A stretch of 64,000 nt of DNA from an uncultured Eubacteriales bacterium (lineage in GTDB: Bacteria; Bacillota; Clostridia; Christensenellales; Aristaeellaceae). Shown here one piece after another: positions 1 through 64,000 of the stretch. The DNA lies in NCBI GenBank assembly GCA_900316415.1, contig ONCV01000012.1, forward strand, positions 44,310 to 108,309. Direction: 5' to 3'. A program made the position numbers and the translations under genes. The notes under the pieces were generated by a model, which saw only the letters and a program-made list of their open reading frames with translations, did not search any database and had not been told where the DNA came from. How positions within the stretch are numbered: position 1 is the first letter of the stretch; every line of letters begins with the position of its first letter.

Positions 1-918
1 TCCCTGTTCGAGGACAACGCTGAGTTCGGCTTCGGCATGAACCTGGCGACCCAGCAGCGCCGTGCCAAGCTGGCGGAAGTGATCCGGGAGGTCACGGAAA
101 TCGGCAAGGACGAAGCGATCGTTGCGGCCGCGAAGGAATGGCTGGAGAACATGAACAACGCCGAAGGTTCCCGCAAGGCCGGCGACAAGCTGGTTGCCCT
201 GCTGGAAGCCAAGGAGAATCATGAAGGCTGCGAGCGCCGGAAGTACATCCTGGAGAACAAGGACCTGCTGACCAAGAAGAGCATCTGGATCTTCGGCGGC
301 GACGGCTGGGCCTATGACATCGGATACGGCGGAGTGGACCACGTGCTGGCCCAGAATCAGGATGTCAACATCCTGGTGCTGGATACCGAAGTGTACTCCA
401 ACACCGGCGGCCAGGCCTCCAAGGCGACGCCCACCGGTTCCGTGGCCAAGTTCGCCGCGGCCGGCAAGCGCACCAAGAAGAAGGATCTGGGCATGATGGC
501 CATGAGCTATGGCTATGTGTACGTGGCGCAGGTGGCCATGAGCAATCCCGCTCAGGTGCTGAAGGCCATGATCGAAGCCGAAGCCTATGACGGCCCGTCC
601 CTGATCATCGCCTACGCGCCCTGCATCAACCACGGCCTGCGGGCCAAGGGCGGCATGGGCAAGAGCCAGGCCGAAATCAAGAAGGCTGTGGAGTGCGGCT
701 ATTGGCAGCTGTATCGCTACAACCCGACGCTGGAGCACCCGATGACCGTCGACAGCAAGGATCCCAGCGGCGATTATCAGGAATTCCTGAAGGGCGAAGT
801 GCGGTACACCTCTCTGGCCCAGCAGTTCCCGGATGCTGCCGCGAAGCTGTTCGTGCAGCAGGAGGAAGATGCGAAGGTCCGTCTGGAGAGCTACAAGAAG
901 CTGGCGGCCCAGGAATAA
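1..918 (+). CDS. nifJ: Pyruvate:ferredoxin (flavodoxin) oxidoreductase, C-terminal part
   Basis: The gene enters from the left edge in frame 1; the window holds the last 305 residues of an enzyme that is normally near 1170-1200 residues. It oxidises pyruvate to acetyl-CoA and CO2 in the cytoplasm and passes electrons to ferredoxin, a core step of fermentation in strict anaerobes. The thiamine-pyrophosphate-binding domain is visible: IFGGDGWAYDIG near residue 95, then LDTEVYSNTGGQASKATP, with the Mg-binding GDGWA and the N-T-G-G turn. The closing SLIIAYAPCINHG segment, with its conserved cysteine for the last domain, is also present. An intrinsic terminator follows 23 bp after the stop. The only uncertainty is the missing upstream portion. 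Confidence 0.96.
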   Translation, partial: SLFEDNAEFGFGMNLATQQRRAKLAEVIREVTEIGKDEAIVAAAKEWLENMNNAEGSRKAGDKLVALLEAKENHEGCERRKYILENKDLLTKKSIWIFGGDGWAYDIGYGGVDHVLAQNQDVNILVLDTEVYSNTGGQASKATPTGSVAKFAAAGKRTKKKDLGMMAMSYGYVYVAQVAMSNPAQVLKAMIEAEAYDGPSLIIAYAPCINHGLRAKGGMGKSQAEIKKAVECGYWQLYRYNPTLEHPMTVDSKDPSGDYQEFLKGEVRYTSLAQQFPDAAAKLFVQQEEDAKVRLESYKKLAAQE

Positions 919-941
919 TCCCTTCGAAACCATACCATCAC

Positions 942-970
942 GGCGCAGCCCGAAAGGGCTGCGCCATTTT
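942..970 (+). terminator. Intrinsic terminator of the PFOR gene
   Basis: A perfect 10-bp GC-rich stem (942-951 with 956-965) closes a GAAA tetraloop and is followed by ATTTTC. It separates the PFOR gene from the fucosidase gene. Confidence 0.85.
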
Positions 971-1041
971 CGAAACATGCCGGAGCGGCCGCGCGGAATC
1001 AGCGCGGCCGCCCCTCCGGCCCGAAAGGAGAACCGAACGCG

Positions 1042-2496
1042 ATGAAGCAATTTGAGCCGACCTTCGAATCCCTCCGCACCTACACCGCGCCGGACTGGTT
1101 CCGGGACGCGAAATTCGGCATCTGGAGCCACTGGGGCCCCCAGAGCGTGCCCATGTTCGGCGACTGGTATGCCCGGAACATGTATATTGAAGGAACCCCT
1201 CAGTACGAATACCATCTGCGGCATTACGGGCATCCCTCCAAATTTGGCTACAAGGATATCTGCGCGCTGTGGAAGGCAGAGAAATTTGACCCGGAAGCCC
1301 TGGCAGAACGGTACTACCGGGCGGGCGCCCGCTATCTGATGACCCAGGCCACCCATCACGATCATTTCTTCAATTACGGCTCCCGGATCAACCGGATGAA
1401 CAGCGTGAACGTGGGACCGAAGAAGGACATCCTGGCCCTGTGGAAGGCGGCGGCGGACCGGCTGGGCATGCCCTTCGGCATGAGTGAGCATCTGGGCGCC
1501 TCCTTCTCCTGGTGGCGCGTCAACAAGGGCTGCGATCACTCCGGCCCCTATGCCGGCGTGCCCTATGACGGAAACGATCCCGCCTGGCAGGACTTCTACC
1601 ACGCGAACCAGGAGCATGGAACGGAGAACCCGGGGGACTGCTCGCCCTGGTATACGCCGAATCCCGCCTTCCGGGATTACTGGCTCCGCTGCGTCAGCGA
1701 AATGATTGACCGGTTCCAGCCGGATCTCCTGTACACGGACGGCGTTCTGCCCTTTGGGGAACACTGGATGGGGACCCAGGGGACGCCGGATCCCGCGGCC
1801 TACCGGCACGGGCTGGAAGCGGTGGCCCGGCTGTACAACACCTCCGTGGAGAAGCACGGGAGCAATCAGGCGGTCTATCTGCAGAAGGACCGGCGCCCGG
1901 AAATTTATCAGGTGGGCGTGCTGGACATCGAAAAGAGCCAGCTTCCCGGCATCATGCCGGAGCCCTGGCATACGGACACCTGCATCGGCAACTGGTTCTA
2001 CGATGTCCGCAACCCCTACAAGCAGCCGGAGCAGATCATCGAGATGCTGGTGGATATCATCTCCAAGAACGGCGTCATGCTGCTGAACATTCTGCAGCGG
2101 CCGGACGGCACCATTGACGAGGAAGCGGAGTTTATTCTGGACCGGATCGGCGAATGGTTCCGCATCAATGGGGAAGCGGTCTACGGCACCCGGCCGTGGC
2201 GCGTTTTCAGCGAAGGGGAAACCCGGGTGAAGATCGACGGCTTCACGGAAGAAAAGACCGAATGGGGCCGGGGAGATTACCGCTTCGTGCAGAAGGGACA
2301 CTTCGTCTATGCCTTCCTGATGGGGGCGAAGGGCGGAGAGACCGCGGTCATTCGCAGCTTCGGCGATCAGGACGTCCATTCCGTGGAACTGCTGGGCGCC
2401 GGCCCCCTGGAATTCCGCCGGGAGATGGGCCTTCTGCTGGTCCGCCTGCCGGAACGCCTGCCCTCCCGGTGCGCGAATACGCTGAAGATCGGATAA
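1042..2496 (+). CDS. Alpha-L-fucosidase, glycoside hydrolase family 29
   Basis: Hydrolyses terminal alpha-L-fucose from glycans. The 484-residue protein begins with the GH29 signature FRDAKFGIWSHWGPQSVP (residues about 20-37), followed by GARYLMTQATHHDHF and the motif PDLLYTDG, where Asp233 is the expected catalytic nucleophile. A C-terminal beta-sandwich-like stretch follows from about residue 390. No signal peptide is seen, so a cytoplasmic enzyme acting on imported fuco-oligosaccharides is inferred. The start is ATG with AAAGGAG about 11 bp upstream. The gene stands alone between the PFOR terminator and the promoter of the next operon. The family is clear; exact linkage preference is not readable from sequence. 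Confidence 0.88.
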   Translation: MKQFEPTFESLRTYTAPDWFRDAKFGIWSHWGPQSVPMFGDWYARNMYIEGTPQYEYHLRHYGHPSKFGYKDICALWKAEKFDPEALAERYYRAGARYLMTQATHHDHFFNYGSRINRMNSVNVGPKKDILALWKAAADRLGMPFGMSEHLGASFSWWRVNKGCDHSGPYAGVPYDGNDPAWQDFYHANQEHGTENPGDCSPWYTPNPAFRDYWLRCVSEMIDRFQPDLLYTDGVLPFGEHWMGTQGTPDPAAYRHGLEAVARLYNTSVEKHGSNQAVYLQKDRRPEIYQVGVLDIEKSQLPGIMPEPWHTDTCIGNWFYDVRNPYKQPEQIIEMLVDIISKNGVMLLNILQRPDGTIDEEAEFILDRIGEWFRINGEAVYGTRPWRVFSEGETRVKIDGFTEEKTEWGRGDYRFVQKGHFVYAFLMGAKGGETAVIRSFGDQDVHSVELLGAGPLEFRREMGLLLVRLPERLPSRCANTLKIG

Positions 2497-2597
2497 GGCC
2501 TGTCCGGACCCCGGAACGCCGACGCGGGCGGGGCCGGAGGCGCTCCGCCGCCGGATCCGGAAACGCATTCCGGGAACCGGAATACGGCATGAACCGC

Positions 2598-2626
2598 TTG
2601 ACTTTCGGGGAATGAATCCGTATACT
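2598..2626 (+). promoter_or_regulatory. Sigma-A type promoter of the ferric-type ABC operon
   Basis: TTGACT (2598-2603) and TATACT (2621-2626) are separated by exactly 17 bp and lie about 50 bp before the binding-protein start codon. One mismatch in each hexamer. Confidence 0.8.
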
Positions 2627-2679
2627 GAAAACAGCAAAAAGGGCGGGGAGAACCGTCCCGAAAAAAAGGAGAGTTGAAT

Positions 2680-3867
2680 ATGAAACACATGCTGTCCGTT
2701 GCCCTGTCACTGCTGTTGGTGATGGCGATGGCTGTTTCCGCGTCCGCCGGGAGCGTACAGGACGCGCTGGAAGCCGCCTCCGCCATGACGAATGAGGAAC
2801 TGTATGAGAAGGCGAAGGAGGAAATGGCCTCCGGCGCCGTGCTGAACTTCTATTCCACCACCTCCTTTGCGGAGAAGGCCGCGGCCAACTTCATGGCGGC
2901 TTATCCGGAGCTGGACGGCAAGGTGGTCTACGCGGAAATCGACGACGGCGAAACCTACACCAAGCTGACCAATCAGATCGGTTCCGGCGTGAAGGATTCC
3001 CCGGACATGGCCCTGGTGCAGAACGGCCCGGACCTGAAGGTGAACCTGCTGGACGATGAGCTGAGCTTCAACTATTTCCCCGCCGCCCTGAAGGACGTCG
3101 TGCCGGAAGCGTATCAGAATCCGACCGTGGTCACCTTCATCAACTCCCTGATGATCTACAACAACAAGGAAGGCGCCGTGGACGTGAAGAACGTCTGGCA
3201 GCTGGTGGAGCCCGAATGGCAGGGGAAGGTCTTCTTCAAGGATCCCACGAACGAAACCGTGAACCTGAACTTCCTGATCATGCTGACCAGCCCGGAATGG
3301 ACGGAGAAGATGACGAAGGCCTATGAGGCCTATTACGGCCGGGCCTGGGAATCCGCGGAGTTCGCCTCCGCCTCCTATCAGTGGATCGACGGCTTCCTGA
3401 AGAACGTAAACTACACCTTCACCTCCGCCTCCAAGATCGCCACCGGCATCGCCTCCGGCGCAGCCGGCAACATGGGCATCTTCGTCTTCTCCAAGCTGCG
3501 CAAGGTGGCGGACGAGGACCGGCCGAACCTGAGCATCCTGCAGTTTGAAAACGATGTGGACTGCTTCTCCGGCTTCATGTACAACGTGTATGCCACGGTC
3601 TGCTCGGACACGGACTGCCCCTATACCTGCGCGCTGTTCATCAACTGGCTGCTGAGCGCGGAGGGCTTTGCCGGGGAGAAGAGCTGGAATTCCAGCCAGG
3701 GCTATTACAGCCCCAACACCACCATTGAGAAGCCCGCGGATCTGGAGGATCAGTCCTATCCCTACTGGAGCGACAAGCTGGTCTTCGAGGACCTGAACTA
3801 CATTGACGGCCTGGGCGAAACCTATAACGAGATTTACCGGTTCATCAATGTCCGCGTCAGCAAGTAA
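2680..3867 (+). CDS. ABC transporter substrate-binding protein, ferric iron/polyamine type
   Basis: Extracytoplasmic solute receptor of 395 residues for the permease and ATPase encoded next. The N terminus is a clear signal peptide (MKHMLSVALSLLLVMAMAVS, cleavage near ASA-GS). The body fits the type 2 periplasmic-binding fold of the iron/spermidine/thiamine group: SGAVLNFYSTTSF, then SPDMALVQNG, and the late YSPNTTIEKP region. The start chosen is ATG 2680 because AAAGGAG (2666-2671) is well spaced to it; an in-frame TTG six bases earlier sits too close to that site. The ligand is unknown; the fused permease and the ATPase favour a ferric-type importer. A terminator lies between this gene and the permease, which would make the receptor the most abundant component. 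Confidence 0.85.
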   Translation: MKHMLSVALSLLLVMAMAVSASAGSVQDALEAASAMTNEELYEKAKEEMASGAVLNFYSTTSFAEKAAANFMAAYPELDGKVVYAEIDDGETYTKLTNQIGSGVKDSPDMALVQNGPDLKVNLLDDELSFNYFPAALKDVVPEAYQNPTVVTFINSLMIYNNKEGAVDVKNVWQLVEPEWQGKVFFKDPTNETVNLNFLIMLTSPEWTEKMTKAYEAYYGRAWESAEFASASYQWIDGFLKNVNYTFTSASKIATGIASGAAGNMGIFVFSKLRKVADEDRPNLSILQFENDVDCFSGFMYNVYATVCSDTDCPYTCALFINWLLSAEGFAGEKSWNSSQGYYSPNTTIEKPADLEDQSYPYWSDKLVFEDLNYIDGLGETYNEIYRFINVRVSK

Positions 3868-3877
3868 GCTGCCGGCC

Positions 3878-3908
3878 GGGGCAGAGGGCCTTCCTCTGCC
3901 CCTTTTTT
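3878..3908 (+). terminator. Intercistronic terminator after the binding-protein gene
   Basis: A 10-bp stem (3878-3887 with 3893-3902) is followed by TTTTTT. It lies between the binding-protein and permease genes of one operon, so it probably acts as a partial terminator setting expression ratios. Confidence 0.75.
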
Positions 3909-3936
3909 ATGAGCGAGGAGAAAAGAGGCGATTGCG

Positions 3937-5760
3937 GTGTCCACCCTTCAGCCCAGCCTGCAAAGAGAGCCCCTGCGGTACCGCGTCCGGGCTTTCCTTG
4001 CCAAGCCGGCGAATCTGATCCTGCTGTTCTTCCTGACCGCGCTGATCGTGCTGTCCCTGATGCCCATGGTGACCATGCTGACCAATATGTTCACTGTCCA
4101 CGCGGGCACCGAGAAGAAGATGCTCCGCCTGAAGGTCGGCAGTTGGACCATGAGCCATTTCCAGATGCTGTTTGCGGATCCGGAATGGAGCCGCGCGAAT
4201 TTCTGGACGCCGCTGCTGAACTCCCTGATCGTGGCGGCGGGATCCGGGCTGCTGGGCATCCTGATCGGCGGAACCGTGGCCTGGTTCATCACCCGTTCTG
4301 ATCTGAAATGCAAGAAGTTCATTTCCGCGGTCTTCGTGTTTCCGTACATGATGCCGGCCTGGACGCTGGCCCTGTTCTGGATCAATATGTTCCAGAACAG
4401 CCGGGTCGGGGGCGGCGTGGTCGGGCTCGTGGAATCCCTTTTCGGCGTCTGCATGCCGGAATGGTTCGTGTTCGGCCTGTTCCCCATGATTGTGGTCATC
4501 GGCCTGCATTATTCGCCCTTCGCCTATCTGCTGATCGGCGGCATCCTGAAGAATATGGACGCGACGCTGGAGGAGAGCGCCACGATCCTGAAGGCCCGGA
4601 GAATGACCATCATTCGCCGGATCACGGTGCCCATTGTGATGCCCGCGATTCTGTCCACCTTCCTGCTGATCTTTTCCTCCGGCTTTGCCAGCTACACGGT
4701 GCCCGTGTTCCTGGGCTCCGCGACCCGGACCTTCACCCTTTCCACGAAGATGCGGGCGCTGATTCAGGCGGGATATGAGGGCCAGGGCTATATCATGGCC
4801 TTCCTCTCCATCCTGCTGGGAACCCTGATCCTGGGCATCAACCAGCATTTCACCGGAAAGCGGAAATCCTTCACCACGGTGACGGGAAAGAGCGGCCAGG
4901 TTTCGCTGGTGAAGCTGAAGAAGGCCAACGGCTTCATTTCCGCGCTGCTGATCGTGCTCACCCTGTTCTTTGCCATCATGCCGCTGGTGTCCTTTGCCCT
5001 GGAGAGCGTCATCATCCAGCCCGGAAACTATTCGCTGAGCAACATGACCCTGAATTTCTGGATCGGCACGGAGGACTCCGCCTTTGAGACCGGAATGCCG
5101 GCCGGAATCCTGGTGAACGGAACCATGTGGTGGGGGCTGATCCGCCAGGTGGGGCTGGCGGTCGCGGTCGCCCTGGTGGTCGGCACCTGCGGCATGCTGA
5201 TCGGATATGCCTGCGTTCGCCGGCGGGGAACCTGGCTGTCCCGGGCGGTCGAGAATCTGGCCTTCTTCCCGTATCTGATGCCCGCCATGGCCTTCGGAAC
5301 GATCTATCTGGCGGTGGCCACGAGCGCTTCCTTCAAGTGGCTGTATGGCTCCTTCTTCCTGCTGGGGCTGGTCGCCGCGGTCAAATTCCTGCCCTTCGCC
5401 TCCCGCTCCGGCGTCAATTCCATGATGCAGATCGCGCCGGAGATTGAGGAAGCCGCCACGATTTTCGGCGTTCCGTGGGTTACCCGCATGCGCAGGATCC
5501 TCTTCCCGATTCAGAAGAGCGCCATCATTTCGGGATACCTGCTTCCGGTGATCAACGTCATGCGCGAGGTGGCCCTCTTCACGCTGCTGGTGCCCTATCC
5601 CCGGTATCTTCTGACCACCATGCTGTTCTCCTTCAATGAGACGGGATATGCCCAGTACGGCAGCGCGGTGACGCTGCTGATCATCGTGATTATCATTTCC
5701 ATCAACTCACTGGTCAATAAGCTGACGGGCGCGTCATTCGACAAGGGAATCGGAGGATAA
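3937..5760 (+). CDS. Fused two-domain ABC transporter permease, ferric iron type
   Basis: Integral membrane channel subunit of 607 residues in which two BPD-transporter inner-membrane domains are fused head to tail, as in FbpB-like permeases. Each half has about six hydrophobic segments and one ATPase-contacting EAA loop: EESATILKARRMTIIRRITVP in the first half (about residues 210-230) and EIEEAATIFGVPWVTRMRRI in the second (about 495-515). The start is GTG 3937, preceded by an AAAGAGGCG ribosome site; no better ATG exists nearby. It is six bases upstream of the ATPase gene and certainly co-transcribed with it. Substrate identity is inferred only from family resemblance. Confidence 0.88.
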   Translation: MSTLQPSLQREPLRYRVRAFLAKPANLILLFFLTALIVLSLMPMVTMLTNMFTVHAGTEKKMLRLKVGSWTMSHFQMLFADPEWSRANFWTPLLNSLIVAAGSGLLGILIGGTVAWFITRSDLKCKKFISAVFVFPYMMPAWTLALFWINMFQNSRVGGGVVGLVESLFGVCMPEWFVFGLFPMIVVIGLHYSPFAYLLIGGILKNMDATLEESATILKARRMTIIRRITVPIVMPAILSTFLLIFSSGFASYTVPVFLGSATRTFTLSTKMRALIQAGYEGQGYIMAFLSILLGTLILGINQHFTGKRKSFTTVTGKSGQVSLVKLKKANGFISALLIVLTLFFAIMPLVSFALESVIIQPGNYSLSNMTLNFWIGTEDSAFETGMPAGILVNGTMWWGLIRQVGLAVAVALVVGTCGMLIGYACVRRRGTWLSRAVENLAFFPYLMPAMAFGTIYLAVATSASFKWLYGSFFLLGLVAAVKFLPFASRSGVNSMMQIAPEIEEAATIFGVPWVTRMRRILFPIQKSAIISGYLLPVINVMREVALFTLLVPYPRYLLTTMLFSFNETGYAQYGSAVTLLIIVIIISINSLVNKLTGASFDKGIGG

Positions 5761-5765
5761 GGATC

Positions 5766-6884
5766 ATGCCGCAGATTATTCTGGAACATATCAGCAAGCG
5801 CTTTGAAAAATTCACCGCGGTGGAGGATCTGAATCTGGAGATCAGCGACCGGGGCTTTGTGACCCTGCTGGGTCCCTCCGGCTGCGGAAAAACCACCACG
5901 CTTCGGATGATCGCGGGCCTGGAAACGCCGACCTCGGGAAGAATCCTGATCGACGGGACGCCGGTCTATGATTCGGACAGGGGCATCAATCTGCCCCCCA
6001 ACCGGCGGGATATCGGGTTCCTGTTTCAGAACTACGCGCTCTGGCCCCATATGACCGTGGAGCAGAACATTTCCTTCGGGCTGGAAATGCTGAAATGGGA
6101 CCGGACCCGGATCCGCGCCCGGGTACAGGAAATGCTGGAGCTGCTGAAGATAGAGCAGTTCGGAAAGCGCTATCCCTCGGAGCTCAGCGGCGGCCAGCAG
6201 CAGCGGGTGGCCATCGCCCGGACCCTGGCGCCGAGCCCCCGGGTGCTGTTCATGGACGAGCCCCTGAGCAATCTGGACGCCAAACTGCGCGGGGAGATGC
6301 GCACGGAGCTGAAGCGCCTGCACAGCGAGACGAATTCCACCTTTGTGTACGTGACCCATGATCAGCTGGAGGCGATGACCCTCTCCACGAAGGTCTGCCT
6401 GATGGAAACCGGCGTCCTGCAGCAGTACGCCCCGCCGCTGGAAATCTACAACCGGCCGGCGAACCAGTTCGTGGCCTCCTTTGTGGGGAATCCCACGATG
6501 AACTTCATCCCGGCCTGGGCCGAGCAGAAGGATCCGAAGACCCTGCAGGTCCGGATGCTGGATACCGCGGTGACCTTCGAGGCGGACGCGCCGTTTACGC
6601 TTCCGGAGCAGGAGATCATCGCCGGCATCCGGCCCGAGTTCCTGCCCATCCGGGAGGGCGGGGCGCTGAAGGCCTCCATTTATTCCACCCTGCCGGCCGG
6701 CATGGAAACCACCGTGAAGGCCCACTGCCGGGGAACCCTGCTGACCAGCGTCGTTTTCGGATCCGTGGACTACGCCGTGGATGAGGAGGTCTTCCTGGAT
6801 ATCACCGGAAACAGCATCGTGCTCTTCGGCGGGACGGATCACCGGACCTTCGCCTCCGGCCGCATGCGCTTCGGGGAGAAATGA
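5766..6884 (+). CDS. ABC transporter ATP-binding protein, FbpC/PotA type
   Basis: Energises the importer. The 372-residue protein has Walker [10 protein letters not shown] (about residues 36-44), Q-loop [11 protein letters not shown], signature LSGGQQQR, Walker [13 protein letters not shown] and the switch histidine in VTHDQ. A C-terminal region of about 130 residues matches the TOBE-type regulatory extension of the ferric and polyamine ATPases. The start ATG follows the permease stop by five bases with GGAGGATAAGG as ribosome site. The stop codon is close to or overlaps the next gene, so the operon continues. Confidence 0.92.
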
Positions 6885-6922
6885 AAAACGTCGGGAAATC
6901 ATCCGGGCGGGGAGGGAAAGGC

Positions 6923-7852
6923 ATGTTCAGCGGAGAGAATAAAGCGGGGGAGCCTTCCGTCCGGGCATGGTATCACCTTCCGGGTCTCTTCGAGTTCGGC
7001 GATCTGTATCGGGCTTTTCTTCCCCTGTACCGGGATCACCGGGAGTGCTTCTATTCCTGGTGCGGAATCGGTTCGATTTACGGCGCTCCGGCCGACTGCC
7101 TGTGGGGCGGGGGACGGGTCGGCTTCGGGGAGGAGAAGCCGGAAGCGGCGGCGGAGCTGATGCGGGAGTACGGGATTTCCGCGCGCCTGACCTTCAGCAA
7201 TTCCCTGCTGCGGGAGGAGCACCTGGATGATCCCCGGTGCAATGCCCTGTGCGCCCTGTTCGAGCACAGCGGGCCGGTCCGGAACGGGGTGATCATCAGC
7301 TCCGACCTGCTGCTGGAGCGGCTGCGGCAGCGGTACCCCGGGTTTTATTTCGTTTCCTCCACCACGAAGGTGCTGACGGAATTCGAGCAGCTTGCCGCGG
7401 AGCTTGACCGCCCGGAGTTTGCCTATGTGGTTCCGGATTTCCGACTGAACATGGCGCTGGACCGGCTGGGCACCCTGACCCCGGAGCAGAAGGCCCGGGT
7501 GGAGTTCCTGTGCAATGAATGCTGCTGGATCGACTGTCCGGAGCGGAAGGCGTGCTATGAAAATGTCAGCCGCCGGAACCTGGGCGAGGACTGCGCGGAA
7601 CACATCTGCGTTTCTCCCCGGGCCGAAAGGGGATACCGGTTTTCCGACGCGATGAAAAACCCGGCCTTCATCAGCATCGAGGATATCCGGAACCTGTATC
7701 TTCCGGCCGGCTTCTCCCAGTTCAAGATCGAGGGGCGGAGCCTGGGCAGCGCCGTGATCCTCGAGTTCCTGCTGTATTATATGACCCGGCCGGAGTATCA
7801 GCTGCAGGTGCGGGAGGAAATTTACCTGAGCAGTACGCTGGACCTGTTCTGA
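6923..7852 (+). CDS. Peptidase U32-like / Fe-S TIM-barrel protein of unknown role
   Basis: A 309-residue cytoplasmic protein. Two features recall the U32 peptidase and UbiU/UbiV group: a cluster of cysteines (CNECC...CPERKACYENVS, then CAEHIC) that could hold an iron-sulphur centre, and a late FKIEGRSLGSA motif like the F-K-I-E-G-R signature of that group. The start chosen is ATG 6923 because GGAGG lies eight bases upstream; an earlier ATG at 6881 overlaps the ATPase stop but its only purine-rich site is two bases away, and the intervening residues look non-coding. As last gene of the ferric-type transporter operon it may act on the imported compound or in Fe-S chemistry; that is inference. 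Confidence 0.6.
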   Translation: MFSGENKAGEPSVRAWYHLPGLFEFGDLYRAFLPLYRDHRECFYSWCGIGSIYGAPADCLWGGGRVGFGEEKPEAAAELMREYGISARLTFSNSLLREEHLDDPRCNALCALFEHSGPVRNGVIISSDLLLERLRQRYPGFYFVSSTTKVLTEFEQLAAELDRPEFAYVVPDFRLNMALDRLGTLTPEQKARVEFLCNECCWIDCPERKACYENVSRRNLGEDCAEHICVSPRAERGYRFSDAMKNPAFISIEDIRNLYLPAGFSQFKIEGRSLGSAVILEFLLYYMTRPEYQLQVREEIYLSSTLDLF

Positions 7853-7942
7853 TGGAGAACATCTTTCTCTGCCGGCAGGACATTTGGGGAGAAAGGGACG
7901 GATGGATTGACGGAACTGATCGACGAAAAGGAGAGGGAAGAC

Positions 7943-8443
7943 TTGAAGAAGAATGGATGGGGTACAATGGTGATCGCGCTGATTCTGGCGCTCTGCTGTA
8001 TCTGCGCCGCCTGCGCGGAAGTCATTCCGCCCCAGGAGCCGGGGCAGCAAATCGGCTACCAGGCCGTGGTGCTGTGCGAAACCCTGACGCTGCGGGAGAA
8101 GGCAAGCGCTTCCTCTAAAGCGATCCGGACCCTGCATTACGGAGACCTGCCGATCGTGATCGGAGCGGATCTGCCGTCCGGGGCGAAGACCCAGAACGGA
8201 TTTGTTTACTGCACCCTCGGCGAAACGGAGGACTCGCCCAGCGGCTGGCTTAACGAGGAATACCTCTTCATCAATCCGTCCTGGTATGTGACGAAGAAGC
8301 AGAAGGCGGTTTATGCCTGGAATGATGCGAAGGCTCCCAAGGTGGCCCTGCTGGAAAAGAACGAGCGGCTCCCCATCCTGAAGGAAGAGGATCTCTGGTA
8401 CCTCATCAGCCTGCGCGGCGCGGTTGGATGGATTCTCAAATAA
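7943..8443 (+). CDS. Secreted SH3-domain protein
   Basis: A 166-residue exported protein. The start is TTG 7943, which has AAGGAGAGG (7928-7935) correctly spaced and gives a good signal peptide (MKKNGWGTMVIALILALCCI, cleavage near ACA-EV). Two bacterial SH3-like repeats follow: one from about residue 38 (LTLREKASASSKAIRTLHYG) and one at the C terminus (KQKAVYAWNDAKAPKVALLEKNE). Such domains usually bind cell-wall peptide or glycan. A TTG at 7907 would add 12 hydrophilic residues before the signal and lacks a ribosome site. Function is otherwise unknown. Confidence 0.72.
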   Translation: MKKNGWGTMVIALILALCCICAACAEVIPPQEPGQQIGYQAVVLCETLTLREKASASSKAIRTLHYGDLPIVIGADLPSGAKTQNGFVYCTLGETEDSPSGWLNEEYLFINPSWYVTKKQKAVYAWNDAKAPKVALLEKNERLPILKEEDLWYLISLRGAVGWILK

Positions 8444-9588
8444 CCGGGAAAGCCAATCCGAAGCGGGGAGAAGGAGGAAACGCATCTGCGGATCTGAACT
8501 GTCCAGCGCTCTCGGATACAGAGTCATGGATATTACAGAAACTGAAAGAAGCGGGAAAAATGGAACGTTATTCTCTGCCGGATGCCCGTTTTGTCACCAT
8601 CGGGCGGCATGAAACCGGCGAAAAAGAACAGAACCTCTGGTGGAGCGGCTCGGGTGTACGGATGAAGCTCGCCTGCAAGCGGCTGGATGTGGAGGCAACC
8701 TCCACGGCCGCTGATCATGCACAGTGGCTGGGCGTAATGGTGGACGGCGCACCGATCACCCGCCTGCCCATGATCCAGGGCACGCATATCTATCCCCTGC
8801 TGGTCGGCCTGGATGATCATTGTTCCCACGAAATTACCATTCTGCGGGACACCCAGCCCAGCTATGACGAATCGAGCCCTGTGGTGCTGAACGCGGTCAT
8901 TACGGACGGGACGCCCGAGGCGCCGGACGCCCGCGCCCTGATGCTCGAATTCATCGGCGACAGCCTGACGGTGGGCGAGGGAACCATGGGACCCTATGGC
9001 GAGGAGCAGGAGTGGAGAATGCTGTTCATCTCTCACATGCCCGCGTTCCCCACGCTGGTGGCCGAAGAGCTGAAGGCGGATAAGCGTGTGATCGCTCTGG
9101 GCGGATGGGGAGCTGCCCGCAGCTGGGACAACCAGAAGGAAAGCCGCATCGGGCGGATTTACGGTCAGCTGTGCGACATTATCCCCGGCGGCCAGATAGC
9201 CGCGCCGGATGATGAATGTCCGGCCGACGCGGTGGTGATCAATTTGGGCACGAACGACAGCGCTGCCTTAGCCGGCCTCGAAGCAGATGAAGTAAACCCG
9301 GTACGGGCTGAACTGCGTACACGCGCTGCGGAACTGATGGAAGCCGTCCGTGCCAGGTATCCCCGGGCGGCCATTGTGTGGGCTTACGGCCTGTGCGGCC
9401 ACGCCGTGGAAGAAATCCTCCGGGGCGCGGTGGAGGATGTGCGGGCAAAAGGGGATCAGAATGTCCATTATCTCAGCCTCTCCGATGCCGCCACCCTCGG
9501 CGCCCGGATGCATCCCAGCCGCGAAGCGCACCGGCAAGCGGCCAGGGAGATCGCGGACGAGCTGAAGAAGCTGCTGCGCCTGGCATAA
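8428..9588 (+). CDS. SGNH/GDSL carbohydrate esterase, CE2-like
   Basis: Probably deacetylates xylan or related oligosaccharides. The first 150 residues resemble the jelly-roll domain of CE2 esterases (FVTIGRHETG, WWSGSGVRM). The SGNH hydrolase core then shows block I FIGDSLTVGEG, the block II glycine in GGWGAARSW, block III asparagine in VINLGTND, and block V aspartate/histidine region MHPSREAHRQ. The 386-residue length suits CE2. No signal peptide. The first ATG overlaps the previous stop by 16 bp and has no clear ribosome site; ATG 8560 (MERYSLPDARF) is an alternative start that fits the domain boundary and may be the true one. Confidence 0.78.
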   Translation: MDSQITGKANPKRGEGGNASADLNCPALSDTESWILQKLKEAGKMERYSLPDARFVTIGRHETGEKEQNLWWSGSGVRMKLACKRLDVEATSTAADHAQWLGVMVDGAPITRLPMIQGTHIYPLLVGLDDHCSHEITILRDTQPSYDESSPVVLNAVITDGTPEAPDARALMLEFIGDSLTVGEGTMGPYGEEQEWRMLFISHMPAFPTLVAEELKADKRVIALGGWGAARSWDNQKESRIGRIYGQLCDIIPGGQIAAPDDECPADAVVINLGTNDSAALAGLEADEVNPVRAELRTRAAELMEAVRARYPRAAIVWAYGLCGHAVEEILRGAVEDVRAKGDQNVHYLSLSDAATLGARMHPSREAHRQAAREIADELKKLLRLA

Positions 9589-9818
9589 AGCCGAAGATTT
9601 TGCGATCCCGGCGTGAATGAGCGCAGAAGAAAGAGAGCAACAATTTACAGACATGCTTTGCAGATTTGAATGATCAGGCATGTGCTGCACAAACTGATTC
9701 ATGAGGAACCGCAATCGTGATCGATTTCGGCAAAAAAATGATGCAATCCCTCTTTGACCGAAACACATATATGCGTTTCGCTTTGTGAAGCAGGACGGCG
9801 GGAGGGTGAAGAACGTAC

Positions 9819-10451
9819 ATGAGCAGCAGAATGAACCTGTATCAGTACGAGGGCAAAATAGTCCGTGTGATCGATGTGGACGGCCGGGCCTTTACCGGGG
9901 TTGCGGTGTCCTTCCCGGCAGATTACGGATTTCATGAATTCAACCGGGATGAAGAAAGCGTCAAGATAGAAGACTATCAGCTCTTTGAATCCGACATCGC
10001 GGAGATAAAGGAGCTTCCGGGCTTTTCTATTATCCGCGCAACCGAAACCTGGCAGCAGGCGGGGGCCTATTACGTCCGCATCCAGGCGATGGCAAAGAAG
10101 CACCGCATTCCCCTCCGGCAGGAGTTTGATGAACATGACGGACCGGACACAAGGTACATCGTGATAACGGATAATGACTTTCCGATCGCCACGGCGCGGA
10201 TGTATCCCCTGGATGAGAAACGCATGATGATCGGCAGGGTGGTCGTGCTGCCGGAGTACCGGCGTCAGGGCATCGGAACAATGGTCGTTTCCGAGTGCGA
10301 GGTCTGGGCGGAGGAGCTTGGTTTCAGCAAGGCTGTTGTTGAGAGCCGGGACAATAAGGTCGCCTTCTATGAGCAGATGCTCTACGAAGTTTGCGGTGAA
10401 GTTGTGGACGGAGAGACCTTCCGCTGCATCCGAATGGAGAAGGATTTATGA
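9819..10451 (+). CDS. GNAT acetyltransferase with N-terminal LSm-like domain
   Basis: Of 210 residues, the first 65 (LYQYEGKIVRVIDVDGRAFTG...) look like a small LSm/SH3-type beta-barrel. Residues about 90-210 form an ElaA/YjcF-like GNAT fold with the acetyl-CoA loop VVVLPEYRRQGIGTMVV (about residues 148-164) and the partner helix KAVVESRDNKVAFYEQM. It should transfer an acetyl group to an unknown small molecule or protein. The ribosome site GGGAGGG is a little distant from ATG 9819; ATG 9831 is an alternative. It is the last host-like gene before the AT-rich island. Confidence 0.75.
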   Translation: MSSRMNLYQYEGKIVRVIDVDGRAFTGVAVSFPADYGFHEFNRDEESVKIEDYQLFESDIAEIKELPGFSIIRATETWQQAGAYYVRIQAMAKKHRIPLRQEFDEHDGPDTRYIVITDNDFPIATARMYPLDEKRMMIGRVVVLPEYRRQGIGTMVVSECEVWAEELGFSKAVVESRDNKVAFYEQMLYEVCGEVVDGETFRCIRMEKDL

Positions 10452-10525
10452 CCTGTGAAGAAGCCGTGAAGACCATTCTGCTTGCCCTCTGCCTCCATTT
10501 CAAGGGCAACGAATTGAGACGGTAG
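10448..10525 (+). pseudogene. Truncated 25-codon reading frame at the island junction
   Basis: An ATG overlaps the acetyltransferase stop codon as ATGA, the usual mark of a translationally coupled second gene. It reads MTCEEAVKTILLALCLHFK and a few more residues in host-like codons, then stops at 10523, just where composition turns AT-rich. I read it as the 5' remnant of a gene cut by the event that placed the island here; it could also be chance. Confidence 0.35.
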
Positions 10526-10820
10526 GGATCGCCATTCTAAAGTTGAGGAGCCGCTGGAAGTCTTCAAGGATCTCTGGCATGGGTATCCTATCATACAGAC
10601 ATTTTGTGTTAGCTACCTGTCCTCCCTCGTTAATTGGTTGAATGTTTATTGCTCGAATCTGAATTGTTTTGCCAGTGTCTAAGAAAATGGATCTTTCTTT
10701 TTTACCAATGATGATGTATTATACTTTTGCCTTAGGTTTTGCGGCATGTTATGAAGCATTTCACACGGTGAAGATTTAAGCTCAAGAAGTTTTTTATTTT
10801 GATAGAACAAGGTGATTGAG
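10526..10820. other. AT-rich intergenic stretch at the left edge of the accessory island
   Basis: No convincing gene, RNA or terminator is visible. TATACT near 10722 could be a -10 element for the downstream surface-protein gene, but no good -35 hexamer is placed 16-18 bp before it. The stretch marks the drop from host-like GC-rich codons to AT-rich sequence. Confidence 0.4.
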
Positions 10821-11615
10821 ATGAAGACGATGAGAAGGATTGGCATTGTCTGTGTGTGTATTTTCGTTTGTATTATATTCTTGCTTTCTCCTATGAAAGA
10901 AGCTTCGGGGGCGAGTTATTATGTCAGCGATCTCAGCTGGGTGTCCGGAAGTGCGGCTACAGCGACCTGGTCTTCCTGTGATGGCGCAAATTACTATGAG
11001 GTACAGGTATATGTTTACAGAGACAGCAGACAAACGAATCTGATCGGTTCAACTGAAACAGGAACCGCGGATACAAGAGTTGATGTTCAGCAGGAGATAT
11101 ACAAAGTCATTTCCGGATCTTCCTATGATCAGGTGTATGTCAACTTTGAAGTCAAGCCAGTATACCTGAATGTGTACAGCGGATGGGAAGGGTCTTTTTC
11201 GTATAGATCAGGTCTGCTTATTTACAGGATTGATCCAGCTGTTAGAGTATTACCGATCCCGCAGAACGTGAAATTATCTGAGGATTATGTGGTCTCGTTT
11301 GACACGGTGGAACATGCTTCGTGGCTTCATTATAAACTTCAGTACGAAAAAGAAGATGGAGAAATACTAGAAACAGGGGATATATATGCATATGGTGGAG
11401 ATGAGCGTTTCGAGGAAGATATAACACCGAGAATCTATTCGGATTATAAAAAGTGGGGATTGACCAACGAAACAATAAAAGTCAGGGTTTCTGCTATGGC
11501 ATTTAGCTATGATCAGGACAATCCATTCTATATTTCTAGCGATTATTCCGATTGGACGGAACCGTTCCTATACCGTGACAAAATTGCCAATCCCGCAGAA
11601 CGTGAAATTATCTGA
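10821..11615 (+). CDS. N-terminal fragment of a secreted FN3-like surface protein (frame-broken)
   Basis: 264 residues from ATG 10821, which has AAGGTG seven bases upstream. A signal peptide (MKTMRRIGIVCVCIFVCIIF, cleavage near EASG-AS) leads into an FN3-like module (ATATWSSCDGANYYEVQVYVY) and then the first copy of a repeated module beginning LPIPQNVKLSEDYVVSF at 11250. Reading frame is lost at about 11584, where the second copy begins one base out of register; the last ten residues encoded here are the second copy read in the wrong frame. Together with 11801-13501 it was evidently one gene for a wall-anchored protein. Confidence 0.6.
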   Translation: MKTMRRIGIVCVCIFVCIIFLLSPMKEASGASYYVSDLSWVSGSAATATWSSCDGANYYEVQVYVYRDSRQTNLIGSTETGTADTRVDVQQEIYKVISGSSYDQVYVNFEVKPVYLNVYSGWEGSFSYRSGLLIYRIDPAVRVLPIPQNVKLSEDYVVSFDTVEHASWLHYKLQYEKEDGEILETGDIYAYGGDERFEEDITPRIYSDYKKWGLTNETIKVRVSAMAFSYDQDNPFYISSDYSDWTEPFLYRDKIANPAEREII

Positions 11616-11791
11616 GGATTATGTGGTATCGTTTGACACAGTGGAACATGCTTCGTGGCTTCATTATAAACTTCAGTACGAAAAAGAAGATGGAGAAATA
11701 CAAGAAACAGGGGATATATATGCATATGGTGGAGATGAACATTTCGAGGAAGATATAACACCGAGAATCTATTCGGATTATAAAAAGTGGG
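11250..11791 (+). repeat. Near-identical tandem repeat of an FN3-like module, period 334 nt
   Basis: Copy 1 starts at 11250 and copy 2 at 11584. Over about 208 nt they differ at only a handful of positions, then copy 2 lacks a block of about 29 nt present in copy 1 (roughly 11458-11486) before similarity resumes as the ATGGCATTTAG segment. The 334-nt period is not a multiple of three and neither is the missing block, so each causes a frame change. Confidence 0.85.
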
Positions 11792-11811
11792 GTCTCTGCA
11801 ATGGCATTTAG
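11584..11811 (+). pseudogene. Second FN3-like module, out of frame with both flanks
   Basis: Frame 1 encodes LPIPQNVKLSEDYVVSFDTV and continues to YSDYKKWGLCNGI before a stop at 11811. It matches copy 1 almost residue for residue. It connects the N-terminal and C-terminal fragments of the surface protein but is in register with neither, owing to the 334-nt period before it and the 29-nt deletion within it. Confidence 0.6.
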
Positions 11812-13501
11812 TTACGATCTGAACAATCCATTCTATACCTCCAGTGACTATTCCGATTGGACCGAACCGGTATTATATGGCGGAGAAATACCGGTTAGAA
11901 CAATAACTCTTTCTCCTGAGAAGCCTATTGTATATATCGGCAATTCATATTATCTTGGGAAAACGATCAAACCTGCCAGCGCTCATTATGAGTCAATTAA
12001 GTGGGTCTCTTCCGTTCCTAATGTGCTGAGAGTAGATAGTTATGGCAAGATAACGGGTGCTTCTGAAGGGAAAGCGGATATAACCGCCTCAATAGGGGAT
12101 GTCAGCGATACGGTCGAAGCAACGGTTTATGATATTGAATCCAATATCACTAATGCAAAGGATGAACAGACGGTAACGGACAAAGCTGGCGATGTTATTG
12201 ATGGCATAGTTAACAGCGAGTCACCCGACTTGTCAAATACAGATATATCAGCTAGTGAAATACAAAGCCTGAAGAATCAGATTCGTGAAGGATTGGACCG
12301 CGGGGATCAGTTCAGGACGGACCTGAAAAATGAACCGCGCACAGAGAGTGATTACAGTCAAATCAAAGCTGTTCAGGAATGGATGTCAGGTTTCAAGTTT
12401 GCAGCTGCCTCAAATATCACGCTGGAGATGTATCATCGGGATCATGGCGGGAACCATCATCATATTGGTAATCTGATACAGCTAGATAACCAGATCAGTG
12501 TTTCCTTGCCTTTCAAAGCCTTACCTGAACCGGAGGCGGGATTCACCCGGGAGTTTTTGCTGTTGAAGATCCATAATGGAATTGTCAGCAGTACAACTGA
12601 GTTTACGTTTATCAATGCAAATCAGTCAGAATACTCAGAATGTGTCATTCAGGAAAGCCAGTTTTCGGATTTTATTCTTGCCTATCGAGATGTAGAGGAA
12701 GCGAAGAAGCCAGAGTCGCATATCACGATCTCTTTTAGCCGGGGCGGAACAGCAGACTATGAAACGGTTAAGGATGATAGAGGGACAAAGGTAATCCTGC
12801 ATGCTTATCCACTCAACGGCTATTCCTTTAACAAATGGGAGATCTTATACGGAAACGTGGAGATCACCGACAACGCTTTTTACCTGGGCGATGTTGATGT
12901 TGAGATAATGGCAATGTTTGAACCAATGGATAGCCTTTGGAATATCACTTTTGAGGTGAACGGTAAAGGTCAACTTGTAATTGAACCGATAAAGGCGACT
13001 CCGGGACAAACAGTAACGGTGTTGGCGCTTCCTGATACGGGATATGAACTGGAAAGTTTGCAGGCTTCTTATTCTGTTGGAGAGATTTCTATCAGCAAGG
13101 ATGAGGATGATAATTATACTTTTGTGATGCCGGATGGAAATGTAAAGGTACTGGCTGTATTTGATCTACTGGAAAAGGGGAATGATAATCCTCCAGAAGA
13201 AAAACCTGTACAGGAACCAAATGAAACGCAGTTCCAGGAACCGACACAGGATGACAATCAGCAGGAAGCGAAACCTGAGGACAAAGAAAAGCAGGAACCT
13301 GCAAAAACGGATAATCAATCTGCAGAATTGGATAATAAAGATAACGACGGATTATCAGCCTCAACTCAGACAGAAAATAAAGAATCAAGCAAGCATGTTC
13401 CAAAGACAGGGGATAATGCTGCACTTGGAATCTGGTCATTGCTTGTTATTGCGGGGCTGTTTGGTATCGTAGTCAGTATCATAAAAGAACGTAGTAGATG
13501 A
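11801..13501 (+). CDS. C-terminal fragment of an LPXTG-type wall-anchored Big_2/InlB-repeat protein
   Basis: 566 residues from the first ATG after the frame break. In order: the end of an FN3-like module; a Big_2 domain (about 28-110, SIKWVSSVPNVLRVDSYGKITGAS style); an unrecognised 170-residue region rich in acidic residues with an HHH run (GGNHHHIGN); two InlB-type repeats (about 300-370, GYSFNKWE, and 385-450, PDTGYELES); a Gln/Glu/Pro-rich spacer; then a sortase signal VPKTGD, a hydrophobic helix and the basic tail KERSR. A sortase would attach it to peptidoglycan. It lacks its own signal peptide, which is on 10821-11615, so it is probably untranslated or non-functional unless the breaks are assembly errors. 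Confidence 0.65.
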   Translation: MAFSYDLNNPFYTSSDYSDWTEPVLYGGEIPVRTITLSPEKPIVYIGNSYYLGKTIKPASAHYESIKWVSSVPNVLRVDSYGKITGASEGKADITASIGDVSDTVEATVYDIESNITNAKDEQTVTDKAGDVIDGIVNSESPDLSNTDISASEIQSLKNQIREGLDRGDQFRTDLKNEPRTESDYSQIKAVQEWMSGFKFAAASNITLEMYHRDHGGNHHHIGNLIQLDNQISVSLPFKALPEPEAGFTREFLLLKIHNGIVSSTTEFTFINANQSEYSECVIQESQFSDFILAYRDVEEAKKPESHITISFSRGGTADYETVKDDRGTKVILHAYPLNGYSFNKWEILYGNVEITDNAFYLGDVDVEIMAMFEPMDSLWNITFEVNGKGQLVIEPIKATPGQTVTVLALPDTGYELESLQASYSVGEISISKDEDDNYTFVMPDGNVKVLAVFDLLEKGNDNPPEEKPVQEPNETQFQEPTQDDNQQEAKPEDKEKQEPAKTDNQSAELDNKDNDGLSASTQTENKESSKHVPKTGDNAALGIWSLLVIAGLFGIVVSIIKERSR

Positions 13502-13576
13502 CCTGACTTCCGGGCAATTAGGCATTGTCAGGTTAAGAAACTCGTTTGAATGATTATGGATGTGGGGTGAGGAAAA

Positions 13577-14494
13577 ATGGCTAAGTACTCTGCCATTAAA
13601 CGGCGGACATTTGAGATTATCAGCAAGGCTGAAAGCGGCGATCGCGCCAGTTCCATTTTTGACTGGTCCATCATGGCCTTGATCGCCCTGAGTATTCTTA
13701 CCATTATTCTGGACTCTTTCCAAAACATACATGAGAGATACCAGACTCTTTTTCAGACGTTTGAGGTTATTACCGTCATCGTTTTTACAATAGAGTATAT
13801 TCTTCGTATCTGGACTGCGGATCTGCTGTATCCAGATGCAAAGCATCCAAGGTTGAAATACTGCTTCTCCTTCATGGCAATTGTAGATCTTCTGGCCATA
13901 CTGCCTTTTTATCTTCCATTCTTCTCAGCAGATCTCCGATTCCTTCGAATGATGCGTCTTTTCAGACTTTTTAGGCTGTTGCGCGTTCTTAAACTGGGCA
14001 GGTATTTGGATGCCCTCCAGGTCATTGTAAAGGTTATCCGAACGTCAGGGCCGCAGCTAATCATGTCAGTGGTGATTTGCTTTTTCGTGATGCTCTTTTC
14101 GGCGATCATCATGTATGAAGTTGAGAACCCTGTTCAGCCGGAACAGTTTCCCAATGTGCTGTCTTCTTTGTGGTGGGCTATATGTACCCTCACAACTGTC
14201 GGTTATGGTGATGTTTATCCTATAACGGCTGTCGGCAGATTCTTTGCCTCAATCATTAGTCTGGTGGGCATTGGAATCATTGCCATCCCCACCGGTATTA
14301 TTGCCGCCGGATTCAATCAGGTAATAAACAAAGAACAGGACAAAGATGCAGTAGAAACAATGAATGATGATGAGCTTCTTGCCCTGCAGGGGAAAGTGAT
14401 CAAACAGTTGTCAGAACGAGGATATTCTCTTGTTATTGGTAAACCAACGGAACCAGATGAGAAAGAGGGTAAAGGATCCGATAGTCATACGTAG
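13577..14494 (+). CDS. Voltage-gated-type potassium channel protein
   Basis: A 305-residue six-helix cation channel subunit. The S4-like helix carries regularly spaced arginines (RFLRMMRLFRLFRLLRVLKL, residues 121-140). The pore loop contains the potassium selectivity filter TVGYGD (207-212), followed by S6 with glycines (IGIIAIPTGIIAAGF). A short cytoplasmic C terminus follows. The start ATG has TGAGGA upstream. It lies 76 bp after the surface-protein gene and 35 bp before a secreted-protein gene that opens the Hxs operon, so it may be the first gene of that transcription unit. Its codon use matches the AT-rich island rather than the flanks. Confidence 0.88.
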   Translation: MAKYSAIKRRTFEIISKAESGDRASSIFDWSIMALIALSILTIILDSFQNIHERYQTLFQTFEVITVIVFTIEYILRIWTADLLYPDAKHPRLKYCFSFMAIVDLLAILPFYLPFFSADLRFLRMMRLFRLFRLLRVLKLGRYLDALQVIVKVIRTSGPQLIMSVVICFFVMLFSAIIMYEVENPVQPEQFPNVLSSLWWAICTLTTVGYGDVYPITAVGRFFASIISLVGIGIIAIPTGIIAAGFNQVINKEQDKDAVETMNDDELLALQGKVIKQLSERGYSLVIGKPTEPDEKEGKGSDSHT

Positions 14495-14529
14495 AATTAG
14501 GATGCGCATATTTAAAGGAGATGAGTACT

Positions 14530-15633
14530 TTGGCTACAAAACTTCGTACGAGAACTATTCTATGGGCAATTCTGCTTCTTCTAACCCTAAGTTTATGTTT
14601 AAATCCAGCACAGGCTGAAGAATCGTTCGCTTTAAATCTTACGATAAACTTTCATGGTAATCTCATTTTTTCCAGGTATAATGCTAAAATGAAGTTGGAT
14701 AATGAACTGATAACTATAATCCAACACGGGGGCAAGTACATTGACTCGTTGACAGTAACTGCTGGGAAGCATACTCTGGCATTCTATAAAGAAGACAACG
14801 ATAAGGTAAACGGACAAATAGAGATCGATGTAAAAGGAACGAGCTTTTTTTCCTGTACGATATCTGCAACAAGGTCTGCTATAAATATTTCTGATGTAGA
14901 TTTCAGATCAGCTGAACCAGAGAATGAGAAAGAATTGAAGGAAAGGGCAGTTACTGATGCAGATTACAGTATGGTCGTACCGGAGGAAAAGAAAGGAAAT
15001 GAGGATATAGTTATTACGTATGAAGATGCGCCATACTTAAAAGGGAGAGGCTACATTGATGTGATAGGAGCAGAACCATATTACGTAGGGATTTATGGAT
15101 ATGTTGTGACTGGCCCTTATGATGGAATGAATGAGAATCATGAGTATAATATTACACCATGGCAGGTCAACAAATATGCTAAAATCGACGGAAATTGGGT
15201 AGAAGATGGAAAGATTAATCATAAGACAAAAGTAGCGGTTGTGTCTCAGGAGCTTGAAAAAAAGAACGGAAAAGAGTATCAAGGCTATCTTGAGGTCATT
15301 GAGATTGATTCGGGAAATAGGGAATATATAAAGGTAAGTAATTTTTGCACATCGGAGTACTGGAAGGAAAGTATGAATAAAATCAACGAAAAAGGTTATT
15401 GCATCGCCGCTTATTCTAAGAAAAGCAGTTTCGACCCAATAAATCAGAAGAACAAAGCAGTTAAGATAAAAAACAAAACGCGTGTTCTGATTCCGATGAA
15501 AGGTACATTCTATGTTAGTTCACCTGATGTGATCAACCATTCAGTTCCGGGTATTGTTCCAATAGAAAAAGATGGAAACCAGGTTTACGATTTTGTTTTT
15601 TTCAACAGCGGTGATTTGAATGTAGAGTATTAG
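14530..15633 (+). CDS. Secreted protein of unknown function at the head of the Hxs operon
   Basis: 367 residues. TTG 14530 is taken as start because TTTAAAGGAG ends nine bases before it; the in-frame ATG 14521 directly abuts that site and cannot use it. The signal peptide (MATKLRTRTILWAILLLLTL, cleavage near AQA-EE) is followed by about 90 residues of beta-rich sequence (INFHGNLIFSRYNAKMKLDN) that resembles small carbohydrate- or PEGA-like modules, then a central region (YEDAPYLKGRGYIDVIGAEPYYVGIYGYVV is in this part) and a C-terminal region predicted beta. No catalytic motif recognised. It is 26 bp before hxsD and probably co-transcribed. Confidence 0.65.
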   Translation: MATKLRTRTILWAILLLLTLSLCLNPAQAEESFALNLTINFHGNLIFSRYNAKMKLDNELITIIQHGGKYIDSLTVTAGKHTLAFYKEDNDKVNGQIEIDVKGTSFFSCTISATRSAINISDVDFRSAEPENEKELKERAVTDADYSMVVPEEKKGNEDIVITYEDAPYLKGRGYIDVIGAEPYYVGIYGYVVTGPYDGMNENHEYNITPWQVNKYAKIDGNWVEDGKINHKTKVAVVSQELEKKNGKEYQGYLEVIEIDSGNREYIKVSNFCTSEYWKESMNKINEKGYCIAAYSKKSSFDPINQKNKAVKIKNKTRVLIPMKGTFYVSSPDVINHSVPGIVPIEKDGNQVYDFVFFNSGDLNVEY

Positions 15634-15659
15634 AAATAGAAAGCAGGAGAAAAAAGGAA

Positions 15660-16043
15660 ATGATAAAGAAGTTAATGGTGGATAAAGGCATATATTCAAA
15701 AGATGTTCTCCTGAAGACAGCATTCAGTTTTACGGAAAGAGCGTATATTCATCTGGAGCAGAATAACGAGTATTGGGTTATTCAATGGACGAATAAGGAA
15801 GATGAAGATATTAATCCACTCGAATTTGAGAATGAATTGATTGCGCAGCAGATAAGAGAGAGACTGTTAGTTATCAATTCCGATATACGAAAAATAGTTC
15901 TTGCAAGAGCTTATGCTTCTTCGGTGATTGAATTAGCAGACGAAAAAACAAATGGAAATAAGATAGATGCAATAGACGACGGGAAACAATCATTAGAAAC
16001 CATGGATTCAGAAAAAATACTGAAAGGGTGGTTTGATGAATGA
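15660..16043 (+). CDS. hxsD: His-Xaa-Ser system protein HxsD
   Basis: A 127-residue protein matching what I know of HxsD, the small partner protein of the radical SAM pair in His-Xaa-Ser systems. The family hallmark is an E-F-x-N-E-L-x-x-Q-x-x-R-E-x-L helix, here PLEFENELIAQQIRERL (residues 53-69), after an N-terminal IYSKDVLLKTAFSF strand-helix. HxsD is presumed to help the maturases recognise the substrate, although no biochemistry was known to me. AGGAG and AAGGAA precede the ATG. The 3' end overlaps the next small gene by four bases. The C-terminal 40 residues beyond the motif are not recognised. Confidence 0.78.
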   Translation: MIKKLMVDKGIYSKDVLLKTAFSFTERAYIHLEQNNEYWVIQWTNKEDEDINPLEFENELIAQQIRERLLVINSDIRKIVLARAYASSVIELADEKTNGNKIDAIDDGKQSLETMDSEKILKGWFDE

Positions 16044-16252
16044 ATATATGTTTTGACCTGGATATTTATTCTGAGGAAGCAGTTTCTAAAGCGATTAAGG
16101 ATTATCAGGATATTGCAGTGATCAGCACCAGAAAAGAAGGGGAGCAGATGGAATGCGTTTTTCGCTCTTGTGCGGATCATTTTCCGGAGCAATTGGTTAT
16201 TCACGAGTTCTCAAACTACGTATTGAATTTAACTGTTTCTGGTAAAGAATGA
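16040..16252 (+). CDS. HxsD-like small protein
   Basis: A 70-residue protein overlapping hxsD (ATGA). Its sequence parallels the first half of HxsD: an IYSEEAVSKAIKDY segment (residues 9-22) corresponds to IYSKDVLLKTAFSF, and HEFSNYVL (55-62) corresponds to LEFENELI. I therefore read it as a second, short HxsD-family member, possibly the actual substrate-binding chaperone for one of the two radical SAM enzymes. No signal or membrane segment. Its tight coupling with hxsD and the next gene supports a real gene. Confidence 0.7.
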   Translation: MNICFDLDIYSEEAVSKAIKDYQDIAVISTRKEGEQMECVFRSCADHFPEQLVIHEFSNYVLNLTVSGKE

Positions 16253-16263
16253 GGATTATAACA

Positions 16264-17274
16264 ATGAATTGCTTTGAAGTACTTATGCTAATCCTTATGC
16301 TTGCATTGGGAGCATACTGTTCATATACTGATTTCATTTGCGGGAAGGTAAGCAATAAAGTACTTATTGGTGGCTTTTCTGCGGGACTCATTCTTCACGT
16401 ATGTCTGTTGTTTTCTGGAATGTTGCCTTATTATCGAACATGGATTATCAACATGCTGGTAGCAGATTTTATCTCGATAGGTATGTACTATCTTGATATC
16501 TGGGCAGCAGGAGATTCAAAGCTGTTCATGGCCTTATACTTTTTGGTTCCACCAAGACTATTGGATGCTGGGCCTTTATCATACAGCATCATGCCATTTC
16601 TTTTTATCTTTTCACTTGCATTACTTTGGACGATGTGTGATACTACTTTTCGTCTTCTCAGACGAGAAGCGCATAAGAAACAGACATTTGAGGTAAAAAC
16701 CTTTTTACTCAATTATGCAAGAAACATGATTGAAGTGACCGGATTCTATTCAGTGTGTTATGCTGTGATTCCGGACAAAATGAATACGCAGCCGCTTTTT
16801 GCATCCGTGCTGCTTTTTTTGTATGTATATTTCTGTTCTCATGTACCATTGATGAAGAAATGGTATATTGTGGTAATTCATCTCGGCGTAGCTATCGCGT
16901 TAGGTATAGTACAACATAGACTTCCGGAATTGCCGTCCATATGGAACATAGTAATTATCGCTGCAGTAATCATAATTCAAAAGTATTGTTCAATGTATAA
17001 CTATCAACTGATCAGGACATCAGAAGCAAAAGAAGGCATTATTCCCGCTATGGAAACTGTAATGAGTTTTCAGAAATCAAGAGTTCATTCGTTGCCGGCA
17101 GATCCGTCAGAAAAAATGACGGCGAGGATTACATGTGAGCAGGCGGCAGCCATTAGAAGATGGGAAAAGTCTGCCACAGGAAAACCGGAGATCTGGATTG
17201 TTAGGAAAGTACCATTTGCAGTTATGATATTGATGGGGTTTATATTCTGGATGTCTATTCGAATTGGGGGGTGA
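16264..17274 (+). CDS. Type IV prepilin peptidase-like aspartic protease (A24)
   Basis: A 336-residue membrane protein with roughly eight hydrophobic helices. The two A24 aspartates are in place: Asp23 in GAYCSYTDFICGKVSN and Asp84 in WAAGDSKL, a variant of the G-x-G-D motif with Ala in the first glycine position. Such enzymes cleave leader peptides at the cytoplasmic membrane face. The second half (after about residue 150) is longer than in TadV/CpaA and includes a 70-residue cytoplasmic loop or tail near 255-320. ATG 16264 is preferred over 16249 because GAGGAT lies seven bases upstream. It sits between hxsD-like and hxsC with no space, implying a role in maturing the system's product; no pilin genes are nearby. 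Confidence 0.72.
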   Translation: MNCFEVLMLILMLALGAYCSYTDFICGKVSNKVLIGGFSAGLILHVCLLFSGMLPYYRTWIINMLVADFISIGMYYLDIWAAGDSKLFMALYFLVPPRLLDAGPLSYSIMPFLFIFSLALLWTMCDTTFRLLRREAHKKQTFEVKTFLLNYARNMIEVTGFYSVCYAVIPDKMNTQPLFASVLLFLYVYFCSHVPLMKKWYIVVIHLGVAIALGIVQHRLPELPSIWNIVIIAAVIIIQKYCSMYNYQLIRTSEAKEGIIPAMETVMSFQKSRVHSLPADPSEKMTARITCEQAAAIRRWEKSATGKPEIWIVRKVPFAVMILMGFIFWMSIRIGG

Positions 17275-17280
17275 AGACAT

Positions 17281-18159
17281 ATGCCAGGAGTATTATTCGA
17301 GCCAGATGATGTTTGCCTGTATGTTACAGAAAAGTGCAATTCGAATTGTATCATGTGCCCGATGAGCCTGCACTCGAGACAGCGGGGACTTTCCCTCGGT
17401 GATGATGAATGGAATAACATTCTGGGATTCCTTCCTGAGCATACAAAACATATAACAATTACTGGCGGTGAACCATTTCTGGTGTATGATCGGATCATTC
17501 CAGTGATGAAGGAAATTAGTACAAGATGTCCAGAAGCGGAAATACTTGTGTTGACTAATGGAAGAGCTCTGGCGGTAGATAGAGTTTTTGAACAGCTTAA
17601 ATCAAGCATTACTGAGAAGTTTCGTTTTGCCATCCCACTTCATGCATCGACAGAAGAGCTACATGACAGAATAACACAATCTCCCGGAAGTTTTCAGCAA
17701 ACTATTCTTGGAATAAAACGTTTAAAAGAAACGAAGGCAAAAATCGAGATCAGAATTGTTGGCCATCGTTTGAATCTGCATGATATTAGTGAACTGTTTA
17801 CAATGATTGCGTTGACGGACATAAAGCCGGATATTATCAATTTGATCGCTATGGAGATGACCGGATGCGCAGGCAGAAACAGAGACGAACTATGGGTGGA
17901 TTATAACTTGTTAGCTGAGAATGCCCGGAGAGGTATTCAATATGCGATAGAAAAGGGTATAGACGTTGGACTATACAACTTTCCATTATGTATGCTCCCG
18001 GAAGGAATGTGGCCGCTTGCCAAGTCGAGCATAACAACTTCCAAAATACGCTATTATCAAGCCTGCGAAGATTGTAATGTCCGAGATGTATGCGGTGGAT
18101 TGTTTTACTCGACTTATGAATTGGGCCTTTGTAAAGTGAATCCGTTCAGGAGGCAATAA
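17281..18159 (+). CDS. hxsC: His-Xaa-Ser system radical SAM maturase HxsC
   Basis: One of two radical SAM enzymes thought to modify the His/Ser-repeat protein. The 292-residue chain opens with the 4Fe-4S cysteines Cys19, Cys23 and Cys26 (TEKCNSNCIMCP), then the SAM-binding ITITGGEPFLV and a TIM-barrel core. A C-terminal cysteine set (Cys262, Cys265, Cys271, Cys284) suggests an auxiliary cluster of SPASM/twitch type. It begins seven bases after the A24 peptidase stop with GGGGGGTG as ribosome site and ends three bases before hxsB, so the pair is tightly coupled. Assignment to HxsC rather than another peptide maturase rests mainly on pairing and context. Confidence 0.8.
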   Translation: MPGVLFEPDDVCLYVTEKCNSNCIMCPMSLHSRQRGLSLGDDEWNNILGFLPEHTKHITITGGEPFLVYDRIIPVMKEISTRCPEAEILVLTNGRALAVDRVFEQLKSSITEKFRFAIPLHASTEELHDRITQSPGSFQQTILGIKRLKETKAKIEIRIVGHRLNLHDISELFTMIALTDIKPDIINLIAMEMTGCAGRNRDELWVDYNLLAENARRGIQYAIEKGIDVGLYNFPLCMLPEGMWPLAKSSITTSKIRYYQACEDCNVRDVCGGLFYSTYELGLCKVNPFRRQ

Positions 18160-18162
18160 ATC

Positions 18163-19548
18163 ATGTTGGGATTCTTTTATTATTCGAAGTTTCAGGATAA
18201 GTATTTGCTTACCAACGACGCAGGGAGATTTGCTTTTCTCAGTGAAGTAGAGTTTGGCCGGTTGATCAACTTGTCTCTTTCAGAAGATACACCGATCTAT
18301 CAGGAACTCGAAGAAAAGGGCTTTGTGTATTCATGCTCAAAGGAAGAATATATCAGAGATCATATTCATTTGATCAGAGACAACAACAGGTATCTGTTCA
18401 GCGGAACAAATCTTTTTATTATTGCGGTTACAAATGCATGCAATAATCGTTGCGTATATTGCCAAGCGAACGGACTGGCAAATGCAAGGAATATGGACAA
18501 AGAAGTTGCTGAACAGGCACTACAAAGAATCAGCGAATGTTCAGCAGAAGAAATCACTATCGAATTCCAGGGCGGCGAGCCGCTGCTTAATTTTCCTATC
18601 ATCCGGTATTTCGTTGAGAGAGCCAGAATAATAATGCCCCATAAAACCGTTCAATTTGCAATTGTTTCCAATTTAGGCTTGTTAAATGATGAAATTATAG
18701 ACTTCCTGAAGGAAAATAGGATCAGTATTTCCACATCGCTCGATGGTCCGGTGGAGCTTCATGATTCTAACCGGCCAGACAGTCAGGGAAATGGAACTTA
18801 TGACAATACGGTCAATGGAAGAAAACGCCTTGCGTATAAGGGAATAGTTTGCGGTGCTATTCAAACAACCACCAGAAAATCGCTTACCCGTGCTAAAGAA
18901 ATCGTGAGAGAATATGTTGAAAGAGGATATGAGTATATATTTCTTAGACCATTATCCAGATTAGGTGCGGCAGCAAGGAACTGGGATTTGATTGGATACA
19001 GTGCAGAAGAATATCTGGTTTTTTATCGACGGGCTTTGCAAGAGATCATAGAGGTAAATAGAGAAGGGAAAAAGCTTAAGGAATACTATGCTTCTATTTT
19101 TCTTTCCAAAATGTTTAATTCCCGTGGAGTAAACTATATGGAACTGCGATCTCCGTGTGGAGCGGGACTTGGGCAAGTAGCCATTACTGCAAATGGAAAT
19201 GTATATACCTGTGATGAAGGCAGAATGATGGCGGAAGCAGGAGATGAGTCTTTTTTGATCGGAAATGTTTTCAAAGACAGCTATAGTCAATGGATTCAGT
19301 CTTCCGGGTGTCAGGCGGTATGTTCTGCTTCTCTATTGGATACACTTCCCGGCTGTTGCGATTGTGTATTTAAACCATATTGTGGAGTCTGTCCGGTGGT
19401 CAATTATGCTCTGCATGGGAATATTTCGCATGTCAACCCGGAAAAATGTAAAATCAATAAAGGAATAATGTCCATATTGCTTGAATATATTACAGAAGGC
19501 GATCCTTTTATACTAGATTTATTCATGAGATGGGGTGAAGAGGCATGA
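18163..19548 (+). CDS. hxsB: His-Xaa-Ser system radical SAM maturase HxsB
   Basis: The second radical SAM enzyme, 461 residues. Residues 1-85 form an N-terminal domain of the peptide-recognition type (YLLTNDAGRFAFLSEVEFGRL), as found ahead of the core in peptide-modifying maturases. The cluster cysteines are Cys93, Cys97 and Cys100 (TNACNNRCVYC), followed by IEFQGGEPLL and SNLGLL. The C terminus is a SPASM domain: SPCGAGLGQVAITANGNVY, CDEGRM, CCDCVFKPYCGVCP, and a last cysteine in PEKCKIN. Start ATG 18163 uses the GGAGG inside the end of hxsC. The stop overlaps the next gene by four bases. Confidence 0.85.
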   Translation: MLGFFYYSKFQDKYLLTNDAGRFAFLSEVEFGRLINLSLSEDTPIYQELEEKGFVYSCSKEEYIRDHIHLIRDNNRYLFSGTNLFIIAVTNACNNRCVYCQANGLANARNMDKEVAEQALQRISECSAEEITIEFQGGEPLLNFPIIRYFVERARIIMPHKTVQFAIVSNLGLLNDEIIDFLKENRISISTSLDGPVELHDSNRPDSQGNGTYDNTVNGRKRLAYKGIVCGAIQTTTRKSLTRAKEIVREYVERGYEYIFLRPLSRLGAAARNWDLIGYSAEEYLVFYRRALQEIIEVNREGKKLKEYYASIFLSKMFNSRGVNYMELRSPCGAGLGQVAITANGNVYTCDEGRMMAEAGDESFLIGNVFKDSYSQWIQSSGCQAVCSASLLDTLPGCCDCVFKPYCGVCPVVNYALHGNISHVNPEKCKINKGIMSILLEYITEGDPFILDLFMRWGEEA

Positions 19549-20621
19549 GACCATTTGCTGATCAGAAAAGATTACTCGCAAGCGCTTTGGCGATGATGAT
19601 TGTTGTTTGCTGCCTTTCTTTCACAAGTGTTCCATTAGTTGCTAACGCCGAAAACACGAATCCTATTACAGAGGGAGCTTTGAAATATAGTGACGAATCT
19701 CACTACGAAGGCAGTCTGGAATGGGGTAAGATACGCACAGGCAATGGTACATTTACCTGGAGCACAGGTGAAGTCTATGAAGGAATGTGGGAAAAGGATA
19801 TTCAGAATGGACAAGGGAAAATGACTTGGCCGGGACTGGGCGAATATGAGGGTCATTTTGTTGATGGGAAAAGAGAAGGACAGGGAACTTTTACTTGGAT
19901 CTATGAAGGAACACCAGAAACCGGGAAACCTGTTTCTTATCAGGGACAATGGACAAACGATCAGATCGGACCCGTTGGAACTATGACTTTTGCAGGATTA
20001 GGTATTTATGAAGGAGACTTTTCGAAGAATGCCAGAAGCGGTGTCGGCCGTTTTATCTGGGACAACGGAGACGAGTATTACGGTTCATGGTCGGACGATA
20101 AAATAAATGGTACAGGAGTGTTTACTGCTTCGGATGGAACGGTGCTGGAAGGAACTTTTGTGAATAATGTACTGAACAAGGGCGTTGCCAGCTATTTGGT
20201 TAATGGAGGAAAAGCTGTTCGAGATGTGCAGGGCGGTAAGTCACTTGCAACTGTCTCAATTGTATATGACGATGGTACAACTGTTTCGGGGAAGCTAAAA
20301 GGGGATGTATTTACCGGAAATGTTAATATCACCTATGCATCTGGGGATACATATGTAGGAACTATCAGCAACGGAGTGAAAAATGGGAAAGGAACATATA
20401 CCTGGAAGAACGGAGCGCATTATGTTGGAGAATGGGTTAACGATAAGATGTCCGGGAAGGGAAAGTATTGCTATACATCCAATGATAATGTAGAATACCT
20501 GTCTGGAACCTTCCTTAATGGTAGTCCATCCGGGAAGTTGATTTATATGTCCGAGAAGAAACTGCGTTATGAGACTACATGGTCCAATGGGAAATGTGTC
20601 GACATCAAGTATAAAAAATAA
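19545..20621 (+). CDS. Secreted MORN-repeat protein
   Basis: A 358-residue protein with a signal peptide (hydrophobic ALAMMIVVCCLSFTSVPLVA, cleavage near ANA-EN) followed by about ten MORN repeats of some 20-23 residues, for example YEGMWEKDIQNGQGKMTWP, YEGHFVDGKREGQGTFTW and YVGEWVNDKMSGKGKYCY. MORN repeats form an elongated beta structure; outside cells they are presumed to bind surface polymers or proteins. It overlaps hxsB by four bases and precedes hxsA by 11 bp, so it belongs to the Hxs operon. It may scaffold or display the repeat protein, which is inference. Confidence 0.85.
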   Translation: MRPFADQKRLLASALAMMIVVCCLSFTSVPLVANAENTNPITEGALKYSDESHYEGSLEWGKIRTGNGTFTWSTGEVYEGMWEKDIQNGQGKMTWPGLGEYEGHFVDGKREGQGTFTWIYEGTPETGKPVSYQGQWTNDQIGPVGTMTFAGLGIYEGDFSKNARSGVGRFIWDNGDEYYGSWSDDKINGTGVFTASDGTVLEGTFVNNVLNKGVASYLVNGGKAVRDVQGGKSLATVSIVYDDGTTVSGKLKGDVFTGNVNITYASGDTYVGTISNGVKNGKGTYTWKNGAHYVGEWVNDKMSGKGKYCYTSNDNVEYLSGTFLNGSPSGKLIYMSEKKLRYETTWSNGKCVDIKYKK

Positions 20622-20632
20622 CGGAGGACGGA

Positions 20633-21403
20633 ATGGCAGGTTTGAAATTTCCAGAGATACATAAAAAGATCAATGATTTCCTCCTGGAAGAGGAGGGAAC
20701 AATTACACGCGGTAAGGTTGTTTCTGTAGGAACAATGCTTTTGTTGCTGAGCGTTCTATTTATGGACGATGCTTTTGCGGGACACCGGTCGCATTCTTCC
20801 CATCGTTCCCATAGCAGTCACCGATCTCACAGCAGCGGCAGTCATAGTAACCATGGAAGTCATAGCAATCATGGCAGCCACAGTAATCATGCAAGTCATA
20901 GCAATCATGGCAGCCACAGCAATCACAGCAATGCTACCCCGGTTCCGGTTCCCAATAATCTGAGTTTTTCGTCTTCTCCTAGCGATAATTCAATTGTTTA
21001 TCAGTCCTTTACAAACACGGGAAGTTCTCATGGGTTCTCCTTAGAACCAGCGGTTACGACGGATCCTAACATTATACTGACAAGATATAATCCTGCTGAA
21101 TCTGAGGTCCCGGTTACTCCTGCTCCCGTGGGTTCTGCTGAGCTTACGGCTAATGCAATATCTTCAGGTGGCAAAATGCCTGAACTTCCTGTGAGCAGTG
21201 TTTCCAAGGGTGTGGGCACAGTACCAGAAAGTACTGGTGTTTTATTGCCGGATACATCTGCGCTGAGTATACAGGATTCTGCATCCAATCAGTTCAATCC
21301 ATTTATCGAGGATGTTACACTTCCTAAAATGAATGATTTACTGAAAACTACGAAACTGGATCTGGGTATTATTCCAAAGACAAATGGAAAAATCGTAGAA
21401 TAG
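20633..21403 (+). CDS. hxsA: His-Xaa-Ser repeat protein HxsA, presumed radical SAM substrate
   Basis: A 256-residue protein. Residues 1-28 are a charged leader ending in LEEEGTITRGK; residues 29-44 are a hydrophobic helix; AFA (47-49) is a likely signal-peptidase site. The His/Ser repeats start immediately after, at His51, and run to about residue 100: three HRSHSS units, then about five SHSN(H)(G/A)-type units, all with 18-nt period. The remainder (101-256) is Ser/Thr/Pro-rich and unrecognised. This is the expected target of HxsB and HxsC, which are predicted to crosslink or otherwise modify the repeat. The chemistry is unknown to me. GGAGG precedes ATG by five bases. Confidence 0.82.
   Translation: MAGLKFPEIHKKINDFLLEEEGTITRGKVVSVGTMLLLLSVLFMDDAFAGHRSHSSHRSHSSHRSHSSGSHSNHGSHSNHGSHSNHASHSNHGSHSNHSNATPVPVPNNLSFSSSPSDNSIVYQSFTNTGSSHGFSLEPAVTTDPNIILTRYNPAESEVPVTPAPVGSAELTANAISSGGKMPELPVSSVSKGVGTVPESTGVLLPDTSALSIQDSASNQFNPFIEDVTLPKMNDLLKTTKLDLGIIPKTNGKIVE
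20783..20933 (+). repeat. 18-nt tandem repeats encoding His/Ser hexapeptides
   Basis: Three units encode HRSHSS with divergent codons, then several near-identical units encode SHSNHG or SHSNHA. The later units differ mostly by synonymous changes such as AGTCAT versus AGCCAC, showing selection for the peptide pattern plus recent unit duplication. Confidence 0.85.
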
Positions 21404-21411
21404 AGGTCGCC

Positions 21412-22302
21412 ATGAAAAGAATTAAGAGTATAATGTGTTTTCGTTTTGCAGCATTTATGCTATCAGTGCTTCTTTTCTCCTTAACATCAATGAATGCATT
21501 GGGAGAGAACTTTTCTGATAATGCTGATGCAATTGAAGCTGCAGCCGATTCCGTGTTCATGCTGGAGGTTTATTCCTCTAAAAATGAAAAACTCGCTGTC
21601 GGAAGCGGATTTATTGCTTTTAATTCTTCTTTGCTTGTAACCAACTACCACGTAATTGAGGGTGGGGCATATATTATTGCGATCAGTGATGACAAAGAAC
21701 AATACTTAATTAGTGAAAAGTGTTCTGTTGATCCTCAGAAAGATATTGCAATCTTAAAATTCGATAAGGATACTGGCCTTTCTCCATTGCCTCTTGATGA
21801 CCAGAATGATTTGAAGCGAGCTCAAAAGGTTGTTGCGATTGGAAGTCCAGCTGGATTGCGTAATACGGTTTCAATCGGTAATATTAGTGCGTTTTATAAC
21901 AGGGATGGGAGAGACTGGATTCAGTTTACAGCCCCTATTTCTTCAGGGAGCAGCGGAGGAGTTCTGCTAAACAACGAAGGAAAGGTTATTGGTGTTACGA
22001 CTGCAACATACGCGGCAACTCAGAATGTCAACATGGCAGTTCGTATTCATGATGTAATCCGACTTTATGAACAATGGGATCATAAAACTACCAGCAGGTT
22101 AAATAATGCTAGGGGCTATAATAATTATCCGTCTATGACATCTCAAATAGAAGATAATACCAATGTCACAGTTTGGGTTACAGCAGGCGGTAAAAAATAC
22201 CATAGCAATCCAAACTGTTCAAAAATGAAATCGCCATTGCAGATGGATCTTTTGGATGCTATAGAAAAAGGATATGATGCTTGTGGAAAATGTTTCAAGT
22301 AG
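21412..22302 (+). CDS. Secreted trypsin-like serine protease with C-terminal Cys/His module
   Basis: A 296-residue chymotrypsin-fold protease of the DegP/S1C type without a PDZ domain. A signal peptide (residues 1-30, ending near NALG) is followed by the catalytic triad His80 (VTNYHVIEG), Asp111 (DPQKDIAILKF) and Ser181 (SSGSSGGVLLN). Residues about 250-296 are a separate small module, YHSNPNCSKMKSP...GYDACGKC, with a Tyr-His pair and three cysteines, a module I recognise from other Firmicute extracellular proteins and that probably binds metal or forms disulphides. It starts eight bases after hxsA, so it is a good candidate to trim the exported repeat protein. Confidence 0.88.
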   Translation: MKRIKSIMCFRFAAFMLSVLLFSLTSMNALGENFSDNADAIEAAADSVFMLEVYSSKNEKLAVGSGFIAFNSSLLVTNYHVIEGGAYIIAISDDKEQYLISEKCSVDPQKDIAILKFDKDTGLSPLPLDDQNDLKRAQKVVAIGSPAGLRNTVSIGNISAFYNRDGRDWIQFTAPISSGSSGGVLLNNEGKVIGVTTATYAATQNVNMAVRIHDVIRLYEQWDHKTTSRLNNARGYNNYPSMTSQIEDNTNVTVWVTAGGKKYHSNPNCSKMKSPLQMDLLDAIEKGYDACGKCFK

Positions 22303-22305
22303 ATG

Positions 22306-22379
22306 GTTCATGTTTCAGAGGGCTTGCTCACAGAGGACAATCCTCCTGAACACGATACCACAGTTCTCTAAACATGAAC
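22306..22379 (+). promoter_or_regulatory. Inverted repeat between the protease and GT-C genes
   Basis: GTTCATGTTTCAGAG (22306-22320) pairs with CTCTAAACATGAAC (22366-22379) over 14 bp with one bulge, closing a 45-nt loop. The right arm contains the first ATG of the following gene, so the structure could be a terminator-like or translation-masking element. There is no U-tract. Confidence 0.5.
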
Positions 22380-23999
22380 GGCGATAAGAAAGAACGACTG
22401 AATGTCGGGGGTATGAGAAGTATGCATCGTTTTTTTAAAACAATCTGCATAGTATACCTGGCATTCGTTGTGGCTATTACGTTTAGTCCGACATATATCC
22501 TCTTCTTGGCGTGCTTCGTGATATTATTGATGTTGGCATTGTTGATCGAACGAAGAAATAAGGAAAACAGTCTATCAACAGCAATCCGAAATGATAGTAT
22601 TGCTGATGGGAACAATTACAAAAGCAAAACCAAGGAAAAACTCTTTCCTGTTGCATATGGGTTGACTGTATTTTGCTTGTCATCTGTATACTGGCTTGCC
22701 TTTTATCCTGGCGGATTTAATCTGGATGCTTATGGCCAATGGCTACAAGCTCACCATTTGATGCCATACCAGGATTGGCATCCGTTTATTTCAACAATTC
22801 TTCTTGAACTAGTAGTTAAGTTGAAAGATTCTTTTGAATTCTATATTGTGCTTCAAATCCTGGCTTTTTCTATAGCAACGGCGTATATGCTTTTTTGCTT
22901 TCAAAAGGCCGGAATAAACCAGCATCTTTTATTGATTGTTGCGTTGTTCATCGGAATAAATCCAGCGGTAGGACTGAATACTGTATGTCTTACGAAGGAT
23001 GCTCAGTTTACGATAGTTTGTATATTGTTGACCGGGATTACAATAAGGATTATTACAACTAATGGCAGTTGGTTTGTCTCCACAATTCACCTTGTTACCT
23101 TATCTATCCTTTGTTCGTTAGCGGTTCTTGTTCGGCACAATGGATTCCTTTTTGTGGTTCCATTGATCTTGCTCTTTATCATGTCTTATCCTGCTCTTTA
23201 TAAGAAGATTCTAGGCTCTATTCTTTGCATGTTGATTCTCGTGCTTGCTGTGAAAGGTCCAATACAATTAATGATGAATGTGGAAAAACATGAAAATGTA
23301 CTAGGAGAAATTACAGGGATTCCGATGGGAATGATGGCAAATGCATTGGTTGAGGATGCGGATCATCTTCCTGAGGAGACTCACTTGTTTCTGAATGAGA
23401 TAGCAGATGACACAATGTGGAGAAAGGAATACATACTTGGAGAATGGGATTCATGCAGATGGTTTTTCGGGGGCGAAGATCTTCTAAAGGAATACAACCT
23501 GGTTGACATTATAAGATATACTACAGAAACCATCATAAACTGTCCGCAGGCTTGCTATAGTTCTTTCAGGGAGAATACAAGGATGGTATGGTCGATCTAT
23601 AATGCAAAGGAATACTGGATTCCCAATGTATATGTTGAGAACAATGACTTTGGAATCAAATCTTCTCCCAACGAATTCTTTAAATCAATCGTAGAAGGAC
23701 AGATAGAACTAACTATGAAGCCTGTAGTTTCATCTTTCTTCTGGAATATTGGACTTCTTCTTGTGCTTGCGATATTATCCTGGCTTGGAGTCAAAAAGCC
23801 GGCAAAGATGAATCTGCTGTTATTATTCTTCCCGTACTTCACCTATATGATCGGCACAATGTTTTTACTTTCAGGCCCCAACCAAAGGTATTTTTATAGC
23901 GGAGAAGTTATTCTGCCTGTAGGGATCCTTTTCATGTGTAGCATATTTGATTATCCGATATTGATGAAGAGAGAACTCTGCCAAAAGGATCAGATTTGA
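22374..23999 (+). CDS. Multipass membrane protein, probable GT-C glycosyltransferase (DUF6020-like)
   Basis: A 541-residue protein with about twelve hydrophobic helices. Between the first helices lies YPGGFNLDAYGQWLQ followed by DWHPFISTILLELV, the acidic/His loop typical of GT-C enzymes that use polyprenyl-phosphate sugars and of the DUF6020 family. A large extracytoplasmic part spans about residues 300-440, and the last helices include SGPNQRYFYSGEVILPVG. It probably transfers a sugar outside the membrane, perhaps to a surface polymer or an exported protein. The first ATG (22374) lies inside a stem; ATG 22413, with GGGGG upstream, may be the true start. It sits 71 bp after the protease gene in the same direction. 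Confidence 0.65.
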   Translation: MNGDKKERLNVGGMRSMHRFFKTICIVYLAFVVAITFSPTYILFLACFVILLMLALLIERRNKENSLSTAIRNDSIADGNNYKSKTKEKLFPVAYGLTVFCLSSVYWLAFYPGGFNLDAYGQWLQAHHLMPYQDWHPFISTILLELVVKLKDSFEFYIVLQILAFSIATAYMLFCFQKAGINQHLLLIVALFIGINPAVGLNTVCLTKDAQFTIVCILLTGITIRIITTNGSWFVSTIHLVTLSILCSLAVLVRHNGFLFVVPLILLFIMSYPALYKKILGSILCMLILVLAVKGPIQLMMNVEKHENVLGEITGIPMGMMANALVEDADHLPEETHLFLNEIADDTMWRKEYILGEWDSCRWFFGGEDLLKEYNLVDIIRYTTETIINCPQACYSSFRENTRMVWSIYNAKEYWIPNVYVENNDFGIKSSPNEFFKSIVEGQIELTMKPVVSSFFWNIGLLLVLAILSWLGVKKPAKMNLLLLFFPYFTYMIGTMFLLSGPNQRYFYSGEVILPVGILFMCSIFDYPILMKRELCQKDQI

Positions 24000-24282
24000 T
24001 TATTACACAATCTCACGCAGAAAGCATTTATGTGATGATGTGGTTTCTGATCTCGTGATCAATACTCTCTTTTGTCATCAACGGCATAGACTGTACAACA
24101 TTATCCGAACGAAATCATTATGGGCTGCGTGCTTGTTCTTGCTTGTTCTTGCCAATAGTTTTCATTGCTATCTTATTCTGTTTGTGCTATTCTATAAACG
24201 AATTGTAAGAGTGATTAGTTTCACTCGGACATAGCTTGGATGGAATTCAGGTACCATATTTATCGAAAGACAGGTGTTTGAA

Positions 24283-26415
24283 ATGATTACAAAAAACAGG
24301 ACAACATTATTGGTTTTCGTAATGCTACTGATCGGATTATGTGCATGTGCCAGCGCAACATCTACCGATTTAGATCGATCTATTAGTTTTGCTGAGAATG
24401 ATTATGTTCTTTATGTTGGGAAGACGCTGAAGATAGAAGCCATAATAGAGAATCTATTGGATACGGCTCCGAAAAAAACTCAACTGGTTTGGTCGTCATC
24501 AAATCAAGATGTTGCGAGTGTGAATGCTTCTGGAGTGATTACTGGTAAAAACGCAGGGAAAGTGGACATTGAAGTTTCAGCGAAGGACAATGAGGCCATT
24601 AAAGCCTCTGTCGAAGTTGAAGTTCGCGTGCCAGTACGGACGGTTCAGATAAATGAGAATAATGTAGCGGTTGTAATTGGTGGTCCCGAAGAAGCTTCAA
24701 AAGCCCGCCTTACATATACTCTTCAACCTGAAAATGCATTTCATCAATCTGGAACATGGACTTCGTCTGATGAGAATGTGGCGGTTGTTGACAGTGAAGG
24801 CGTAGTAACTGGAATTAGCGCGGGATCGGCGAAAATTACGTTTACAAGCGATGATCCTAGCAGCCAGAAGAAAGCTCAGACCACAGTAAAAGTTGGACAG
24901 GCTGTAACTGAGATAATCTTACCGGAAAAAGAAGTTGTAAATGTCAAAAAGTCGATTACTCTCAAACCTGAGATTAAACCTGCAAATTCAACAAATAAGA
25001 AGCTGGAATATGTATCATCTGATCCATCTATTGCGACAGTATCGTCTTCAGGCCAGATCACAGGAGTTGCAAATGGTGAAGCAGTCATTACTTGTACTAC
25101 TACTGATGGGAGCAATGTGTCGGCATCTGTATCGGTAAGTGTGTTTCAGCCTGTCCAGAGCATGAAATTGGATAAAAACAAGCTGAACGCATTTGCTGGA
25201 AAAACTTCAGAGCCTCTGGTTGTGACTATTGCTCCTGCAGATGCAAAGTATCAGACTTTTACATGGTCATCTTCAGACGAGTCTGTTGCGAAGGTTGATG
25301 AAAACGGGGCTGTTACGGGAATTGCAGGAGGGAAGGCACAAATAACAGCCACTTCAACAGAGCCTGTGAGTGGAAATGCAAAACCAAAGTCGGTAACGTG
25401 TCAGGTTACTGTTTCTCAAGCTGTTGAGTATATCGGGCTGGAGAAGAATGAAGCTAAATCATCAAATAAGAACTTGGTATTAAACGTGACGGTCTTGCCG
25501 GAAACAGCTACGAATAAGAAAGTAAAATGGACTTCGTCTGACAGTAAGGTTGCCACTGTTAATGGTGGAAGGGTAAAAATCAAAAGGCATGAAGGAGAGA
25601 CGATTATTACTGCAACAGCTGAAGATGGAAGTGGAATCTATGGCAGTTGCAGGGTCACAGTAGGGTTCTCAGGAACTGTAATACAAATTGGAAGCTATGT
25701 GCGAAGGTATGGATCATACGTGTGGGATGTGGATTCGTTCAATGGCAATGGTTCACTAGATGGCTTAAAAGAGAGCATTAATACATCCGATGATATAGAT
25801 AGGGAAGATTTATCTGAAGCAGAAAAAGGAGAAATGTCCGAGGCACAGTTGCTCCTGACAACAACGAGAGAAGAAATCCTGTTCAGGGATATTCCGTGGG
25901 GGTCCAATCTTTATGCTGTTAGACCCAAAATTAGTTTTGATAGTTTTTGGAAACCAGAGGTCGTGGATGGTGGCTCATACAAAAAACTGATAAAGCATTC
26001 TTTCGATGATAAGATCAGAGTTGCGGGACATACTGTTAATTCTTTGGAATGCTTATTTACATATGATGTGGATGAAGAAGGTAAAGTAGGCAAAACCAGT
26101 TTATTCTATTATGCAGAATATGGTTTGAACGATGACAACCAGAAAACCAGGAGCGAGGACATTGAGACTAAGCTTATTGAGAAATACGGTGAACCGGATA
26201 AAACTGAAGATGTTAATTCAAACAAAACAATGTTGTGGTATGGGCAGAATTATACAAAACTGAAATATGTATTGCATGGTGGAAAAATAACGATTTCTTA
26301 TGAGTGGGTTGAAGGGGCAAAAAAAAGAACGGAAGCTGATGAAGCATATGCGAAAAATCAGTCAGAAGTAGTTGAGGAAAAACCTTCTTATTCCGATAGC
26401 AAAGAGGGATTGTGA
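24283..26415 (+). CDS. Secreted protein with five Big_2 domains
   Basis: A 710-residue exported protein. ATG 24283 is chosen over a TTG at 24274 because AGGTG lies about ten bases upstream. The signal peptide is MITKNRTTLLVFVMLLIGLC with cleavage near ASA-TS. Five immunoglobulin-like Big_2 domains follow, each with a W(S/T)SS(N/D)...VA.V...G.ITG pattern: about residues 30-115, 120-205, 210-290, 295-385 and 388-465. The last 240 residues are a different, partly acidic domain starting with a DIPWGSNLYAV motif and later FTYDVDEEGKVGKTSLFYY, of unknown function. No wall-anchoring motif. It is the last gene of the AT-rich island; upstream 24000-24282 holds no clear gene. Confidence 0.85.
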   Translation: MITKNRTTLLVFVMLLIGLCACASATSTDLDRSISFAENDYVLYVGKTLKIEAIIENLLDTAPKKTQLVWSSSNQDVASVNASGVITGKNAGKVDIEVSAKDNEAIKASVEVEVRVPVRTVQINENNVAVVIGGPEEASKARLTYTLQPENAFHQSGTWTSSDENVAVVDSEGVVTGISAGSAKITFTSDDPSSQKKAQTTVKVGQAVTEIILPEKEVVNVKKSITLKPEIKPANSTNKKLEYVSSDPSIATVSSSGQITGVANGEAVITCTTTDGSNVSASVSVSVFQPVQSMKLDKNKLNAFAGKTSEPLVVTIAPADAKYQTFTWSSSDESVAKVDENGAVTGIAGGKAQITATSTEPVSGNAKPKSVTCQVTVSQAVEYIGLEKNEAKSSNKNLVLNVTVLPETATNKKVKWTSSDSKVATVNGGRVKIKRHEGETIITATAEDGSGIYGSCRVTVGFSGTVIQIGSYVRRYGSYVWDVDSFNGNGSLDGLKESINTSDDIDREDLSEAEKGEMSEAQLLLTTTREEILFRDIPWGSNLYAVRPKISFDSFWKPEVVDGGSYKKLIKHSFDDKIRVAGHTVNSLECLFTYDVDEEGKVGKTSLFYYAEYGLNDDNQKTRSEDIETKLIEKYGEPDKTEDVNSNKTMLWYGQNYTKLKYVLHGGKITISYEWVEGAKKRTEADEAYAKNQSEVVEEKPSYSDSKEGL

Positions 26416-26551
26416 CGATGCATGCTGAGAAAGATGGGTAGTTTTCCGCAATAAGAATAACCAAAGGAAAGATAGCTCTTTGGAGACTTGCCAAGAAAGC
26501 ATCCCCGGAAAGGGAACGAACGAGAAAGCCATTGCAGGGAGGTATTTCATC

Positions 26552-28225
26552 TTGAGACGTATTCTATGCGGAATCCTGGCGATCTGTCTTCTGCTGGCCG
26601 CATCCGCCCTGGCCGATCCGGCGGCGGAGAAGGAGCTGGAAAAGGAAATTGGGGCCTTTGAGATTACCGCGGAGCAGAGGGAGCTGGCCAGAGCCAACGA
26701 AGCCGGTTATCCCGTGCTGGACGCGGGACGGGGAAATCCGAACTGGATCAACAGCCAGGCCAGGTATGCCTTCACCCGGTTCATGAATTTTGCTATCGGG
26801 GAATGCGAGCGGGTGATGCAGGAGGACAGCATGGCGGGCCAGGCCCGGAAGGACGGCATCGGCGAACGCTTTGACGCGGCCATGAATCCGGAAGACCCCA
26901 CGGATGCCTTCCTGATCGCCGCGGTGGAATACTGCGTGAATTCCCTGGGGCTGGAGAAGGACGGCCTGATCAAGGAGCTGGTGGACGCGGTCATCGGGGA
27001 CTATTATCCGTCGCCCAGCCGCTGCCTGCCGAACACGGAAGCCATCCTGAACGCCTTTCTGCAGGCGACGCTGTATCATAGCACGGAGCTGGCGGGGAGC
27101 ACCGGGGTTTTCCCGACCGAGGGCGGCAGCGCCGCGATGGTCTATATTTTTGAATCGCTGAGCCATAACCGTCTGCTGAAGCCGGGGGACCGGATCGCGA
27201 TCGCCACCCCCATCTTTACGCCGTACATGCAGATCCCCTCCGTGAAGGATTATGGGCTGGTGTCCATCGATGTATCCAGCACCGAGGAAAGTCACTGGGA
27301 GATCGACGAAGCAGAGCTGGCCAAGCTGGAGGATCCCTCCGTGAAGGCGTTCTTCCTGGTCAATCCGTCCAATCCCGCCTCCCACGCCCTGTCGGAAATG
27401 ACGCTGGCGCGGCTGAAGCGGGTGGTGGAAAAGAACCCGGATCTGATCATCCTGACCGACGACGTTTACGGAACCTTCGCGGAGGAATTCCAGTCGGTCT
27501 ACGCGGTGCTGCCCCATAACACCATCCTGGTTTACTCCTTCTCCAAGCTGTACGGGGTCACCGGATGGCGGATCGGCCTGATCGCCATGAATGAGGAGAA
27601 CGTCTGCGACCGGCTGCTCCGCGAGCTGCCGGAGGAGGACAGGGCCTACCTGCGGGCTGAATATTCCATCGTGACGACCGCCCCGGAGGAGCTGCCGTTC
27701 CTGGATCGGGTGGTGGCGGACAGCCGCTCCATCGGCCTGTATCACACCAGCGGGCTTTCCACCCCCAGTCAGGTGTTCATGGATCTGCTGGCCCTGAGCC
27801 ATCTGATTTACGCGGGCCGGGGAGAGGAGGATCCCTATATCCGGCTGGCCAATGAAACCGTGCATCAGCGGTATGCCGCGCTGATGAAGGCGCTGGGCCT
27901 GGAGCCGGACGAGAGCGCCACTAACGCGCAGTATTACACGCTGGTGGATGTTTACGACCTTGCCGAAGCCGAATACGGAGCCGAATTTGTGGATTGGCTG
28001 AAGGCGGAGAAGACGGAAATCGAATTCCTGAACGATCTGGCAGGCCGGAAGGGTGTTGTGCTGATGTACGGACCCGGATTCAGCGCCCCGGACGGAACGG
28101 TGCGCGTATCCCTGGCCAACCTGAACACGGAGGACTATGAGGAGATCGCGCGCAGGCTGTTTGAGCTGCTGGACGAATACGCGGAGGAGGCCGGGCTGGA
28201 AGCGGTTCAGGAGAACGCGGCGTGA
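26552..28225 (+). CDS. aspD: Aspartate aminotransferase / aspartate 4-decarboxylase-like PLP enzyme with a signal peptide
   Basis: A 557-residue PLP enzyme of the AspD type, which converts aspartate to alanine plus CO2 and also transaminates. Family marks: GRGNPNWINSQARYAF near residue 52, ATPIFTPYMQIP, VNPSNPASHALS, the PLP lysine Lys332 in YSFSKLYGVTGWRIG, and VRVSLANLN near the end. What is odd is the N terminus: TTG 26552, with GGGAGG nine bases upstream, starts MRRILCGILAICLLLAASAL and cleaves near ALA-DP, a textbook signal peptide. A PLP enzyme outside the cell would be unusual. An upstream ATG at 26480 would add 24 residues with a poor ribosome site and bury the signal. Codons are host-like, so this is right of the island. 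Confidence 0.8.
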   Translation: MRRILCGILAICLLLAASALADPAAEKELEKEIGAFEITAEQRELARANEAGYPVLDAGRGNPNWINSQARYAFTRFMNFAIGECERVMQEDSMAGQARKDGIGERFDAAMNPEDPTDAFLIAAVEYCVNSLGLEKDGLIKELVDAVIGDYYPSPSRCLPNTEAILNAFLQATLYHSTELAGSTGVFPTEGGSAAMVYIFESLSHNRLLKPGDRIAIATPIFTPYMQIPSVKDYGLVSIDVSSTEESHWEIDEAELAKLEDPSVKAFFLVNPSNPASHALSEMTLARLKRVVEKNPDLIILTDDVYGTFAEEFQSVYAVLPHNTILVYSFSKLYGVTGWRIGLIAMNEENVCDRLLRELPEEDRAYLRAEYSIVTTAPEELPFLDRVVADSRSIGLYHTSGLSTPSQVFMDLLALSHLIYAGRGEEDPYIRLANETVHQRYAALMKALGLEPDESATNAQYYTLVDVYDLAEAEYGAEFVDWLKAEKTEIEFLNDLAGRKGVVLMYGPGFSAPDGTVRVSLANLNTEDYEEIARRLFELLDEYAEEAGLEAVQENAA

Positions 28226-28308
28226 GCTGCGTCCTCCCAAACGGGCGGAACAGGCGGAGCAGGAGAACGCGGCCTCAGCAGCGTCTCCGGCGAAACAGGA
28301 CAGAAGAA

Positions 28309-28343
28309 AGACAGGCAGGGCGGATGGCCCTGCCTGTCTTTAT
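28309..28343. terminator. Bidirectional terminator between aspD-like gene and sufB
   Basis: A perfect 11-bp stem (GACAGGCAGGG paired with CCCTGCCTGTC) with a 7-nt loop is followed by TTTAT on the plus strand and TTTCTT on the minus strand, between two convergent genes. Confidence 0.85.
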
Positions 28344-28401
28344 AAAGCTGAATCCAAGCTTTCCCGCGGCGGCTCATTTTCCAAACCGGCGAAATATGGC
28401 T

Positions 28402-29328
28402 TTACTTCAGGAATCCGTTGATGATCTGCTCTTCCGCTTCCTGCTCGGTCAGGCCCAGCGTCATGAGCTTGATGATCTGATCGCCGGCGATCTTGCCGAT
28501 GGCGGCCTCATGCACCAGGGCCGCGTCCACGTCGTTGGCCTCCAACCCGGGCACCGCCAGAATCCGGCCCTGATCCATGATGATGGAGTCGCATTCCGTG
28601 TGGCCGCTGCACGGCGCGTTGCCCAGCAGCTTGGCATCGAACTTCTGATAGGACCTGTCCCGGGCGACGGAGCGGGAGACCACGTCCGCGCTGGCGCCTT
28701 CGCCGTTCAGGCGGACATCGTAGGTGCTCAGGGCCCGCTGATCGCCGTGGGTCATCAGCCGCTCCCGCACCACCAGCCTCGCGCCGGCGGCCAGCTCCGC
28801 GATCGTGGTCCGCTCCGTGTCATCCACGCCCTTGATCTGAACCATTTCCATCTCGACGCTGGAGCCTTCCTCCTGATACACCTCCGTCACGGGGTTCAGG
28901 ATGCGCTTGCCCTTTCCGTCGCCGGAGCCGTAATGCTTTTCCACATACCGGATATGCGCGTTCCGGCCGACGAAGAAGCGGTGAATGCCATCGTGCTGGC
29001 TGTCCTGATTGCCGCAGTTGTCAATGCCGCAGCCTGCCACGATCACGACGTCGGCATCCTCCCCGATGAAAAAATCATTGTAGACGACTTCCTTCAGACC
29101 GCTCTCGGTCATCACGACGGGGATATGCACGCTCTCATGCTTCGTGCCGGGTTTGATCCGGATCTCCAGACCGCTGACGTCTTCCTTGGAGACGATTTCG
29201 ATGTTCGCGGTCGAATTCCGGCCGACGCTCTGGCTGTTGGAGCGAATATTGTAGGCTCCTTCCGGCACCTTGTGCAGATCCGCAACCTCCCGAAGCAGCC
29301 GCAGCTGCGTTTCGTCCAGCTTCATCAT
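28402..29328 (-). CDS. sufB: SufB/SufD-family Fe-S assembly scaffold protein (minimal SUF system)
   Basis: A 308-residue scaffold subunit for iron-sulphur cluster assembly, shorter than classical SufB (about 460-490) and typical of the two-gene SufBC (SMS) system of anaerobes. It has the right-handed beta-helix pattern, an early GCGIDNCGNQDSQHDG segment, and the C-terminal signature CSGHTECDSIIMDQG with VPGLEANDVDAALVHEAAIG, holding conserved Cys, Glu and His residues. The start ATG overlaps the sufC stop as ATGA, and GGAAAGGAG precedes it. SufC and SufB form a complex in the cytoplasm. No separate sufS or sufU is adjacent. Confidence 0.85.
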   Translation of the reverse strand: MMKLDETQLRLLREVADLHKVPEGAYNIRSNSQSVGRNSTANIEIVSKEDVSGLEIRIKPGTKHESVHIPVVMTESGLKEVVYNDFFIGEDADVVIVAGCGIDNCGNQDSQHDGIHRFFVGRNAHIRYVEKHYGSGDGKGKRILNPVTEVYQEEGSSVEMEMVQIKGVDDTERTTIAELAAGARLVVRERLMTHGDQRALSTYDVRLNGEGASADVVSRSVARDRSYQKFDAKLLGNAPCSGHTECDSIIMDQGRILAVPGLEANDVDAALVHEAAIGKIAGDQIIKLMTLGLTEQEAEEQIINGFLK

Positions 29329-30077
29329 TCCGCATCCGCTCCTTTCCCCAGGGTGGCTTTCCTGCAATCCGGCACCGCGGAGGAGGTTCCGATCAGATCC
29401 GGCAGAATCTCGTCCCGCATCCCCTGGGAGGAAAGCCGGCCTTCCTTCAGCACAATCAGCTCATCCGCAATGTTCAGGATCCGCTCCTGATGGGAGATGA
29501 TCAGAATGGAGCGGTCCTGCACCTGTTCCCGCATTTCCCGGAAAACCTCGATCAGATTCTGGAAACTCCACAGGTCGATGCCCGCCTCCGGCTCGTCAAA
29601 GATCGTCAGCTTGGCGCCGCGGGCAAGCACCGTGGCGATTTCGATCCGCTTCAACTCGCCGCCGGAGAGGCTGGCGTTGATCTCCCGGTCGATATAATCC
29701 CTGGCGCAGAGCCCGACCTTCGACAGATAATCGCAGGCTCCGGCCATAGTCAGGCTTTTCCCGGCGGCCAGGCGCAGCAGGTCAAAAACCTGCAGCCCCT
29801 TGAAGCGAACCGGCTGCTGGAAGGCAAAGGAGATGCCCGCCCGTGCCCGGTCCGTGACGCTCCAGTCCGTGATATTCTGCCCGTCAAACCAGATTTCGCC
29901 CGACGCGGGCTTCTCAATTCCGGCGATCAGCCGGGCCATGGTGGATTTTCCGCCGCCGTTGGGGCCGGTGACCACCACCAGCTTTCCATCCGGAATCCGC
30001 AGGCTGATATCCCGGATGATCTCTTTTTCCTGATTGTCCTCGTTTACCTGAAAGGTAATGTTCTTCAGTTCCAGCAT
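29325..30077 (-). CDS. sufC: SufC-type Fe-S assembly ATPase
   Basis: A 250-residue soluble ABC ATPase that drives the SufB scaffold. Walker A is GPNGGGKSTM, the Q-loop FAFQQPVRFKG has the SufC-typical QxPxxxxG pattern, the signature is SLSGGELKRIEI, Walker B is LTIFDEPEAGIDL and the switch is ISHQERI. The Phe-Asp-Glu-Pro-Glu-Ala-Gly-Ile-Asp form is characteristic of SufC. ATG 30077 is chosen because it begins the domain (MLELKNITFQV) and has GGAGGAG upstream, although spacing is long. The gene precedes sufB with a four-base overlap. Confidence 0.88.
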   Translation of the reverse strand: MLELKNITFQVNEDNQEKEIIRDISLRIPDGKLVVVTGPNGGGKSTMARLIAGIEKPASGEIWFDGQNITDWSVTDRARAGISFAFQQPVRFKGLQVFDLLRLAAGKSLTMAGACDYLSKVGLCARDYIDREINASLSGGELKRIEIATVLARGAKLTIFDEPEAGIDLWSFQNLIEVFREMREQVQDRSILIISHQERILNIADELIVLKEGRLSSQGMRDEILPDLIGTSSAVPDCRKATLGKGADAE

Positions 30078-30272
30078 GTTGTTTCCGAAGCTCCTCCGTA
30101 AGTACACTCGCCGATGGGGAAGGCCGGCATCCGCCGCCTTCGCCCCGGCCGCGAATATCATACCCGCATAAACCCACCCTGTCAATAGGTTAATCCAATT
30201 GCCCATGAAAAACCGGGAAGGGAAGGCCGCCGCATGGGCAAATCGCCCAAATGAAGCATCCGGCTGGGATTC

Positions 30273-33158
30273 CTACAGATCGGAGATCTGCAGATCCGGG
30301 CATTTTTCGAGCAGTTCGCCCGGCGCGACGACGCACACCGCGCCCTGTTCCGCAAAGGTATCCAGCAGCCCCGCGGCCTTCTCCAGATCCGCCGGCGAGG
30401 TGTGGAGAATCTGCTTCCGGACGCGCTCCGCTTCCTCCCGGGTGTATCCGGACAGGATGCGCATATCCGCGATGACGCCCTTGTCCCGCGGCGGAAGCAG
30501 GGGATTCAGGTCGTTGAGGGTGGAGATAATGAATTTGTCCAGCGCTTCATCCCCCCGCAGGAATTCCCGCAGGAAGGCGGAGGCGCCGGCGTCCACGCCC
30601 AGCGTACGGGCGGGGCTCGGATCCCGGTAGGAATAGGAGAAGAGGTTGCCGAAGCGGTCCACCTGGAAGCCGCAGCCGTAGGCGCCGCCCTGTACCCGGA
30701 CCTGATTCCACAGCCAGGAGTAGGTCAGGATGTTGGCCAGCAGATACAGGCTGCCGTGCAGGGGCAGCTGATCCGGGGAAAGGTGATACCCCCGGACGGC
30801 AAAGCCCACCTGGGCGGGAACCCGATAGCCCTGGCGGTAGGGACGATCCGAGGTGAAGGAGGCGTATTCCGGCACGGGGGCTCCCTCCGGCAGGAGGGAG
30901 AGAAAGGCGGAAAGATCCGCGTCCGGCTGGTCGCCGGTCAGGCTCAGGGTCAGACGGCGGCGGCAGACGATCTCCCGCAGTTTCTCCGCCGTCTGCAGAA
31001 CGCCGGGCAGAAGCTGATCCGGATCCGTGGCGAGGGTATGCAGGTAGGAAACCGCCAGATCCCCCTCCAGGGCGTTCTTCAGGGCATAATTCGCGGAAAA
31101 ATGGGAAAGGGCGCTGCGGATGCCGATCGCATGCCCCGCGCCGACGATCCGCTGGCGGGACATCATTTCCAGCTGCAGAACGATTTCCATGATCTTCTCC
31201 CGGGAGGAGAAATCCGTGGTCTGCAGGATCTCCGCCATCAGGGCTTCCGCCTGCTCCAGATTCTCCTTCAGAACGCTGGTGAGAGCCACCAGCATGGGGG
31301 TGCAGCGGGCGGGATCCGAAGGATGGGCAAAGGACGTTAGGGAGAAGGTCAGCCGTCCGGTGACCCGCTTGATCTCCCGCTGCAGGGAGGCGGAATCGTG
31401 GGACGCGGTGGGAAGCTTTCCGAGCAGGCTGCAGATCAGGCACAGATCCTGCATCTCCCGCAGGGAACAGTCCGTCAGGGGGAAGAGTGCCCGCAGGTGA
31501 AGGATGCCGCCGGTGGGCTGGGGATGAACCAGCAGCCGCACTCCGCCGAGATCCCGCTCCTCCGTTTCCGGCCATTCCGGCGGAATGTCCGCGTCCTCCT
31601 TCTTCAGCATGGGCAGGGTGGCCAGGGCCTCCGGGCTGTCCGGGGTTTCCTGCCAGGCCTGCAGGACGGCCAGCATGGCCTCGTTGGCGGATTTTTCCTC
31701 CGCGGTCCACGCGGCCGTGATCCGGGCCAGCCGGGCTTCCTCCGCCCTGCGGCGCTCCTCGCCCAGGGTTTTGGAGGGGTGCAGGGACAGGCGGCACAGG
31801 CCGGTTCTGTCCTTCAGCAGGGATACGGCCAGTGCATCGAACTCCCCGTTCTCCAGCATCCGCCGAAGTTCGGCGATCTGTTCGTCATTTTCCAGCGCAA
31901 AGAGGGGATCCCCGTCATACAGCCAGGAGCCCATGATCCGGACCGCCCGATCGATGCCCTGGGGCTCGTCCTCCTCCTTCAGGGCGAAGGCGAAGCGGTT
32001 CAGCGTCGCCTCCACCTCGGCGGAATCCAGTCCGGTTCGCTCCAGCTGATCCGCATATTCCGCCAGGGTGTCCAGAATCTCCTGCTCCCGGCCGTCGGTG
32101 ACGTTTTCCGCGTGCAGGGTCAGGATGGACTGCAGGGTGGAATCATCCACGGAGAGGGAGAAATCCTGGCAGAGCCCTCTTTCCAGCATCAGCCGCCGGA
32201 GGGGCGCGTCGTTGTTTCCGGTGAGCACGTCTCCGAGAATGCTGGCGGCCATGTTCCGGGTTTTATCCTGCCAGGAACCGATAATCCGGGACAGATACAG
32301 GTGGCCCTTGTTCGCCGGATCCTCCTCCTGGCCCAGTTCGAAGGGAAGCTCCCGGTCGGAACCGACCGGATCCTGGAACGCGAAGCGGGGAAGATCCTCC
32401 TCCGGCTCATAGGCCGCCAGGCTGGCATCGATCAGGGCCAGCATTTCGTCCAGCGGGACGGCGCCGTCCAGATAGATCCAGGCATTGGAGGGATGATAGT
32501 GACGGCGGTATGTTTCGCAGTAGGCCGCATAGGTCAGGGTGGGGATGGCCTCCGGATCGCCGCCGGAATTGAACCCGTAGCCCGTGTCGGGGAAGAGCAG
32601 CCGGGACATTTCCCGTTCACCCGCGTCCCGCACGTCGCTCATCGCGCCTTTCATCTCATTGAAGACAACGCCTTTGTAGATATATTTTTCCGGATCGTTC
32701 CCGTCCGGCTCGATATGCCAGCCCTCCTGGCGGAAGACCCGCTCATCCTGCAGGATCCGGGGACGGAAAACCGCGTCCAGATAGACCTCCGTCAGATTCA
32801 GCAGGTCCCGGTCGTTCCGGGAGGCTACGGGATACATGGTCATATCCGGGAAGGTCATCGCGTTCAGGAAGGTGTTCATGGAGCCCTTCAGCAGTTCCAC
32901 GAAGGGCTCCCGGACCGGGAATTTCTCACTGCCGCAGAGAACGGAATGCTCCAGAATATGGAAGACCCCGGTATTGTCCGTGGGCAGCGTCCGGAAGGCG
33001 ATGGAAAAAGTCTTGTTTTCCAACCCGTTGTCCAGCCAGGCCAGACGGGCGCCGGTTTTTTCGTGGGTCATCTCCGCCAGCGTTCCGGCCAGTTCGGCGG
33101 AGGGGCGGAGGGAGGTGACCCGAAAACCGTGAAGAACCTGATTGATCTCCAGCTGCAT
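30273..33158 (-). CDS. M16C insulinase-family metallopeptidase (presequence-protease type)
   Basis: A 961-residue zinc peptidase that should degrade peptides, with two homologous halves closing on a chamber. The inverted zinc motif H-x-x-E-H is at residues 67-71 (VFHILEHSVLCGSEKFPV) and the downstream glutamate region follows (FNEMKGAMSD). Length and the GSEKFPVREPF segment match the M16C/PreP-like branch. The C-terminal half has GGAYGCGF and YRDPS motifs. No signal peptide, so intracellular. It lies 63 bp downstream of the alpha-glucuronidase gene on the same strand and may share its transcript. A large opposite-strand frame in this region is only a codon-bias shadow. Confidence 0.9.
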   Translation of the reverse strand: MQLEINQVLHGFRVTSLRPSAELAGTLAEMTHEKTGARLAWLDNGLENKTFSIAFRTLPTDNTGVFHILEHSVLCGSEKFPVREPFVELLKGSMNTFLNAMTFPDMTMYPVASRNDRDLLNLTEVYLDAVFRPRILQDERVFRQEGWHIEPDGNDPEKYIYKGVVFNEMKGAMSDVRDAGEREMSRLLFPDTGYGFNSGGDPEAIPTLTYAAYCETYRRHYHPSNAWIYLDGAVPLDEMLALIDASLAAYEPEEDLPRFAFQDPVGSDRELPFELGQEEDPANKGHLYLSRIIGSWQDKTRNMAASILGDVLTGNNDAPLRRLMLERGLCQDFSLSVDDSTLQSILTLHAENVTDGREQEILDTLAEYADQLERTGLDSAEVEATLNRFAFALKEEDEPQGIDRAVRIMGSWLYDGDPLFALENDEQIAELRRMLENGEFDALAVSLLKDRTGLCRLSLHPSKTLGEERRRAEEARLARITAAWTAEEKSANEAMLAVLQAWQETPDSPEALATLPMLKKEDADIPPEWPETEERDLGGVRLLVHPQPTGGILHLRALFPLTDCSLREMQDLCLICSLLGKLPTASHDSASLQREIKRVTGRLTFSLTSFAHPSDPARCTPMLVALTSVLKENLEQAEALMAEILQTTDFSSREKIMEIVLQLEMMSRQRIVGAGHAIGIRSALSHFSANYALKNALEGDLAVSYLHTLATDPDQLLPGVLQTAEKLREIVCRRRLTLSLTGDQPDADLSAFLSLLPEGAPVPEYASFTSDRPYRQGYRVPAQVGFAVRGYHLSPDQLPLHGSLYLLANILTYSWLWNQVRVQGGAYGCGFQVDRFGNLFSYSYRDPSPARTLGVDAGASAFLREFLRGDEALDKFIISTLNDLNPLLPPRDKGVIADMRILSGYTREEAERVRKQILHTSPADLEKAAGLLDTFAEQGAVCVVAPGELLEKCPDLQISDL

Positions 33159-33221
33159 AGTGTTCTTTCCTTTCAGATGATGGTTCAGCCGCCGGCGCGC
33201 GGCGGCCGGTCCCGGAAGCGC

Positions 33222-35036
33222 TCAGGGATAGATCGTCCGGCCCCGGGCATCGGGAAGATCGGACAGGCGATGGAAGAAGGTGTTGATCACATCCCGCCAG
33301 TTTTCCGCGTTCAGGCGCTGCTTTTCCGCCCGCTCGAGAATGACCGTGCGGTCCGGCTCCGGGAAGGGAATGGCGGCCAGGGCCTTCTCCAGTTCCGCCG
33401 CCTCCGCGGCGCCCTCAAAATGATCGTCATAGATCCGCTGAATCAGGGTGCGCCCGTCCTTCATGACGAAATCATAGGGAAGCCGGTGGAAGAAGAGCAG
33501 CAGCAGATCGGGGCAGGAGGACGCGTTCTGATACCGCGCCTGCAGCTCGGGCGGATACTGGGTCAGATACCCGGTGCCCGCGGCGGTGCGGTCAATGCCC
33601 ACCGCCGTATGGGAGGCGCGGTGATAGGTTCCCCAGAGATCGTATTCATAGCCGGAGGGATTCGGCCCGTAATGGCTGTGGGGAGTGATCATCCAGCCCA
33701 GCCCGAGGGGGGCGGTATACTTCTCGTAAATCCGGCGGGAATTCATCATCCAGCGGAGCAGCGTCTGCCGGGAGGATGCGTCCAGATCATAGGTCAGGGC
33801 GATCCACAGGGATACCGTTTCCTCCGGGGAGATCTCCGGATTCCAGGTCAGCAGGCCGAAGGCAAAGAAATTGGCCGCGGCCAGGGGGTGTCCGAAGAAG
33901 TTGTCGTCCCGGCCCAGATTGGACACGGCGGCGACGGCGGAGAGCCGGTCCGGCTCCAGATCCGCGAAGATTTCCTTCCAGAGGGGAGCCATGGTGTACA
34001 GGTCGATCTGCTGGCCGGTATATTCCTGGGCCAGCTGAACCTCCAGCGCCATGTTCGTTTTTTCCATGGACAGAAGCAGGGGGGAAACAGGCTCCCGCAC
34101 CTGGAAGTCGAAGGGCCCGTTCTTGATCTGCAGGATCACGTTTTCGTCGAACTGGCCGTCCAGGGGCTGATAGGTATCAAAGGCGGCCTTCGGCCGATCC
34201 ACGGAAGCGTCCCGCCAGTCCTGACGGCAGTTATAGACGAAGCAGCGCCAGACCAGCACGCCGCCGAAGGGCTTCAGGGCCCGGGCCAGCAGGTTCGCGC
34301 CTTCCGCGTGGGAGCGGCCGTAGGTGAAGGGCCCGGGACGGCCTTCGCTGTCCGCCTTGACCAGGAAACCGGCCAGATCCGGCACCTCCCGGTACACCCG
34401 GGCGGCGGTCTGCGCCCACCAGGTCTGCACCCTCCCGTCCAGGGGATCCGCGGTGGCAAGGCCGGCGCGCAGGGGCATGGAGAAATCCACGGAGACCATC
34501 AGGCGCACGCCGAAGGGCCGGAACAGATCCGCCAGGGCGGACAGATCCGGCAGCAGCTCGTCCAGAAGGCCCTGGGCGGGCTCGTGGACATTGACATTGT
34601 TGATGCACAGCACGTTCAGGCCCACGGAAGCCATCATCCGGCCCAGATGGCGGAGACGGGCGGGGTGGTAGACAAACTGCCCGCCCTCGAAGAAGAGGCT
34701 CCGCCCGGCATACCCCCGCTCCACGGAGCCGTCCATGTTGTCCCAGCAGTTGATCATCCGCAGCGGATACCGCGGACGGGAGGAGGCGGGGAGCGGCGCG
34801 CCGCCCTGCAGATGGCGCAGCAGGGCGTAGGCGCCGTACAGCACGCCGGTCTCGCCGCCGGTGATGGTGCTGCCGGAGAGAAGAAATGCGTCGCCCATTT
34901 CCGGCTCCACCTTCAGGGAAAACGCGCTTTCCGGAAGAAAGCGGGACAGTTCCCACCGGGCGAGGTCAATGGGCTGCCCGATTCCGGAGAAATCCTCCGG
35001 CAGGGGCGGAAACTTGGACAGCCAGTTCTGATTCAT
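33222..35036 (-). CDS. aguA: Alpha-glucuronidase, glycoside hydrolase family 67
   Basis: Removes 4-O-methyl-glucuronic acid from the end of xylo-oligosaccharides. The 604-residue protein carries the family signature RMINCWDNMDGSVERGYAG near residues 93-111, the catalytic-glutamate segment GFLVKADSEGRPGP near residue 230, and the conserved IQIKNGPFDFQVREP region. It is somewhat shorter than the common 650-720 residues. No signal peptide, so it acts on imported aldouronic acids. The product feeds UxaC (38741-40156) and the fructuronate reductase (60506-62107) in this window. ATG 35036 is preceded by an AAGGAAAAGCAG site. Confidence 0.9.
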   Translation of the reverse strand: MNQNWLSKFPPLPEDFSGIGQPIDLARWELSRFLPESAFSLKVEPEMGDAFLLSGSTITGGETGVLYGAYALLRHLQGGAPLPASSRPRYPLRMINCWDNMDGSVERGYAGRSLFFEGGQFVYHPARLRHLGRMMASVGLNVLCINNVNVHEPAQGLLDELLPDLSALADLFRPFGVRLMVSVDFSMPLRAGLATADPLDGRVQTWWAQTAARVYREVPDLAGFLVKADSEGRPGPFTYGRSHAEGANLLARALKPFGGVLVWRCFVYNCRQDWRDASVDRPKAAFDTYQPLDGQFDENVILQIKNGPFDFQVREPVSPLLLSMEKTNMALEVQLAQEYTGQQIDLYTMAPLWKEIFADLEPDRLSAVAAVSNLGRDDNFFGHPLAAANFFAFGLLTWNPEISPEETVSLWIALTYDLDASSRQTLLRWMMNSRRIYEKYTAPLGLGWMITPHSHYGPNPSGYEYDLWGTYHRASHTAVGIDRTAAGTGYLTQYPPELQARYQNASSCPDLLLLFFHRLPYDFVMKDGRTLIQRIYDDHFEGAAEAAELEKALAAIPFPEPDRTVILERAEKQRLNAENWRDVINTFFHRLSDLPDARGRTIYP

Positions 35037-35106
35037 CTGCTTTTCCTTCTTTCTTCAGAGATCCCCCGCGGGAACTCACGCAGAGTATCCCCCGGACGGA
35101 ACGGGG

Positions 35107-36861
35107 TTACGGCTCAAACTGAGCATGGTACAGCTTCGCATAGGCGCCTCCCCGGGCCAGCAGGGAGTCGTGGGTGCCCTGCTCGACCACCTTTCCCGCG
35201 TTCATCACCAGGATCAGATCCGCGTTTCGGATGGTGGAGAGGCGATGCGCCACGATGAAGGAGGTCCGGCCGGCCATCATGGCGGTGAAGGCCTTCTGGA
35301 TGCGCTGCTCGGTCATGATATCGATCGAGGAGGTGGCCTCGTCCAGAATCAGCACCGGGGGAAGGGCCAGCATGACCCGGGCGATGCAGAGCAGCTGCTG
35401 CTGCCCCTGGGACAGGGAGCCGCCGGCCTCGCCGATCCGGGTATCGTAGCCTTCGGGCAGGCGCCGGATAAAGGAATGGGCATGGGCGGCCTTCGCGGCG
35501 GCAATGATTTCCGCCTCCTCCGCCTCCGGACGGGAGAAGGCGATGATCTCCCGGATCGTGCCGGCGGGCAGCCAGGTATCCTGCAGCACCATGCCGATCC
35601 GGGAGCGGAGGGACGCCCGGGTCATGTCCCGGGTCTCCACCCCGTCTAGCAGGATCCGGCCCGCGTCCACGTCGTAGAAGCGCATCAGCAGGTTGATCAG
35701 GGTGGTTTTCCCGCAGCCGGTGGGCCCGACGATGGCGATGCGCTGCCCCGGCGCGGCATGCAGGGAAAGATGCTCGATGAGCGGACGGGCGGGATCATAG
35801 GAGAAGGAAACGTCCTCCATGACGAAATCCCCGTCCGGATGGGCCGGCTCTTCCGGCCGGACCGGATCCGGCGTCATGGGGGGCTCATCCATCATCTCAA
35901 AGATCCGGCCGGCGCAGGCCAGGGCATTTTCCAGCTCCGTCACCACGCCGGAAATCTCATTGAAGGGCTTGGTATACTGGTTGGCATAGGACAGGAAGGA
36001 GGTGAGGGTGCCGATCGTCAGGCCGCCGGCGAGCACCGTGAAGCCCCCGGCGGCGGCTACCGCCGCATAGACCACGGAGTTGATGAAACGGGTGCAGGGA
36101 TTCACCAGGGAGGAAAAGAAGGTGGCCTTCAGGGAGCAGTCCTGCAGGCGGCTGTTGATCTCATCGTACCGGGCGATGGTGGCCTCCCCGTGGGAGAAAG
36201 CCTGAATCAGCTTCAGGTCGCCCACCGCCTCATTCAGCACGGCGGTCTGCTCGCCCCGGGTCACGGACTGCAGGCGGAACATCTCATAGGTATGGGTGGC
36301 GATAAACCGGGCCACAAAGAGGGACAGGGGGGTCAGGACCACGACCGCCAGGGTGATCAGCGGGGAGAGGGTCAGCATGAAGATCAGCGTGCCCAGAATG
36401 GTGACGATGCCGGTGAAAAGCTGGGTGAAGCCCAGCAGCAGCCCGTCGGCGAAGGTGTCCACATCCGCGATCATCCGGGACAGAATATCCCCGGAGGAGT
36501 GGGCGTCCAGATACTTCAGGGGCAGGGTGTGCAGATGCTCAAAGGCATCCTGCCGGAGGGACTGCACCGTCCGGAAGGTGATCCGGTTGTTCAGCACCCC
36601 GCCGAGCCACTGCAGCAGCGCGGTGGCGCCGACGCAGATCCCGACGGTCAGCAGCACGTTCGTCAGCAGCCCGAAATCGACCCGCCCCGCGCCGACCATG
36701 GCATCGATGGCACGCCCGATCAGGATGGGAACGTACAGGGTCAGGGCGACGGACAGCAGGCTGAGCAGCAGGTTCAGGCCGATGAATCCCATCTGGGGCC
36801 GAATATAACGCAGCACCCGGCGGAGGGTCTTCTTCTGGAAGGTACGGTTTTTCTCAGCCAT
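35107..36861 (-). CDS. Heterodimeric ABC exporter, subunit with canonical ATPase site
   Basis: A 584-residue half-transporter: six membrane helices in residues 1-320, then a nucleotide-binding domain with Walker A GPTGCGKTT, signature SLSQGQQQL, Walker B LILDEATSSID with the catalytic glutamate, and the switch VAHRLS. It partners the gene just upstream, with which it overlaps by eight bases. Such pairs export drugs, lipids or peptides. No substrate clue is present. The gene is followed 70 bp later by aguA. Confidence 0.92.
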   Translation of the reverse strand: MAEKNRTFQKKTLRRVLRYIRPQMGFIGLNLLLSLLSVALTLYVPILIGRAIDAMVGAGRVDFGLLTNVLLTVGICVGATALLQWLGGVLNNRITFRTVQSLRQDAFEHLHTLPLKYLDAHSSGDILSRMIADVDTFADGLLLGFTQLFTGIVTILGTLIFMLTLSPLITLAVVVLTPLSLFVARFIATHTYEMFRLQSVTRGEQTAVLNEAVGDLKLIQAFSHGEATIARYDEINSRLQDCSLKATFFSSLVNPCTRFINSVVYAAVAAAGGFTVLAGGLTIGTLTSFLSYANQYTKPFNEISGVVTELENALACAGRIFEMMDEPPMTPDPVRPEEPAHPDGDFVMEDVSFSYDPARPLIEHLSLHAAPGQRIAIVGPTGCGKTTLINLLMRFYDVDAGRILLDGVETRDMTRASLRSRIGMVLQDTWLPAGTIREIIAFSRPEAEEAEIIAAAKAAHAHSFIRRLPEGYDTRIGEAGGSLSQGQQQLLCIARVMLALPPVLILDEATSSIDIMTEQRIQKAFTAMMAGRTSFIVAHRLSTIRNADLILVMNAGKVVEQGTHDSLLARGGAYAKLYHAQFEP

Positions 36862-38584
36862 GGACGGACTCCTCCTTTCCGGCGGAAGCCTCGTGAATCT
36901 CCCGGTAAACCGGACAGGAAGCCAGCAGCTCCGCGTGGGTTCCCTGGCCCACGCAAAGCCCGTCCTCCAGCACGAGAATCCGATCCGCGAAGCGGACGGA
37001 GGAGGTCCGCTGGGAAACGATGAAGGTCAGCGGCGGATTGTCCATCTCCCGCAGGGCGCGCCGCAGGGCCGCGTCCGTGGCATAATCCAGCGCGGAAGCG
37101 CTGTCGTCCAGAATCAGGATCGCCGGCCGGCGCACCAGGGCCCGGGCGATGGTCAGGCGCTGCCGCTGGCCGCCGGAGAAATTCCTTCCGCCCTGCTGCA
37201 CCGGCTCCTCCAGCCCCGCCGGCTTGCCCCGGACAATCTCGGCGGCCTGCGCGATTTCCAGCGCGTTCCACAGATCCTGATCCGTGGCCTCCGGATTGCC
37301 CCAGAGCAGATTGGAACGGATCGTGCCCTGGAAGAGGGCGGCGCGCTGGGGCACGACGCCGATGGCCTGCCGCAGGGAGGCGATTTTCAGATCCCGGATC
37401 GGGGTGTCTCCGAAGAGAATCTCGCCCGAGGTATGGTCATAGAAGCGCGGAATCAGGTTCACCAGCGTGGATTTTCCCGAGCCGGTTCCCCCGATGATGC
37501 CGATGGTCTGCCCGGGGAGGGCGGTGAAGGAGATGTGCTCCAGCGCCGCGTCGCCGGAGGCATAATAGGCGATGCCCACATCCCGGAAGGTCAGGGAGGA
37601 CAGATCCGCCGGAGTGATTTCCCGGGTCCCGTCCTGCTGGGAGGGGGAGACTTCCAGGAGTTCCGATACCCGGCGGGCGCAGGCCGCGGACTTGGTCAGC
37701 GTGACGATCAGGTTCGCCAGCTTGACCAGTTCCACCAGGATCTGGGACATGTAGTTGTACAGGGCGATGACCTGCCCCTGGGTCAGGCTGCCGGCGTTCA
37801 CCCGGACCGCGCCGGAGCGGAGAAGCAGCACGATGGCAAGATTCAGGGCCACATAGGTGAGGGGATTCAGCGCCGCGGTGAACCGTCCGGCGTGCAGATG
37901 GGCGCGGGTCAGAACCCGGTTCAGCCGGTCGAACCGCGCCGTTTCCCCGGCTTCCCGGCGGAAGGCCCGCACGACCCGGACGCCCGAAAGGTTTTCCCGG
38001 GTGACCGCGGAAACCGCGTCCGTGTCCGTGCGGATCTGCCGCTGCATGGGCATGGTGCCCAGAATGATGCCGAAAACGATCAGAAACAGCACGGCGATCA
38101 CGCCCACGAAGATGAGGGCCAGCCTGCCGTCAATGGTAAAGGCCATGATCATGGCCCCGAAGACCACGAAGGGGGAGCGGAGAAGGAGCCGGAGCCCCAG
38201 ATTGACCCCGGTCTGCACCTGGTTGATGTCCCCGGTCAGCCGGGTGACCAGCGTCGCGGAGCCAAGCCGGTCCAGATCCGCGAAGGACAGGGAGTGAATA
38301 TGGGAAAAAACGGCATGCCGCAGGGAAGTGGAAAACCCGATGGCGGCCCGGGCCGCGAAATACTGCGCGGTGACGGAGGCGGCCAGGCCCACCAGGGCCA
38401 GCGCGGCCAGCAGAGCGCCGCAGCGAAGCACCGCCCCGCCGTCCCCGGAGGGAATGGCCCGGTCCACCAGCTGCGCGATAATCAGCGGAACGATGAGCTC
38501 CAGCAGGGCCTCCAGCAGCTTGAACAGCGGCCCCAGAACGCATTCCTTCCGATAGGGGGTCATCCAGGCAACAAGACGCTTCAT
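36854..38584 (-). CDS. Heterodimeric ABC exporter, subunit with degenerate ATPase site
   Basis: A 576-residue half-transporter with an N-terminal six-helix domain (RLVAWMTPYRKECVLGP start) and a nucleotide-binding domain: Walker A GGTGSGKST, signature FSGGQRQRLTI, Walker B ILILDDSASALD. The residue after the Walker B aspartate is Asp instead of the catalytic Glu, the substitution expected of the non-hydrolysing site in heterodimers such as TM287/288 and BmrCD; the switch is also altered (VSQRTS). First gene of the pair, started at ATG 38584 with CAGGAG upstream, divergent from uxaC. Confidence 0.92.
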   Translation of the reverse strand: MKRLVAWMTPYRKECVLGPLFKLLEALLELIVPLIIAQLVDRAIPSGDGGAVLRCGALLAALALVGLAASVTAQYFAARAAIGFSTSLRHAVFSHIHSLSFADLDRLGSATLVTRLTGDINQVQTGVNLGLRLLLRSPFVVFGAMIMAFTIDGRLALIFVGVIAVLFLIVFGIILGTMPMQRQIRTDTDAVSAVTRENLSGVRVVRAFRREAGETARFDRLNRVLTRAHLHAGRFTAALNPLTYVALNLAIVLLLRSGAVRVNAGSLTQGQVIALYNYMSQILVELVKLANLIVTLTKSAACARRVSELLEVSPSQQDGTREITPADLSSLTFRDVGIAYYASGDAALEHISFTALPGQTIGIIGGTGSGKSTLVNLIPRFYDHTSGEILFGDTPIRDLKIASLRQAIGVVPQRAALFQGTIRSNLLWGNPEATDQDLWNALEIAQAAEIVRGKPAGLEEPVQQGGRNFSGGQRQRLTIARALVRRPAILILDDSASALDYATDAALRRALREMDNPPLTFIVSQRTSSVRFADRILVLEDGLCVGQGTHAELLASCPVYREIHEASAGKEESVHG

Positions 38585-38740
38585 TTCCGAACTCCTGTCA
38601 GCAGAATCTTTCCTATTTTACCATAAACCGGAGAAGGTGGGAAGAGAAAGAAATTCTTTTGTTCCCCACTGTACAGGACGGGAAAAATATGGTTAAATAG
38701 GGACATGCCGAACGCGCATGACAGAAACGGAGGAACGAAG

Positions 38741-40156
38741 ATGAAAGCATTTCTGGACCGGGATTTTCTGCTGAATACCGAAACGGCGAAGACGCTTTAT
38801 CACGAAGCGGCTGAAAGCTGCCCCATCATTGATTATCACTGCCACCTGAGCCCCCGGGAGATCTATGAGGATATCCGGTATGAGAACATCACCCAGGTCT
38901 GGCTGGGCGGGGATCACTACAAGTGGCGCCTGATGCGGTCCGCCGGCGTGCCGGAAAAGTATATCACCGGCGACGCTTCGGACTACGAGAAGTTCGAAAA
39001 ATACGCGGAGGTGCTCGGCCGGGCCATCGGCAATCCCCTGCATCACTGGAGCCACCTGGAGCTGCGCCGCTTCTTCGGCTATGAGGGCATCCTGAACCGG
39101 GACACCGCGCCGGAAGTCTGGAAGATCGCCAACGCGAAGCTGCAGAGCGAGGGATACACCAGCCGGGGCCTGATCCGCATGAGCAACGTGGACACCATCT
39201 GCACCACCGACGATCCGGTGGACAACCTGGAATGGCATGAGAAGATGGACGCCGACAAGACCTTTGAGGTCACCGTGCTGCCCGCCTGGCGCCCGGACAA
39301 GGCCATGAACCTGGAGAAGGAAACCTACACGGACTATCTTGCCCAGCTGGAAAAGGCCGCCGGAAGGAAGATCGGCACCTTTGAGGACCTGAAGAAGGCG
39401 CTGCACGCCCGGCTGGATTTCTTTGCCGCCCACGGCTGCACCCTGAGCGACCATGCCCTGAACTACGTGATGTACGCCCCGGCGGAGCCGGAAGAGGTGG
39501 AGCGGATCTTCGCCGCCCGCCTGTCGGGAAAAATACCCTCTGCGGAGGAGGAAGCCGTCTTCAAGTTCGCCTTCATGACGGCCATGGCGAAGGAATACAT
39601 GGAGCGGAACTGGACCATGCAGCTGCATTACGGCTGCCGCCGGGACAATAACCCCATCATGTTCCGGAAGCTGGGGCCGGACACGGGCTTTGACTGCGTG
39701 GACAACACCGCGCCGTCCACTCAGACGGCCGCCTTCCTGGGCTTCCTGGAGGAGAAGGGCTGCCTGCCCCGGACCATCCTGTACTCCCTGAATACCAACG
39801 ACAACGCCGCCATCGATACCATCCTGGGCTGCTTCCAGAACGATTCGGCCGTGGGCCGCATTCAGCACGGCTCCGCCTGGTGGTTCGATGATCATTTCGA
39901 CGGCATGGTGGATCAGCTCCGGTCCCTGGCCGCCCGGGGATACCTGGCCGGCTTCGTGGGCATGCTGACGGACAGCCGCAGCTTCCTGAGCTATCCCCGG
40001 CATGAATACTTCCGCCGCATCCTGTGCCGCGTGTTCGGCGAATGGGTGGAGCAGGGCTTCTATCCGGAGGACATGGAAACGCTGAAGCAGATCGTGAAGG
40101 ATATCAGCTATTACAACGCCCGGAATTATTTCAACTTCCGGAAGAAGGAGATCTGA
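38741..40156 (+). CDS. uxaC: Glucuronate isomerase
   Basis: Interconverts D-glucuronate and D-fructuronate (also galacturonate and tagaturonate), first intracellular step of uronate catabolism. The 471-residue protein has the amidohydrolase-like metal motif IIDYHCHLSP (His33, His35), WLGGDHYKWR, VDTICTTDDPVD, and later HYGCRRDNN and the NTND segment, all typical of UxaC. ATG 38741 is chosen for the GGAGG eight bases upstream. Its partner enzymes in the window are the GH67 glucuronidase and the UxuB-type reductase; kduD or uxuA were not seen. A terminator follows the gene. Confidence 0.95.
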   Translation: MKAFLDRDFLLNTETAKTLYHEAAESCPIIDYHCHLSPREIYEDIRYENITQVWLGGDHYKWRLMRSAGVPEKYITGDASDYEKFEKYAEVLGRAIGNPLHHWSHLELRRFFGYEGILNRDTAPEVWKIANAKLQSEGYTSRGLIRMSNVDTICTTDDPVDNLEWHEKMDADKTFEVTVLPAWRPDKAMNLEKETYTDYLAQLEKAAGRKIGTFEDLKKALHARLDFFAAHGCTLSDHALNYVMYAPAEPEEVERIFAARLSGKIPSAEEEAVFKFAFMTAMAKEYMERNWTMQLHYGCRRDNNPIMFRKLGPDTGFDCVDNTAPSTQTAAFLGFLEEKGCLPRTILYSLNTNDNAAIDTILGCFQNDSAVGRIQHGSAWWFDDHFDGMVDQLRSLAARGYLAGFVGMLTDSRSFLSYPRHEYFRRILCRVFGEWVEQGFYPEDMETLKQIVKDISYYNARNYFNFRKKEI

Positions 40157-40208
40157 CGGCAGGGGCGGAAAACCCCTCCGGAAAGGATCGAGCAGCATGC
40201 AGACCGCA

Positions 40209-40239
40209 GGACTGGAGCGCTGTCGCGCTCCGGTCTTTT
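40209..40239 (+). terminator. Intrinsic terminator after uxaC
   Basis: GACTGGAGCG pairs with CGCTCCGGTC (one G-U pair) around a short loop and is followed by TTTTG. Confidence 0.75.
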
Positions 40240-40294
40240 GAATTCAGATACCTTTGATAAAAAAATATTTTGCAAAAGATATTTTAAAAACCCA

Positions 40295-40323
40295 TTGACA
40301 TGGTATGTTTTGAATGCTAAGAT
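40295..40323 (+). promoter_or_regulatory. Sigma-A type promoter of the amino-acid ABC operon
   Basis: TTGACA (40295-40300), a 17-bp spacer and TAAGAT (40318-40323), preceded by an A/T-rich UP-like stretch. It lies 80 bp before the binding-protein start. Confidence 0.85.
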
Positions 40324-40402
40324 ACGCTTGTTCCGCGGTTCCGGAAGAAAAGCGGGTTTCTTCCGGCGGGAAGGACGATTCATTCGGGAGGGAATGAAGA
40401 AA

Positions 40403-41185
40403 ATGAAGAAAGCATTTGTGCTGATGCTGGCCCTGATGCTGGCGCTGGCCTCCGCCTCCGCCCTGGCGGAAGGGGATCTGCTGAGCCAGATTCAGGAAAA
40501 GGGCAAACTGGTGATCGCGACGGAAGGAAACTGGAGCCCCTGGACCTATCATGATGAGAACGATCAGCTGACAGGGTTTGACATCGAGGTCGGCGCGCTG
40601 ATCGCGAAGAGCCTGGGCGTGGAACCGGAGTACAGGGAGGCGGCGTGGGACGCGCTGCTGACGGGGGTGGACAGCCGGGTGTTCGACATCGTGTGCAACG
40701 GGGTGGATTACACGGAGGAGCGCGCGAAGAGCTATGCCTTCTCGGATCCCTATGTGTACACCGAGATTGTGCTCGTGGTCCGCAAGGACAATGAGGATAT
40801 TCATACCATGGAGGATCTGGCGGGAAAGAAAACCTCCAATTCGCCCAACTCCACCTATGCGGAGCGGGCCGAAGCCGCCGGAGCCGAGGTGGTCTATGTG
40901 GACACCCTGGGCGAAACCATGGCCATGCTGGAGCAGGGCCGGGTGGATGCCACGATCAACGCGAAGGGCTCCGTGGATGACTATCTGGGCGAGCATCCGG
41001 ATGCGAACGTGAAGGTGGTGCTGACCGTTCCCGGTGATCCGGTCTGCTATCCCATGAAGAAGGGCGCGGAGAGCGACACGCTGGTGGCTGCCGTGAACGA
41101 GGCGCTGGCAAATGCCCGCGCGGACGGGACCCTGGCCGCGCTTTCCGAGAAGTATTTTGGCGCGGATCTGACGAATCCGCAGTAA
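40403..41185 (+). CDS. Polar amino-acid ABC transporter substrate-binding protein
   Basis: A 260-residue exported receptor of the family 3 solute-binding type. ATG 40403 is chosen because GGAGG (40388-40392) is ten bases upstream; ATG 40394 sits on top of that site. Signal peptide MKKAFVLMLALMLALASASA, cleavage near ALA-EG. Fold landmarks: ATEGNWSPWTYHDENDQLTGFDIEVG (in pieces), FDIVCNGVDYTEERA and YPMKKG. Ligand-binding Asp and Arg positions resemble cystine/polar amino-acid receptors, but the ligand cannot be set. First gene of a three-gene importer. Confidence 0.9.
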   Translation: MKKAFVLMLALMLALASASALAEGDLLSQIQEKGKLVIATEGNWSPWTYHDENDQLTGFDIEVGALIAKSLGVEPEYREAAWDALLTGVDSRVFDIVCNGVDYTEERAKSYAFSDPYVYTEIVLVVRKDNEDIHTMEDLAGKKTSNSPNSTYAERAEAAGAEVVYVDTLGETMAMLEQGRVDATINAKGSVDDYLGEHPDANVKVVLTVPGDPVCYPMKKGAESDTLVAAVNEALANARADGTLAALSEKYFGADLTNPQ

Positions 41186-41304
41186 AGCGGGAGCAAAAAT
41201 CATTCCGGCCGCGGAGATGCCGCGGCCGGTTTCTGTGTGCGGAGGCGCGCCGGAAATGAAATCGGGCCACGGAGGCGGCCGTCCGGAAAGGTTGGAGAAA
41301 CGGC

Positions 41305-41979
41305 ATGAATGAAAGACTATGGGGAATCCTGGTGGATTCCTTTCCCAAGCTGCTGGGCTACGGAATCCGCGTCACGATCCCGCTGACCGTGCTTTCTTTT
41401 GCCCTGGCGCTGGTGATCGCCCTGATCGTGGCGCTGATTCAGTATGCGCAGGTGAAGGTGCTGCGGCAGATCTGCCGTTTTTATATCTGGATCATCCGGG
41501 GAACCCCGCTGCTGGTTCAGCTGTACATCGTCTTCTTCGGCCTGCCCAGCGTCGGCGTAGTGCTGGAGGCCTTTCCCGCCGCGCTGCTGGTGCTGGGCTT
41601 CAACGAGGGCGCCTACATGGCGGAAACCATGCGCGGCGCGCTGGAGAGCGTGTCGACCGGACAGGTGGAGGCGGGCTACTGCGTGGGGATGAACTATCTG
41701 CAGATCATGATCCACGTGGTGCTGCCCCAGGCGTTCCGGACCGCCTTTCCCACGCTGGGAAACTCCATGATTTCCATGCTGAAGGAGACCTCCATGGCGG
41801 CCACCATCACGGTGATGGAGATGTTCCGGCAGGCCCAGGTCATCAACGGCCGGGTGTACGAGTCCCTGGGGCTGTACTGTGAGGTGGCGCTGATCTACCT
41901 GATCTTCTGCACCCTGCTCACCTGGATTCAGCGCCGGGGGGAAAAGAAGCTGGCCAGCTATGGAGGAAAACGGAAATGA
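41305..41979 (+). CDS. Amino-acid ABC transporter permease
   Basis: A 224-residue HisM/GlnP-type membrane subunit with about five helices. Motifs: RGTPLLVQLYIVFFGLP (residues about 66-82), GAYMAETMRGALESVSTGQVEAG, the ATPase-docking loop of this family, and NSMISMLKETSMA. It starts after GGAAAGGTTGGAG in a 119-bp gap from the receptor gene and overlaps the ATPase gene by four bases. Confidence 0.93.
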   Translation: MNERLWGILVDSFPKLLGYGIRVTIPLTVLSFALALVIALIVALIQYAQVKVLRQICRFYIWIIRGTPLLVQLYIVFFGLPSVGVVLEAFPAALLVLGFNEGAYMAETMRGALESVSTGQVEAGYCVGMNYLQIMIHVVLPQAFRTAFPTLGNSMISMLKETSMAATITVMEMFRQAQVINGRVYESLGLYCEVALIYLIFCTLLTWIQRRGEKKLASYGGKRK

Positions 41980-42722
41980 TGCTGGATATTCAGAACGTGC
42001 ACAAGCGGTTTCAGGATACGGAAGTGCTGCGGGGAATCGACCTGCAGGTCAGCAAGGGGGACGTCGTCGCGATTCTGGGCCCCAGCGGCTCGGGCAAGAC
42101 CACCTTTCTGCGCTGCCTGAACTATCTGGAGAGGGCGGACCAGGGCCGGATGATCTTCGACGGGGAGACCTTTGATCTGGCGGGAGCCACCCGGCAGGAG
42201 ATTGCCCGCCTTCGGAAGAAAACCGCCTTCGTGTTTCAGAATTACAATCTGTTCCAGAACAAGACCGTGCTGCAGAATGTGACCCTGGGGCTGACGGTGG
42301 GGAGCGGAATGCCCCGTGCCGAGGCGAAGGAGATCGGACAGGAGATGCTGCGGAAGGTGGGCATGGCGGACAAGCTGAACAGCTATCCCAGCGAACTGTC
42401 CGGAGGACAGCAGCAGCGGGTGGCCATCGCCCGGGGCCTCGCGACCCGGCCGGAAATCATCTATTTTGACGAGCCCACCAGCGCGCTGGATCCGGAGCTG
42501 ATCGGGGAGGTGCTTTCCGTCATGCGCCAGCTGGCCGAGGAGGGGATGACCATGCTGGTCGTGACCCATGAAATGACCTTTGCCCGGGATGTGTCCAGCA
42601 AGGTGATGTTCATGGAAGGCGGGAACGTCATCGAGAGCGCTCCCTCCGCGGAATTCTTCGCGCATCCGCAGCAGCAGCGGACCCGGGAGTTCATCCAGAA
42701 CATCCTGAACGCCGGACAGTGA
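41976..42722 (+). CDS. Amino-acid ABC transporter ATP-binding protein
   Basis: A 248-residue GlnQ/HisP-type ATPase: Walker A GPSGSGKTTF, Q-loop FVFQNYNLF, signature [11 protein letters not shown], Walker B IIYFDEPTSALD, switch VTHEM. The two consecutive ATGs at 41976 and 41979 are equivalent candidates; GGAGG lies about ten bases upstream. It ends the importer operon. Confidence 0.94.
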   Translation: MMLDIQNVHKRFQDTEVLRGIDLQVSKGDVVAILGPSGSGKTTFLRCLNYLERADQGRMIFDGETFDLAGATRQEIARLRKKTAFVFQNYNLFQNKTVLQNVTLGLTVGSGMPRAEAKEIGQEMLRKVGMADKLNSYPSELSGGQQQRVAIARGLATRPEIIYFDEPTSALDPELIGEVLSVMRQLAEEGMTMLVVTHEMTFARDVSSKVMFMEGGNVIESAPSAEFFAHPQQQRTREFIQNILNAGQ

Positions 42723-42770
42723 GCCGGCGCGGCCGGGAGGGGCAGCCGGCAGAATTCGGATAAAATCTGA

Positions 42771-42800
42771 TTGACTTTTCCACTGAAAAAAAGGTATAAT
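42771..42800 (+). promoter_or_regulatory. Sigma-A type promoter of the mgtE transcription unit
   Basis: TTGACT (42771-42776), an 18-bp spacer and a perfect TATAAT (42795-42800). Transcription would start near 42807 and include a roughly 290-nt leader before mgtE. Confidence 0.85.
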
Positions 42801-42841
42801 TTCTCCAGCCGATGGGTTTTCCATTGGAACGAAAAAATGAA

Positions 42842-42982
42842 GGAGGGAACGTCATGGACGCTGGGAGTAGCAGCGGCGTACCGGTCGGGCGAAGACGGCG
42901 GAACCGGAACGGAATGACGTTCCTGTTCCCTGTGTAAAAGCCTTGCTGAAGTGAATCATGATCAGGCGGGGGCTTCTTTTTT
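42842..42982 (+). ncRNA. Structured mgtE leader, candidate attenuator or riboswitch
   Basis: GGAACGTCAT (42846-42855) pairs perfectly with ATGACGTTCC (42914-42923). Inside, CGCTG pairs with CAGCG (42859-42863/42871-42875) and CCGGT with ACCGG (42881-42885/42903-42907), giving a three-way junction. A weaker G-U-rich hairpin ending in a T-tract follows (42938-42982), looking like an intrinsic terminator. It does not match the M-box consensus that I know. A leader peptide frame runs through the junction. The arrangement suggests Mg2+- or translation-dependent control of mgtE. Confidence 0.5.
42854..42937 (+). CDS. Putative 27-residue leader peptide of mgtE
   Basis: ATG 42854 follows GAAGGAGGG at good spacing and reads MDAGSSSGVPVGRRRRNRNG plus MTFLFPV, then TAA immediately before the terminator-like hairpin. 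The ribosome site and start codon lie in the left arm of the 10-bp stem, so translation would open the structure. Four consecutive arginine codons lie mid-frame. No homologue is recognised; it could be fortuitous. Confidence 0.4.
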   Translation: MDAGSSSGVPVGRRRRNRNGMTFLFPV

Positions 42983-43096
42983 GTGCGCCCGCTGACCATG
43001 CATTTGCGGATCTGACCGTGAGCCGGCTTCCCAATCCCCGCGAACGCGGGGCCAGCTTTCCTGCGGGAAAGCATCATGATGAAGGAGGAAGTTGAC

Positions 43097-44479
43097 ATGG
43101 CAGAGCATAATGTAACGGTGGAAAACACCCTGCAGGTTCTCCTTTCTGAAAAGAAATACACAACGATCCGGGACATTCTGATCACGATGAACCCGGCGGA
43201 TATCGCGGCGGTGTTCAACGGGCTTTCCCCGGAGCAGCTGCCGCTTCTGTTCCGGCTGCTGCCGAAGGAACTGGCCGCCGAAAGCTTCGTGGAGATGGAG
43301 CCCGAGGAGCAGGAAGCCCTGATCCGGGGCATCAGCGACAGCGAGCTGAAGCAGGTCATGGACGAGCTGTACGTGGACGACGCGGTGGACATCGTCGAGG
43401 AGATGCCCGCCAACGTGGTGCAGCGGATCCTGGCCCAGAGCGATCCGCAGATGCGGAAGGAAATCAACGAGATCCTGCAGTATCCGGAAAACTCCGCCGG
43501 TTCGGTGATGACGACGGAATACGTGAGCCTGAATCCGAACATGACCGTGGGGGATGCGATTCTCCGCATCCGCCAGACCGGCGTGGACAAGGAAACCATC
43601 TACACCTGCTATGTGCTGAAGAACCGGCTGCTCATCGGGACGGTGACGGTCAAGGATCTGCTGCTGGCCCCGAGCGATATGCAGACCATTGACAGCGTCA
43701 TGGATTCCGGCGGCAACCTGATCACGGTAACCACCCATACGGACCAGGAAGAAGTGGCCCGGATGATGAGCAAATACAACCTGCTGGCAATCCCGGTCGT
43801 GGACGGGGACAGCCGGATGGTCGGAATCGTCACCTTCGATGACGCCATGGACGTTATGGAGGATGAGACCACCGAGGACATGGAGATCATGGCCGGTATG
43901 ACGCCGAGCGACAAGACCTATCTCCGTTCCTCTCCCTGGGACCTGTTCAGACACCGGATTCCCTGGCTGGCCCTGCTGATGGTTTCCGCGACCTTCACCG
44001 GGCTGATCATCACCAGCTTTGAGGAGGCGCTGGCGGCCCAGGTGGCGCTGACCGCCTTTATCCCGATGCTGATGGACACGGGCGGAAACTCCGGCTCCCA
44101 GAGCTCGGTGACGATCATCCGTGCCCTGAGCCTGAACGAGCTGGAATTCCGGGACCTGCCCAAGGTCATCTGGAAGGAAGTCCGGACCGCCGTGCTGTGC
44201 GGCGCGGCGCTGGCGGTGCTCTGCTTCGGGAAGATCATGCTGGTGGACCGGCTGCTGCTGGGCAAAGGCGAGGTGACGGTTGTGGTGGCTGCCGTGGTCT
44301 GCCTGACGATGGCGGTGACCATCCTCTGCGCGAAGATCGTGGGCTGCAGCCTGCCCATGCTGGCGAAGAAGCTGGGCTTCGATCCGGCGGTCATGGCCAG
44401 CCCGTTCATCACGACCATTGTCGACGCCCTGAGCCTGCTGGTGTATTTCGGCATCGCCAAGGCGCTGCTGCATCTGTAA
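43097..44479 (+). CDS. mgtE: Magnesium transporter MgtE
   Basis: A 460-residue Mg2+ channel. The N-terminal cytoplasmic helical domain (residues 1-125; MNPADIAAVFNGLSPEQLPLLFRLLPKE in pieces) leads to two CBS domains (about 130-250; NSAGSVMTTEYVSL, VVDGDSRMVGIVTFDDAMDV) that sense Mg2+, then five membrane helices with the pore motif PMLMDTGGNSGSQSS (about 325-340). ATG 43097 is chosen for the GGAGG nine bases upstream; an ATG seven codons earlier sits on that site. Expression is probably governed by the structured leader upstream. The next gene follows after 16 bp. Confidence 0.95.
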   Translation: MAEHNVTVENTLQVLLSEKKYTTIRDILITMNPADIAAVFNGLSPEQLPLLFRLLPKELAAESFVEMEPEEQEALIRGISDSELKQVMDELYVDDAVDIVEEMPANVVQRILAQSDPQMRKEINEILQYPENSAGSVMTTEYVSLNPNMTVGDAILRIRQTGVDKETIYTCYVLKNRLLIGTVTVKDLLLAPSDMQTIDSVMDSGGNLITVTTHTDQEEVARMMSKYNLLAIPVVDGDSRMVGIVTFDDAMDVMEDETTEDMEIMAGMTPSDKTYLRSSPWDLFRHRIPWLALLMVSATFTGLIITSFEEALAAQVALTAFIPMLMDTGGNSGSQSSVTIIRALSLNELEFRDLPKVIWKEVRTAVLCGAALAVLCFGKIMLVDRLLLGKGEVTVVVAAVVCLTMAVTILCAKIVGCSLPMLAKKLGFDPAVMASPFITTIVDALSLLVYFGIAKALLHL

Positions 44480-44495
44480 AACAGGAGGATCATTC

Positions 44496-45944
44496 ATGGC
44501 ATCCAGCACGAGAAAGAACGCGATGTACAATGTGGCCTATCGCCTGTTTTCCGTGCTGCTGCCGCTGGTGACAGCCCCGTACCTTTCCCGGACCGTCGGT
44601 CCGGAGGGTGTGGGGCTTTATTCGCGTGCCTGGAGCATCAGCTATATCTTCTGCCTGATCGCCATGCTGGGACTGAACGATTACGGCGTGCGGGCCATCG
44701 CCCGCGTCCGGGATGACCGGGATCGGCTGGACCGGACCTTTTCCGCCATCTGGCAGATGCAGGTGATGGTGGCCGGCGCGACGCTGGCCGCCTGGTTCGG
44801 GTATGTGTTCCTCTTCGCGGGAGAGGAACGGGAGGTGGCGCTGCACCTGACCCTGATGAGCGTCAGCTGCCTGGTCAGCTTCGACTGGTGCCTGATGGGG
44901 CTGGATATCTTCCGGCCCATCGCCCTGCGGAATACCTTTGTCAAGAGCGCCGCGGCGGTCTGTGTTTTCCTGTTCGTGAAGGGGCCGGAGGATCTGTGGA
45001 TCTACGCGCTGGTCTGGAGCCTGTCCACCCTGCTGGGAAACCTGAGCTGCGTGACCAGCATGCGGGGACGGGTCCGCTGCGTCCGGGTTCCCCTGCGGGA
45101 AAGCCTGACCCATCTGCGCCCCTGCGCGGTGCTGTTCATCTCCGTCATGGCGGTCAGCATCTACCGCACGATGGACAAGGTGATGGTCAGCTGGATCGCC
45201 GGGCTGGAGCAGAACGGACAGTATGAAAACGCGGAGAAAATCATCTACTGCCTCAGCGGCTTCATCTCCGCCATCGGCACGGTCATGATGCCGAAGATCA
45301 GCCATATGCAGCAGCAGGGGCGGACGGAGGAGATCCGCCGGCATATCGACAAAAGCATGAACCTGATTCTGTGCATGGTCTGCGCCCTGGCGTTCGGCGC
45401 GGCCGCGGTGGCGGATCGCTTTGCGCCGCTGTTCTACGGGGAGGATTTCGCCGAGGCGGGGCGGCTGATGGCTCCGCTGGCCTTTACGCTGATCATGATC
45501 GGCTTCGCCAATGTGATCCGCACCCAGTGGGTGCTGCCCCAGGGGAGGGACCGCATCTTCGTGAAAAGCGTCTGCGCCGGGGCGGCCGTCAACCTGATTG
45601 CCAATCTGTGCCTGATTCCCTCCCTGCGGGCCATGGGAGCCGTCATCGGAACGCTGCTGGCGGAGCTGACCGTGCCGGTGGCGCAGTATCTGATGCTGCG
45701 CGGAGAACTGCCCTACGGACGGTTCCTTGGCTATACGGGGATCTACTGCGGGATCGGCCTGGCCATGCTGCTGTGCGTCCGGGCGGTGGGGGCCCTGCTT
45801 CCCGGGATGGGCTGGGCCGGACTGGCGGTCCAGGTGGCGGCCGGGATCGCCGTTTACGGACTGCTGACGCTCCTCTACTGGAAGGCCTCCGGCCGGATGC
45901 CCCGGAAATTGAATAAAAAGGTTTACAAAACAGAAAAACTCTGA
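44496..45944 (+). CDS. Polysaccharide flippase / oligosaccharide exporter (MOP superfamily)
   Basis: A 482-residue protein with about 13-14 membrane helices of the Wzx/RfbX type. The N terminus ([38 protein letters not shown], in pieces) is diagnostic: a conserved proline-rich first helix, then GPEGVGLYS. It should flip lipid-linked repeat units across the membrane. GGAGG precedes ATG by eight bases and the gene directly follows mgtE, without glycosyltransferase genes nearby, so it is an orphan flippase. The rpsO promoter overlaps its stop codon. Confidence 0.88.
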
Positions 45945-45950
45945 TAAGAT
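45922..45950 (+). promoter_or_regulatory. Sigma-A type promoter of rpsO
   Basis: TTTACA (45922-45927), 17-bp spacer, TAAGAT (45945-45950), overlapping the 3' end of the flippase gene. Confidence 0.75.
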
Positions 45951-45956
45951 ACCCGT

Positions 45957-46040
45957 TGGGTTCAAATGAACCGCGCACGCAGGCGTCCGACTTCTCCGAC
46001 GGCGCTCCGGGTTCGCGGCGATTGATACCCGCAATAAAGA
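45957..46040 (+). promoter_or_regulatory. GC-rich 5' leader of rpsO, possible S15 autoregulatory site
   Basis: The leader can form a hairpin between GGCGTC and GACGGCGC around a pyrimidine-rich loop, enclosed by GAACC/GGTTC. S15 of many bacteria represses its own mRNA through a leader structure; no specific known motif is matched here. Confidence 0.35.
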
Positions 46041-46057
46041 AGGAGGGCATGAAGAAC

Positions 46058-46312
46058 ATGACCAAAGCTGAAATCATCGCCGCCTATGCCCAGCATGAAG
46101 GCGACACCGGTTCCCCCGAGGTGCAGATCGCGCTGCTGACCGATCGCATCAATCATCTGAACGAGCATCTGAAGGCGAACAAGAATGACCATCATTCCAA
46201 TCGCGGCCTGCTGCTGATGGTCGGCCGCCGCCGCAACATGCTGGAGTACCTGAAGAAGACGGATATCGAGCGGTATCGTACGCTGATCGCCCGGCTGAAT
46301 CTGCGGAAGTAA
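46058..46312 (+). CDS. rpsO: 30S ribosomal protein S15
   Basis: An 84-residue primary 16S rRNA-binding protein. Core signature [20 protein letters not shown] and the [19 protein letters not shown] stretch are textbook S15. ATG 46058 is chosen: AGGAGG (46041-46046) is 11 bases upstream, whereas ATG 46049 is only two bases after it. The protein is a few residues shorter at the N terminus than the usual 88-89. The rpsO-pnp order is widely conserved. A terminator follows. Confidence 0.97.
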
Positions 46313-46362
46313 TTCCGGCCGAAGCATCAGAGATCAGGAACCCCGGTTCGGGTACGGATATT

Positions 46363-46396
46363 CGCCGCCGGAAGGATATCTTCCGGCGGCTTTTAT
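46363..46396 (+). terminator. Intrinsic terminator after rpsO
   Basis: Perfect 11-bp stem GCCGCCGGAAG/CTTCCGGCGGC followed by TTTTAT. Confidence 0.9.
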
Positions 46397-46594
46397 CAGG
46401 AAGAGCGGGTCCCCGGGTTCGGAGAGAGGGGGACGCTGTTCCGGACCGCCGGAGATTCGTGTGTTATCCCTTGAAAATCCCTGGAGCGGGGTTTTCATAT
46501 GATAGCATGCGGCGCTCCGGCGAAGGGAGCCGGATGAAAGAAGAAATCCGGTTCCGGGATGGGAAGAAGAGAGACGAGAGAAGGAGTGAATTGA

Positions 46595-48748
46595 ATGGAA
46601 TCCAAATGCTATTCCATGGATCTGGCCGGCAAAAAGCTGACGCTGGAATTCGGCCGGTACTGTGAGCAGGCCAACGGTTCCGTCTGGGTGCACCTGGGCG
46701 ATACCGTGGTCATGGTGAACGCCACCATGGCGCCCACCCCCCGGGAGGGCGTGGATTTCTTCCCCCTGGCAGTGGATGTGGAAGAAAAACAGTATTCCGT
46801 AGGGAAGATCCCCGGCGGATTTATCAAGCGGGAAGGCCGCCCCACGGACAAGGCGACCCTGACCTGCCGGCTGATTGACCGGCCCCTGCGCCCCCTGTTC
46901 AACAAGGGCATGCGCAACGACGTCCAGGTGGTTGTGACCATCCTGAGCGTGGAGCAGGATGTGCCCCCGGAAATCCCGGCCATGATCGGCTCCTCCATTG
47001 CCCTGGCGGTGTCCGACATTCCGTGGAACGGTCCCACCGGCGCGGTGCTGGTCGGCCGGGTGGACGGCAAATTCGTGATCTGCCCCGATGAGGCCCAGCG
47101 CGAAGCCAGCGATCTGAGCCTGTACGTGGCCGGCACGGAAGAAGCCATCATGATGGTGGAAGCCGGCGCGAAGGAGCTGAGCGAGGACACCATGCTGGAC
47201 GCGATCCTCTTCGGACACGAGGAGATCAAGAAGCTGGTTGCCTTCCAGAAGCAGATCGTTGCGGAAATCGGAAAGGAAAAGAAGGTCGTTCCGCTGATCA
47301 CCACCGGGGATGACGTGAAGGCCGCCGTGCGGGAGTTCGCGCTGGATAAGTGCCGCTGGGTCTATGAGACCACGGAGCGCAAGGAGCGGCAGAACCGCGA
47401 GGCCCAGGTGAAGGAAGAAACCCTGGCTGCCCTGGCGGAGAAATTCCCGGAGCGGGAGAGCGAGATCGAGGACGCGCTGTACTACCTGAACAAGGAAGTC
47501 ATGCGGGCCAGGATCCTGAACGAGGGCATTCGTCCGGACGGACGCAAGGTGACGGAAATCCGGCCCATCTGGTGCGATGTGGGCGTGCTGCCCCGGACGC
47601 ACGGATCCGCCATTTTCACCCGCGGCCAGACCCAGGCCCTGACGGTGACGACCCTGGGCATGGTTTCCGAGGGCCAGACCCTGGACGGGCTGAGCACCAG
47701 CGAAACCTTCAAGCGCTATATCCATCAGTATAATATGCCCCCGTACGCCACGGGCGAGGCGGGACGCATGAAGAGCCCCGGCCGCCGGGAGATCGGTCAC
47801 GGCGCGCTGGCGGAGCGGGCCCTGCTGCCCGTGATTCCCTCCGAGGCCGAGTTCCCCTATGCGATGCGGCTGGTGAGCGAAATCCTCAGCTCCAACGGCT
47901 CCAGCTCCATGGCTTCCGTGTGCGGCAGCACCCTGAGCCTGATGGACGCGGGCGTGCCGATCAGCGCGCCGGTTGCCGGTGTGGCCATGGGCCTGATTAC
48001 CGATCCCGAGAGCGGCAAGCTGGCTGTGCTGACCGATATCCAGGGCCTGGAGGACTTCCTGGGCGATATGGACTTCAAGGTGGCCGGCTCCATGAACGGC
48101 ATCACCGCGCTGCAGATGGACATCAAGATCGCCGGCATCAACCGCGCGATCCTGCAGCAGGCGCTGGCCCAGGCGCTGCAGGGCCGGCTCCATATCCTGA
48201 AGATTATGCTGGAGACCCTGGGACAGCCCCGTGAGGAGCTGAGCCCCTACGCTCCCAAGATCATCAACTTCACGATCAATCCGGACAAGATCCGCGAAGT
48301 CATCGGGCCCGGCGGAAAGATGATCAACAAGATTATCGAAGAGACCGGCGTGAAGATTGACATCGAGGACGATGGCCGCGTGTTCATCTCCACCGCGGAC
48401 GCGGAAGCGGCCGCGAAGGCGAAGAAGATCATCGAGGGCATTGCCAAGGATATCGAGGTGGGCGATGTGTTCACCGGCAAGGTGGTCCGCATCATGAACT
48501 TCGGTGCCTTTGTGGAGCTGGCTCCGGGCAAGGACGGCATGATTCACATCTCCAAGCTGGAGAATCACCGCGTGGAGAAGGTGGAGGATGTGGTCAACAT
48601 CGGCGATGAGCTGGAAGTGAAGGTCAGCGAGATCGATGCCCAGGGCCGGATCAACCTGATTCGGAACGACATCGTGTATGAAAACACTGCTCCCGCGCGC
48701 CGGGACAACGGCGGCAGCCGCCGTCCGCCCCGCCGGGAAAGCCATTAA
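46595..48748 (+). CDS. pnp: Polyribonucleotide nucleotidyltransferase (PNPase)
   Basis: A 717-residue 3'-5' exoribonuclease that degrades RNA phosphorolytically. Two RNase PH domains are present (about 10-140, with GGFIKREGRPTDKATLTCRL; and about 300-530, with FTRGQTQALT and the catalytic-region Asp motif DFLGDMDFKVAG). A KH domain (about 560-615; IREVIGPGGKMINKIIEE) and S1 domain (about 625-695; GKVVRIMNFGAFVELAPGKD) follow. ATG 46595 has AAGGAG ten bases upstream. It lies 280 bp after rpsO, beyond a terminator, and is followed by its own terminator. Confidence 0.97.
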   Translation: MESKCYSMDLAGKKLTLEFGRYCEQANGSVWVHLGDTVVMVNATMAPTPREGVDFFPLAVDVEEKQYSVGKIPGGFIKREGRPTDKATLTCRLIDRPLRPLFNKGMRNDVQVVVTILSVEQDVPPEIPAMIGSSIALAVSDIPWNGPTGAVLVGRVDGKFVICPDEAQREASDLSLYVAGTEEAIMMVEAGAKELSEDTMLDAILFGHEEIKKLVAFQKQIVAEIGKEKKVVPLITTGDDVKAAVREFALDKCRWVYETTERKERQNREAQVKEETLAALAEKFPERESEIEDALYYLNKEVMRARILNEGIRPDGRKVTEIRPIWCDVGVLPRTHGSAIFTRGQTQALTVTTLGMVSEGQTLDGLSTSETFKRYIHQYNMPPYATGEAGRMKSPGRREIGHGALAERALLPVIPSEAEFPYAMRLVSEILSSNGSSSMASVCGSTLSLMDAGVPISAPVAGVAMGLITDPESGKLAVLTDIQGLEDFLGDMDFKVAGSMNGITALQMDIKIAGINRAILQQALAQALQGRLHILKIMLETLGQPREELSPYAPKIINFTINPDKIREVIGPGGKMINKIIEETGVKIDIEDDGRVFISTADAEAAAKAKKIIEGIAKDIEVGDVFTGKVVRIMNFGAFVELAPGKDGMIHISKLENHRVEKVEDVVNIGDELEVKVSEIDAQGRINLIRNDIVYENTAPARRDNGGSRRPPRRESH

Positions 48749-48755
48749 GTGATTT

Positions 48756-48787
48756 CGGGGAGCCCGAAAGGGCTCCCCGCTCTGTTT
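48756..48787 (+). terminator. Intrinsic terminator after pnp
   Basis: Perfect 9-bp stem GGGGAGCCC/GGGCTCCCC with GAAA loop, then GCTCTGTTTT. The tail runs into the ribosome site of ruvX, so some read-through into ruvX is likely. Confidence 0.8.
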
Positions 48788-48797
48788 TGGAGCCATG

Positions 48798-49256
48798 ATG
48801 AAACGAATTGTGTGCCTGGATGTCGGAGACGTCCGGATCGGTGTCGCGGCATCGGATCCGACCCGGACCATCGCCAGCCCGGTGGAGGTGATCCACCGCG
48901 TGGGCTGGGGGCCGGACTGCAGGCGGATCAAGGCGATCTGCGACCGGCTGGAAACGGACGAGGTGCTGTCCGGGCTGCCCCTGAACATGGACGGAAGCGA
49001 GGGCTTCCAGGCCCGGAAGGTGAGGGAGTTCTGCGCCCAGGTGGAAAAGCAGGGGCTGAAGGTCTTCTTTCAGGATGAGCGGCTGACGACCGTGACGGCG
49101 GAGGATGCCCTGCTGGAGGACGGCCTGAGCCGGGAGCAGCGAAAGCAGAACGTGGACAAGGTGGCTGCCGCGGTGATCCTGCAGCAGTGGCTGGATGAAG
49201 CCCGGGCGGGCGAAGCTTCGGCCGCGGGGGAAGGATCCTACGCGCGGCCGGAATAA
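48798..49256 (+). CDS. ruvX: Putative pre-16S rRNA nuclease / Holliday-junction resolvase-like YqgF
   Basis: A 152-residue RNase H-fold nuclease implicated in 16S rRNA 5' end maturation. Motifs: LDVGDVRIGVAASD with the first catalytic aspartate, SGLPLNMDGSEG, and FQDERLTTVTAE. ATG 48798 is preferred over 48795 because GGAG is five bases upstream. The last 15 residues are Ala/Gly/Glu-rich tail. Followed after 25 bp by a DUF1292 gene, an arrangement common in Firmicutes. Confidence 0.9.
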   Translation: MKRIVCLDVGDVRIGVAASDPTRTIASPVEVIHRVGWGPDCRRIKAICDRLETDEVLSGLPLNMDGSEGFQARKVREFCAQVEKQGLKVFFQDERLTTVTAEDALLEDGLSREQRKQNVDKVAAAVILQQWLDEARAGEASAAGEGSYARPE

Positions 49257-49281
49257 ACGAACGGAATGGGAGGGAAAAAAC

Positions 49282-49590
49282 ATGGCAAAGGATCTGGACA
49301 ACCGGGAGGAATCCATGGACGGAGAAGAGAACGAGGATCTGATCGAACTGGTGGATGAGGAAGGCGAAACCCAGGTGTTCGAGCTGCTGGCGGCCTTTGA
49401 TCTGAATGATCAGCATTATCTGGCGGTGGCCGATCCGATCGAGGAGGAGGATCCGGAATCCGTGGAGGTCTTCATCCTGAAGACGGAAAAGGACGCGGAC
49501 GGAAACGACACCTATGTCACCGTGGAGGATCAGGAGGCGGACGACGCCTTTGACCATTTCCTGACGCTGGTGGACGCGGAAGAGGAATAA
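49282..49590 (+). CDS. DUF1292 domain protein
   Basis: A 102-residue, very acidic protein with the DUF1292 pattern (IELVDEEGETQVFELLAAFDLNDQHYLAVADP). Function unknown; homologues are encoded next to yqgF across Clostridia and Bacilli. ATG 49282 has GGGAGGG nine bases upstream. The N-terminal 20 residues (KDLDNREESMDGEEN) are variable and probably disordered. Confidence 0.88.
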   Translation: MAKDLDNREESMDGEENEDLIELVDEEGETQVFELLAAFDLNDQHYLAVADPIEEEDPESVEVFILKTEKDADGNDTYVTVEDQEADDAFDHFLTLVDAEEE

Positions 49591-49617
49591 GGAACCCCGG
49601 AACGGGAAAGGCTTTTC

Positions 49618-51048
49618 ATGACACAGAAAAATCGTACCAGGGATCTGACGGTCGGCTCCCCGATGAAGCTGATTCTGGGCTTTGCGGCGCCGCTGCTTTT
49701 CGGATTCCTATTTCAGCAGTTCTACAGTTTTGTGGATACCGCGATTGTGGGCAAGTATCTGGGTGCGTCCAGCCTGGCGGCCGTGGGCGGAACCGGCTCG
49801 ATCAACTTTCTGATCCTGGGCTTCTGCCAGGGCTCCTGCGCCGGGTTCGCCATTCCCATCGCGCAGGCCTTCGGAGCCAGGGACGGCCATCAGGTCCGGA
49901 AATGCGTCAGCGCCTCCGCCTTTCTGAGCGCGATTGTCAGCGTGGTGATGGCGATCCTGACGGGGGTTTTCTGCCCCAGCCTGCTGCGGATGATGAATAC
50001 GCCGGAGGAGATCATCGGCGAATCGGTGGCGTATATCCGGATCATTTTTCTCGGAATTCCGATCACCATTCTGTACAACATGGCCAGCGGAATTCTCCGC
50101 TCGCTGGGGGACAGCAAGACCCCGGTCTTCTTCCTGATCGTGGCGTCGCTGCTGAACGTGGCGCTGGATCTGGTGCTGATTCTCTATGCGGGGATGGGCG
50201 TGGCCGGCGCGGCGGTCGCCACGCTGATCAGCCAGCTGGTTAGCGGCATCGGCTGCCTCCGGGTGATGGCGAAGCAGTTTCCGATCCTGAAGATGAGCGC
50301 GGACGAGATCCGGCCGGATCCCCCGCTGATGAAGCGGCTGATGCTGACGGGCGTTCCGATGGGGCTTCAGTTCTCCATCACCGCCATCGGCAGCGTGATG
50401 GTGCAATGGAGCGTTAACGGGCTGGGCGTGAACGCGGTGGCCGCGGTCGCGGCCGGCGGAAAGGTCAGCGCCTTCTTTGCCTGCATGTTTGACGCACTCG
50501 CGACAACCATGGCCACCTATGCCGGACAGAATCTGGGAGCCGGAAAGATCGGGCGGATCTCCCGGGGGCTCCGGGACTGCGCCGTGGTGGGAACGGTCTA
50601 CTGTGCGGCGGCTCTGGGCGTATGCCTTCTGTTTGCGGGAAACATTCTGAGCCTTTTCGTGGATCCTGGACAGGATCCCGTCGTCATGGAGATGGCGGTC
50701 CGCTACCTTCGCATCAACGCCGCCTTCTATATTCCGCTGCTGTTTGTCAATATTGTCCGGCTGTCCATCCAGGGCATGGGATACACCCGGGTCGCGATGG
50801 GGGCGGGCGCCTTTGAGATGGTGGCCCGCACCGCGGTAGCCCTGCTGCTGGTGCCGGGAATGGGTTTCACGGGCGCCCGCCTGGCCAATCCGGCGGCCTG
50901 GATCATGGCGGATCTGTTCCTGTTCCCCTGCTATTTCCATTCCCTGCGAATGGTGCGCCAGCGGCTTCAGATTCCGCCGGAAAAGCCGGAAGGAAAGTGG
51001 AGGCGGTTTCTGCCGTCCCGCCCCCGGATCCGCCGCAGGAGGATCTGA
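49618..51048 (+). CDS. MATE family efflux transporter
   Basis: A 476-residue protein with 12 membrane helices of the NorM/DinF type. Typical start PMKLILGFAAPLLFGFLFQQFYSFVDTAIVG (in pieces) and repeated half (PPLMKRLMLTGVPMGLQFS) with YAGQNLGAGK between. It exports drugs or metabolites using a Na+ or H+ gradient. The C-terminal 25 residues are Arg/Pro-rich. It lies 27 bp after the DUF1292 gene and is closed by a terminator. Confidence 0.92.
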   Translation: MTQKNRTRDLTVGSPMKLILGFAAPLLFGFLFQQFYSFVDTAIVGKYLGASSLAAVGGTGSINFLILGFCQGSCAGFAIPIAQAFGARDGHQVRKCVSASAFLSAIVSVVMAILTGVFCPSLLRMMNTPEEIIGESVAYIRIIFLGIPITILYNMASGILRSLGDSKTPVFFLIVASLLNVALDLVLILYAGMGVAGAAVATLISQLVSGIGCLRVMAKQFPILKMSADEIRPDPPLMKRLMLTGVPMGLQFSITAIGSVMVQWSVNGLGVNAVAAVAAGGKVSAFFACMFDALATTMATYAGQNLGAGKIGRISRGLRDCAVVGTVYCAAALGVCLLFAGNILSLFVDPGQDPVVMEMAVRYLRINAAFYIPLLFVNIVRLSIQGMGYTRVAMGAGAFEMVARTAVALLLVPGMGFTGARLANPAAWIMADLFLFPCYFHSLRMVRQRLQIPPEKPEGKWRRFLPSRPRIRRRRI

Positions 51049-51098
51049 TCCGTCCCGCGGTTCCGTTCGGCATTCGGACGGAAGGAGAGAAAAATACG

Positions 51099-51138
51099 GA
51101 AAAAGCCGGCTTCCGGAAACGGAAAAAGCCGGCTTTTC
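51099..51138 (+). terminator. Intrinsic terminator after the MATE gene
   Basis: AAAAGCCGGCTTCCG pairs with CGGAAAAAGCCGGCTTTT with a two-base bulge; the run of A before and T after makes it bidirectional-looking. Confidence 0.75.
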
Positions 51139-51140
51139 CA

Positions 51141-51169
51141 TTGACGGAAACGGGGAATGGGAATACAAT
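51141..51169 (+). promoter_or_regulatory. Sigma-A type promoter of the pyrophosphatase gene
   Basis: TTGACG (51141-51146), 17-bp spacer, TACAAT (51164-51169), 84 bp before the start codon. Confidence 0.8.
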
Positions 51170-51252
51170 AGGCTTTGCATTGCTTCCGCCGGCGAAGTCC
51201 GGGAAACGGAGCAAAAATATACTTCCGGATGGGAAGATGGGAGGTCCTGTTT

Positions 51253-53379
51253 ATGTCACTGTGGTATATCCTCACCCTGTGTGTGGTTGCCGCTACGATC
51301 TGTTACGTTTTCTGGAACTACAGCCGCATCAGAAAGATGCCGGAGGGAACGCCGGAAATGAAGGAAATGGCGGGCATCATTCGCAGCGGCGCCAACACCT
51401 TCATGAAGACCGAGTACCGGACGATCGCGATTGTGGTGCTGGTGCTGGCCGTGGTGCTGAGCCTGTTCGTGGAACGGACCAGCGGCATCACCTTTCTCCT
51501 CGGCGCGCTGATGAGCTCCGCGGTCTGCATCCTGGGCATGCGCAGCGCGACCTACGCGAATGTGCGCACGGCGAACAAGGCCCGGGAAAGCATGTCCATC
51601 GGGGAAACGGTCCAGGTGGCCCTGTGCGGCGGCTCCATCTCCGGCCTAAGCGTGCAGGCCTTCGGTCTGCTGGGCTTCGTGCTGGTGCTGATGATCTTCG
51701 GGGACGTGGATCCGGCGAAGACCGGCGGCGGCCTGATTACCACGCTGGAGGGAATCAACCCGACGATCATGCATGTTTCCACCTACAGCCTGGGCTGCAG
51801 TCTCGTGGCCATGTTCAACCGTGTGGCCGGCGGCAACTATACCAAGGCTGCGGATATTTCCGCTGACATTCTGGCCAAGGTCCGCAACGACCTGCCGGAG
51901 GATGACAGCCGGGTGCCGAACGTGATCGCGGACTTCATCGGCGACAACGTGAACGACATCGCCGGCAACTGCTCCGACCTGCTGGAGAGCTTCGTGGCCA
52001 CCGTGGCGGCGGCGCTGATGATCTCCGTGGTGGTTTTCCATCAGCACAGCGGGCTGGACGCCTCCGTGTTCAATGCCCTGACGAAGTACCCCGTGGCCAT
52101 GGCCGGCCTGGGCCTGCTGGGCTGCCTGCTGGGCCTGGTTTACGCGGGAATGAAGAAGATGAGCGACAATCCCTCCCGGGAGCTGAACCTGGCAACCTGG
52201 ATTTCCGCCGGGCTGACGCTGGTGCTGGGATTCTTCGGCGCCTGGAAGATCTTCGGCGGCCTGAGCGGCGAAGTGTTGGCGAACCTGGGCTGGGTGGCCG
52301 GCTGGATCAGCCCCTGGCTGTGCGCGGTGCTGGGCATTGCCAGCGGCGTGGCCATTGGCTCCATTACCGAATACTATACTTCCACGGACTATAAGCCCAC
52401 CCGCCAGCTGGCGGAGATGGCGCCGGAAGGGGAGGCCTTCGTGGTCACCAAGGGCGACGCCGTCGGTTCCCGCAGCGTGCTGCTGCCCGTGGTGGTGATC
52501 GGCCTCGCGCTGTTTGTTTCCGGCAAGCTGGCCGGGATTTACGGCGTGGCGCTGGCGGCGCTGGGCATGCTGGCCTTCGTCGGCGCGACGGTCTCCATCG
52601 ATGCCTTCGGTCCCATCGCGGACAACGCGGGCGGCCTGGCGGAAAGCTGCCATCTGCCCCATGACGTGCGGACGATTACGGACAAGCTGGACGCGGTGGG
52701 CAACACCACGGCGGCCGTGGGCAAGGGCTTTGCCATCGGCTCCGCGGCCTTCGCGACGGTGAGCCTGATTGTATCCTATGTCGGAACCTACTCCCAGGGA
52801 ACTCCGGACCTGAACATCGCCAGCTTCGTCGTGGTGGCGGGCGCCATCATCGGCGGTGCGCTGGTGGAATACTTCGCGGCCATGCTGACCGACAATACCA
52901 TCGATTCCGCCAAGCTGATGGCGGACGAAGGCGACAAGCAGCTGACCCCTGAAGTGCTTGCCGGAAAGAAGACCCCGGACTACAACCGGATGATCGAGCT
53001 GGCGGCGAAAGAAGCCCTGCGGAAGATGCTGGTGCCCTCCGTGCTGGCCATGGTGATTCCGGTCATCGGCGGCTTCGTGTTCGGCGTGGAATTCGTGGGC
53101 GGCCTCCTGATCGGCGCGACCATCGTGGCCATCCCGAGAGCGATCTTCATGGGCAACTCCGGCGGCGCGTTCGACAATGCCAAGAAGTATATTGAATCCG
53201 GCGCCCTGAAGGGACACGGAAAGGGATCCGCTGCGCATAAGGCGGCGGTGACCGGAGACACGGTGGGCGACACCCGGAAGGATGTGGTCGGCGTGGCTCT
53301 GGACATCTTCATCAAGACGATGTCGACCGTGGCCAACACGCTGGTGAGCCTGTTCCGGAACATTACCCTGATCCGGTAA
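51253..53379 (+). CDS. hppA: Membrane-bound, K+-dependent proton/sodium-translocating pyrophosphatase
   Basis: A 708-residue ion pump with about 16 helices that hydrolyses pyrophosphate and exports H+ or Na+. Substrate-site motifs: GGNYTKAADISAD, DFIGDNVNDIAGNCSDLLESF, and the late SGGAFDNAKKYIE and KAAVTGDTVGDTRKD. GNTTAAVGKGF carries Ala where K+-independent enzymes have Lys, so K+ dependence is predicted. The ADISADILAKV and DNVNDIAGN forms deviate slightly from the usual DVGADLVGKVE and DNVGDVAGM (Gly to Asn), a variation seen in a divergent clostridial branch. ATG 51253 has GGGAGGT nine bases upstream. Pyrophosphate recycling saves energy in this fermenter. Confidence 0.93.
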   Translation: MSLWYILTLCVVAATICYVFWNYSRIRKMPEGTPEMKEMAGIIRSGANTFMKTEYRTIAIVVLVLAVVLSLFVERTSGITFLLGALMSSAVCILGMRSATYANVRTANKARESMSIGETVQVALCGGSISGLSVQAFGLLGFVLVLMIFGDVDPAKTGGGLITTLEGINPTIMHVSTYSLGCSLVAMFNRVAGGNYTKAADISADILAKVRNDLPEDDSRVPNVIADFIGDNVNDIAGNCSDLLESFVATVAAALMISVVVFHQHSGLDASVFNALTKYPVAMAGLGLLGCLLGLVYAGMKKMSDNPSRELNLATWISAGLTLVLGFFGAWKIFGGLSGEVLANLGWVAGWISPWLCAVLGIASGVAIGSITEYYTSTDYKPTRQLAEMAPEGEAFVVTKGDAVGSRSVLLPVVVIGLALFVSGKLAGIYGVALAALGMLAFVGATVSIDAFGPIADNAGGLAESCHLPHDVRTITDKLDAVGNTTAAVGKGFAIGSAAFATVSLIVSYVGTYSQGTPDLNIASFVVVAGAIIGGALVEYFAAMLTDNTIDSAKLMADEGDKQLTPEVLAGKKTPDYNRMIELAAKEALRKMLVPSVLAMVIPVIGGFVFGVEFVGGLLIGATIVAIPRAIFMGNSGGAFDNAKKYIESGALKGHGKGSAAHKAAVTGDTVGDTRKDVVGVALDIFIKTMSTVANTLVSLFRNITLIR

Positions 53380-53396
53380 GCGGAAAGAACGGCAGG

Positions 53397-53432
53397 GCCC
53401 TGTTCAGCACAATGCTGAACAGGGCATTTTGT
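53397..53432 (+). terminator. Intrinsic terminator after hppA
   Basis: Perfect 13-bp stem GCCCTGTTCAGCA/TGCTGAACAGGGC with a three-base loop, followed by ATTTTGTCTTTT. Confidence 0.9.
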
Positions 53433-53560
53433 CTTTTCTTGCCCTGATCCGGGAAAAAACGGAATCCGGTTGCCAAACCCGGCTGCTCTGTGTTACCCTT
53501 ATTCCAGCGCGGAAGAAAGCACTTTTTCAAATCGTTCCGATGGCGGACAGGAGGAATCCC

Positions 53561-54679
53561 ATGCTGATCACCCATGCCCGAATATTTAATGGAAGCGAAT
53601 TTATCACCGGTCCGGAGATCCGGATCCGGGAAGGGATCATAACCGAAGCGGACAGCGGTCTGCGCCCCGTCCCCGGGGAGGAAAAGGTGGACCTGGCGGG
53701 GGATTATCTGCTGCCCGGGTTTGTGGATGTGCATATTCATGCCTATCGGGGGCAGGATACCATGCAGGGGGAGAACGCGGTCCGGACCATGAGCCGGGAG
53801 CTGCGGAAGCTGGGGGTCGCCGCCTTCTGCCCCACCACCATGAGCGCCTCGGAGGAGGACACGGAAGCCGCGGTTTCCGGAATCCGGGAGGTCCTGCTCC
53901 GGCCGGAGGCGGACGGGGCGCGGGTGCTCGGCGCCCATATGGAAGCCCCCTTTCTGCAGGAAAGCAGGGCGGGCGCCCAGCGGAAGGAATTTTTCCGGGA
54001 TCCGGACTGGGATGCGTTTCTCCGGATGACCGCCGGGCATCCGGAGACGGTCCGGCTGATCACCCTGGCCCCGGAGCGCGCAGGCAGCGAAGCCTTCATC
54101 CGGAAGGCGGCAGCGGCCGGGGTGCACGTGTCCATCGGACATACTTCCGCGGACGCGGAGCAGGTGCACCGGGCGGCGGACTGGGGCGCGGATCATGTGA
54201 CCCACACCTTCAACGCCCAGACCCCCCTCCATCACCGGCAGCCCGGCGTTCCCGGCGCGGCCCTGACGGATGACCGGCTGTTCTGCGAGATGATCTGCGA
54301 CGGGGTGCATCTGCACCGGGATATCGTCCGGCTGATTGCGCGCTGCAAGGGAACCCGGGCGCTCGCCATCACCGACGCCATGGAGGCGGCCGGCATGCCG
54401 GACGGGGAATACACCCTGGGCGGGCAGAAAGTCTTTGTTTCCGGCGGGGAAGCCCGCCTGGCGGACGGAACGCTGGCCGGCTCCGTGCTGACCATGCCCC
54501 GGGCGCTGGAAAACCTGATTCACCTCTTCGGGCTGGATCCCGCCCTGGCCTGTGCCATGTGCACCAGCGCTCCCGCCGCCTCCGTCGGCGAGCCCCTCTG
54601 CGGCCGGATGGTTCCCGGCGCGCCGGCTCCCGTGACCCGCTGGACCCGGGACTGGCGCCTCGCCGCCGTCCTGGGCTGA
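53561..54679 (+). CDS. nagA: N-acetylglucosamine-6-phosphate deacetylase
   Basis: A 372-residue amidohydrolase that deacetylates GlcNAc-6-P during amino-sugar use and wall recycling. Landmarks: PGFVDVHIHAYRGQD, metal-binding Glu in GAHMEAPFL, His in SIGHTSADA and VTHTFNAQTPLHHR, catalytic Asp in LAITDAMEA. ATG 53561 is selected by AGGAGG seven bases upstream; longer in-frame starts lack a site. No nagB is adjacent. Convergent with sigA. Confidence 0.92.
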   Translation: MLITHARIFNGSEFITGPEIRIREGIITEADSGLRPVPGEEKVDLAGDYLLPGFVDVHIHAYRGQDTMQGENAVRTMSRELRKLGVAAFCPTTMSASEEDTEAAVSGIREVLLRPEADGARVLGAHMEAPFLQESRAGAQRKEFFRDPDWDAFLRMTAGHPETVRLITLAPERAGSEAFIRKAAAAGVHVSIGHTSADAEQVHRAADWGADHVTHTFNAQTPLHHRQPGVPGAALTDDRLFCEMICDGVHLHRDIVRLIARCKGTRALAITDAMEAAGMPDGEYTLGGQKVFVSGGEARLADGTLAGSVLTMPRALENLIHLFGLDPALACAMCTSAPAASVGEPLCGRMVPGAPAPVTRWTRDWRLAAVLG

Positions 54680-54838
54680 ATCGGACGCATGCCCTCCCTT
54701 GCAGGATGGGCAAGCGGAGGCAATCAAACACAACCCGTTCCCCTTGCCCTTCTCCGGAAAAGCGATAAAATGGCATCGGAAAAAGCTCCGAAGGAGGAGA
54801 AACAAATGCGCTCACGGGCATCGCGAAGACGGAATAGG

Positions 54839-54868
54839 GAAGAGCCCGTCCGAAAGGACGGGCTCTTC
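54839..54868. terminator. Hairpin between convergent nagA and sigA
   Basis: Perfect 13-bp stem GAAGAGCCCGTCC/GGACGGGCTCTTC with GAAA loop on the plus strand. T-tracts are weak on both sides, but position 30 bp after sigA supports a terminator. Confidence 0.65.
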
Positions 54869-54897
54869 CTCTGTAAAAACGCGCTTCCTGAAAGCGG

Positions 54898-56013
54898 CTA
54901 CTGCACAAACAGCGCATCCCGCAGGCCTTTGGACAGGGGGCTGCTGCCAAGCCGGCGCATGGCCTTGGATTCGATCTGCCGGATGCGCTCCCGGGTGACG
55001 CCCAGGATCTGGCCCACCTCCTCCAGGGTGTGCTCCTCCTCGCCGTTCAGCCCGTACCGCATGATCAGCACGTACCGCTCCCGCTCGGTGAGCATGCTCT
55101 CCATGACCTCGTTGATCTTTTCCCGGATCATGCTGTCGCCCACCGCATCCTCCGGGTTCGGGACGCTCCTGTCCTCGATGAAATCGCCCAGGCTCGTATC
55201 CTCCTCATCCCCGACGGGCTTGTCCATGGAAACGGCGTCCAGGCTGGTGTTCATGTAATTCATGACGGTGTGCAGGGAGACCCCCATGCGCTCCGCCAGT
55301 TCCTCCGGCGTCGGATCGCGGCTCAGTTCCTGAAACAGATCCCGCTGCGCCTTTTTCAGCCGGTTGATGCCTTCCACCATGTGGACGGGAAGGCGAATCG
55401 TCCGCCCGCTGTCCGCCAGGGAGCGGGAGATGGACTGCTTGATCCACCAGGTGGCATAGGTGGAGAACTTGAATCCCTTGTTGTATTCGAATTTCTCGAC
55501 CGCCTTCATCAGGCCCAGGTTCCCGTTCTGAATCAGATCCTGAAAGGCAAGGCCGTGGCCGATATAACGTTTGGCGATGGAAACCACCAGTTTCAGATTG
55601 CAGACGATCAGGGTTTCCTTGGCTTCCGCGTCGCCCTCGGCGGCCCGCTTGGCAATGCGGAATTCCTCCTCCGGCGTCAGAATCGGATGGGTCCCGATTT
55701 CCTTCAGATAGAGGCGAACCGTGTCCTGGAGGTATTCCTGCTCCGCCAGGGAGAGGGAGGCATCGTCCTCCTCCTCTTCGTCCTCTTCCTTGGCTTCCTC
55801 CTGAATATCCGGGGCGGAGGGGACGGCTGCCGAGCCGACCGGAATCCCCATCTCCTCCAGCGCGGAAAGCAGACGCTCAAGCTGATCGGAGTCCAGATGC
55901 AGATCTCCCATCATCTCGGTAATTTCCTCATAGCTGAGGGACCCCTGTTCGCTCCCTTTCTGGTAGAGATTCCGGATCAATTCCTCCGGCAGTGTGTTTG
56001 CTGATGCGTTCAA
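54898..56013 (-). CDS. sigA: Primary sigma factor SigA/RpoD
   Basis: A 371-residue housekeeping sigma factor. Region 1.1-like N terminus ([24 protein letters not shown]), an acidic linker (EEDEEEEDD), region 1.2-2 ([50 protein letters not shown] in pieces with the -10 recognition helix), region 3 and region 4 ([34 protein letters not shown], the -35 helix). TTG 56013 is selected since AGAAGGAG is seven bases upstream; the ATG 16 codons earlier lacks one. No dnaG upstream, unlike many Firmicutes. Promoters in this window agree with its expected TTGACA/TATAAT specificity. Confidence 0.95.
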
Positions 56014-56241
56014 GCTGATGCTCCTTCTATGTCTCTTTTCTGGCCTGAAGCGGAGCAGCATCGGATAACCAAATGCTACAGTTTCATTATTCGATATGGA
56101 AAAACGCTTTTCCTGTCAGCGAAGCAAATCCAAAAAACAATTTTTGAACAGGCGCCGCCGCGGCCCGGTTCCGGAAATGCCGTCCCGCAGCACATTTTTG
56201 CCCCACCCGGCGGAATTGCGGTAGAAGGATTCCGGGAACTG

Positions 56242-56250
56242 TGCTATACT
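56242..56250 (+). promoter_or_regulatory. Extended -10 promoter of the XRE-S24 regulator
   Basis: TGCTATACT forms a TG-N-TATACT extended -10 element, 62 bp before the start codon; no good -35 hexamer at 17 bp, which extended -10 promoters tolerate. Confidence 0.5.
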
Positions 56251-56311
56251 GGACGAGGCTGCGGAGTCCCCGGCGGGGATCCGCGGATGACACAGGAGGT
56301 AAAAACGGAAA

Positions 56312-57046
56312 ATGAGCAGACTGGGAGATCTGATCCGGACGGAACGGATCCGGCAGAAGATGACAACCAAGCAGGTGGCCCGCAGATGCGGCGTCAGCGA
56401 GAGCTATCTGGAGGCGGTCGAGGCGGGAACCCGCATTATCGGGGACGATCAGGCAAGGCGGATTCTGAAGACGATCGGCCTCCGGCAGCAGAATGAGGCG
56501 GAGTTCACGCTGGACGATATCGCCGCCACGGTGGACCTGGCGCAGGTGCAGCCCCGGCTGGCCGCGAAGGCCGCGGCGCCGAAGCCCCGGGCTCCGGAAA
56601 CGGAAAAGGTGGCCTCCACGGACGAGAAGGAGGAGGGAATCGCCGGCAGCATCTGGCTGGACGCGCTGCAGAGCGTCATGAAGCGCGTGCCGGTGATGAA
56701 CGCGGTGATGAAGCCGGTCCGGTATCGGCTTCTGCCGGTGGAAAACGGACGGATTGAAGGCGCGAACCCGGACAAGGTGTTCTATTTTCTGGTGCCGGAC
56801 GACAGCATGCGGGGCTTCCGGATTCACCGGGGGGATCTCGTGCTGACGGTTCCTGCCCAGAGCCCGGTGGACGGGGCGGTGATGCTGATCACCTACAATA
56901 CGCACCGGTATCTGCGGAAGATCAAGGTGCTGAACGATCGCCAGGTGCTGCTGCAGAGCTATGACCGGGAATATGAGCAGGAAACCGCGGAAATCAACGA
57001 GATCGGCTTTCTCTCCCGGGCGGTTCAGGTGACCTTTGAGCTGTAA
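56312..57046 (+). CDS. XRE-family regulator with S24/LexA-like peptidase domain
   Basis: A 244-residue protein. Residues 5-60 are a helix-turn-helix domain (LIRTERIRQKMTTKQVARRCGVSESYLEAVEAG, in pieces), then an Ala/Pro-rich linker (about 88-108), and an S24-like domain from about 145: DDSMRGFRIHRGDLVL carries the serine, and RYLRKIKVL the lysine expected of the self-cleaving dyad. Such proteins resemble CI/LexA-type repressors, but the first half (helical extension DALQSVMKRVPVMNAVMKP) is unusual and no phage genes are near. AGGAGG precedes ATG. The targets are unknown; self-regulation is likely. Confidence 0.82.
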   Translation: MSRLGDLIRTERIRQKMTTKQVARRCGVSESYLEAVEAGTRIIGDDQARRILKTIGLRQQNEAEFTLDDIAATVDLAQVQPRLAAKAAAPKPRAPETEKVASTDEKEEGIAGSIWLDALQSVMKRVPVMNAVMKPVRYRLLPVENGRIEGANPDKVFYFLVPDDSMRGFRIHRGDLVLTVPAQSPVDGAVMLITYNTHRYLRKIKVLNDRQVLLQSYDREYEQETAEINEIGFLSRAVQVTFEL

Positions 57047-57149
57047 AATCCCCGGAAGCCGCTTCCGGAAAACCGCCGGAGGCGGGACAGGACGCGGAGC
57101 GGCCTGACCGGTGAAGCGAAGAAAAGAAAAAGAAAAGGAGAACGGAAGC

Positions 57150-58646
57150 ATGACCATTCAGGAAGCAAGGGAGAAGCTGACCGCGCTGCAGCAGAAGATG
57201 GCGGCGTTTGAGCACGCATCGAGCCTGATTTTCTACGACGGGGCGACCGCGGCGCCGAAGGGCGTGGCGGACAACCGGGCGCAGTCCCTGGGAATCCTCA
57301 GCCAGGAGATGTACCTGCTGGGGACGGGAAAGGAGACCGTGGAGCTGCTGGAGTATCTGGACGCGAACCGGGAGGAGCTGGATGACCACGGGAAGCGGGA
57401 AGTGCAGCTGATGCTGAAGGACATCCGCATGATGCAGAAGATCCCGATGGCGGAATACGTGGCCTTCCAGAAGCTGATGGTGGAGGCGGACGACGTCTGG
57501 CACCGCGCGAAGGAGAACAACGACTGGGCGTCCTTCGAGCCGGTGCTGACGAAGGTGTTTGACTTCCACCGGAAGATCGCGGCCTGGTGCGCGCCGGACC
57601 GGGAACCCTACGATTACTGGCTGGACCGGAATGAAGAGGGCGCCACCATGGAAAGCTGCGACCGGTTCTTCGCGACGCTGCGGGAGCATATCGTTCCGCT
57701 GCTGAAGAAGGTGCAGTCGAAGCCCCAGCTGGAGAACCGCATGCTGAAGGGACATTTCAGCGCCCAGGATCAGGAGAAATTTGCCCGGGAGCTGATGGAG
57801 CTGATCGGCCTGCCCATGGATCGGGTCGGGCTGGCCACGACGGAGCATCCCTTTACGATCAGCCTGGGATCCCACCTGGATGAGCGGATCACGACCCATT
57901 ATCACGAGGATGACTTCTCCAACTCCATGTACAGCGTGATCCACGAGGGCGGGCACGCGCTGTACGACACGGGCAGCGCGCCGGAACTGGCGTATACGGT
58001 GCTGGACTGCGGCGTTTCGATGGGCATCCATGAAAGCCAGAGCCGCTTCTTCGAGAATATCATTGGCCGCAGCCGCGCCTTCTGCGAGTACATCTTCCCG
58101 GTGGTGCAGAAGCATTTTCCGCAGGTGCAGGGCTCCGCGGAGGAGCTTTACCGGGCGGTGAACCGGGCGGAACCCGGACTGATCCGGATCGAAGCGGATG
58201 AGCTGACCTATGCGCTGCATGTGATGGTCCGCTATGAGCTGGAAAAGCGGATTTTTGCCGGAGAGCTGGAGGTGAAGGATCTGCCGGCGGAATGGAACCG
58301 GCTGTATCGGGAGTACCTGGGCGTGGAAGTGCCGGACGACCGCCGCGGCGTGCTGCAGGACAGCCACTGGGCCGGGGGCAACATCGGCTATTTCCCCTCC
58401 TATGCGCTGGGAAGCGCCTACGGGGCGCAGTATCTCCGGAAAATGAAGGAAACCGTGGACGTGGATGCCTGCGTCCGCGCGGGCAACTTCGCGCCGATCG
58501 ACGCATGGCTGCGGGAGAGGATCTGGAAATACGGCAGCCTGCTGACGCCGGCGGAGGTGTTCCGCAACGCGGTGGGGGAGGAATTTGATCCCACGGTGTT
58601 TACCGCCTACCTGGAGGAGAAGTTTACGGATCTGTACGACCTGTGA
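57150..58646 (+). CDS. Metallocarboxypeptidase, peptidase family M32
   Basis: A 498-residue zinc carboxypeptidase of the thermostable carboxypeptidase 1 group. The zinc motif H-E-x-x-H is in SVIHEGGHALYDTG, and the third ligand region GIHESQSRFFENIIG follows; the late WAGGNIGYFPSYALGSAYGAQ is the family signature. Cytoplasmic. ATG 57150 is picked by AAGGAG nine bases upstream; the ATG 13 codons earlier begins in a Lys/Glu-rich leader that contains the ribosome site. The next gene begins 19 bp after the stop. Confidence 0.94.
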   Translation: MTIQEAREKLTALQQKMAAFEHASSLIFYDGATAAPKGVADNRAQSLGILSQEMYLLGTGKETVELLEYLDANREELDDHGKREVQLMLKDIRMMQKIPMAEYVAFQKLMVEADDVWHRAKENNDWASFEPVLTKVFDFHRKIAAWCAPDREPYDYWLDRNEEGATMESCDRFFATLREHIVPLLKKVQSKPQLENRMLKGHFSAQDQEKFARELMELIGLPMDRVGLATTEHPFTISLGSHLDERITTHYHEDDFSNSMYSVIHEGGHALYDTGSAPELAYTVLDCGVSMGIHESQSRFFENIIGRSRAFCEYIFPVVQKHFPQVQGSAEELYRAVNRAEPGLIRIEADELTYALHVMVRYELEKRIFAGELEVKDLPAEWNRLYREYLGVEVPDDRRGVLQDSHWAGGNIGYFPSYALGSAYGAQYLRKMKETVDVDACVRAGNFAPIDAWLRERIWKYGSLLTPAEVFRNAVGEEFDPTVFTAYLEEKFTDLYDL

Positions 58647-58665
58647 GAAAAGGAGGGAAACGGGC

Positions 58666-59409
58666 TTGTTTATTCTGGACGATGGAATCCGTCTGAGCGC
58701 ACAGCTGGACATGCCGGAGAACGGGGCGGAAAAATGCCCGCTGGTGCTGCTGATCCACGGCTTTACCGGATACAAGGAGGAACCGCACATCCGGGCGGTC
58801 GCCAAAGAATTCCTGCAGACGGGCTGCGCCGTGCTGCGGGCGGACATGTACGGCCACGGACAGAGCGACGGCACCTTCGAGAATCATACGCTGTACAAAT
58901 GGCTTACCAATATCCTGTCCCTGATCGAGTATGCCCGGAAGCAGGATTTCGTGACGGACCTGTATCTGTGCGGACATTCCCAGGGCGGGCTGGCGGTGAT
59001 CCTGGCGGCCGGGATGGCGCACGATCTGATCCGGGGCCTGATTCCCCTGTCCCCGGCGATTATGATTCCGGAAGGGGCCCGGCAGGGTACGCTCCTGGGG
59101 CAGCAGTTCGATCCGGAGCATGTGCCGGATCAGCTGATTTCCTGGGATGGCCGCATCCTGAAGGGAAACTATGTCCGGGTGGCACAGACCCTCTACCCGG
59201 AGCAGGCCATGGAGCGGTATACGGGGCCGGTGCTGCTGGTTCACGGGGATGAGGACGAAGCCGTGCCGCTGCAGTGCTCCGTGGACGCGGCGAAACGTTT
59301 CGCCAACGCCGAGCTGCGGATTATCGAAGGGGACGACCACTGCTACGGACGCCACCTGGATCAGGTGACCCGGGCCGTGGGCGACTGGATGCGCAGACAG
59401 ATGCAATAA
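58666..59409 (+). CDS. Cinnamoyl (feruloyl) esterase, alpha/beta hydrolase
   Basis: A 247-residue intracellular serine hydrolase. TTG 58666, nine bases after AGGAGG, gives Ser105 in GHSQGG, Asp197 in HGDEDEAVP and His225 in DDHCYGRH, the same triad numbering that I recall for the feruloyl esterase Est1E of Butyrivibrio proteoclasticus. HGFTGYKEEP (oxyanion), RADMYGHGQSDG and FENHTLYKWLTNIL also match that family closely. It should release ferulate or p-coumarate from xylan-derived oligosaccharides, fitting the other xylan genes. It lies behind the M32 gene, probably in one transcript. Confidence 0.88.
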   Translation: MFILDDGIRLSAQLDMPENGAEKCPLVLLIHGFTGYKEEPHIRAVAKEFLQTGCAVLRADMYGHGQSDGTFENHTLYKWLTNILSLIEYARKQDFVTDLYLCGHSQGGLAVILAAGMAHDLIRGLIPLSPAIMIPEGARQGTLLGQQFDPEHVPDQLISWDGRILKGNYVRVAQTLYPEQAMERYTGPVLLVHGDEDEAVPLQCSVDAAKRFANAELRIIEGDDHCYGRHLDQVTRAVGDWMRRQMQ

Positions 59410-59458
59410 AAAAACAGACCGGGCGGCAGAAGCCCCCGGCCGGAAGAAAAGAGAAAGC

Positions 59459-59490
59459 GAAAGCCCGGGCGGATTGCCCGGGCTTCCTTC
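59459..59490. terminator. Bidirectional terminator between the esterase and cysK
   Basis: AAGCCCGGGC pairs perfectly with GCCCGGGCTT around a 5-nt loop; T-rich runs follow on both strands, between convergent genes. Confidence 0.85.
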
Positions 59491-59494
59491 ATGA

Positions 59495-60427
59495 TCATTC
59501 GGTGAACAGGGGGGTGGAATAATACCGGTCGCCGCTGTCCGGAAGCAGAGCCACGATCACCCGGCCCCTGTTTTCGGGCCGCCGGGCCATTTCCAGCGCG
59601 GCGAAGAGCGCGGCGCCGGAGGAAATGCCCACGGAGATGCCCTCCGTCCGGGCCAGCATCCGGGCAGCCTGCAGGGCGTCCTCCGTCGTGGCTGTCAGGA
59701 TTTCATCATAGATGTTTGTGTTCAGGACCCCGGGAATGAAGCCCGCGCCGATGCCCTGCAGGCCGTGGGGCCCCGGGGCGCCTCCGGAGAGCACGGGGGA
59801 ATCCGCGGGCTCCAGCGCCACCACCCGAATCGCGGGGTTGCGGGATTTCAGGTATTCACCCGTGCCGGTCAGAGTGCCGCCCGTGCCCACGCCGGCGATG
59901 AAAATGTCCACGCGTCCGTCCGTATCCCGCCAGATTTCCGGCCCGGTGCCCGTCCGGTGCGCGGCTGCGTTCGCGGGGTTCACGAACTGGCCGGGGATGA
60001 AGCTGCCGGGAATCTCCTTCGCCAGCTCCTCCGCCTTTTCAATCGCGCCGGTCATGCCGCGCGCGCCGTCGGTCAGCACCAGTTCCGCGCCGTAGGCCTT
60101 CAGGATGTTTCGCCGCTCCATGCTCATGGTTTCGGGCATGGTCAGGATGATGCGGTAGCCCTTGGCGGCGGCGATGGCAGCCAGGCCGATGCCGGTGTTG
60201 CCGGAGGTGGGCTCGATAATGACGGAGCCTTCCTTCAGCAATCCCCGGGCTTCCGCATCCTCGATCATGGCCCTGGCCACCCGGTCCTTGACGCTGCCCG
60301 CGGGATTGAAGTATTCCAGCTTCACGAGCACGGTGGCCTCCAGCCCCAGCTTTTTCTCGATGTTTGTTACCTCCACCAGAGGCGTATTTCCGATGAGACC
60401 GAGAGTTCCCTGATAGATCCCTGACAT
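59495..60427 (-). CDS. cysK: Cysteine synthase A (O-acetylserine sulfhydrylase)
   Basis: A 310-residue PLP enzyme making cysteine from O-acetylserine and sulphide. PLP lysine in [11 protein letters not shown] (about residue 44), [12 protein letters not shown] loop, [12 protein letters not shown] phosphate-binding loop, and the SSGAAL Ser near residue 265. Start ATG 60427 ([19 protein letters not shown]) follows AAGGAAGCGG. The active-site loop carries TPLVE as usual. No cysE is adjacent. Confidence 0.95.
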
Positions 60428-60505
60428 GGCGGACCGCTTCCTTTCTGCTTCATGAGTCAACGGCCGGGCTCCGGAGGGAGGCCCGGCGGCGTGCCGGGAA
60501 CCGGA

Positions 60506-62107
60506 TCAGGCCAGAACCCGCTGCAGGGTTTTCCGGACCGCTCCAGGGCCCTCCAGCATGGCGGCGAAATCGGCGGTGATGACCGCGGCCAGGGGCGTGG
60601 CGGTCAGATCCGCGGCGAAGAGCACAGGATCGGAAAGCAGGGTATCCAGCTTGCCCTGCGCGGTTTCCGGACGGCCCAGCTCAATCCCTGCCAGGGCGGC
60701 CTGCAGCCGGGGCAGCAGGGGATCGGGGCTGAGCTCAAAGGGATGTCCCTCATCATCCACCGCGAGCAGATAGCGCAGCCAGCCGGCGATCGCCAGGGGG
60801 ATGGCCTTCAGATCGCCCGCATTCCGGGTGGGATCCGCCAGATAGCTCTTGATGGTTTCCCCGAAGCGGATCGGCACCTTCTGGCTGGTGTCACAGGCGA
60901 TGCGCTGGGGCGTATCCGGCATGAAGGGATTGGGGAGGCGAACCCCGACCACCGTGTCGATAAACTCCTTCGGACGGATGATGCCCGGATCCGTCACCAC
61001 GGGCAGCCCTTCCTGATATCCGATGGTCCGGATCAGCCGGACCAGATCGGCATCCTTCATCTCATCGCTGATGCGCGTATAGCCCAGAAGGCAGCCGAAG
61101 ACCGCCAGGGCGGTATGCAGGGGATTCAGGCATGTGGTCACCTTCATGCGCTCCACACGGTTGACGGTATCCCGGTCCGTGAAGTAGAAGCCCGCCGCCT
61201 CCAGCGGGGGACGGCCGTTGGGGAAGGCGTCCTCGATGACCAGGTACTCGCTTTCCTCCGCGTTGACGAACGGCGCAATATAGGTATGCTTCGAGGTGAC
61301 GACCGGATCCAGCCCCTGCAGGCCGTCCGCCCGGAGAATGGCCTCCACGGAGGCATCCGGCCGGGGGGTGATCTTGTCAATCATGGTCCAGGGGAAGGAA
61401 ACCCGGGCGGGATCGGACACATAGGCCAGGAAGCCCGCGTCCCCCCAGCCCTCCGCGAAGGTGCGGATGGCCTGGAGCAGCTTTTCCCCGTTATGGGAGC
61501 AGTTGTCCATGCTGACCAGGGCGATGGGCAGGCAGCCCGCCTGATACCGCGTGTACAGCAGGGACGCCACCTTGCCCAGGTAGCTCCGGGGAGCGCCGGG
61601 GCCGGCCGCCAGATCCGCGGAGATGGCCGGGGTCAGACTGCCGCCGGCATCCCGGACGGCATAGCCCTTTTCCGTAATGGTGAAGGAGGCCATCTGCAGG
61701 GAGGGATTCCGGAAAATCTCCTTCAGATGCTCAAACTCCGGGACGTTTTCGCTGTCCAGAATGCAGGACTCGGCGATGGAGCCGATGACGGTCTTTTCCA
61801 CCTGCCCGTCGGACTTCAGGGTCACCAGCAGGGTGTAATTGTCGTTGGGACGGTATCCCTTTTCCACAATTTCGTAATCGAATCCCTCCACGGCGATGAT
61901 GCCCGTGTCCGCCTTTCCTTCGTTCAGCAGCTTCTGCATCGCGGCGCACTGGAAGGCCCGGAAAATATTCCCGGCGCCGAAATGGACCCAGGCGGGAGCC
62001 TGCTTTGTGCGGGCAATCATGGCGGCGCGGTCAAAGGCGGGAAGGGTGTAGCCCTTTTCCAGCCAGGGGGCGGGGGACTGGATTCCTTTTTCATTCAGAG
62101 CAAGCAT
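60506..62107 (-). CDS. uxuB: Mannitol dehydrogenase family oxidoreductase, probably fructuronate reductase
   Basis: A 533-residue polyol-type long-chain dehydrogenase. The N-terminal NAD domain has WVHFGAGNIFRAF (dinucleotide loop), and the catalytic K-x5-N-x2-H motif is KVTTCLNPLHTALA (about residue 320). Fructuronate reductase (fructuronate to mannonate) is favoured over mannitol or tagaturonate dehydrogenases because uxaC and a GH67 glucuronidase are in the window; the family cannot separate these on sequence alone. ATG 62107 has GGAGG eight bases upstream. Monocistronic, 78 bp upstream of cysK. Confidence 0.75.
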   Translation of the reverse strand: MLALNEKGIQSPAPWLEKGYTLPAFDRAAMIARTKQAPAWVHFGAGNIFRAFQCAAMQKLLNEGKADTGIIAVEGFDYEIVEKGYRPNDNYTLLVTLKSDGQVEKTVIGSIAESCILDSENVPEFEHLKEIFRNPSLQMASFTITEKGYAVRDAGGSLTPAISADLAAGPGAPRSYLGKVASLLYTRYQAGCLPIALVSMDNCSHNGEKLLQAIRTFAEGWGDAGFLAYVSDPARVSFPWTMIDKITPRPDASVEAILRADGLQGLDPVVTSKHTYIAPFVNAEESEYLVIEDAFPNGRPPLEAAGFYFTDRDTVNRVERMKVTTCLNPLHTALAVFGCLLGYTRISDEMKDADLVRLIRTIGYQEGLPVVTDPGIIRPKEFIDTVVGVRLPNPFMPDTPQRIACDTSQKVPIRFGETIKSYLADPTRNAGDLKAIPLAIAGWLRYLLAVDDEGHPFELSPDPLLPRLQAALAGIELGRPETAQGKLDTLLSDPVLFAADLTATPLAAVITADFAAMLEGPGAVRKTLQRVLA

Positions 62108-62248
62108 GGAGCAACCTCCTTCAGCGAGTTCCGGGAGAAAAGACCGCCGGAGCGGAAACCTCCCTGACAATTACGGTTATTTTATGAAAGAACGGAAGGG
62201 AAGTCAACCGGATGGCGGAACTGTCATGGAAATGTAATAAATCCGTCC

Positions 62249-62277
62249 TTGACGGGAGGGGCGAAAGGTGATAGCAT
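62249..62277 (+). promoter_or_regulatory. Candidate promoter of the uracil/xanthine permease gene
   Basis: TTGACG (62249-62254), 17-bp spacer, TAGCAT (62272-62277). Transcription would start near 62284, directly before the leader hairpin. Confidence 0.55.
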
Positions 62278-62284
62278 TCTCGCC

Positions 62285-62384
62285 GGTGGATCTTTAAGGC
62301 GGTACGGGATACCGGCAAGATGCAGCCGTAGTTTTTCTGTGTTTGCAGCTTGCGGGCGTGCTGTGCCGGCAGGCTTTTGTTTTG
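62285..62384 (+). promoter_or_regulatory. Attenuator-like leader of the permease gene (possible PyrR-type)
   Basis: GATCTT (62289-62294) and AAGAT(C/G) (62317-62321) close a stem with a TAA bulge, then GCGGTA/TACCGG with a CGGGA loop, resembling the bulged stem-loop that PyrR binds in pyrimidine-regulated leaders, although the GTCC..GAGGC loop consensus is imperfect. A terminator hairpin follows: GCTTGCGGGC (62348-62357) with GCCGGCAGGC (62365-62374), then TTTTGTTTTG. Confidence 0.45.
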
Positions 62385-62419
62385 CCTGAAGGTTTTTCGA
62401 AAAAAGGGAGGTCAACATC

Positions 62420-63853
62420 ATGAAACTGGTTTACGGTGTCAGCGACAAACCGCCGCTGAAAAAGAATCTGCTGTACGCTTTCCAGCAGCTCCTGGCGATC
62501 ATGGCCGCCACGCTGCTGGTTCCGCTGCTGGTGGACTTCAGCGGAACCTACATGAGCGAGCCTGCCGCCCTGTGCGGCGCCGGCTTCGGCACGCTGTTCT
62601 ATCTCTTCGTGGCGACCCAAAAGAAAAGCCCGGTGTTTCTGGGTTCTTCCTTCGCGTTCATCGCTCCGCTGACCAGCGCGGTCGCGTTCGGCTTCCTGGG
62701 CATTTTCCTGGGCGCCGTCTTCGCGGGCCTGGTTTATGTCGTCATCGCGCTGATCATTAAGAAGACCGGCACCGCCTGGGTGAACAGGCTGCTTCCTCCG
62801 GTCGTCATCGGGCCGACGGTCGCGCTGATCGGTCTGAGCCTGTGCGGAAGCGCCGTCAACAATCTGGCGAATCTGAACGGAAACGAGACGATCCTGAATC
62901 TGAACGGATTCGCCGGCGGCGAGCTGAATGTCAGCCAGTTCCTGGCCGGAAAGGCCGTCTATGAAGGCGTTGCCAATGCCAGCACGAACTATTACAACCT
63001 GGTGGCCATTCTGGTGGGCATCTTCGCCTTTATGGTGACCGTGTACGCCTCCACCAAGGGAAGCAAGGGCATGAAGCTGATTCCCTTCGTCATCGGCATT
63101 CTCTCCGCCTACGCGCTGGCGCTGGTGCTGACGCTGATCGGCAACGCGGCGAACCTGGACGCGCTGAAGCTCATCGATTTCTCCGATTTCGACGGCATGC
63201 AGCTGTTCAAGGTTCCGCGCTTCACCTTCCTGGGCATCTTCGGCGCCTATCCGGATGCCCCGAACAAGATTTCGTCCTTCTCCGATGTGATCAGCATTTT
63301 CATCCTGTTCGCGCCCGTCGCGCTGGTGACCCTGGCGGAACACATCGCGGATCACAAAAACCTGTCCACCATCATTGATCATGACCTGATTACCGATCCC
63401 GGCCTGGACCGCACCCTGCTGGGCGACGGCGTAGGCTCCATCATCGGTTCCTTCTTCGGAGGGTGCCCGAATACAACCTACGGCGAATCCGTCGGCTGCG
63501 TGGCCATCACCGGCAACGCTTCCATCAGCACGATCGCCATCGCCGCGGTCTACTGCATTGTGCTCAGCTTCTTCGATCCCTTCGTATGCTTTGTGGAGTC
63601 CGTTCCCCCCTGCATCGTGGGCGGCGTCTGCATCGCCCTGTACGGCTTCATCGCGGTTTCCGGACTGAAGATGCTGCAGCCTGTGGATCTGAATGACAAC
63701 CGCAACCTGTTCGTTGTGGCGGCCATCCTGGTTCCCGGCATCGGCGGCCTGACGCTGAACTTCGGCGCCATCACCATCTCTCCCATCGCCACCGGCCTGA
63801 TTCTGGGCATCCTGATCAATGTGATTTTCAACCGGCAGGCGAAAAAGCAGTAA
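62420..63853 (+). CDS. Uracil-xanthine permease, NCS2 family
   Basis: A 477-residue membrane transporter with 14 helices importing uracil or a purine base with protons. Motifs: QQLLAIMAATLLVPLLVD near residue 25, SSFAFIAPL, VALIGLSLCGSAVNNL, VTLAEHIADHKNLS with the substrate-binding Glu-His, and GGCPNTTYGESVGCVAITGNAS, the NCS2 signature. The presence of a PyrR-like leader would favour uracil (UraA/PyrP). GGGAGG precedes ATG by ten bases. Confidence 0.88.
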   Translation: MKLVYGVSDKPPLKKNLLYAFQQLLAIMAATLLVPLLVDFSGTYMSEPAALCGAGFGTLFYLFVATQKKSPVFLGSSFAFIAPLTSAVAFGFLGIFLGAVFAGLVYVVIALIIKKTGTAWVNRLLPPVVIGPTVALIGLSLCGSAVNNLANLNGNETILNLNGFAGGELNVSQFLAGKAVYEGVANASTNYYNLVAILVGIFAFMVTVYASTKGSKGMKLIPFVIGILSAYALALVLTLIGNAANLDALKLIDFSDFDGMQLFKVPRFTFLGIFGAYPDAPNKISSFSDVISIFILFAPVALVTLAEHIADHKNLSTIIDHDLITDPGLDRTLLGDGVGSIIGSFFGGCPNTTYGESVGCVAITGNASISTIAIAAVYCIVLSFFDPFVCFVESVPPCIVGGVCIALYGFIAVSGLKMLQPVDLNDNRNLFVVAAILVPGIGGLTLNFGAITISPIATGLILGILINVIFNRQAKKQ

Positions 63854-63872
63854 ACGGTATTGCATCTGAACC

Positions 63873-63905
63873 GCCCGGGAGCTGCTGCGCGGCTCTCGGG
63901 CTTTT
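63873..63905 (+). terminator. Intrinsic terminator after the permease gene
   Basis: GCCCGGGAGC (63873-63882) pairs with GCTCTCGGGC (63892-63901), one G-U pair, followed by TTTT. The candidate intron begins two bases later. Confidence 0.8.
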
Positions 63906-63907
63906 GC

Positions 63908-64000
63908 GTGTGCCGGGCATGGCACAATTCTAGCGGGTGAAAGTCCCGCCACGGGTATTTACCGCCAAGTGTAGCGAACCGCAAGCTGCTGTCAGCAATG
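63908..64000 (+). mobile_element. 5' end of a group II intron (domain I), running off the window
   Basis: The sequence begins GTGTG (63908-63912), fitting the GUGYG 5' boundary, then CCGGGCATGGCAC and the CTAGCGGGTGAAAGTCCCGC hairpin, and AGTGTAGCGAACCGCAAGC, a pattern that I associate with the start of bacterial group II introns carrying a reverse transcriptase. The position two bases after a terminator T-tract matches the insertion preference of class C introns. The maturase gene would lie beyond the window. Confidence 0.6.

What the first reader, a model, noticed from the sequence alone, without database searches (positions are those of the whole stretch)
14530..22302. Hxs peptide-modification operon enlarged with processing and display genes
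Seen: nine tightly packed co-directional genes, several with 4-bp overlaps, encode two radical SAM proteins (CxxxCxxC at 93-100 of HxsB and 19-26 of HxsC), an HxsD homologue and a His/Ser-repeat protein. Known: HxsA-B-C-D systems were defined by comparative genomics (Haft and Basu) and their chemistry was unresolved to my knowledge. Inference: this version adds an A24 prepilin-peptidase-like protease, a secreted MORN protein, a trypsin-like protease and an unknown secreted protein, suggesting a full route: modify in the cytoplasm, cleave at the membrane, export, trim, display.
Basis: partly seen in the sequence, partly recalled or inferred. Interest (0 to 1): 0.88.

Follow-up and report, generated by a model that had tools for sequence, protein, structure and literature searches.

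The report
Prepilin-type protease in a peptide-modification operon
A bacterium carries a nine-gene operon for a histidine/serine-repeat peptide and its two radical SAM enzymes, together with a membrane protease of the kind that trims pilin proteins; this protease is predicted to cut off the peptide's front end so that the peptide, likely modified by then, can leave the cell, a protease type that our literature searches did not find linked to such peptides.

Summary
In detail: nine co-directional genes at 14521-22302, with HxsD, HxsC, HxsB and HxsA3 over curated cut-offs; the small gene 16040-16252 is a second HxsD-type protein. The A24 (prepilin-peptidase-type) protease is a core partner: it is within 4.1 kb of the precursor in all 49 sampled HxsA3 loci and in the window; in the window's genus it occurs in exactly the 5 of 45 genomes with HxsB; its aspartate motifs are invariant in 54 of 54 aligned sequences. 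It tracks one precursor feature, an N-terminal extension ending in acidic-Gly just ahead of a Sec-type signal: 50 of 50 HxsA3; 18 of 19 genomes with HxsA4-like precursors; absent from 5 of 5 HxsA2-type cassettes fetched; and one Tat-like precursor lacks the glycine, its genome this A24. I propose that A24 removes the extension and so licenses export of modified repeats. MORN is in 43 of 50; the trypsin-like protease is nearly genus-specific; gene 1 is a variable neighbour. Cleavage, order of steps and radical SAM chemistry are untested.

The parts
14521..15633 (+). gene 1: secreted protein of unknown family, variable neighbour
   Evidence: no NCBIfam or Pfam match; homologue in 2 of the 4 other same-genus loci, in L105 on the opposite strand; none in the 80 loci
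15660..16043 (+). gene 2: HxsD (beta-alpha-beta-beta-alpha-alpha fold predicted) with acidic linker and Trp tail
   Evidence: TIGR03976 68 bits over cut-off 50; model pLDDT 84.5; tail compared
16040..16252 (+). gene 3: HxsD-like protein, second HxsD-type partner
   Evidence: NF038315 65.8 bits over cut-off 41
16249..17274 (+). gene 4: A24 (prepilin-peptidase-type) membrane aspartyl protease; D28, G88, D89 and K91 invariant
   Evidence: PF01478 below cut-off here, at or over it in 4 of 4 same-genus homologues; alignment of 54; only solved relative by sequence at E <= 1 is FlaK 3s0x, E 0.0011
17281..18159 (+). gene 5: HxsC radical SAM enzyme
   Evidence: TIGR03977 271.5 over 267.9; CxxxCxxC at 19-26
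18163..19548 (+). gene 6: HxsB radical SAM/SPASM enzyme
   Evidence: TIGR03978 480.2 over 370; closest solved sequence relative 5wgg, then anaerobic sulfatase maturases
19545..20621 (+). gene 7: secreted MORN-repeat protein
   Evidence: PF02493, six repeats passing; only place in the genome with MORN matches
20633..20698 (+). HxsA3 N-terminal extension (residues 1-22) ending EEEG, the predicted A24 cut
   Evidence: Gly in 50 of 50 HxsA3-type sequences, 26-30 residues before the first HxSH
20699..20779 (+). HxsA3 Sec-type signal (residues 23-49): R/K n-region, hydrophobic core, AFA|G
   Evidence: small/aliphatic-x-Ala/Gly just before the repeats in 50 of 50; basic residue within 8 after the Gly in 50 of 50
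20780..20932 (+). HxsA3 His-Xaa-Ser repeats (10 HxS)
   Evidence: NF038309 113.8 over 65; count
20633..21403 (+). gene 8: HxsA3 precursor, whole
21412..22302 (+). gene 9: secreted trypsin-like (S1) protease, His/Asp/Ser triad present (by eye), C-terminal Cys/His motif
   Evidence: Trypsin_2 89.7 bits; triad aligned in the 5 same-genus copies

Best explanation
The operon encodes a His-Xaa-Ser-repeat precursor (HxsA3) with its two radical SAM enzymes and an A24 (prepilin-peptidase-type) membrane protease, which likely cuts the precursor's N-terminal extension off after a conserved glycine once the repeats have been modified, and so would license their export. Shown by sequence: the precursor is built as extension - EEEG - Sec-type signal with R/K, hydrophobic core and an AxA-like site - His-Xaa-Ser repeats; the protease keeps both aspartate motifs; protease and extension occur together. 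Inferred: the extension acts as the leader that HxsB/HxsC (perhaps through the two HxsD-type proteins) use; while attached it keeps the precursor in the cytoplasm; A24 cuts after the glycine at the cytoplasmic face; what remains begins as an ordinary Sec signal peptide, signal peptidase I cuts before the first His, and the modified repeats leave the cell, where the MORN protein likely holds them at the surface.
For: Association with HxsB: A24 (PF01478) in 5 of 45 genomes of the genus, exactly the 5 with HxsB, one match each (Fisher 8e-7 without tree correction). Independent of PilC: PF00482 in 37 of 45 genomes of that genus, with or without A24. Near the precursor: A24 within 0.4-4.1 kb of HxsA3 in 49 of 49 sampled HxsA3 loci, same strand in 48, and in the window. 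Tracks the extension: Hxs-type A24 in 18 of 19 genomes with an acidic-Gly/Ala (HxsA4-like) precursor against 4 of 12 other genomes of that set (Fisher 5e-4); L078, whose precursor has R for the glycine and a Tat-like RRDF signal, has none; five HxsA2-type plasmid cassettes have neither extension nor A24 (5 fetched of 338 matching records). D28, G88-D89-x-K91 invariant in 54 of 54; only solved sequence relative FlaK. Glycine 50 of 50, AxA-like site 50 of 50. A24-HxsB distances correlate (r 0.82, n 50) as HxsC-HxsB do (r 0.84, n 51).
Against: No cleavage has been shown. The acidic-Gly motif is also kept in HxsA4-like loci whose A24 is not in the locus (A24 within the locus in 7 of 19), so it could serve maturase recognition instead; and 29 of 31 genomes of that set have an A24 over Pfam's cut-off, mostly at other places than the Hxs-type one. 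Prepilins usually carry Glu at +5 (recalled); these do not. The window's own A24 scores below Pfam's cut-off, and the structure match to FlaK is weak (Foldseek E 1.2, prob 0.89; no match reached E 0.001). L079's genome (a MAG) has the motif but no A24 match. One A24-bearing Hxs locus, L067, also holds a pilin-like gene (PF07963 22.5 against 21.2). The profile used contains sequences from six of the 31 genomes, four of them among the 18.
Confidence: 0.6

Rival explanations
1. HxsA3 behaves as a pilin-like protein: A24 cuts the extension but the hydrophobic segment stays in the membrane or packs into a fibre, so the modified repeats are displayed on a pseudopilus.
For: Charged extension, Gly and hydrophobic stretch resemble a class III signal (recalled); A24 family; PilC- and PilT-type genes exist in the own genome; L067, an Hxs locus with A24, also holds a pilin-like gene.
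Against: An AxA-like signal peptidase I site follows the hydrophobic stretch in 50 of 50. Searched with the own genome's PilC and PilT and a prepilin pattern, none of the 49 HxsA3 loci had a match; of all 82 loci only L067 (pilin-like) and L070 (pilin-like, PilC, PilT; no Hxs-type A24 in its genome) did. PilC is in 37 of 45 genomes of the genus regardless of Hxs.
Confidence: 0.12
2. The acidic-Gly motif is only a docking motif for HxsB/HxsC/HxsD, and A24 cuts some other protein or acts as a general protease; signal peptidase I alone matures HxsA3.
For: The motif persists in HxsA4-like loci without a nearby A24.
Against: 18 of 19 of those genomes do hold Hxs-type A24; genes 1, 7 and 9 have ordinary-looking N-terminal signals, so no better substrate is seen in the operon (by eye); five HxsA2-type cassettes do without A24.
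Confidence: 0.2
3. One reading: a linear five-step route, modify, cleave, export, trim with the S1 protease, display with MORN, peculiar to this enlarged operon.
For: All these genes are present and genes 7 and 9 begin with signal-like stretches (by eye).
Against: The S1 protease is strong only in the window's genus; A24 and MORN are not peculiar to this operon.
Confidence: 0.08

Closest known systems
His-Xaa-Ser systems HxsA-B-C-D (Haft and Basu 2011, recalled; NCBIfam TIGR03976-TIGR03979, HxsA2/A3/A4 models)
   Same: HxsB, HxsC and HxsD over their curated cut-offs; precursor over the HxsA3 cut-off
   Different: TIGR03979 HxsA is not met; the A24 copies of the window, L006 and L073 match no NCBIfam model, and the MORN proteins of the window and L030 none over cut-off; two HxsD-type proteins; extension ahead of the signal
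HxsA2-type plasmid cassettes (Mesorhizobium, Acidiphilium, Nostoc, Methylobacter, Paraburkholderia)
   Same: HxsB, HxsC and an HxsD match (weakest 1.6e-5); C-terminal HxS repeats
   Different: Signal peptide at the very N-terminus, no acidic-Gly extension, no A24 and no MORN in the stretch; HxsD without the Trp tail
A24 GxGD proteases: prepilin peptidase, archaeal FlaK (PDB 3s0x)
   Same: Two aspartate motifs invariant in 54 of 54; cut expected on the cytoplasmic side before a hydrophobic stretch (family knowledge)
   Different: Longer C-terminal half; sits in a radical SAM operon; in the genus present in 5 of 45 genomes and not tied to PilC
Membrane proteases in RiPP maturation: EpeP (M50), AgrB (C75), MroQ (M79), as passages of PMC10885120 name them
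   Same: Integral membrane protease in a peptide maturation pathway
   Different: None is of the A24 family; the review's text as held has no 'A24', 'prepilin' or 'signal peptidase' (the contents of its Table 1 may not be held)
Sec-signal RiPPs modified by MNIO enzymes, such as bufferins (PMC12452194, passages)
   Same: Modified precursors with a Sec signal; how premature export is avoided is raised there, with masking by a partner protein as the authors' guess
   Different: The leader here stands in front of the signal and has its own protease; other modifying enzymes

Membership tests
His-Xaa-Ser (Hxs) system | HxsB, HxsC and HxsD over curated cut-offs | tested here: met
   480.2/370, 271.5/267.9, 68/50
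His-Xaa-Ser (Hxs) system | adjacent His-Xaa-Ser repeat protein | tested here: met
   HxsA3 NF038309 113.8/65
Original HxsA branch (TIGR03979) | repeat protein over the TIGR03979 cut-off | tested here: not met
   24.3 against 121.65
A24 prepilin-type peptidase | family profile over cut-off | tested here: inconclusive
   window 20.6 against 26.5; 4 of 4 other same-genus homologues at or over it, one only with its neighbours in the frame
A24 prepilin-type peptidase | two catalytic aspartates with GD.K motif | tested here: met
   D28, G88, D89, K91 invariant in 54 of 54
A24 prepilin-type peptidase | cleaves its substrate after Gly at the membrane | not testable with these tools
   needs expression and mass spectrometry
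RiPP pathway | precursor is enzymatically modified | not testable with these tools
   no chemistry found for Hxs in the library listings
Thioether RiPP (sactipeptide, ranthipeptide) | Cys in the modified region | tested here: not met
   no Cys from the first repeat to the C-terminus in 46 of 50; in the 4 others there are 1-2, by eye in the extra C-terminal region
Type IV pilin | class III signal with retained N-terminal helix | tested here: inconclusive
   Gly before the hydrophobic stretch in 50 of 50, but an AxA-like site after it in 50 of 50

The most novel reading that the evidence does not exclude
A24 proteases are a new class of RiPP leader peptidase and act as an export licence: the leader is placed in front of a complete Sec signal, holds the precursor inside until radical SAM modification is done, and its removal by A24 exposes the signal. 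This would be a general answer to how Sec-exported modified peptides avoid leaving too early, and the product would be a radical-SAM-modified histidine/serine polymer at the cell surface.
Probability: 0.42. Interest if true: 0.86.

Novelty: new variant of a known kind. Interest (0 to 1): 0.7.

Why it matters
HxsB-like proteins are common (6560 at E <= 1e-60 among 7999 scored, a capped search), yet no chemistry was found for His-Xaa-Ser systems in the library searched. [quoted passage not shown] Here evolution offers another: an extension ahead of the signal together with a dedicated protease, both missing from the HxsA2-type cassettes fetched, and the glycine and protease both missing from the Tat-like case. 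That makes the question testable with one precursor, one protease and two point mutants.

Tried and rejected
HxsD as a winged-helix RRE: the model (pLDDT 84.5) is beta-alpha-beta-beta-alpha-alpha and no PDB match reached E 0.001, so the RRE reading was dropped, without a positive fold assignment. An A24-HxsC fusion in L033 was rejected: the ORF crosses an assembly gap (720 X of 1273). Anti-phage defence: PADLOC gave only radical SAM matches to viperin models and matches of the protease to protease-bearing models. A pilus role for A24: see rivals; one search was run as a check of that claim and found the L067 and L070 exceptions. A complementarity of MORN with HxsA3 C-terminal extras (7 MORN-less precursors: 4 share an extra C-terminal region, 2 end in a hydrophobic stretch plus Lys, 1 differs; by eye) is post hoc, and MORN-bearing precursors of the genus have long tails too, so it is only a lead; the Fisher value for it counts all 43 MORN-bearing precursors as lacking such a tail and should not be used. 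Pfam scans of MORN-less precursors of L010, L014, L034, L036 and L039 found nothing over cut-off. The split of the 82 loci into 51 and 31 was made, hence the counts by precursor type. The 80 loci are the best of at least 585 relatives of this HxsB, so sampling leans to its kin. The 54 A24 sequences aligned are 53 of the 54 of suitable length listed (L027 left out) plus the window's.
Full report
WHAT IS THERE. The region 14521-22302 holds nine co-directional genes, three junctions overlapping by 4 bp and the rest 3-26 bp apart. Curated NCBIfam models assign gene 2 to HxsD, gene 3 to the HxsD-like family NF038315, gene 5 to HxsC, gene 6 to HxsB and gene 8 to HxsA3, all over their cut-offs; HxsC only narrowly (271.5 against 267.9). 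Gene 8 is not HxsA in the TIGR03979 sense. Gene 4 is an A24-type protease below Pfam's cut-off in the window, but the homologues in the other four same-genus genomes are at or over it, one of them only with its neighbours in the frame. Gene 7 is a MORN protein, gene 9 a trypsin-like protease with its triad, gene 1 is unassigned.

WHERE ELSE. A profile of 59 HxsB sequences (chosen from the 120 listed) found at least 585 relatives in genome contigs; the best 80 were kept. ORFs of these 82 loci were searched with profiles built from the operon's genes (recount): A24 in 60 of 82, MORN in 42, a His-Xaa-Ser precursor in 69, HxsD in 79, HxsD-like in 65. By precursor type, judged from the precursor itself: the HxsA3 type (glycine 26-30 residues before the first HxSH; 49 loci plus the window) has A24 in 50 of 50, in the 49 loci within 0.4-4.1 kb of the precursor and on its strand in 48 (L035 is the exception), and MORN in 43 of 50; in L005 and L025 A24 is cut by the contig end and in L033 by an assembly gap. 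The second type (glycine or alanine 36-51 residues before; 19 loci) has A24 within the locus in 7 of 19 and never MORN; of three of these scanned, L055 and L066 pass HxsA4 and not HxsA3 and L084 passes neither; L078, which lacks the motif, passes HxsA4. No precursor was found in 13 loci (in L013 the contig ends at HxsB); A24 is within the locus in 4 of these (L013, L038, L067, L073). The trypsin-like protease is strong only in the five loci of the window's genus (L005, L006, L104, L105 and the window); weak matches in L034 and L043.

A24 IS TIED TO HXS. In the window's genus PF01478 matches 5 of 45 genomes, the same five that have HxsB, one match each; in the own genome the single match is the operon gene. 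PilC-type PF00482 is in 37 of 45, and in 13 of 13 of the best genomes, so those systems do not depend on this A24. MORN (PF02493) is in 7 of 45, including the five. Among 47 further genomes with loci of this kind, 46 have an A24 match and 15 have exactly one; for three of these 15 (L007, L018, L019) I checked by coordinates that it is the operon copy. Pairwise distances of A24 and HxsB correlate (r 0.82, n 50) as those of HxsC and HxsB do (r 0.84, n 51) and more than those of HxsD and HxsB (r 0.68, n 50), permutation p 0.001 each, without correction for the species tree. With the own genome's PilC and PilT and a prepilin pattern as queries, no HxsA3 locus had a match; of the 82 loci L067 has one pilin-like gene (PF07963 22.5 against 21.2) in the same stretch as its A24-bearing Hxs genes, and L070 a pilus locus, in a genome without Hxs-type A24.

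A24 TRACKS THE N-TERMINAL EXTENSION. The 31 genomes of the remaining loci were searched with PF01478 (30 of 31 have a match, 29 over the cut-off) and with the profile of the Hxs-type A24 (22 of 31); none of the places that PF01478 matches at E < 1e-8 is among the latter. Six of the 31 contributed sequences to that profile. Of the 19 genomes whose locus holds a precursor with the acidic-Gly (18) or acidic-Ala (1) motif, 18 have the Hxs-type A24 (four of these 18 contributed to the profile); of the other 12, 4 do (two contributed). L079's genome, a MAG, has the motif and no A24 match. L078 resembles the others in its leader but has R in place of the glycine and a Tat-like RRDF signal (by eye), and its genome has no Hxs-type A24. 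Five plasmid cassettes, fetched from 338 records with an HxsB match, have HxsB, HxsC and an HxsD match with C-terminal HxS repeat proteins (annotated HxsA2 in three of five) that begin directly with a signal peptide (in L113 only if an upstream start is used); none has an A24 or MORN match within about 6 kb. Their HxsD proteins end soon after the second long helix, while the 49 HxsD found in the 51 clostridial-type loci go on into an acidic linker with a Trp (by eye; my narrow pattern matched 27 of 49).

ANATOMY OF THE PRECURSOR. All 50 HxsA3-type sequences read: extension, [DE][EQ][EDG]G, a residue, [IMV], a basic residue within eight of the glycine, a hydrophobic core, a small or aliphatic residue - any - [AG], one residue, then the repeats. 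In the window the parts are residues 1-22, 23-49 and 50-100. From the first repeat on, the residue two after His is Ser in 589 of 752, Asn in 115, Thr in 20; 46 of 50 have no Cys there, so thioether chemistry is unlikely.

STRUCTURES. The A24 model is confident (pLDDT 94.2). No Foldseek match reached E 0.001; the best by probability in the rows listed is FlaK chain B (prob 0.89, E 1.2, TM 0.53 on the target; the first row by E-value is an unrelated transporter at prob 0.07). FlaK is also the only solved sequence relative (E 0.0011). D28, N36, G88, D89 and K91 are invariant in 54 of 54. HxsD has no confident match. HxsB's nearest solved relatives are 5wgg (the SCIFF maturase CteB, name recalled) and anaerobic sulfatase maturases.

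HOW IT LIKELY WORKS. Shown: gene content, motifs and associations above. Inferred: HxsB and HxsC modify the repeats in the cytoplasm, guided by the extension and the HxsD-type proteins; A24 cuts after the glycine; the rest is a normal Sec signal that signal peptidase I removes; MORN retains the product. HxsA2 precursors, without an extension, would need another way to time export.

LITERATURE. The 2022 paper PMC9062424 (passages) says that the motif identified by Haft and Basu putatively relies on HxsB and HxsC for maturation; Haft and Basu's paper is not held and is cited from memory. The review of RiPP leader proteases PMC10885120 (abstract, section 8 and passages) has no 'A24', 'prepilin' or 'signal peptidase' in the text held; its Table 1 may be missing from that text. 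PMC12452194 (passages) calls Sec signals rare in RiPPs, states that a mechanism against premature export must exist and guesses at masking by a partner protein. Searches for prepilin peptidase with radical SAM or RiPP terms showed no paper on such a link in the titles and abstract starts listed (one search listed 20 of 158), nor did searches for HxsA2, HxsA3 or HxsA4. Papers in subscription journals are mostly not in this library.

VERDICT. A real, conserved system. Its new element is the A24 protease as predicted leader peptidase, paired with a precursor whose leader stands in front of its export signal.

Noticed in passing
L078:5314-5706: HxsA-type precursor (passes HxsA4) in which the acidic-Gly motif has R for Gly and the signal looks Tat-like (TRRDF, by eye); its genome has no Hxs-type A24.
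   Followed up: partly
L010, L014, L017, L034, L036, L037, L039: HxsA3 loci without a MORN gene: four precursors share an extra C-terminal region, two end in a hydrophobic stretch plus Lys; MORN might be replaced by a built-in anchor.
   Followed up: partly
window 13577-14494; L104, L105, L034: An ion-channel gene (PF00520 141 bits) lies next to the operon here and within the fetched stretch in three other Hxs loci.
   Followed up: partly
window 22374-23999; L010, L020, L072: A DUF6020 membrane protein follows the operon and also occurs near Hxs genes in three other loci, directly after HxsA3 in L010.
   Followed up: no
G000:C25:23290-27116 (L106): A PilC/PilT-type locus in a genus where PilC is in 37 of 45 genomes but A24 in only 5; how its pilin-like proteins mature is unclear.
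   Followed up: partly
L067:8099-8635: A pilin-like gene with an N-terminal methylation motif in the same stretch as A24-bearing Hxs genes.
   Followed up: partly
L006 / L108: The same operon in a permuted order: MORN, HxsA3 and the S1 protease come before HxsD.
   Followed up: no
window 15660-16043 and 49 clostridial-type HxsD: HxsD carries an acidic linker and a Trp tail that HxsD of the five HxsA2-type cassettes lacks; possibly a docking tail.
   Followed up: partly
plasmids collection: HxsB-like matches (E <= 1e-40) on 338 plasmid records, 314 of them Klebsiella, all under 60% identity; only 21 cover 80% of the query.
   Followed up: no
window 11801-13501 and 24274-26415: Genes with bacterial Ig-like Big_2 domains flank the operon on both sides.
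   Followed up: no
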